A stretch of 23,490 bases of DNA, taken from positions 1 to 23,490 of the IMG/VR virus record IMGVR_UViG_3300042400_001741; one strand, written 5' to 3'. Positions 1 to 23,490 of this stretch are shown here, one piece after another (position 1 is the first letter of the stretch; the number at the start of each line of letters is the position of its first letter). The stretch is from a virus. Position numbers and translations under genes: made by a program. The notes beneath the pieces were generated by a model. That model ran no database searches. It was not told the origin of the DNA and was given only the letters and a program-made list of their open reading frames with translations.

Positions 1-517
1 TTAGTTTGTTTTGTTGAAAACTAATTTTGGCAGCATCATTGACGTTATAGTAGTTTGGGGGGCGAAAGTTAAAGGTCAATGTTTTAACTTTTAGCGGATT
101 TCCGTATTCCTCGTCGGGTATTTTAGCCAGCAAAAGATTTAGGTCTATGGTTTGTTCTTGTTTGTGGCTGCAATGTGGGCATTCAGTGGAAAGATCCAGT
201 CCTGCACCATAGCTGGCAATTTTTATTGCTATAAAAATAGCTTCGAGGTCAATGTTGGGAATTTGCCAAGGATCCAAGATATTAGGGCAGCAGCTATTGA
301 TAACTTCAACAATACCCGAACCATTCATTAGGCTGTCCGGTGTTTTCAATGTTAGTTCGTCTTTGACAGTCATTGGAAAAACAGGTATTTCTCCAGTTAC
401 TGGTAAATCTAGTGCATTTTCTGGATAGTATTTGCCTCCGCTGGGCAATTTTATGTGTATTGCTGGTTGTCTAAAATAATTTGATAATGGATTAACTGGT
501 TGAGATTCAGTAGACAT
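1..517 (-). CDS. T4 gp26-like baseplate hub protein, 3'-truncated by window edge
   Basis: My translation of the minus strand gives 172 codons from ATG at 517-515, open to the edge, so the C-terminus is missing. Residues 23-32 read KLPSGGKYYP, followed by EIPVFPMTVKDE (43-54). An LPSxGxxYP opening followed by a 'V.PMTVKDE' segment is what I know from the T4 baseplate hub family typified by gp26. A CPHC pair (113-116) with a nearby His (118) suggests a small metal-binding knuckle. T4 gp26 is about 208 aa, so some 40 residues are probably outside the window. GGAG lies 5 nt before the ATG on the minus strand and a CATAAATA late-promoter box lies just upstream, both supporting the start. It is divergent from the next gene. 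Family assignment is from remembered motifs; the exact role in hub assembly is inferred. Confidence 0.72.
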   Translation of the reverse strand, partial: MSTESQPVNPLSNYFRQPAIHIKLPSGGKYYPENALDLPVTGEIPVFPMTVKDELTLKTPDSLMNGSGIVEVINSCCPNILDPWQIPNIDLEAIFIAIKIASYGAGLDLSTECPHCSHKQEQTIDLNLLLAKIPDEEYGNPLKVKTLTFNFRPPNYYNVNDAAKISFQQNKL

Positions 518-525
518 TTTATCTC

Positions 526-533
526 CATAAATA
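526..533 (+). promoter_or_regulatory. T4-type late promoter box (CATAAATA), rightward
   Basis: CATAAATA is placed so that transcription would begin about 20 nt before the ATG at 560. The same octamer precedes gp20 (2712) and the large fibre gene (10161), which supports its being a real promoter element. It is the left arm of a 10-bp inverted repeat (525-534 and 538-547) separated by TTA. Confidence 0.68.
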
Positions 534-538
534 TTTAA

Positions 539-546
539 TATTTATG
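539..546 (-). promoter_or_regulatory. T4-type late promoter box (CATAAATA), leftward
   Basis: On the minus strand this octamer is CATAAATA, one base from the T4 late consensus TATAAATA. Initiation 5-7 nt downstream would give a leader of roughly 15 nt that still contains the GGAG of the gp26-like gene. It forms one arm of a perfect inverted repeat whose other arm is the rightward box at 526-533. Confidence 0.65.
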
Positions 547-559
547 GACTGGGTTTTTC

Positions 560-2710
560 ATGGCAATTAATGTTGACATTCCGGGCGTAGGCAAAGTTAC
601 TATAGAAGGTGCAGCCAGTGAAGATACGGCTCGCCAGCTTCTGAATGCAATGAAGCAAATGAGTCGAAAAAAGGATGTCGACAAAGCTGCAGGAGACAAA
701 ACCAAACAACAAGAAATCAGCGAAATGGAGCGATCCATTGATTCATATGTTGCTCAACTTCAGGAAATGAGCAAGTTTAGAAAAACATTGGGTGTAGTTG
801 GTAATATTCTTGTCACTGCCGGTGGTGCTTTTAAAAATATTGTTCAAGACATTGCCAAGGTTGGTCTTGCAGTAGCAACTAACTGGGCCACTAGCCCGGA
901 TCAATTAATGGAAGATCCAATACGTGCTGGTGCTGAGTTGATTAATACTGGTATAGATTTACTCGGTAAATCTATTACAACTGTAACCGATGCTGCAACT
1001 AAGCTCGCTGGCGGTATACCGGTACTAGGCGGGGTTATTAAAGGTGCTGGCGAAGCATTTAAAGGTGCTATAGAATTAGCAACCGCAGTATTAAAAGTTG
1101 CTAATGAATTTATGGCAGCTGAGTTTCAAAAAGTCACAAACTCTTTTTCTAAATTAAACAGAGTCGGTGCTACCTTTGAAGGGGGTATGGACGAGTTAGC
1201 AAGTCTCGCTGATACAACCGGCATTGGAATTAATAGATTTTCTGAAGCGGTAGCCAACAGCAGAGAAAATATCACTGCAATGGGCTTAAATGCAGCTAAC
1301 GCAGCAAAAGTGGTAGCTAATGGTCTAAGTCGGCTGTCAACACAGACTGGTACATCAGGTAGAGCTCTTCGAGATGAACTCTTGCTATTGGGATTTAACT
1401 ATCAAGAGCAAGGAGAACTAGTTGCTGAATACACAGCTAATATGGTGACATTGGGCAAGAGTCGTGCCGAAATTGATCGAGATGTCGCAACCGGAACTGC
1501 GAAATATGCCAAAGATTTAAAACTGTTAAGTGACATTACCGGCGAGGATGCACGTAAACGTATGCAAGAAGCCAGAAAGGAGTCAATGCGTTCTTCCTTA
1601 ATGGCCAAATTGGCACCAGAACAACAAGACGCTTTTAGAAAAGCCTATGCTGGACTAGCACAAGCAGGGCCCGAAATGCAAGCAGCACTAGTTCAGAAAT
1701 TGTCTATAGGTGAAGTAATTGATCCTTCTGTGGCAATGAACGAAAATCTTATGCAGTTAATAACCAAAGTCAGCACTGATGTAACTGCTGGATCAAAGGA
1801 TATTACAGCACAAACACTGACTGCTATTGCAGAAACTGCAGAAAATATACAAACAAAAGGAAGAGCCCTGGGTGTGTCGATTGATATAGCAGCACAAGCC
1901 GGTGCCGGTGGATTAATAGCCACTGCAGCTAAAATCAATAATACCTTTGAAGGTATTATGATCACACCTGAACAAATAGCACAAGCTAGAAATAATATCG
2001 AAACTGCTTCCAATCAAGCAGGCCCAGTAGCCGATGGATTCGTGCGAGCTACTACTGCTACCACAGAATTTGCTGTTCAAATGGAAACATTGGCTAGACA
2101 GAATTTACCAGGATATGCTCAGTTAATAGCAACCGGCACTGAAACTGCCAAGGGAGTTCTTAGTACTGCGTTGGCTGAAGCTAAAAAAATAGGCGAAAAA
2201 GGCCTCAAAACCTACGCCGAAGAAAAAATGACTGAAATGAAAAATCAGATGCTCGAAGCTGTAGAACAAATGAAAAGATTCTTCACAAACGAATTTTTAC
2301 CTAAATTAAGAGAAACATTAATAAGTGCTTTGCCATCTTGGTTACGGCCCGGTGAGCGTAGGACCAACGCACCCGATATTAGAGACAGTGGAGCCGATGG
2401 TGGAAGTGGACAAGCGGGTTCAATTCCGGGTGCAGCTCGGGGAAATATTTTAACTGGACCAAAAACTGGATATGCAGCTCTTTTACACGGTGCCGAAGCA
2501 GTAGTTCCCTTGCCCGATGGAAGAAGTATTCCTGTTAATTTAGCAGCAACAGTGGATCTTGCTAGTTCTGTAAATTTAACTCAACTTGAAGAATTAGCTG
2601 CCAAACAATTACAAATAAGCGAAACACTAGTTTCGGTAATGTCTCAAATCGGCACGATCTTACAAGAACACAGAGATATTAGTAGAGATATCTACGATGT
2701 AACAGCCTAA
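560..2710 (+). CDS. Probable tail tape-measure protein
   Basis: 716 aa. The N-terminus (MAINVDIPGVGKVTIEGAAS) is followed by a charged helical segment (about 28-75), hydrophobic Ala/Gly-rich stretches (about 77-92 and 149-187) and long Ala-rich helical sequence to about 600. Near the C-terminus (about 628-661) is GNILTGPKTGYAALLHGAEAVVPLPDG, split here as a 'GPKTGYAALLHGAE' then 'AVVPLPDG' motif. This resembles the '...G.AGPEAVIPL' signature common near the ends of phage tape-measure proteins. T4 gp29 is 590 aa, so the size is plausible. The start has only a weak GGACTGGG upstream, but a late promoter about 30 nt upstream fits. A tape-measure protein sets tail length and occupies the tail tube lumen. 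The position between gp26-like and gp20 differs from T4. Another tail or baseplate role is possible. Confidence 0.58.
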   Translation: MAINVDIPGVGKVTIEGAASEDTARQLLNAMKQMSRKKDVDKAAGDKTKQQEISEMERSIDSYVAQLQEMSKFRKTLGVVGNILVTAGGAFKNIVQDIAKVGLAVATNWATSPDQLMEDPIRAGAELINTGIDLLGKSITTVTDAATKLAGGIPVLGGVIKGAGEAFKGAIELATAVLKVANEFMAAEFQKVTNSFSKLNRVGATFEGGMDELASLADTTGIGINRFSEAVANSRENITAMGLNAANAAKVVANGLSRLSTQTGTSGRALRDELLLLGFNYQEQGELVAEYTANMVTLGKSRAEIDRDVATGTAKYAKDLKLLSDITGEDARKRMQEARKESMRSSLMAKLAPEQQDAFRKAYAGLAQAGPEMQAALVQKLSIGEVIDPSVAMNENLMQLITKVSTDVTAGSKDITAQTLTAIAETAENIQTKGRALGVSIDIAAQAGAGGLIATAAKINNTFEGIMITPEQIAQARNNIETASNQAGPVADGFVRATTATTEFAVQMETLARQNLPGYAQLIATGTETAKGVLSTALAEAKKIGEKGLKTYAEEKMTEMKNQMLEAVEQMKRFFTNEFLPKLRETLISALPSWLRPGERRTNAPDIRDSGADGGSGQAGSIPGAARGNILTGPKTGYAALLHGAEAVVPLPDGRSIPVNLAATVDLASSVNLTQLEELAAKQLQISETLVSVMSQIGTILQEHRDISRDIYDVTA

Positions 2711-2711
2711 C

Positions 2712-2719
2712 CATAAATA
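2712..2719 (+). promoter_or_regulatory. T4-type late promoter box upstream of gp20
   Basis: CATAAATA begins 2 nt after the stop codon of the preceding gene. Its context CATAAATAACT is shared over 11 nt with the box at 10161. Initiation about 6 nt downstream leaves a leader of about 17 nt that contains the AGGAAA ribosome-binding site for the GTG start at 2742. Confidence 0.7.
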
Positions 2720-2741
2720 ACTGATATTTAGGAAATAAAAC

Positions 2742-4466
2742 GTGGCTTCTTGGAAAAAATACTTTAAATCGCAACCTAATACCGCAGGTTCAGTTAGTCC
2801 AATTAGCGGTCGAGAAAGCTATCAACCAGTATTTAGAAACTATCAAACTAACTTACCCGATGTCTATATTGGTCATCCCAATCGTATTGAACGCTATAAT
2901 CAATATGAGGGAATGGATATGGATTCGGAAATTAACTCAGCATTGGATATTCTGGCCGAATTTTGCACACAGCTTGACCCAAAGTCTAAACGTGTGTTTG
3001 AAGTTGACTACGTAGAAGAACCCACTGACAATGAAGTTAATATCATTAAAGAACAATTGAATCAATGGATTAAGTTAAACAAACTTGATCAAAGATTGTT
3101 TAAAATGGTACGCAATACTTTAAAGTATGGCGATCAAATGTTTATTCGCGACCCCGAAACGTTTGAAATGCATTGGATAGATATGTCCAAGGTAGTCAAA
3201 ATTATTGTAAACGAAAGCGAGGGCAAAGAACTAGAACAATATATTGTTAAAGATATCAGCCCAAATTTTCAAAATTTAACTGCAACCAAAGTAGCAGTTA
3301 GCGATACTTATATTAATCGTCCTCAAATTGGTGGTCCCAGCGGTGCTTACGTTCAGCCACAGGTTCCTTATTCGGGCGGCAGTCGCTTCGGAAGAGATCA
3401 AAACGAATACGCAATTGAAGCACAACATATTGTACATTTGAGCCTAACTGAAGGGCTGGATATTACTTGGCCATTTGGTACCAGTGTACTGGAAAGTGTT
3501 TTTAAGGTCTTCAAACAGAAAGAACTAATTGAAGATGCTATCATTATCTATCGTGTTCAACGTGCCCCAGAACGACGTATATTCAAAATTGACGTAGGAA
3601 ACATGCCTCCACACATGGCTATGGCCTATGTAGAGCGTATCAAGAACGAAATACATCAGCGTAGAATACCCACAGTGACTGGTGGTGGTGTTAACATGAT
3701 GGATGCTACTTATAATCCGTTAAGTACACTTGAGGACTTTTTCTTCCCAGTTACAGCAGAAGGTCGTGGTAGTAGTGTTGATACATTGCAAGGCGGTAGC
3801 AATGTAGGTGAGATTACAGATTTACGATTCTTCACTAATAAACTTTTCCGTGGATTACGTATACCTAGCAGTTACTTGCCGCAAGACGTCGAAGACGGAA
3901 GTCAAAGTTATAATGATGGCCGTGTTGGTACAGCATTGATTCAGGAATGGCGTTTTAATCAGTATTGTAAACGATTACAAAGCACTATTATTGAAAATTT
4001 AGATAAAGAATTCAAAATGTTTATGCGTTGGCGTGGTATAAACATTGATGGCAGTTTGTTTAATTTAAAATTCAATGAGCCACAAAACTTTGCAAAATAT
4101 CGTCAAGCAGAAGTTGACGGTGTTAGAATTAATACTTTTGGTCAAATTGAGCAGTTGCCTTATATGAGCAAACGATTTATGATGCAACGTTATCTAGGAT
4201 TAACTGAGGAAGAAATTGCTGAAAACGAGCGTTTGTGGAGAGAAGAAAAAGGCGACAAGGAAACCAGTGAGTCTGATGTTGGACTAAGAGCTGCAGGAAT
4301 AACACCCGGTGGTATAGAATCTGACATGGGTGCAATGGCTCCTCCTCCTGGGCCCGAAGAAGCACCGCCTGGCGGCGAAGTAGCTCCTCCGGCTGGTGAA
4401 GTTTCTCCTGTTGGTGGGCCTGGTGCAGCACCGGCTGCTCCTGTGGCACCCGCTCCGGTTGTGTAA
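2742..4466 (+). CDS. 20: Portal vertex protein (T4 gp20 family)
   Basis: 574 aa from a GTG start with AGGAAA 6 nt upstream. The protein is recognisable throughout as a T4 gp20-type portal. It has an early PDVYIGHPNRIERYNQYEGMD segment (read as two parts around residue 50), then MDSEINSALDILAEFCTQ and KYGDQMFIRDPET (about 126-138). The middle contains WPFGTSVLESVFKVFKQKE, and later come RGLRIPSSYLPQDVEDGSQS and the SYNDGRVGTALIQEWRFNQY region. Portals form a dodecamer at one capsid vertex, nucleate prohead assembly, carry the packaging motor and later attach the tail. T4 gp20 is 524 aa; the surplus is mainly a Pro/Ala/Gly/Glu-rich tail from about 528 to 574, probably disordered. It stands first in a co-directional head cluster. 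Confidence 0.96.
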   Translation: MASWKKYFKSQPNTAGSVSPISGRESYQPVFRNYQTNLPDVYIGHPNRIERYNQYEGMDMDSEINSALDILAEFCTQLDPKSKRVFEVDYVEEPTDNEVNIIKEQLNQWIKLNKLDQRLFKMVRNTLKYGDQMFIRDPETFEMHWIDMSKVVKIIVNESEGKELEQYIVKDISPNFQNLTATKVAVSDTYINRPQIGGPSGAYVQPQVPYSGGSRFGRDQNEYAIEAQHIVHLSLTEGLDITWPFGTSVLESVFKVFKQKELIEDAIIIYRVQRAPERRIFKIDVGNMPPHMAMAYVERIKNEIHQRRIPTVTGGGVNMMDATYNPLSTLEDFFFPVTAEGRGSSVDTLQGGSNVGEITDLRFFTNKLFRGLRIPSSYLPQDVEDGSQSYNDGRVGTALIQEWRFNQYCKRLQSTIIENLDKEFKMFMRWRGINIDGSLFNLKFNEPQNFAKYRQAEVDGVRINTFGQIEQLPYMSKRFMMQRYLGLTEEEIAENERLWREEKGDKETSESDVGLRAAGITPGGIESDMGAMAPPPGPEEAPPGGEVAPPAGEVSPVGGPGAAPAAPVAPAPVV

Positions 4467-4470
4467 AAGA

Positions 4471-4478
4471 TATAAATA
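4471..4478 (+). promoter_or_regulatory. Perfect T4 late promoter box (TATAAATA)
   Basis: This is the only exact TATAAATA that I found at a gene start in the window. Its last base is 5 nt before the ATG at 4484, so a normal late start site would fall on or next to that ATG. It is downstream of the gp20 stop codon and upstream of the small core-region gene. Confidence 0.7.
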
Positions 4479-4483
4479 TCTAT

Positions 4484-4720
4484 ATGAACCTATTTGAAAT
4501 GTTTTCGGTCATGCCAGATGGATATCAAACACCAGCTGAGGATCATTCTGTGGCTAAAAAATCAGATACTCGTAAAACAAGATTGACACTGAGACAGATC
4601 AATAAATTAAGAATAATGAATGATATTCGTAGAATTGAGCACGAAAAAGACATCGAAAAAGCAGTAAAACAATATGGAGCACAGCCTGCAGAAGGTGGCG
4701 GTGCACCGCCGCTAGTCTAA
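4484..4720 (+). CDS. Small basic protein in the T4 gene 67 position
   Basis: 78 aa. The central part (about residues 29-57) is strongly basic and helical, with KTRLTLRQINKLRIMNDIRR followed by an acidic-basic EHEKDIEKAVKQYGAQPAE run and a short Gly/Pro tail. As far as I remember, small proteins with an 'LTLRQINKLR' core lie beside gp20 in marine T4-like phages, but I know no function. It occupies the slot of T4 gene 67 between portal and protease genes, so a prohead core role is a positional inference only. There is no Shine-Dalgarno sequence before ATG 4484, and the late promoter box ends 5 nt upstream. In-frame ATGs at 4499 and 4511 also lack a clear ribosome site. A strong terminator follows. 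Confidence 0.7.
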   Translation: MNLFEMFSVMPDGYQTPAEDHSVAKKSDTRKTRLTLRQINKLRIMNDIRRIEHEKDIEKAVKQYGAQPAEGGGAPPLV

Positions 4721-4737
4721 AAAAACCTCATTTTCGC

Positions 4738-4767
4738 AAAAAATGCCGCTTAAAGCGGTATTTTTTT
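4738..4767 (+). terminator. Intrinsic terminator after the 78-aa gene
   Basis: The stem is TGCCGCT (4744-4750) with AGCGGTA (4754-4760), including one G-T pair, around a TAA loop. It is flanked by an A run and a T7 run, so A-T pairs lengthen the helix. It should stop rightward transcripts from gp20 and the 78-aa gene. It leaves the next gene either to read-through or to an AT-rich promoter near 4776-4786 that I cannot define well. Confidence 0.8.
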
Positions 4768-4796
4768 ATGATTACATTAAATAAATTTAATATTTG

Positions 4797-4802
4797 AAGG
4801 AG
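4797..4802 (+). promoter_or_regulatory. Ribosome binding site that fixes the start of the acidic core gene
   Basis: AAGGAG lies 6 nt before ATG 4809. The in-frame TTG at 4794 lies just upstream of this site and has no ribosome site of its own, so 4809 is chosen over the longer reading frame. Confidence 0.8.
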
Positions 4803-4808
4803 TTCTTT

Positions 4809-5672
4809 ATGAACAAGTACGAAAAGCTAATAGAATATATCATTTCCGAGCAGGAAGATCTTGCTCGTGAATTGTTTCACGAAATCGTGGTTGAGAAAAG
4901 TCGCAGTATCTATGAAAGCCTAATTGAAAACGATCCAGAAATGGAAGGTGAAATGGGCGGAATGGGTAAAGTCGATGAGCTCATGCACGATGTCGAAGCC
5001 GACGAAGGTGTACTCGAAGCCGACGACGAAATGCCAATGGATATGGGCAGCGACGATGAAATGGGCGGTGACGACATGGGCGACGATATGGGCGATGTTG
5101 ACCTTGACGACATGGGCGGTGACGAGGAAATGGGCGGTGACGAGGAAATGGGCGGTGACGAGGATCTCGAAGATCGCGTTATGGACCTTGAGTCGGCACT
5201 CGACGATCTTAAAGCCGAATTTGATAAAATGATGGCTGGCGAAGAAGCCGGCGAAGAAGACAGCGGCGAAGAAGAACTCGAAAGCGAAGAAGACAGCGAA
5301 GAAGACGAAGAACAAGCCAACGAAGGCATGGTTCGTGAGTACGTCGAAAAAGTAGCTGCTCCTGCTTCCGGAGAAGGCCACGAAGTTGGTGCTGGAAAAT
5401 CAGCAGCAATCAACAAATCTTCACCTGCACTACAGAAAGCCAACAATATGGGCGGAAAAAGATTTGACTTAGGTAAAGGTGCCGAGTCTGCACCCGATGG
5501 ACAGCGTCCTCATAGCACTGTTAAAGCACCTCAGGAAATCGACGTAGCCAAGAAGAATGTCAATAAGCCGGGTGGCAACAAAGGTGCTCAGGATTTTTAC
5601 GGTACAAAAGCCAAAGCTAAAGCTGGCGAAGAAGGTAGCGTAAACAAGAAAAGCATTGAATCCGGTAACTAA
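4809..5672 (+). CDS. Acidic prohead core protein in the T4 gene 68 position
   Basis: 287 aa. The N-terminal 40 residues form a helical segment containing ARELFHEIVVEKSRSIYESL. The next 140 or so are extraordinarily rich in Asp, Glu, Gly and Met, with repeats of the type MGGDEE (about 102-119). Long Glu/Ser runs follow (about 140-172). The last 110 residues are Lys/Ala/Gly/Asn-rich and basic. It lies between the portal region and protease gp21, where T4 has the small core proteins gp67 and gp68; T4 gp67 is also acidic but only 80 aa. Such core proteins fill the prohead with gp22 and are digested by gp21. Placement and composition support a core role, while the exact T4 counterpart is uncertain. 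Downstream spacing to gp21 is 12 nt, consistent with co-expression. Confidence 0.75.
   Translation: MNKYEKLIEYIISEQEDLARELFHEIVVEKSRSIYESLIENDPEMEGEMGGMGKVDELMHDVEADEGVLEADDEMPMDMGSDDEMGGDDMGDDMGDVDLDDMGGDEEMGGDEEMGGDEDLEDRVMDLESALDDLKAEFDKMMAGEEAGEEDSGEEELESEEDSEEDEEQANEGMVREYVEKVAAPASGEGHEVGAGKSAAINKSSPALQKANNMGGKRFDLGKGAESAPDGQRPHSTVKAPQEIDVAKKNVNKPGGNKGAQDFYGTKAKAKAGEEGSVNKKSIESGN
5112..5164 (+). repeat. 18-bp tandem repeat encoding MGGDEE
   Basis: The unit ATGGGCGGTGACGAGGAA occurs exactly at 5112-5129 and 5130-5147, and 17 of its 18 bases recur at 5148-5164. Related but diverged copies precede it (about 5058-5100). It lies in frame inside the acidic core gene. Confidence 0.9.
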
Positions 5673-5684
5673 GGAAAACAAATA

Positions 5685-6308
5685 ATGTTAATGTTACGAG
5701 AAAGCCTCAGTTTCGATCAAGCTCGTATTCTTGTAGAAGAAAACGAAAAAGACAAGTCTCTTTATATGGAAGGGATTTGTCTACAAGGCGGGATTGAGAA
5801 CGGCAACGGTAGAATATACTCTGTTGAAGAAATCTCTCGAGCAGTTAACAATGTTGCTAAACAAATCAAAGATGGTCATAGCATTCTGGGTGAGTTAGAT
5901 CACCCAGATGACCTCAAAGTCAATCTAGACCGTGTTAGTCATATGATCACTAACATGTGGATGGATGGGCCTAATGGGTTTGGCAAACTAAAGATACTAC
6001 CTACTCCTATGGGAAATCTAGTTAGCACCATGTTAAAAAGTGGTGTAAAGCTAGGTGTAAGCAGCAGGGGCAGTGGTAATGTTGATGATTCAACAGGAAA
6101 GGTAACTGATTTTGATATGGTTACCATTGATGTAGTTGCACAGCCCAGTGCACCAAACGCTTATCCTCGTGCAGTATATGAGGGATTAATGAATATGCGT
6201 TATGGACACCGTGTGCTCGACATTGCTCGAGATGCTGCAACCGATCAAAAAGTTCAACAGCATCTGAAAAAGGCTTTAACGGGCCTTATCAAAGATCTAA
6301 AAATATAG
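5685..6308 (+). CDS. 21: Prohead core protease (T4 gp21 family)
   Basis: 207 aa, close to the 212 aa of T4 gp21. The HK97/herpes-like prohead protease fold is indicated by GELDHPDD with His73 and by GVSSRGSG (124-131) with Ser126/127 as the nucleophile candidates. The following FDMVTIDVVAQPSAP segment (143-157) contains Asp and the typical 'PSAPNAYP' closing. Early residues 28-48 (MEGICLQGG...NGNGRIYSVEE) are also characteristic. The enzyme sits inside the prohead, self-activates, degrades gp22 and core proteins and trims gp23 after (L/I)-X-Glu sites before DNA packaging. AAGGAAAA overlapping the previous stop supports the ATG at 5685; an ATG two codons later is possible. It is 10 nt from gp22. 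Identification is from motifs and position, with no conflict seen. Confidence 0.95.
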   Translation: MLMLRESLSFDQARILVEENEKDKSLYMEGICLQGGIENGNGRIYSVEEISRAVNNVAKQIKDGHSILGELDHPDDLKVNLDRVSHMITNMWMDGPNGFGKLKILPTPMGNLVSTMLKSGVKLGVSSRGSGNVDDSTGKVTDFDMVTIDVVAQPSAPNAYPRAVYEGLMNMRYGHRVLDIARDAATDQKVQQHLKKALTGLIKDLKI

Positions 6309-6318
6309 GAGATAGGCG

Positions 6319-7422
6319 ATGTTTGATGCTATCAAATCACTGATGGAAAGTGGTGTGATCAACGAGGAAACACGCACTGCTATTAGCGAAGCTTGGGAGT
6401 CTAAGTTAAACGAGGCTCGTGAGCAGATCAAAGCAGAGTTGCGTGAGGAGTTCGCAGGTCGTTACCAGCATGACAAGCAAGTGATGGTAGAAGCAATGGA
6501 TCGTATGCTTACTGAAAGTCTCCAAAAAGAACTCGGTGAATTCCACGAAGATAAACAGGCACTAGCTCAAGACCGTGTTAAGTTCCAAAAACACATGGTC
6601 GAGAGTGCAAAGAAGTTTGATGCTTTTGTTACTAAAAAGCTAGCTGAAGAAATTCAGGAACTTCGTGCCGATCGTGAAAAATATCGTAATGCCATTGGTG
6701 TTATGGAAAAATTCGTTGTTAAGCAATTAGCCGAAGAAATTCAAGAGTTCAGTCAAGACAAACGTGCTCTAGTGGAAACTCGTGTACGTTTAATTTCTGA
6801 AGCAAAAACTAAACTTGAAAGCATTAAGAAAAACTTTATTGCTCAAGGTAGCCGTTTAGTTGCAGAAACAGTAGAGCAGGGTCTAAAAGGCGAAATTACT
6901 CAACTCAAAGAAGACATTCAGTTGGCCAGAGAGAATATGTTTGGTCGCAAACTGTTTGAAGCCTTTGCCAATGAGTTTGCTGTTACCCACTTGAATGAAA
7001 ATAAGGAAATTCGTAAATTACGTACTCAACTCGAACAGCGTGAACAACAACTAACTGAGTCCCGTCAAGAAATTGAACGTGCTCAACAGATAGTTGAAAA
7101 CAAGCAACGAGAGATTCGCGTAATTAAAGAATCAGCAGAAAGACAGAAAGTTATGTCTGGCTTGCTAAAAACGTTAAACAAGGAAAAGGCTCAGGTAATG
7201 GGTCAACTACTTGAAAATGTGCAGACTGATAAGCTCCAATCTGCATTTGAAAAGTATCTACCAGCAGTTCTTAATGAGAACACAGCTCGTGTAAAAAGCG
7301 GCGAGAGTCGCACACTGACTGAAAGTCTTAAAGTAGCTACTGGAGATAAATCTGCTACACCAAACGCCGGTTCAGAAACAGGTAATGTTGTTGAACTCAA
7401 GCGTTTAGCAGGGCTTAATTAA
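6319..7422 (+). CDS. 22: Prohead core scaffold protein (T4 gp22 family)
   Basis: 367 aa, longer than T4 gp22 (about 269 aa). It begins MFDAIKSLMESGVINEETRT and then becomes almost entirely charged alpha-helical sequence with heptad character, rich in Glu, Lys, Gln and Arg. The segment EFHEDKQALAQDRVKFQ (about 74-90) and the related EFSQDKRALVETRVRLI (about 147-163) are internal repeats, each preceded by a KLAEEIQE- or QLAEEIQE-type stretch. Several L-X-E and I-X-E tripeptides could serve as gp21 cleavage sites. The protein is the main internal scaffold on which gp23 assembles and is removed by gp21. AGGAGA at 6307-6312, overlapping the gp21 stop, sets the start. Position between gp21 and gp23 is exactly as in T4. 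Confidence 0.92.
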   Translation: MFDAIKSLMESGVINEETRTAISEAWESKLNEAREQIKAELREEFAGRYQHDKQVMVEAMDRMLTESLQKELGEFHEDKQALAQDRVKFQKHMVESAKKFDAFVTKKLAEEIQELRADREKYRNAIGVMEKFVVKQLAEEIQEFSQDKRALVETRVRLISEAKTKLESIKKNFIAQGSRLVAETVEQGLKGEITQLKEDIQLARENMFGRKLFEAFANEFAVTHLNENKEIRKLRTQLEQREQQLTESRQEIERAQQIVENKQREIRVIKESAERQKVMSGLLKTLNKEKAQVMGQLLENVQTDKLQSAFEKYLPAVLNENTARVKSGESRTLTESLKVATGDKSATPNAGSETGNVVELKRLAGLN

Positions 7423-7448
7423 CTTAGTTTAGGAGAAAAGGAAAGACT

Positions 7449-8624
7449 ATGAAAGCCGAACTATTAGAAAGCCGTTGGGGCGAGACCAAAGAAGCCCTGT
7501 TAGAAGGTCTACAAGGTTCTCGTCGTACATCAATGGCAACCGTTCTTGAAAATACTCGTAAGTATCTTGCAGAAAATGCAACTGCTGGTGCTACACAAGC
7601 TGGAAACGTTGCAACACTAAATCGTGTTATTCTACCAGTAATACGACGTGTTATGCCCACTGTTATCGCTAACGAAATCGTTGGCGTACAGCCCATGACA
7701 GGTCCTGTTGCTCAGATTCACACTCTACGTGTTCGCTATGCTGATAGCAACAACGCCGATGGTTCCGTCAATGACGTAACAGCCGGCGAAGAAGCACTTA
7801 GCCCCTTCAAAGTAGCTGTTGCTTACTCAGGTGATGGCACTGCCGGTAAAGCATCTAGTACAGCCGCTCTTGAAGGTCAAACTGGTCGTAAAATTAACGT
7901 CCAGATCTTAAAGCAGACAGTCGAAGCCCGTACACGTAAGTTAAGTGCACGTTGGACATTCGAAGCTGCTCAAGATGCACAAAGTATGCATGGACTTGAC
8001 ATCGAAGCAGAAATTATGGCTGCTCTTGCTCAAGAGATCACCGTTGAGATCGACCAAGAAATTCTTGCAAGTCTCCGTGCTCTTGCTGCCGATGAAGAAA
8101 CATATAACCAGGCTGCTGTAAGCGGTACAGCCACATTCGTTGGTGACGAGCACGCTGCTCTAGCTGTTCTAATCAACCGTGTTGCTAACAAGATCGCTCA
8201 GCGTACACGTCGCGGTGCAGGTAACTGGGCCGTTGTTAGCCCACAGGCTCTAACCGTTCTACAGAGTGCTACAACTTCAGCATTTGCTCGTACAACCGAA
8301 GGTACCTTCGAAGCTCCAACCAACACCAAGTTCGTTGGAACACTAAACGGTGCCATGAAAGTTTACGTTGACACCTATGCTGCAGATGACACTCGTGTAC
8401 TAGTTGGATATAAGGGAAGCAGTGAAACTGATGCTGCTGCATTCTATTGCCCATATATTCCTCTAATGAGTTCTGGTGTTGTTCTAGATCCAGCAACATT
8501 CGAACCAGTAGTCGGATTTATGACACGTTACGGATACGTCGAACTTACAAACAGTGCAAGTTCGTTCGGTAACGCTGCCGATTACCTTGGCGAGATCGTT
8601 GTTCAGAACATCGCATTCCAGTAA
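7449..8624 (+). CDS. 23: Major capsid protein precursor (T4 gp23 family)
   Basis: 391 aa. The start MKAELLESRWGETKEALLEG is followed by a helical propeptide-like region. The run NVATLNRVILPVIRRVMPTV (53-72), then ANEIVGVQPMTGPV, is the conserved gp23 core opening. Later recognisable parts are ARTRKLSARWTFEAAQDAQS, then HGLDIEAEIMAALAQEI, and near the C-terminus PYIPLMSSGVVLDPATFEP and GFMTRYGYVEL. Leu40-Ala41-Glu42 before Asn43 fits the gp21 cleavage pattern L/I-X-E and would leave a mature protein of about 349 aa. T4 gp23 is 521 aa and cyanophage versions are also longer, so loops or the insertion domain are reduced here. A double ribosome site (AGGAGA and AAGGA) precedes the ATG. A terminator follows at once, and no gp24-like paralogue is next to it. 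Confidence 0.95.
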   Translation: MKAELLESRWGETKEALLEGLQGSRRTSMATVLENTRKYLAENATAGATQAGNVATLNRVILPVIRRVMPTVIANEIVGVQPMTGPVAQIHTLRVRYADSNNADGSVNDVTAGEEALSPFKVAVAYSGDGTAGKASSTAALEGQTGRKINVQILKQTVEARTRKLSARWTFEAAQDAQSMHGLDIEAEIMAALAQEITVEIDQEILASLRALAADEETYNQAAVSGTATFVGDEHAALAVLINRVANKIAQRTRRGAGNWAVVSPQALTVLQSATTSAFARTTEGTFEAPTNTKFVGTLNGAMKVYVDTYAADDTRVLVGYKGSSETDAAAFYCPYIPLMSSGVVLDPATFEPVVGFMTRYGYVELTNSASSFGNAADYLGEIVVQNIAFQ

Positions 8625-8652
8625 TCAAATCTTCCAGTCGGGATGGGAAGTC

Positions 8653-8678
8653 AAAAAACCGCCGAAAGGCGGTTTTTT
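8653..8678 (+). terminator. Intrinsic terminator after gp23
   Basis: A perfect CCGCC/GGCGG stem (8659-8663, 8668-8672) is closed by a stable GAAA tetraloop and followed by T6. An A6 run upstream extends the helix and may let it work in both directions. It lies 28 nt after the gp23 stop, as expected for the end of the most heavily expressed transcript. Confidence 0.93.
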
Positions 8679-8711
8679 GTTGGCAGAAATTTTTACATCG
8701 ATTAGCAACAG

Positions 8712-8719
8712 TGTAAATA
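8712..8719 (+). promoter_or_regulatory. Candidate late promoter (TGTAAATA)
   Basis: TGTAAATATC differs from the exact box at 4471 (TATAAATATC) by one base. It lies between the gp23 terminator and the 75-aa gene, where a new promoter is needed if the terminator is effective. The leader would be about 45 nt. Confidence 0.45.
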
Positions 8720-8769
8720 TCTTTGCAGTTCACTCAACTGTTACACACATACACACAAAGGAGAACAAA

Positions 8770-8997
8770 ATGAGTAAAACACCATACGAGGTTCGCCTCG
8801 AACTACTTAAACTAGCCAACGAGATTCTTGTTACACCAATTCATCAATCTAGGGATGCTCTTTTACAAGAGTGGCATTCAAAGATAAGTGCTTCTCCGGA
8901 AAAATCCATACCTTTGCCTAATTTGCCTTCTTTTCCGAGAACCGAAGATGTTATAACAGAAGCCGAACGCCTAAATCGGTTTGTGAGCCAAAACTAA
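8770..8997 (+). CDS. Small protein downstream of gp23, function unknown
   Basis: 75 aa. The frame is open further upstream into gp23, but AAAGGAGA (8757-8764) fixes the start at ATG 8770. The N-terminus TPYEVRLELLKLANEIL is an amphipathic helix. The middle has HQSRDALLQEWHSKI, followed by a Pro/Ser-rich link, and the C-terminus is FPRTEDVITEAERLNRFVSQ. I remember similar small proteins ('...EIRLELLKMA...' at the start and '...A..LN.FVS' at the end) in marine T4-like phages near structural genes, but know no demonstrated function. It is a single-gene unit with a terminator on each side and its own candidate promoter, suggesting independent and possibly high expression. A role as a small virion or assembly factor is only inferred from location. 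Confidence 0.8.
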   Translation: MSKTPYEVRLELLKLANEILVTPIHQSRDALLQEWHSKISASPEKSIPLPNLPSFPRTEDVITEAERLNRFVSQN

Positions 8998-9019
8998 CAT
9001 CTTGGTGTAACATTAATAC

Positions 9020-9046
9020 AAAAAGCCCTATTAATTAGGGCTTTTT
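9020..9046 (+). terminator. Intrinsic terminator after the 75-aa gene
   Basis: The 11-bp stem AAAAAGCCCTA (9020-9030) with TAGGGCTTTTT (9036-9046) encloses a TTAAT loop. A further G and T6 continue the U-rich tail. The symmetric A and T runs make it potentially bidirectional. Confidence 0.92.
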
Positions 9047-9055
9047 GTTTTTTAC

Positions 9056-9063
9056 GGTAAATA
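9056..9063 (+). promoter_or_regulatory. Weak candidate late promoter (GGTAAATA)
   Basis: GGTAAATAT matches the last six bases of the late box but not its first two. It is listed because it sits right after a terminator and before an isolated gene that must have its own promoter. The 78 nt between it and the ATG at 9142 contain no better candidate that I can see. Confidence 0.3.
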
Positions 9064-9141
9064 TATTGTTCGCTCTAATAAAGAGTTTATGCAAATCCCA
9101 ATGCGTAGATCCTAGAACGATCATAATACAAGGAGAAAAAA

Positions 9142-10092
9142 ATGGGACGTCCGTTAAATAAAAAATATTTTGGTAACCGAAACGTTGGTAGTTCAAGTAC
9201 TACCGCCGACGATGGCCTTGGTGGAAATCGAGTAGCCAGTGTAACAATCACAACACCTGGTTCTTATACAACAAGACCTACTGTGACTTTTAGTGCTCCA
9301 GACTTAGCCGGACCTGGTGCTGTAACTGCCACTGGTACAACAAATATGGAAGCATTATCTGCTACCGTTGTTGACGGCAAGACAGGTTATGTAGTTGGTG
9401 ATTTGTTAACAATTACAGGTGCTGGCGGAGCAATTGCCTATGTCGCTTCGGTTGATGGTGTTACCGGTGCTGTATTAACAGTTAACTTTACTGGTACAGG
9501 AGCTGCTCGCGGAGATCAAACAGTTTTAACAGGTATTACTACTGCTGTTGTCACAACAACAAATAGTATTGCTGGTGTTGTTGGTGTAACATTAAATGTC
9601 TCTTATCGTGTTAAAAGTATTACAATAACTAATACCGGTTCTGGTTATACTGATGCAACTGATGCTGCTGTGACATTCAGTGCAGGAGCAGGAGCCGGTA
9701 CCGCTGTACTAGAATCATATACAGTTGGCGGTGTAATAGGTAACAACGAAAATGCAATTACAATCAGTGCATATATTCCTGCTGCTAACGGTGGATTATC
9801 TGCCAAGACTGGCGATATTATCAAACAGGTTTCTACCGATCGTTATCGTGTTAAAACTGCTGATGGCACTGGAATTTGTAAATTGGCCGCTGCTGCTCCC
9901 TCAGCAGGTCAAATGACAATGACTGCAACAGATAGTGCCGGTGGTACTTATTATGTTACTAAACTTACTTCACGTAAGGCATTATTAATTAAAGGTGATC
10001 GCACTGGTACACAATTTACCAGCGGAACAATGGTTGCCTGGAATTTTGATAGTGCTGTTCTTAATACCTCAGTAAAAATATCAAATGCTTAA
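9142..10092 (+). CDS. Virion structural protein with beta-repeat domains (MGRPLNKKYFG type)
   Basis: 316 aa with AAGGAGA 5 nt before the ATG. The opening MGRPLNKKYFGN is one I associate with structural proteins of marine T4-like phages. It is Gly/Thr/Val/Ala-rich and nearly devoid of helix-type sequence. Two related segments, VASVTITTPGSYTTRPTVTF (31-50) and VKSITITNTGSGYTDATDAA (157-176), are copies of a beta module with a G-S(-G)-Y-T turn followed by VTFS. A third, more distant copy is near 70-120. The C-terminal third (about 205-316) contains GDIIKQVSTDRYRVKTADGT and GGTYYVTKLTSRKALLIKGD, a separate beta domain. It may be a capsid decoration, neck or fibre-base protein; the location directly after the capsid genes mildly favours the first. 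It is enclosed by terminators on both sides, and no enzymatic motif is visible. Confidence 0.75.
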   Translation: MGRPLNKKYFGNRNVGSSSTTADDGLGGNRVASVTITTPGSYTTRPTVTFSAPDLAGPGAVTATGTTNMEALSATVVDGKTGYVVGDLLTITGAGGAIAYVASVDGVTGAVLTVNFTGTGAARGDQTVLTGITTAVVTTTNSIAGVVGVTLNVSYRVKSITITNTGSGYTDATDAAVTFSAGAGAGTAVLESYTVGGVIGNNENAITISAYIPAANGGLSAKTGDIIKQVSTDRYRVKTADGTGICKLAAAAPSAGQMTMTATDSAGGTYYVTKLTSRKALLIKGDRTGTQFTSGTMVAWNFDSAVLNTSVKISNA

Positions 10093-10109
10093 ACTTTGAT
10101 ATAAACCAC

Positions 10110-10133
10110 AAAAAGGGCCTTTGGGCCCTTTTT
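10110..10133 (+). terminator. Intrinsic terminator before the fibre operon
   Basis: The 10-bp stem AAAAAGGGCC (10110-10119) with GGCCCTTTTT (10124-10133) has a TTTG loop and is followed by GTTTG. It isolates the 316-aa virion gene from the fibre operon. Confidence 0.92.
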
Positions 10134-10160
10134 GTTTGACGATTATAATTATTTCGATAG

Positions 10161-10168
10161 CATAAATA
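10161..10168 (+). promoter_or_regulatory. T4-type late promoter of the fibre operon
   Basis: CATAAATA in the context CATAAATAACT matches the gp20 promoter over 11 nt. It lies 23 nt before the ATG at 10192 and after a strong terminator. No comparable box was seen before the four following genes, so it probably serves 10192-22067 as one operon. Confidence 0.72.
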
Positions 10169-10191
10169 ACTATAATTCAAGGTTATTGCAC

Positions 10192-13100
10192 ATGGCTGAA
10201 ATTAAAAGAGTTAACGGCGATTACACCATAAACACACTGGGAACTGGTTCAGACTTCTCAGCGATTACCAATAGTTCCAACAGTGACATTAATTTAACAA
10301 CCGCAGGAGCTAATTCGGATGTTAATATCACTGTTACTAATGATGTAAATATTGTTGCACCTGGCGGAACAAATATTACTTCTGACGTATTTGTTGAAGG
10401 AAATTTGATTGTTACGGGAACTATTGATTTTAGAAATGTCAAAAATCGGATATTTGTATCAAAGAATGGCAGCGATAGCAATGATGGTCGTAGCTGGGAC
10501 AAAGCAAAAAGAACTATCAAGAATGCTTGCCAAACTGCACAAAGTTTAATTTCTTCTCCTCCGGCTAACGAAGATCGGCAGTTAGAAAACGGTCATGTAA
10601 GTATTTTTGTAGCCAGTGGTGATTATACTGAAGATTGTCCTATTGCCGTTCCTACTGGTTGTGCAATTATCGGTGATAATCTAAGAAGCGTAACTGTACG
10701 TCCTTCTGTAGCCAGAAGCAATGTTTTTACACTAGGCAGTAATTGTTATGTCTGGGGATTGACAGTAAGGGGTCACCAACTGTATCCCAGTGCATTGGAT
10801 ATTACACCCGAGGGTTATGCGGGAGCGAACGGAAAACATCTACCAAGAAGCACTACACAAGTAGGTTTTGCTTTTAGCTTTACCCCTGGCGAAGTTATTC
10901 GTGTAAGTCCTTATATTCAAAACTGTTCAAGCATCAGCGGAAGCGGAATTTTTGGTAACCCGGATTATGTGCCCGGCGGCGGCGGAATCTTAGTTGATCC
11001 TAGCGTATGTGCCGAGGGTAATAGAATTAACAGTATCGTTCTTGATGCGTTCACACAGATTAATCAAGGCGGCATTGGTTGTAAAGTAGTTGGTCGTGGT
11101 TATATGCAGCTAGTTTCGTTCTTTGTTAACTTCTGTCAATTTGGTGTGCTCTGTGTTGATGGTGGTCACGTTACATTACTAAACTCTAACTGTTCGTTTG
11201 GTAACTATGCTTTCTGGGCCGAAGGAAAGCGTACACTAGTAAGAGAACCTGATGCTATCGATCCCAGCAATCCTGGTGTAACCTATCAAGAAGTTATACC
11301 ATACAAAGAAGCCAGAGAGTACTTACAGACAAATCGTTTGACATTACAAAACGATGTTGTAACTTGGGTTGATTCGGATGTAGTTGCTAACTATACAACC
11401 ACAGTAACCAATGTAGCGACCGGAACGAATCTTTTAACTGCTACTAATTCGGCTAAGTTATACCTAGGTATGCCGGTTAGATTTAGTGGCACTCTATTTG
11501 GCGGATTAAACAATTATACTACTTATTATGTTAATAGTATTAGTGGATCGGATTTTACTATAAGAAATGCTGCTGGATCGGTTATTACTTTTGGTAGTAA
11601 TGCCAGTGGCACAATGACAGTGGCATTTTATTATGATTCGGGTAAATGTAAACGTGATGTTGGATACATCATTGATGCCTTAATAGAAGATTTAAAAACC
11701 GACAGTGTTATATATTCTCGTAGAGCAGGAACTGCTTATTGGAGCGGTGTAACTAGCTTAGTAGAAGGGCAAGTGACACAAACAGTTGACGCAATCAGCG
11801 AGTTAGAAAGTTTATTAGAAACAGCATTCACCGGCGATCTTGAAAAAACAGTAGCATTGACACCAATTAAGTCTAGTCTGGCTACGATCAAAGATTTTAT
11901 TAAGTATGGACCTAACAAGCCTTTTGAGCAGGCTCGTACATTAATTGACAAAAATAGAACCTATATCGGCGATCAATTAATAATCTGGATCAATGCCCAA
12001 GTTTCTTTAGGAACCGGTTATTGGAGTGGATTTACTTATAATCAAACTAAATGTCGACGAGATGTTGATTATCTAATTGATGCAATTATCAGTGACTTAG
12101 TAACTGGAACTGGAAGAGCCAGTCGAACTGCTGGAAATGCATATTGGAAAGGAACAGTAGATATTCCTCTTCCGAGCCCAGTATCGATGATCACCGGGCA
12201 AGTTAGCCAAACAGTTGATGCCATAAACGAATTAAGAAATAAAATTTTAGATGTCATTAAAAATGTTGATATAGGTCAACCTGTAAGAAACGAATCTATA
12301 TACCCCGATGGAGACTTTGCTGAAAGTCCTGTGATAAGATATTTTACAACAATAACCGGAATTGTGGGAAGCCCAACTGGTCCTGATAAAGACGATTTGT
12401 TAATCAGTCCTTTATATGAATCTGCACGTAGATTAATGACTCTTAATAAAGAATTTATTAAGAAAGAAACTGTTGCTTATGTTAATAACGAATTAAGTTT
12501 ATCGGTTAAAGTTATTGGCTCTGATGCAGGAACAAATAGATTTACCTGTGTTTCTACCAGATCGTTAAGTGAAGGTAAGCCCATTAGATTTGTTAACGAT
12601 CCCAAAGGTGATCCAATTGATCCCGATGTATTTGGCGGAGTTACTGCCAATACAGTTTATTATGTCAAACAAGTGGTTAACAGTACTCAATTTACCATAA
12701 GCGAAACTTTAAATGGTGCTGTGTTTACAGTAACTCAAACCGTAAACGATAATACAATGTATGCCATATTCTATAGTCAAGAGAAATGCGAGCGTGATGT
12801 AGGATACATCATTGATGCAGTTGTTAGCGACTTAGCCACAAACAGCCAAGAATCAACATTAATGGCCGGTAATGCTTATTGGAGAGGAGCTAGCTCTATA
12901 TCAGCTGACTTTATTACTCAATTGCCCGACACATTAAGTGCAATTGATTATGCTAAACGATTAGCATTACAAATTATTAAAAGCGACACTACACCGCCAA
13001 TTGGCGATTCGGCATTGCTAGAACCCAGAGATATTTTCTTTAAGAGTGACGGAACTTCGGTGTATATTCTTGGTGGAGTTGGACCAAAGATTTATCAATA

Positions 13101-14544
13101 CACATGCAGCCCGGCATGGACTACCAGCGGGCTAACTTACGTAAACAGTTTTGATCTGTCAGATAAAGAAATAACTCCTCAAGGTATGTATCTTACCAGT
13201 ACAAAGTTATATGTTATTGGAACAGGTAGCGGAGACGATGTCACTGACGGTAGACTTGTTCTAGAATACGATATCACTGGGTGGAATGTCGCAACTGCAA
13301 GTTATTTACAACAAAAGAATCTGGGAGCACTAGCTGTTGGTTCTGGGTTTGTTGACAATCCTAGTGGTTTATCATTTAAGCCCGACGGAACAATAATGTA
13401 CGTTTTAGGATCTTCGGACGCTAAAGTATATTCTTATGCATTGTCTCCGGCATGGGATGTTACAACGGCAACATATTCGGCATCGTTTACTATTGCCGAG
13501 GATAATTTACCAACTGGAATAACATTCGATGGCGATGGAACTAGAATGTATATTGCTGGATCTACAAACGATATAGTAATTGATTATAAATTAAATTCAG
13601 CATATGATATTACCTCAGCCGTGTTTATGGAATCAATTGCTGTGTCTGATCGCGAGCAAGAGATTACCGGAGTTCATTTTAGATCCAATGGTGCCAAGAT
13701 GTATATAATTGGATTGGACAATGACAGTATTGTTGAATATAATCTTTTAACTGCATGGGATATCACATCGGCTGAGTATGCATCTAGTGTACCAGTCGGC
13801 TATTATAGCACACCTTATCAAGCAGCCGAAACTCAAAAATTTGTTGCTACCGTTACCAGTGTCGATTCGGTAGAAAATACTTTTATTTGTGATCCAACAT
13901 ATGGAACATTGTACCTAAAAGCAAACCAAGAAATTAAATTTGCTGCAGGATTAAGTGGATCGGTATTTGGAGGAGTTAGTGCAGGAACAACGTATTATAT
14001 TAAAACAATTGTCAGTGCCACACAATTTACCATAAGTGATACAATTAGTGCATCCGGCATAGCTGGCACCATAAAGACACTTGCTGGAGGCAATCCTTCG
14101 GGATCGATGGTTGTAGCTCCTTCGGGTGCTAGTGCTGCATTTGATGTAGAGAAGAATTTTAATACTATTATCAATATCATAAGTAATGGGTTTGAAGAAT
14201 TAGAAGAAGAATTTGGAAGTCTAGTTGAAGCCACAGGTTATACATTGAGTTATGCTGGTGCTGGAATTGATTATAGTAAACTAAGCAAAGGGCAAGGAGG
14301 AGTCGGCCTTGCAGATCCAAATAAATACACAATTGAGTTAAGTGGTGGACGAGTGTTTATTACTGCTACAGATGAAAAAGGAGACTTTTATGTTGGTAAA
14401 GTTACTCCGGCAGCAGCAGGACAAACCCCAAGACCATTATTTAGAATTAATCAAGAAACGGGTGCTATAGATGGTCGAGCATTTTATCAAAGCATTTTCG
14501 GATTTATGGCCCCGTTCGTTATGGCATTGACCAGAAGGAAATAA
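10192..14544 (+). CDS. Large tail fibre/adhesin: beta-helix plus beta-propeller
   Basis: 1450 aa. ATG 10192 is chosen, not the in-frame TTG at 10132, because the TTG lies within the terminator and upstream of the promoter; AAGG at 10179 and the MAEIKRVNGDYTI opening, known to me from marine T4-like fibres, agree. Domains: Asn/Thr-rich N-terminus (1-80); SKNGSDSNDG (90-99), typical of pectate-lyase-like right-handed beta-helix tailspikes, then beta-helix to about 390; three copies of a helical KCxRDVxYxIDA module (485, 620 and 865), each ending in a GxAYW motif; three copies of a beta module with YY(V/I)(N/K) and F(T/K)IS (about 410-480, 778-860, 1226-1300); five propeller-like repeats of about 50 aa (944-1202). 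The C-terminus has GRVFITATDEKGDFYVGKV, then GAIDGRAFYQSIFGFMAP. No chaperone domain or catalytic residues could be named. It is probably a virion-attached host-contact fibre. Confidence 0.82.
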   Translation: MAEIKRVNGDYTINTLGTGSDFSAITNSSNSDINLTTAGANSDVNITVTNDVNIVAPGGTNITSDVFVEGNLIVTGTIDFRNVKNRIFVSKNGSDSNDGRSWDKAKRTIKNACQTAQSLISSPPANEDRQLENGHVSIFVASGDYTEDCPIAVPTGCAIIGDNLRSVTVRPSVARSNVFTLGSNCYVWGLTVRGHQLYPSALDITPEGYAGANGKHLPRSTTQVGFAFSFTPGEVIRVSPYIQNCSSISGSGIFGNPDYVPGGGGILVDPSVCAEGNRINSIVLDAFTQINQGGIGCKVVGRGYMQLVSFFVNFCQFGVLCVDGGHVTLLNSNCSFGNYAFWAEGKRTLVREPDAIDPSNPGVTYQEVIPYKEAREYLQTNRLTLQNDVVTWVDSDVVANYTTTVTNVATGTNLLTATNSAKLYLGMPVRFSGTLFGGLNNYTTYYVNSISGSDFTIRNAAGSVITFGSNASGTMTVAFYYDSGKCKRDVGYIIDALIEDLKTDSVIYSRRAGTAYWSGVTSLVEGQVTQTVDAISELESLLETAFTGDLEKTVALTPIKSSLATIKDFIKYGPNKPFEQARTLIDKNRTYIGDQLIIWINAQVSLGTGYWSGFTYNQTKCRRDVDYLIDAIISDLVTGTGRASRTAGNAYWKGTVDIPLPSPVSMITGQVSQTVDAINELRNKILDVIKNVDIGQPVRNESIYPDGDFAESPVIRYFTTITGIVGSPTGPDKDDLLISPLYESARRLMTLNKEFIKKETVAYVNNELSLSVKVIGSDAGTNRFTCVSTRSLSEGKPIRFVNDPKGDPIDPDVFGGVTANTVYYVKQVVNSTQFTISETLNGAVFTVTQTVNDNTMYAIFYSQEKCERDVGYIIDAVVSDLATNSQESTLMAGNAYWRGASSISADFITQLPDTLSAIDYAKRLALQIIKSDTTPPIGDSALLEPRDIFFKSDGTSVYILGGVGPKIYQYTCSPAWTTSGLTYVNSFDLSDKEITPQGMYLTSTKLYVIGTGSGDDVTDGRLVLEYDITGWNVATASYLQQKNLGALAVGSGFVDNPSGLSFKPDGTIMYVLGSSDAKVYSYALSPAWDVTTATYSASFTIAEDNLPTGITFDGDGTRMYIAGSTNDIVIDYKLNSAYDITSAVFMESIAVSDREQEITGVHFRSNGAKMYIIGLDNDSIVEYNLLTAWDITSAEYASSVPVGYYSTPYQAAETQKFVATVTSVDSVENTFICDPTYGTLYLKANQEIKFAAGLSGSVFGGVSAGTTYYIKTIVSATQFTISDTISASGIAGTIKTLAGGNPSGSMVVAPSGASAAFDVEKNFNTIINIISNGFEELEEEFGSLVEATGYTLSYAGAGIDYSKLSKGQGGVGLADPNKYTIELSGGRVFITATDEKGDFYVGKVTPAAAGQTPRPLFRINQETGAIDGRAFYQSIFGFMAPFVMALTRRK

Positions 14545-14547
14545 ACA

Positions 14548-15222
14548 ATGGCCGCACCAATTTTTAAATTTAAAAACGTTAGAGTTCCAATTACTACTAC
14601 CAATGATACCTTAGTTTATGCTGTGGATATAGGACTTGGATCTAGAGGACTTGATTTGGGTGTGTTGCCAGAGGAAGTAAGTTCAGTTGTGTTAACTGTT
14701 CAATGTGCAAATAATTGGTCTTATGTGCCCGACAAAACAATTTTATCTGTGGCCAATACCAACGATTTGTTTACAGTCGCAGATGCTTCGGATTTAAAAG
14801 TTGGGATGCAAGTATCGTTTCGTGGGTTAGCTTACGCAAATGTAACCTTAGCTGCACAAGGTGGAAACGGAAAAGTCTACTACATTAAAGAAATAATTGG
14901 AAATACATTTAAAGTATCTGAAACATTAGGCGGATCTGTATTTGCTATTACCTCTGACGGTGACAACGTAAGTGCTGGTGGATATATGTATATGGATATT
15001 GATTCCAGCGTAAGTGTAACAGCTAAGATAAGAGATTTAAACTTGAATACCAGTGTGAATCTTGTGTCTGATTATTCCGTATTGCCTAATAATGCGTTTG
15101 ATCCGCTTAACGGTAATCTAGTATTAACATCAAAGTTAGCTTTAATTATACAAGCTGACGTACCAAATGCAATTGATGTCACAGTAAGTTTATTGGAGAT
15201 TGCTAATGCCACGGCTACTTGA
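14548..15222 (+). CDS. Fibre-associated virion protein sharing a module with the preceding fibre
   Basis: 224 aa, starting 3 nt after the previous stop codon, with AGAAGGAAA upstream. The N-terminus is MAAPIFKFKNVRVPITTTND. The region from about 65 to 135 has DLFTVADASDLKVGMQVSF, then KVYYIKEIIGNTFKVSETLG. This is the beta module seen three times in the 1450-aa fibre. The C-terminal part (about 150-222) returns to the main domain, with SVSVTAKIRDLNLNTSVNLV and a beta-rich end. The N- and C-terminal parts resemble small structural proteins of cyanophages, as far as I recall, with the module inserted between them. The gene overlaps the next one by 17 nt and therefore is probably translationally coupled to it. 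It may link fibre to baseplate or be a short fibre part. No enzyme motif is seen. Confidence 0.72.
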   Translation: MAAPIFKFKNVRVPITTTNDTLVYAVDIGLGSRGLDLGVLPEEVSSVVLTVQCANNWSYVPDKTILSVANTNDLFTVADASDLKVGMQVSFRGLAYANVTLAAQGGNGKVYYIKEIIGNTFKVSETLGGSVFAITSDGDNVSAGGYMYMDIDSSVSVTAKIRDLNLNTSVNLVSDYSVLPNNAFDPLNGNLVLTSKLALIIQADVPNAIDVTVSLLEIANATAT

Positions 15223-18200
15223 TCCGCGTTTTACTAAAGGTCTTGTTGATTCACCCAATGGTTATGTTCGCGAGGATGGAAGTCCGGCACAACCCAATGA
15301 CCTTGTTTTAGTTAATCGCGATGGTCGTAGTATAACCTTTGTTGATCAAACAACAGTACTATCTCCTACGAAATATTATTTTCAAGCTGAACGACCTGCT
15401 GGACCCGACGAAAACTTTAATGCTGGCGATCGCTGGATTGATATTGACACCGGAAGAGAATATACTTGGATTAGAGACGGAAGCACAACACCCACTGAAG
15501 GTCAATGGGTTGAAACCGGACCCGAAGGTGGAATAGGCCCCACTGGTCCCACTGGCCCCACTGGTCCCACTGGCCCAACAGGTGCTTATGGCCCTAGCAT
15601 CGCAATTGTAGGATCTGTTCCTACAGTGGGCGGAGATCCTCAAGCAACATTAAATGCAGCCTTTGCCCCGAACACTGCTGGTGATGCTGCATTTGCAGTA
15701 GATACTGGATTTTTATGGGTATACGATGGTGCAAACTGGATAAATGTTGGACAGTATGTTGGTCCTACTGGTCCTACAGGTGCTGTTGGTCCAACTGGTC
15801 CTACGGGTGTTAGCGGCTGGTCGGGTATTTCGGGTTTTTCTGGTAGTTTTGGGGAAAGCGGATATTCAGGATACAGCGGAAGCGGTGTAAGTGGATATTC
15901 TGGACGCAGTGGATTCAGCGGCAAAGGCGAATCAGGATTTAGCGGTTGGAGCGGACGCAGCGGTTGGAGCGGCCGCAGCGGTTGGAGCGGCGTTAGTGGA
16001 TATAGTGGATTTACAGGGCCCACTGGACCGCAAGGAGCCGGAATTGTAATTCGTGGGGTTTTATTAGATGCTAGTGCACTGGAAAATATTACCCCAATCA
16101 CTGAATCTGATGCTTATATTGTCGGGACCGATTTGTATGTTTGGAATGCAGGATCGGGTAATTGGTATAATGTTGGTCCATTTAGAGGGCCCACTGGTGA
16201 TAGCGGATATAGCGGACGTAGTGGTTGGTCGGGATTTAGTGGTATAAGTGGATTCAGTGGATTCAGTGGTCAAAGCGGTACCAGTGGATGGAGCGGTATC
16301 AGTGGATGGTCCGGACTTAGTGGATTTAGCAGTTTTTCTGGAATCAGTGGCTGGTCGGGTATCAGCGGATTTAGTGGTTTCAGTGGTCGCAGTGGCTGGA
16401 GTGGATTTAGTGGATTGAAGGGTGACACTGGTGCTCCGTTAGCAATACAGGCAAGAAATACTCCGCCAACACCTAATCCCAATGATTTAGTAACACAAGA
16501 TCCCGGTGCTGGTCAAGATGGTGATGCTTTCCTTGTTGACGGAAATCTTTGGGTATGGGCCGAAACCTTATGGATAAATGCAGGTAATATCAGAGGCGAA
16601 AGCGGATATAGTGGATATAGTGGTAGCGGTGTAAGCGGTTGGTCGGGCTTTAGCGGCACCAGTGGATGGAGCGGATTTTCGGGGATCAGCGGTTGGTCGG
16701 GGATCAGTGGATACAGCAGTTTTAGTGGTATCAGTGGATGGAGCGGTATCAGTGGGTGGAGTGGCTTTGCCGGAGACAAATATAAAACTAGTTCTTCAAC
16801 TGCACAGAGTACCACATTAGGTTCCAAGACATTTACAGTTGATACTGGATTAGCATACACAGTTGGACAGAATGTTATAATTGTTTGGACCAACGACACA
16901 TCAGTAAAAATGCAGGGTTTTGTTCAGAGTTATAATCCTGCCAATGGTCAGCTAGTAGTTTCGGTTGATTTAGTTGAAACCGGCAGTCTTGGTACTCAGA
17001 CTAATATCAATCCTTGGACGATTAACGTAGCAGGCATAACTGGGTTAAGTGGTTATTCAGGTACCAGTGGATGGTCGGGAATTAGCGGTTGGAGCGGTAT
17101 CAGTGGATGGTCGGGAATTAGCGGTTGGAGCGGTATCAGTGGATGGAGTGGTATTAGTGGATGGTCAGGCACACCCGGCGATCTTTATAAAACAACTAGT
17201 AACACTACAGTTAATTTAGGTTCGATAAATCCGGGGGATTCTGTTGTTCTAGGGGGAGTTGGTGCGAATCTTGCCTACACACCAAATCAAGTTGTAGTTG
17301 TATCAAATTCGTTAAGCAATTATTTTGAAGGACGAGTTAGTGCATACAATCCCAACACACCATCATTAACAGTTTTAGTTGTGGCTAAAGTTGGAACAGG
17401 TAGTCTTAACTCTTGGACTATAAACTTAGTGGGTACTTCAGGAACCTCGGGATTCAGCGGTATTAGCGGTTGGTCTGGAATCAGTGGGTGGAGTGGACAT
17501 TCGGGAATTAGTGGATGGAGCGGCGAATCGGGTGTCAGTGGATGGAGTGGACAGTCGGGAATTAGCGGATGGTCAGGTATCAAAGGCGATCTGTATAAAA
17601 CCACCGGTACAACTTCTGTTATAAATCTAACTACTCAACAAGTTGGAAATTCAGTTACTTTAACTGATGTTGCTAATAATCTTGCTTATACTCCTGGACA
17701 AAATGTAGTTGTTTCTTCTACAACACAAAATTATTTTGCTGGACGAGTCGATACCTACAACAGTGGAACACAAACACTAGTTGTTATAATTGAAAAAATT
17801 TCCGAGACTGCAAGTAACACCAACATAACAAGTTGGGATGTTAATTTAGCAGGAACTCAAGGTATTAGTGGTACCAGTGGATATTCGGGACTCAGCGGAA
17901 GCGGCATTAGCGGCTGGAGTGGAGCTAAAGGTGATAGCGGATGGTCGGGAATTAGTGGCTGGTCGGGAATTAGTGGCTGGTCGGGATTATCTGGTGCACC
18001 GGGCGATCGTTACAGAACTACAACAACACAAAATTATGTTTTAGCAGATAAAACACCGGGGATAAGTCACACTATATTAATCGGTACAGGATTGGCTTAT
18101 ACTACAAATCAAGATATCAGTGTAGTTTTTTCAGTTAACCGATTTTTTGTTGCTAAAGTTGTAAGTTATAATACAGGAACCGGGGAATTAGTATTTTCGG

Positions 18201-20083
18201 TTGTTTCTACAGGAACTGATCCACATGATACATCAGTTACTTGGACAGTAAACTTAATTGGAGCCACTGGCGGAAAAGGCGACAGTGGCTTGAGCGGATG
18301 GAGCGGAGCCACAGGTAGTGGTATCAGTGGATGGAGCGGATGGAGCGGTCAGAGCGGAATCAGCGGTTGGTCTGGTATCAGCGGTTGGTCTGGTAAGCCC
18401 GGTGACTTGTATAAAACATCAAGCACATCGATTTTAAATTTAAACAATGTAGCCACTGATTTTGGTGGTGAAAGTAGACCTCCTGTAGTTGTTGGGTCAG
18501 GTATAACACTAACAGTAGGAACAGGGCTTGCTTATACAACAAATCAATCGGTAGTAATTTCAAACAGCCTCACAAATTGGATTAAAGGTGATGTATCAGA
18601 TTACAATTCGGGTACCGGAGTACTACAAGTTATAGTTACTGCTAAAAACGGAACTGGAGTACAAAACAGTTGGGCTGTGAACCTATTAGGTAGTTTAGGT
18701 ATCAGCGGAACCAGCGGATTTAGCGGATGGAGTGGTATTCCCGGAGACTTATATAAGACGGTGCTGACAAATACTCTGATCAATCTTTCGGCATTGGTTG
18801 TTGGAAATAATACAACTATATCTGGTGTTCCAACTAATAGAGCATATAGTACAGGTCAACGATTAGTTGTAGCTAATACATCAACACAATATTTTGAAGG
18901 ACTTGTTTTCAGTTTCACCAACGGTGATCTAGTAATTACAGTTGAAAGAATTGTTGGAGCGACTCAGGCCAGTACTTGGACTATCAATTTACTTGGAATA
19001 AAAGGCGAAAGCGGCTTTAGTGGTTGGAGTGGCAAAGGCGATAGCGGTATCAGTGGTTGGAGCGGTGCCAAGGGCGATAGCGGTATCAGTGGTTGGAGCG
19101 GTCGAGGCGAGTCCGGGTGGTCGGGTATTAGTGGCTGGTCGGGTATCAGCGGGTGGAGCGGCAAAGACGCCACCGGATCAACTGGAAGTCGGGGTGATCG
19201 AGGTGGATATAGATTTAATTTTAGTACTACAACAAACACAAACGAAGACCCTGGGGTTAGCAATATAAGACTTAATAATGCAACATTTAGTTCTGTTACT
19301 CAGGTCACAATCAGTAAAACAGATGCATTTGGATTTGTACATAATAATCTCTTTACATTTGATTACGATCAATTAACATTTATATCAAATAATTATTCTA
19401 CTGTTGTTCCAGTGATGACTTTCCGAGTTACTGCTCGTGATGTACAAACTAATTATGTTCGATTCACTGTTAGTCCTGTTGATGGACTAATACCTACAAA
19501 TAACAATGAACCAATGATATTGTTGTTTTCTGGTAAAGGTACCAGTGGATTTAGTGGTTGGAGTGGTAAAGGAGAAAGCGGCTTTAGTGGTTATTCGGGA
19601 AGAGATGGTGCAGTTGCTGGTTCAAATACACAATTTTTATATAATAACAACAGTGCAGTTGGCGGAGCTAATGTGTATTACACCACTAATGCATCTATTC
19701 CAACAGTCCGAATAGGTATTAATCAAGCATCACCTGCTGCTGCATTATTAGATGTAAATGGCCCTGTTGTTTCTTCAGAATATAACCCTTCTGCAAATAC
19801 TGGTACATTTGATTGTGCTCTCTCGAATTATACCAGAGTATCATGGAATAATGCAACTATTAATCCTTCATTTACAAATGTTCCTGCAAGTAGAGTAGTT
19901 GAAGTTATTTGGGAAATAGCAATAGGAACAGCAGTGACTATTAATTGGCCGAACAGTATAAAATGGGCCGATAGCGGAACTGCTCCGGTGCTGACAGAAA
20001 ATACAACCACTATATTTGTTTTTATAACAAGAAATGGTGGAACAACCTGGTATGGCAGTTATCTAAAAAATTATGCTATTTAA
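15206..20083 (+). CDS. Giant collagen-like fibre with Gly-X-Ser blocks and globular beads
   Basis: 1625 aa from ATG 15206, with GGAG 8 nt upstream; the TTG two codons earlier is too close to that site. Residues 1-106 form a globular head with GDRWIDIDTGREYTWIRDG and QWVETGPEG. A (GPT)n run follows (111-127). Three related inserts (about 131-184, 270-328, 405-463) have L(W/Y)VW or LWVYDG followed by W-X-N-(V/A)-G. Six copies of another insert (about 522-613, 656-745, 793-886, 932-1021, 1065-1165, 1178-1266) start GD(L/K/R)Y(K/R)T and contain (L)AY(T/S)...Q...(V/F)...(S/A)YN and end W(T/D/A)(I/V)N(L/V). One different insert is at about 1328-1445. About ten Gly-X-Ser blocks, with X mainly Trp, Ile, Phe or Tyr, join them. 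The C-terminal 155 residues look like a beta-rich tip. No protease or transmembrane motif is seen. The likely role is an extended, trimeric host-binding fibre; trimerisation is inferred from the collagen-type periodicity. Confidence 0.85.
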   Translation: MPRLLDPRFTKGLVDSPNGYVREDGSPAQPNDLVLVNRDGRSITFVDQTTVLSPTKYYFQAERPAGPDENFNAGDRWIDIDTGREYTWIRDGSTTPTEGQWVETGPEGGIGPTGPTGPTGPTGPTGAYGPSIAIVGSVPTVGGDPQATLNAAFAPNTAGDAAFAVDTGFLWVYDGANWINVGQYVGPTGPTGAVGPTGPTGVSGWSGISGFSGSFGESGYSGYSGSGVSGYSGRSGFSGKGESGFSGWSGRSGWSGRSGWSGVSGYSGFTGPTGPQGAGIVIRGVLLDASALENITPITESDAYIVGTDLYVWNAGSGNWYNVGPFRGPTGDSGYSGRSGWSGFSGISGFSGFSGQSGTSGWSGISGWSGLSGFSSFSGISGWSGISGFSGFSGRSGWSGFSGLKGDTGAPLAIQARNTPPTPNPNDLVTQDPGAGQDGDAFLVDGNLWVWAETLWINAGNIRGESGYSGYSGSGVSGWSGFSGTSGWSGFSGISGWSGISGYSSFSGISGWSGISGWSGFAGDKYKTSSSTAQSTTLGSKTFTVDTGLAYTVGQNVIIVWTNDTSVKMQGFVQSYNPANGQLVVSVDLVETGSLGTQTNINPWTINVAGITGLSGYSGTSGWSGISGWSGISGWSGISGWSGISGWSGISGWSGTPGDLYKTTSNTTVNLGSINPGDSVVLGGVGANLAYTPNQVVVVSNSLSNYFEGRVSAYNPNTPSLTVLVVAKVGTGSLNSWTINLVGTSGTSGFSGISGWSGISGWSGHSGISGWSGESGVSGWSGQSGISGWSGIKGDLYKTTGTTSVINLTTQQVGNSVTLTDVANNLAYTPGQNVVVSSTTQNYFAGRVDTYNSGTQTLVVIIEKISETASNTNITSWDVNLAGTQGISGTSGYSGLSGSGISGWSGAKGDSGWSGISGWSGISGWSGLSGAPGDRYRTTTTQNYVLADKTPGISHTILIGTGLAYTTNQDISVVFSVNRFFVAKVVSYNTGTGELVFSVVSTGTDPHDTSVTWTVNLIGATGGKGDSGLSGWSGATGSGISGWSGWSGQSGISGWSGISGWSGKPGDLYKTSSTSILNLNNVATDFGGESRPPVVVGSGITLTVGTGLAYTTNQSVVISNSLTNWIKGDVSDYNSGTGVLQVIVTAKNGTGVQNSWAVNLLGSLGISGTSGFSGWSGIPGDLYKTVLTNTLINLSALVVGNNTTISGVPTNRAYSTGQRLVVANTSTQYFEGLVFSFTNGDLVITVERIVGATQASTWTINLLGIKGESGFSGWSGKGDSGISGWSGAKGDSGISGWSGRGESGWSGISGWSGISGWSGKDATGSTGSRGDRGGYRFNFSTTTNTNEDPGVSNIRLNNATFSSVTQVTISKTDAFGFVHNNLFTFDYDQLTFISNNYSTVVPVMTFRVTARDVQTNYVRFTVSPVDGLIPTNNNEPMILLFSGKGTSGFSGWSGKGESGFSGYSGRDGAVAGSNTQFLYNNNSAVGGANVYYTTNASIPTVRIGINQASPAAALLDVNGPVVSSEYNPSANTGTFDCALSNYTRVSWNNATINPSFTNVPASRVVEVIWEIAIGTAVTINWPNSIKWADSGTAPVLTENTTTIFVFITRNGGTTWYGSYLKNYAI
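15536..15571 (+). repeat. 18-bp tandem repeat encoding GPTGPT
   Basis: Two exact copies of GGCCCCACTGGTCCCACT (15536-15553, 15554-15571) are followed by a diverged third copy. They code for collagen-type Gly-Pro-Thr triplets. Shorter GPT runs recur near 15760-15806, 16014-16030 and 16186-16196. Confidence 0.92.
15808..19611 (+). repeat. Family of interspersed Gly-X-Ser coding repeats
   Basis: About ten blocks of 9-bp triplet code (AGY/TCN-GGN-X) lie at roughly 15808-16010, 16195-16420, 16597-16770, 17047-17170, 17441-17580, 17866-18000, 18271-18400, 18701-18740, 19006-19165 and 19540-19611. Their protein period is three residues, often doubled to six (GWSGIS). Codons for Ser (AGT, AGC, TCG, TCA) and Gly vary freely while the amino acids are kept, so DNA identity is only moderate outside 17066-17137. 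Confidence 0.88.
17066..17137 (+). repeat. Exact 36-bp tandem duplication in the giant fibre gene
   Basis: Bases 17066-17101 and 17102-17137 are identical over 36 bp, in frame, encoding S-G-W-S-G-I twice per unit (residues 621-632 and 633-644). Within each unit the two 18-bp halves code the same six residues with different codons. A diverged third copy follows, to about 17168. Confidence 0.93.
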
Positions 20084-21584
20084 AAAATTACTTTTTTCGT
20101 CGGCCACTCAACAAAAGGCTCAGGAGTTTGGTGCTTTTGGTGGAACATCAATCGATATGACCCCAATAAAAATGCTTTCAACAGAGTCGGGGCAAATTAT
20201 TATTGTATTAAAACAGTATTTGCTTCTATTTAATGCAAACGGACAATTAATAAATCAACGAAGAGTTAACAGCGGAAATGCAGAGTTTTTTGATGCAATG
20301 ATGATCAACGGGACGACCTTTGCAGTCGGGGTTATTAACTATACTTTTGCAAGTACGTACGGTGCAATTGGTTATTTAAGATTTGCAATAGCAAATTCTT
20401 TGTCTATATCACAACTTGACTCTTATGCATATTCGGCTCAAATTGGTTGGTCGTCGAGATCTTATTACTATGTTGATAGTATAAGTTCTAGTTTGCCTTT
20501 TTCTAATGCTAAACTGTTCTATAAAAATTCTCAAGAAGTCTATTTGGCAAATTGTGAATTTAATGAATCTATTAGATTAACTAAGTATAACGAAGATACA
20601 GATTCGGTTGTATGGTCAAGACGGATAAATTTTGCTGGCTTTTATTCGAATTTTCAGGCTAGAAATATTAAAAATGTGAATTTAACTGGCCTTGTTGTAT
20701 CTGGATCACAAATCACAGTTTTAGGAACATACACCTATTATGAAAATGTCTGGTATGATGATGGTTATGCAGAATATGACAATTTTAACTATGGGTTTTA
20801 TGTAACGCTAAACTCCAGCGGATCTCCTACATCATCTACACTTTTTTCGAGGGCAGTGAGTAGTGGTTCCCTCCCTTGGTCAACACATTTAACAAATTGT
20901 TTTTTCGACAGTGCTAACGATAAGATTCATATCACTGGATTTCATAAAAATGTTAATAATTCAATTGCACTTTTTAAATTCGAAAGACCTTATGTGTTGG
21001 ATATTCCGAATGTATCTACATTAATTAATCTCCCCAGTCGACATCGAATGTCAGGAGGGAACTATTATTTGGACCGTCCCTTCGGAATAGCATACAACAC
21101 AACTAACCAACAAACATATATAAATGGACAAAAAGATACAGATTATAGTTTTTCTGGACTCAATAAGCAATCATTGAGAAAATTTCCGCTTTATGGGACT
21201 CAGGGAGTTGGTTATGTGACTAAAGAAATAAATCCTGTGTTTTTTGGAAGTTTGCTCGGCAAAGAATGTATAGTATCAGCAGATGGTTCTTCTTTGTTAA
21301 CAGCTACAACCTGGGGAACTAGGCTAGTATTGGCTGGCCACAATCTTGAAGATTTAGCATTTCTTGAAGGACAGGGAACAAGGACAATTTCCGGAACAGA
21401 GTTTGATGGAATGTCTGATCATGGTGTTGACCAGTATTACTACAGTGCTTTAGTACGGCTCCTATCAGATAGGATACCAGATCCGAGCACTATAATAAGT
21501 GTTACTTCAGCAACTTCGCCATATATTGGTATATATTTGGTTGTTGTTGGTAGTTCGTCGGATATTAAAAGTATCTCGCCATAA
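20073..21584 (+). CDS. Unidentified protein of the fibre operon, possibly a receptor-binding beta-propeller
   Basis: 503 aa. ATG 20073 overlaps the end of the giant fibre gene by 11 nt and has no clear ribosome site, so translational coupling is likely. The sequence is rich in Tyr, Ser, Asn and Phe, with alternating hydrophobic beta strands and little helix. Strand-turn-strand units that may be propeller blades are GQIIIVLKQYLLLFNANGQL (about 40-59), SQEVYLANCEFNESIRLTKY, GSQITVLGTYTYYENVWYDD, DKIHITGFHKNVNNSIALFK, TYINGQKDTDYSFSGLNKQS and GSSLLTATTWGTRLVLAGHN. I cannot assign a family. A position between the giant fibre and a tail-fibre chaperone suggests a distal fibre tip or receptor-binding subunit. 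No enzymatic motif or signal peptide is visible. The fold and role are inferred, not shown. Confidence 0.7.
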   Translation: MLFKKLLFSSATQQKAQEFGAFGGTSIDMTPIKMLSTESGQIIIVLKQYLLLFNANGQLINQRRVNSGNAEFFDAMMINGTTFAVGVINYTFASTYGAIGYLRFAIANSLSISQLDSYAYSAQIGWSSRSYYYVDSISSSLPFSNAKLFYKNSQEVYLANCEFNESIRLTKYNEDTDSVVWSRRINFAGFYSNFQARNIKNVNLTGLVVSGSQITVLGTYTYYENVWYDDGYAEYDNFNYGFYVTLNSSGSPTSSTLFSRAVSSGSLPWSTHLTNCFFDSANDKIHITGFHKNVNNSIALFKFERPYVLDIPNVSTLINLPSRHRMSGGNYYLDRPFGIAYNTTNQQTYINGQKDTDYSFSGLNKQSLRKFPLYGTQGVGYVTKEINPVFFGSLLGKECIVSADGSSLLTATTWGTRLVLAGHNLEDLAFLEGQGTRTISGTEFDGMSDHGVDQYYYSALVRLLSDRIPDPSTIISVTSATSPYIGIYLVVVGSSSDIKSISP

Positions 21585-21596
21585 AAGGAATAAATT

Positions 21597-22067
21597 ATGC
21601 TTTTTGCTAGAATAGAAAATAATCAAATAGTTGAGTATCCGGTTGATATATTTAATGCATACCCGAATATTTCTTTTTCGGTCCCGATATCTGTTCAAGC
21701 TCTTCCAGAAGGTATTGTTGTAGTTAAAGAACAGAATCGAACAGCACACAACAAATATAGTCACAGGCTAATAGAATCGACCCCGATATTTGAAAACAAC
21801 GAGTGGATCCAAAATTGGGTTTTAGAAGAATTATCTGAGGAAGAAAAGTCCCAAAAAGATATTGGCTATAGAAGTAGTATCATAGTAGAAAGAAATTATC
21901 GACTGTTGAACTCTGATTGGACCGAGTTACCTTCTGTACAAAAAATGAAATCTGAAGAATGGAAAAGTGCATGGGAAATATACAGACAAGCACTACGAGA
22001 CGTACCCGAGCAAACAGGCTTTCCATATAATGTTATTTGGCCCGAAGAACCGAGTATTAACTCGTAA
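21597..22067 (+). CDS. Tail fibre assembly chaperone-like protein
   Basis: 156 aa with AAGGAA 5-10 nt before the ATG, 12 nt after the previous gene. The C-terminal 55 residues read RNYRLLNSDWTELPS, then EEWKSAWEIYRQALRDVPEQ, then GFPYNVIWPEEP. This is the signature I know from the phage tail assembly chaperone (APC) domain, R-x-x-L-L-x-x-S-D-W-T ... W-x-x-Y-R-Q-x-L-R-D ... WP-x-x-P. The N-terminal half (MLFARIENNQIVEYPVDIFN) is a small beta domain often found before it. Such proteins are usually encoded next to fibre genes and assist folding or trimerisation of the fibre tip. It is the last gene of the operon, so the clients are probably the 503-aa or 1625-aa proteins. Its last 11 nt overlap the end of the opposing Nudix gene. 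Confidence 0.85.
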   Translation: MLFARIENNQIVEYPVDIFNAYPNISFSVPISVQALPEGIVVVKEQNRTAHNKYSHRLIESTPIFENNEWIQNWVLEELSEEEKSQKDIGYRSSIIVERNYRLLNSDWTELPSVQKMKSEEWKSAWEIYRQALRDVPEQTGFPYNVIWPEEPSINS

Positions 22068-22074
22068 TTTTTTT
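22051..22074 (+). terminator. Short terminator hairpin in the overlap of two convergent genes
   Basis: CGAGT (22051-22055) and ACTCG (22060-22064) form a 5-bp stem with an ATTA loop, followed by TAA and T7 (22068-22074). The stem lies within the last codons of the chaperone gene and across the stop codon of the opposing Nudix gene. The stem is short, so efficiency is uncertain. The leftward direction lacks a good U tract. Confidence 0.5.
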
Positions 22075-22563
22075 AATTGCAATAATCTTACTGTTAATTT
22101 CTTCTAATCTCAATGTTCGAAATAATCCCGGATGTAATGGTCTAGGAATATCTGAGATAGAAGTCCAGGCATAACCTCGATGTTCACTGTTTAATGTTGG
22201 AACAAATTCATTGTCTACAATAACAATATAGGTATGATATACAAAATAATTATTGTCGGCAGTGTAAGTTTCTAAAGGGATTAGTTTTTCTTTATGTAAT
22301 ATGACGCCAATTTCTTCTTGAACTTCACGCTTTAAGCTTTGAATTACAGTTTCCCCGGGGTCAACTTTTCCCCCGGCAATGCCCCAGGTATTAGCAAACT
22401 TTCCGTTATTTCTCAATAAGAAAAGATATCGACCGGTTTGATTACAATAAATTAATGCACCAACACTTTCAATTGCTACTGCATAAGGCTCTACAAAATC
22501 AAACTCCACTGGCCTGCTGGGTAATGTCCCTGAAAACTCTTTAACCATTCTGTTCCATTCCAT
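22057..22563 (-). CDS. Nudix hydrolase
   Basis: 168 aa. The Nudix box is complete at residues 65-87: Gly65, Glu71, Arg79-Glu80, Glu83-Glu84 and Gly86 fit GX5EX7REUXEEXGU. A beta strand with GALIYCNQTGRYLFLLRN precedes it, and NTWGIAGGKVDPGE leads into the box. Nudix enzymes hydrolyse nucleoside diphosphates linked to another moiety; the substrate (oxidised dNTP, NADH, ADP-ribose, RNA cap) cannot be read from this sequence. ATG 22563 overlaps the upstream gene by 73 nt and has no clear Shine-Dalgarno. ATG at 22548 (GGAA upstream) or GTG at 22509 (19-nt overlap) are alternatives that retain the Nudix domain. CTTAAATA, a weak late-box match at 22587-22580, precedes it. It converges on the fibre operon, which makes it a probable accessory gene in a structural region. 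Confidence 0.9.
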   Translation of the reverse strand: MEWNRMVKEFSGTLPSRPVEFDFVEPYAVAIESVGALIYCNQTGRYLFLLRNNGKFANTWGIAGGKVDPGETVIQSLKREVQEEIGVILHKEKLIPLETYTADNNYFVYHTYIVIVDNEFVPTLNSEHRGYAWTSISDIPRPLHPGLFRTLRLEEINSKIIAIKKITS

Positions 22564-23490
22564 CTATACTGAACAGCAGTATTTAAGTGAGTTACATATT
22601 GTACATTAGCATTTTGGCTGGCAGAGAAACTTACACGCCATTTAGTTCCGTCCCACTCAATGATATCATTTCTTTTTGCCACAACCGGGCCTTGGGAAAT
22701 ATAACCATCAATGAATTTAGATCCATCATTGCCTAACCAGGCTGCAGCTTTATCACTGTTTACAACCGATCCGATGTCATTTAAGATTAGATATCTCGTT
22801 CCGGTGGCAGCAGGAGTAGTGATTGATTGATCATCTATGTCAAAATCGTCGGGATCAACAATAGCGTGAATAGGTGCCACAGTGTTGGTTGGTATTGTAT
22901 CAGAGAAGATATTATATAGTAATAAACTATTGTCTGACGGATGAAAAGCAATAGTCCCTACTATTTCTTTGTCGTCATCTAACTGTAATCTAATTTGGCT
23001 AGTTCCGGGCTTCAATGCACCGTAGACATCTATCAGTGCCGGCCAACTGTCACGATCACCAATTTTGCCAGTTTCTGTAGCAATCTCGTTTTCTTTTACT
23101 AGCACCAGAGTATTATCTAATACTACGATCCCGTATTGTAGCGGAGTAATATACTGTCGACTTACAAGATTACTGTCGGCAAATGCAGCGTCGTCTAGTT
23201 CACCCTTGGGGTCATATATACTGGCAATGATTTTTTGTATAACACCTAGTTTCTTAACTTTGGCAGGTAGACTGATCCAAATTGGTATCTCAAAAGTTAA
23301 ATTGGCAATATCAATTTGATCTTCAGTTCCGGCAGGTATAGTTCTAGAAGTAAAATTTATATTAGTTAGTGTAACAGTACTTAAACTTGTCCAGTCAAGA
23401 TAATTATCGGTATTTTGTATTTCCATTGACGGATTAAACAAGCAGCATAGTTGTTCGATTAGCTGTAGTTTTTGTGTACTGTTGCTGGTC
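22491..23490 (-). CDS. Virion-type structural protein, 5'-truncated by window edge
   Basis: 332 residues are visible; the frame stays open past the TTG at 23441 and the ATG at 23426 to the edge, reading KLQLIEQLCCLFNPSMEIQN where it crosses those codons, so the start is outside. The segment ANLTFEIPIWISLPAKVKK (about residues 62-80 of the visible part) is a well-formed beta structure. The C-terminus has DIIEWDGTKWRVSFSASQ and QYRWNGTEWLKSFQGHYPAG, two Trp-bearing 'W-(D/N)-G-T-(K/E)-W' hairpins. I recall similar endings in virion proteins of marine T4-like phages. The early 'IEQL..LFNP' segment reminds me of the tail-sheath stabiliser gp15 family, but weakly. It lies upstream of the Nudix gene on the same strand and overlaps it. 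No enzyme motif is visible. It is a real gene; the product name is not settled. Confidence 0.72.
   Translation of the reverse strand, partial: TSNSTQKLQLIEQLCCLFNPSMEIQNTDNYLDWTSLSTVTLTNINFTSRTIPAGTEDQIDIANLTFEIPIWISLPAKVKKLGVIQKIIASIYDPKGELDDAAFADSNLVSRQYITPLQYGIVVLDNTLVLVKENEIATETGKIGDRDSWPALIDVYGALKPGTSQIRLQLDDDKEIVGTIAFHPSDNSLLLYNIFSDTIPTNTVAPIHAIVDPDDFDIDDQSITTPAATGTRYLILNDIGSVVNSDKAAAWLGNDGSKFIDGYISQGPVVAKRNDIIEWDGTKWRVSFSASQNANVQYVTHLNTAVQYRWNGTEWLKSFQGHYPAGQWSLIL

Follow-up and report, generated by a model that had tools for sequence, protein, structure and literature searches.

The window, a stretch of 23,490 nucleotides from a viral record (IMGVR_UViG_3300042400_001741), encodes a T4-like portal (gp20), a gp21-type protease, a gp23 capsid protein, and baseplate and sheath-type proteins around one long open reading frame (15200-20083, + strand). 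This frame opens with a TTG at 15200 or an ATG at 15206 and runs without an internal stop; its 1,625-residue product matches tail-fibre PHROGs and scores 181.9 bits against the collagen profile PF01391 (cut-off 27.2). The protein consists of a 104-residue N-terminal domain followed by 11 glycine-triplet blocks separated by 10 beads (Table 1), close to the ten or so blocks and ten globular inserts of a preliminary description, and its 198 Gly-x-y triplets fall into 22 strict runs, the longest of 18 triplets. The gene lies among virion genes and is followed by one for a fibre assembly chaperone, as expected of a T4-like virion protein. That the product is a beads-on-a-string virion fibre, as first described, is well supported at the level of sequence by the PHROG matches, the T4-like structural genes, the downstream chaperone gene and a faster-diverging tip: compared with a related fibre, L003 (84% identical overall), the C-terminal tip is 44% identical and the remainder about 90%.

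Table 1. Features of the fibre gene and the two genes that follow it.
Feature	Position	Strand	Basis or remark
Beads-on-a-string tail fibre, 1625 aa	15206..20083	+	ORF reading, PF01391, tail-fibre PHROGs; TTG start possible at 15200
N-terminal domain, residues 1-104, presumed virion attachment	15206..15517	+	nearly identical in L003
Block 1, Gly-Pro-Thr type collagen repeat	15518..15598	+	triplet count
Bead 1, DxLWVYDGxNWxNVG type	15599..15760	+	relatives flanked by GxS, GxQ or GxT
Block 2, GPT to GXS in one register, two G1G interruptions	15761..16042	+	triplet count
Bead 2, bead 1 type	16043..16186	+	translation, bead relatives
Block 3, GXS, ends GLKGDTGAP	16187..16438	+	triplet count, motif reading
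Bead 3, bead 1 type	16439..16594	+	translation, bead relatives
Block 4, GXS, one Gly-to-Ser site (GYSSFSGIS)	16595..16780	+	triplet count, motif reading
Bead 4, small beta barrel ('GTG' bead)	16781..17032	+	bead alignment; AF2 of bead 7
Block 5, GXS, long Trp/Ile alternation	17033..17185	+	triplet count, motif reading
Bead 5, GTG type	17186..17431	+	bead alignment
Block 6, longest strict run (18 triplets)	17432..17593	+	triplet count
Bead 6, GTG type	17594..17851	+	bead alignment
Block 7, GXS with GAKGDS	17852..18010	+	triplet count, motif reading
Bead 7, GTG type	18011..18259	+	AF2 pLDDT about 80-96 over core
Block 8, GXS	18260..18409	+	triplet count
Bead 8, GTG type with insertion	18410..18688	+	bead alignment
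Block 9, GXS, 7 triplets	18689..18751	+	triplet count
Bead 9, GTG type	18752..18994	+	bead alignment
Block 10, GXS, KGD/KGE/RGE pairs and G1G interruptions	18995..19210	+	triplet count, motif reading
Bead 10, third bead type	19211..19537	+	43 non-redundant relatives flanked by GxS, GxT or GxQ
Block 11, short GXS, precedes tip	19538..19615	+	triplet count
C-terminal tip, modelled as a beta-sandwich; presumed to trimerise and to bind the receptor	19616..20080	+	44% identity to L003; low-confidence AF2 model
Next gene, overlaps fibre, 503 aa, possible second adhesin	20073..21584	+	replaced in L003
Tail-fibre assembly chaperone	21597..22067	+	PF16778

Composition and conservation of the blocks

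Directly after the N-terminal domain, the first block opens with GPEGGIGPTGPTGPTGPTGPTGAYGPS, the Gly-Pro-X run already noticed in the preliminary description, here of GPT type. In block 2, GPT gives way to GVS GWS GIS GFS with the triplet register unchanged. The shift to Gly-X-Ser with aromatic or branched X, also part of that description, is plain from the counts: Ser occupies Y in 140 of the 198 triplets, and Trp (42), Ile (34), Phe (19) and Tyr (11) together fill X in 106. The blocks had further been called almost free of Pro and charge, which is right for Pro (12 of 587 residues outside the first block) but understates charge (52 of 616 block residues), much of it in Lys/Arg-Gly-Asp/Glu pairs. 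These [KR]G[DE] pairs occur 11 times against 0.74 expected by shuffling, and the reverse order never occurs. The proposed aromatic stripe, with Trp at every sixth residue, exists locally, with perfect GWSGIS alternation in some stretches, but is not regular throughout, as neighbouring Trp pairs are six residues apart in 15 of 26 cases and nine apart in 7 more. No turn motifs were seen in the blocks.

Tandem DNA repeats of 9, 18, 27 and 36 bp in the fibre gene raise the question of whether the blocks could be a product of chance or pure DNA slippage without function. However, Ser in the triplets is encoded by 106 AGY and 34 TCN codons, all four Gly codons are used, and both residues are kept in L003 despite many silent changes: Gly codons differ by 81 silent and 1 replacement change, and Ser codons by 71 silent (24 of them AGY-TCN) and 4 replacement changes. 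The pattern therefore exceeds what chance or slippage would leave, and the Gly-(Trp/Ile/Phe/Tyr)-Ser repeat recurs on many viral contigs among the matches listed in a pattern scan, which give a lower bound. Already contradicted by the substitution pattern, a functionless repeat has a negligible probability. X codons, in contrast, differ by 28 silent and 49 replacement changes, and block lengths are nearly unchanged between the two fibres, in whole triplets, showing that the Gly-x-Ser pattern is under selection and the identity of X is not. A caveat is that exchange of repeat units among blocks could likewise yield silent and X changes together.

Relatives and shared beads

Related Gly-X-Ser (GXS) fibres carry hundreds of triplets per protein, and across 10,724 family triplets Ser makes up 90% of Y, Pro 0.8% of X and aromatics about 42% of X. 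The 'GTG' beads are flanked on both sides by GxS in 36 of 91 cases, by GxT in 17 and by GxQ in 15; two other bead families are likewise flanked on both sides by GxS, GxT or GxQ. Because related beads sit between blocks of any of these dialects, with one dialect per protein, the blocks are interchangeable rods, and collagen-type GPT/GAT blocks also exchange with GXS around related beads. Where a single Gly is replaced in the 56 GxS fibres compared, Ser or Ala stands in its place in 47 of 50 cases. Identical X in adjacent triplets is rare (0.089 versus 0.199, a nearest-neighbour rule), and at lag 3, taken over the 56 fibres, X shows no memory by class, class identity being the same before and after shuffling (0.425). 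Among short interruptions, G1G leads in GxS (76%) and GxQ (81%) fibres but makes up just 18% of interruptions in GxT fibres.

A DNA-level search of phage records with the whole fibre gene, low-complexity filter on, gave no match; a protein search of phage records matched only the tip of a Limnohabitans phage, in a region without a long glycine-triplet run. Plasmids gave no match to the bead. The pattern scan of genome contigs returned mainly short, probably chance matches in G+C-rich genomes, from which we draw no inference. We found one cultured phage with the repeat, the freshwater Methylophilaceae phage P19250A, a siphovirus (PMC8163748), whose protein 0023 (KX815270; 1,201 residues) has long G-(Y/F/I/W)-S blocks but inserts other than those of the T4-like fibre in the window. 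Its gene, downstream of that for host specificity protein J, is recorded as 'tail length tape-measure protein'. Mycobacteriophage matches to P19250A lie in its C-terminal region, and Alice gp108, the sole one of these proteins read, lacks a GXS block.

Proteins of uncultured Caudovirales phages deposited in BFVD/UniProt under PF01391 as 'Collagen triple helix repeat' (e.g. A0A6J5NUZ5) match the predicted bead-plus-flanks model with E down to 1e-9 and 30-46% identity in the best rows and, compared through that model, appear to be the same kind of protein. Their names seem to have been assigned automatically from Gly periodicity, and no study of them was found in the literature searched. The kind of fibre is known; its new aspect is the Pro-poor, aromatic rods, of which we found no description in the literature searched, with subscription journals mostly outside reach.

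Fold of the Gly-X-Ser blocks

Close known counterparts are EPclA and EPclB, two collagen-like proteins from the side tails of E. coli O157:H7 prophages; they were shown to form trimers, to contain a triple-helical domain and to lack hydroxyproline (PMC3368898). As in the window's fibre, their Gly-X-Y stalks lie between globular domains and contain GPK-G(D/E) pairs. In the EPclP stalks, however, Pro takes up 48% of X, charged residues are plentiful, and Phe, Trp, Tyr, His and Cys are absent (PMC3368898, Table 4), unlike the family-wide GXS composition. Gly periodicity, selection on Gly and exchange with classical blocks place the window's protein among collagen-like phage fibres, and its Pro-poor triplets, with aromatic X and Ser at Y, set it apart from Pro- or charge-stabilised collagens of the EPclP, Scl and BclA type.

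The analysis establishes the sequence pattern, selection on Gly and Ser, dialect exchange, the neighbour rule and a predicted bead fold; from there we infer a trimer, a triple helix, its stabilising forces and receptor binding, and on balance we think the protein is probably a homotrimeric T4-like tail fibre with Pro-poor, aromatic rods of collagen type. Three parallel chains would run from an N-terminal virion anchor to the C-terminal tip. There, aided by the downstream gene's chaperone product, trimerisation probably begins, and there the host surface would be bound; the beads may be spacers or extra binding knobs. Gly would occupy the tight core of each rod, with Ser at Y and bulky X outside. 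Without Pro, and mostly without charge, such rods cannot use the usual collagen stabilisers; stability would probably come from folded domains that clamp each short block on either side (no strict run here exceeds 18 triplets), with further probable contributions from hydration of Ser hydroxyls along the rod, contacts between aromatic or beta-branched X, and occasional KGD/KGE pairs. Axial salt bridges are ruled out as a general stabiliser of the GxS family, as such pairs are present in only 3 of the 56 fibres.

Several observations count against this collagen reading. Host-guest peptides rank Trp at X and Ser at Y with the residues that support a triple helix less well. Y is conserved nearly as tightly as Gly, more than a plain collagen helix calls for, and the composition lies well away from that of the phage collagens studied so far; the scarcity of KGD/KGE pairs and of G1G in GxT fibres also weighs against it. 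A near-invariant Gly and Ser beside a variable X, with Ser at Y so prevalent across the family, would suit a non-collagen, polyglycine-II-like assembly of polyproline-II-type helices, with Gly and Ser faces packed and the X face outward or interlocking between chains or fibres. The neighbour rule would likewise fit side chains stacked on one face of a three-residue helix. We nevertheless consider this assembly unlikely: Gln or Thr at Y in interchangeable blocks cannot fill a small-residue face, and GPT continues in the same register. In T-even phages, adhesins of the S16 gp38 type are polyglycine-II bundles, in which turns connect short Gly-rich helices of a single chain. Like the rods proposed here, they are glycine-rich three-residue helices, placed at the distal end of phage fibres, but the strict runs of the window's fibre are long, unbroken and turn-free, which disfavours a single-chain bundle of this kind.

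Structure prediction bears on a second alternative, in which only the beads and tip fold and the blocks are unstructured sticky linkers, comparable to the Gly/Ser-Tyr-Gly/Ser repeats of phase-separating proteins. In AF2 monomer models, the core of bead 7 is a confident beta barrel (Table 1), and the blocks, modelled as a single chain, have pLDDT 42-55 and no secondary structure, a contrast that fits the collagen reading as well. The bead has no PDB match at E up to 0.001. Their composition resembles low-complexity Gly/Ser/aromatic sequence, whose aromatics would give weak contacts. Linkers of this sort would not, however, be expected to keep Gly at every third residue and lengths in whole triplets, to replace lone Gly almost only with Ser or Ala, to carry oriented KGD/KGE pairs or to exchange with GPT/GAT blocks, making this alternative quite improbable. 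The PDB returned mostly collagens for block sequence, matches that are driven by glycine periodicity and so are not evidence of fold; 8zxl (a 'spindlefibril/axialfibril' chain), aligned via a Pro-containing GAPG repeat, reflects the same artefact. The tip model (mean pLDDT 52.5) matched a phage capsid spike, tailspikes and T4 gp10 and gp9 at Z 5-7.5, which at that confidence is a lead only.

The remaining alternative, a hexapeptide beta-helix or cross-beta structure whose two faces would carry Trp and Ile respectively, draws on the GWSGIS stretches and on strong beta formers (Tyr, Ile, Thr, Phe, Trp, Val) at X. Such a structure needs long-range two-triplet parity, which the lag-3 value lacks; single-residue G1G interruptions would flip its faces, and next to related beads GxS gives way to GPT and GxQ blocks. 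We regard it as very unlikely. Oriented [KR]G[DE] pairs, near-exclusive Gly-to-Ser/Ala replacement and the X neighbour rule make a three-residue helix of collagen type likelier than beta structure or unstructured linkers. Among the three folds originally offered (collagen triple helix, polyglycine-II-like bundle or new fibrous fold), the collagen-type helix is likewise favoured, by same-register continuation from GPT, dialect exchange, the one-way pairs and the same Gly replacements.

A bolder proposal, which we hold to be possible though doubtful, is that many metagenome phages build their longest tail fibres from a non-collagen material: nearly Pro-free, charge-poor Gly-X-Ser rods held by a Gly face and a Ser face, both constrained, and by a face on which aromatic and beta-branched side chains alternate locally, representing either a new three-residue-helix fold or a new way of stabilising a triple helix. 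Apparently no one has yet investigated the Gly-X-Ser repeat as a material. For collagen chemistry, the question is how rods of collagen type could hold together with next to no Pro, without hydroxyproline, with little charge and with aromatics at more than 40% of X; the natural triplets, which number in the thousands and obey a strong neighbour rule, allow direct tests on synthetic peptides. For phage biology, these proteins form a large, automatically labelled class of host-recognition fibres, built with shared beads and at least three exchangeable rod dialects, Gly-x-Ser, Gly-x-Thr and Gly-x-Gln.

The fibre gene and its neighbours

The structural genes of this virus record (23,490 bases) are T4-type. 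The fibre gene overlaps both neighbours by a few bases, and its 1,625-residue product is very probably a tail fibre. Between an N-terminal domain of 104 residues and a C-terminal tip of 155, 11 glycine-triplet blocks totalling 594 residues alternate with 10 inserts, in good agreement with the preliminary description of about ten blocks separating ten globular inserts. The Gly-Pro-X opening and later change to Gly-X-Ser that it reported were also borne out, as block 1 is Gly-Pro-Thr and block 2 passes from Gly-Pro-Thr to Gly-x-Ser with the register kept. Across the 198 triplets, the third position (Y) is Ser in 140, and the second (X) is Trp in 42, Ile in 34, Phe in 19 and Tyr in 11. The usual collagen rise is 0.286 nm per residue, at which the blocks alone come to about 170 nm.

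Annotated features of the window
Feature	Position	Strand	Remark
Baseplate protein	2-517	minus	
Portal gp20	2742-4466		
Prohead protease	5685-6308		
gp23-type capsid protein	7449-8624		
Large tail-fibre-type protein	10132-14544		one stretch weakly similar to lactonase/gluconolactonase beta-propellers
Beads-on-a-string fibre gene	15200/15206-20083		
503-aa gene	20073-21584		next after fibre gene
Tail-fibre assembly chaperone	21597-22067		PF16778
NUDIX hydrolase gene	22057-22563	minus	between fibre chaperone and sheath-type gene
Protein matching tail-sheath families	right end	minus	

Selection on the triplets and spread of the repeat

The closest distinct relative is L003 (84% identity in the best segment), and we counted silent and replacement changes between the two codon by codon. 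Gly positions carry 81 silent changes and 1 replacement and Y positions 71 and 4; the figures are 28 and 49 at X, 142 and 86 in the inserts and N-terminus, and 35 and 83 in the tip. Crossings between AGY and TCN make up 24 of the silent Ser changes. Changes at Gly and Y are mostly silent, and the triplet number per block is unchanged nearly everywhere; what is maintained is thus the Gly-x-Ser arrangement together with block length, as X drifts, chiefly between Trp, Phe, Ile, Tyr, Thr and Arg. Repeat units exchanged from block to block could have contributed to this pattern as well. The L003 counterpart of the 503-aa gene is a 1,576-aa DUF285/BspA-like protein (L003:5885-10615) with a glycine-rich C-terminus, and the flanking genes are kept; this looks like an adhesin swap.

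A pattern scan found at least 120 stretches with Trp-containing hexads in viral contigs. From fetched loci we read 67 non-redundant glycine-triplet proteins of this type (GxS; 10,724 triplets), with Ser at 89.8% of Y and, at X, Tyr (20%), Ile (19%), Thr (16%), Phe (13%), Trp (9%), Val (6%) and Pro (0.8%). The share of Ser in a protein has a bimodal distribution, with 56 proteins under 0.1 and 77 reaching at least 0.6, in a set collected partly by GxS patterns, whose proportions are not abundances. One GxS protein (L108, minus strand 3028-13227, 3400-aa frame) has about 805 triplets, which would make a rod near 690 nm at full extension, far beyond typical phage particle length. A 2,529-aa open frame from a 735-kb metagenomic phage (LR756501.1; L252:596-8182) is nearly all Gly-Thr-Ser-like repeats (about 746 triplets). 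The cultured freshwater phage P19250A has long GxS blocks in protein 0023 (L253:3719-7324; KX815270.1 21390-24995), encoded downstream of host specificity protein J. The record labels 0023 a tail length tape-measure protein and a second gene tape-measure protein 1; the label on 0023 is probably wrong. Sequences of this class are already deposited under the name collagen, and their existence is not new; a study of the repeat was not found in the papers searched.

Sequence rules and the fold of the blocks

The puzzle these blocks pose is real: Y is nearly as strict as Gly, there is hardly any Pro, and aromatic or beta-branched residues fill X. This is the reverse of the studied phage collagens, which have Pro at 48% of X and lack Phe, Trp and Tyr (PMC3368898); aromatic residues are described as rare in collagen (PMC12086834).

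Among 56 bulky GxS fibres, adjacent triplets share the same X at 0.089, against 0.199 when shuffled (Ile-Ile 56 versus about 360; Trp-Trp 20 versus about 83), and aromatic beside beta-branched is favoured. Because Ser and Gly codons give only a weak version of this avoidance, the rule acts mainly at the protein level. X class identity at lag 3 equals the shuffled value. Two-triplet parity is thus not kept over long range, which disfavours beta strands, because these would turn adjacent X residues to opposite sides; it fits a three-residue helix whose X side chains stack on a single face.

Interruptions with one residue between glycines are 76% of short interruptions in GxS, 81% in GxQ and 18% in GxT fibres, and where a single Gly is substituted in GxS fibres, Ser or Ala takes its place in 47 of 50 cases, counts in which within-protein repeats may be entered more than once. 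A specific K-G-D/E rule is known for collagen stabilization. Lys/Arg-Gly-Asp/Glu occurs 11 times in the window fibre (0.74 expected; reversed order 0), in the Y-Gly-X' order in which Lys pairs stabilize collagen (Persikov 2005, as cited in PMC9599227). Family-wide, few GxS fibres have it.

An AF2 run of block-bead-block as a single chain (68 sequences) predicted the bead with confidence as all-beta (block means about 79-96 across the core) and the blocks on either side as unstructured (about 42-55). Since a triple helix cannot show in a single chain, the block result is neutral between obligate trimer and linker. The bead had no significant match in the PDB; its BFVD matches were uncultured Caudovirales phage proteins carrying the name collagen triple helix repeat or tail fibre. 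For the tip the model was weak (52.5), and the structures closest to it (Z 5-7.5) are for the most part proteins of phage spikes, tailspikes and baseplates. The repeat pattern, the selection on it, the exchange of blocks around beads and the sequence rules are shown by these data. The blocks are rather likely to be collagen-type triple helices; the helix, the trimer and the stabilizing forces we infer.

Repeat dialects around shared beads

We searched all fetched viral loci for three bead families from the window. Of the 91 non-redundant copies of the small beta-barrel bead, 36 have GxS on both flanks, 17 have GxT and 15 have GxQ, and mixed flanks are few; related beads are therefore common to proteins of differing dialects. 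The same three dialects surround the other two families. Though beads are shared in this way, each protein mostly keeps one dialect on both bead sides, for which concerted evolution, folding or host are candidate causes. Because prokaryotic Gly-Pro/Ala-Thr stalks are triple helices (review, PMC8968730; for phage, PMC3368898), GxS rods are most simply read as their equivalents in role.
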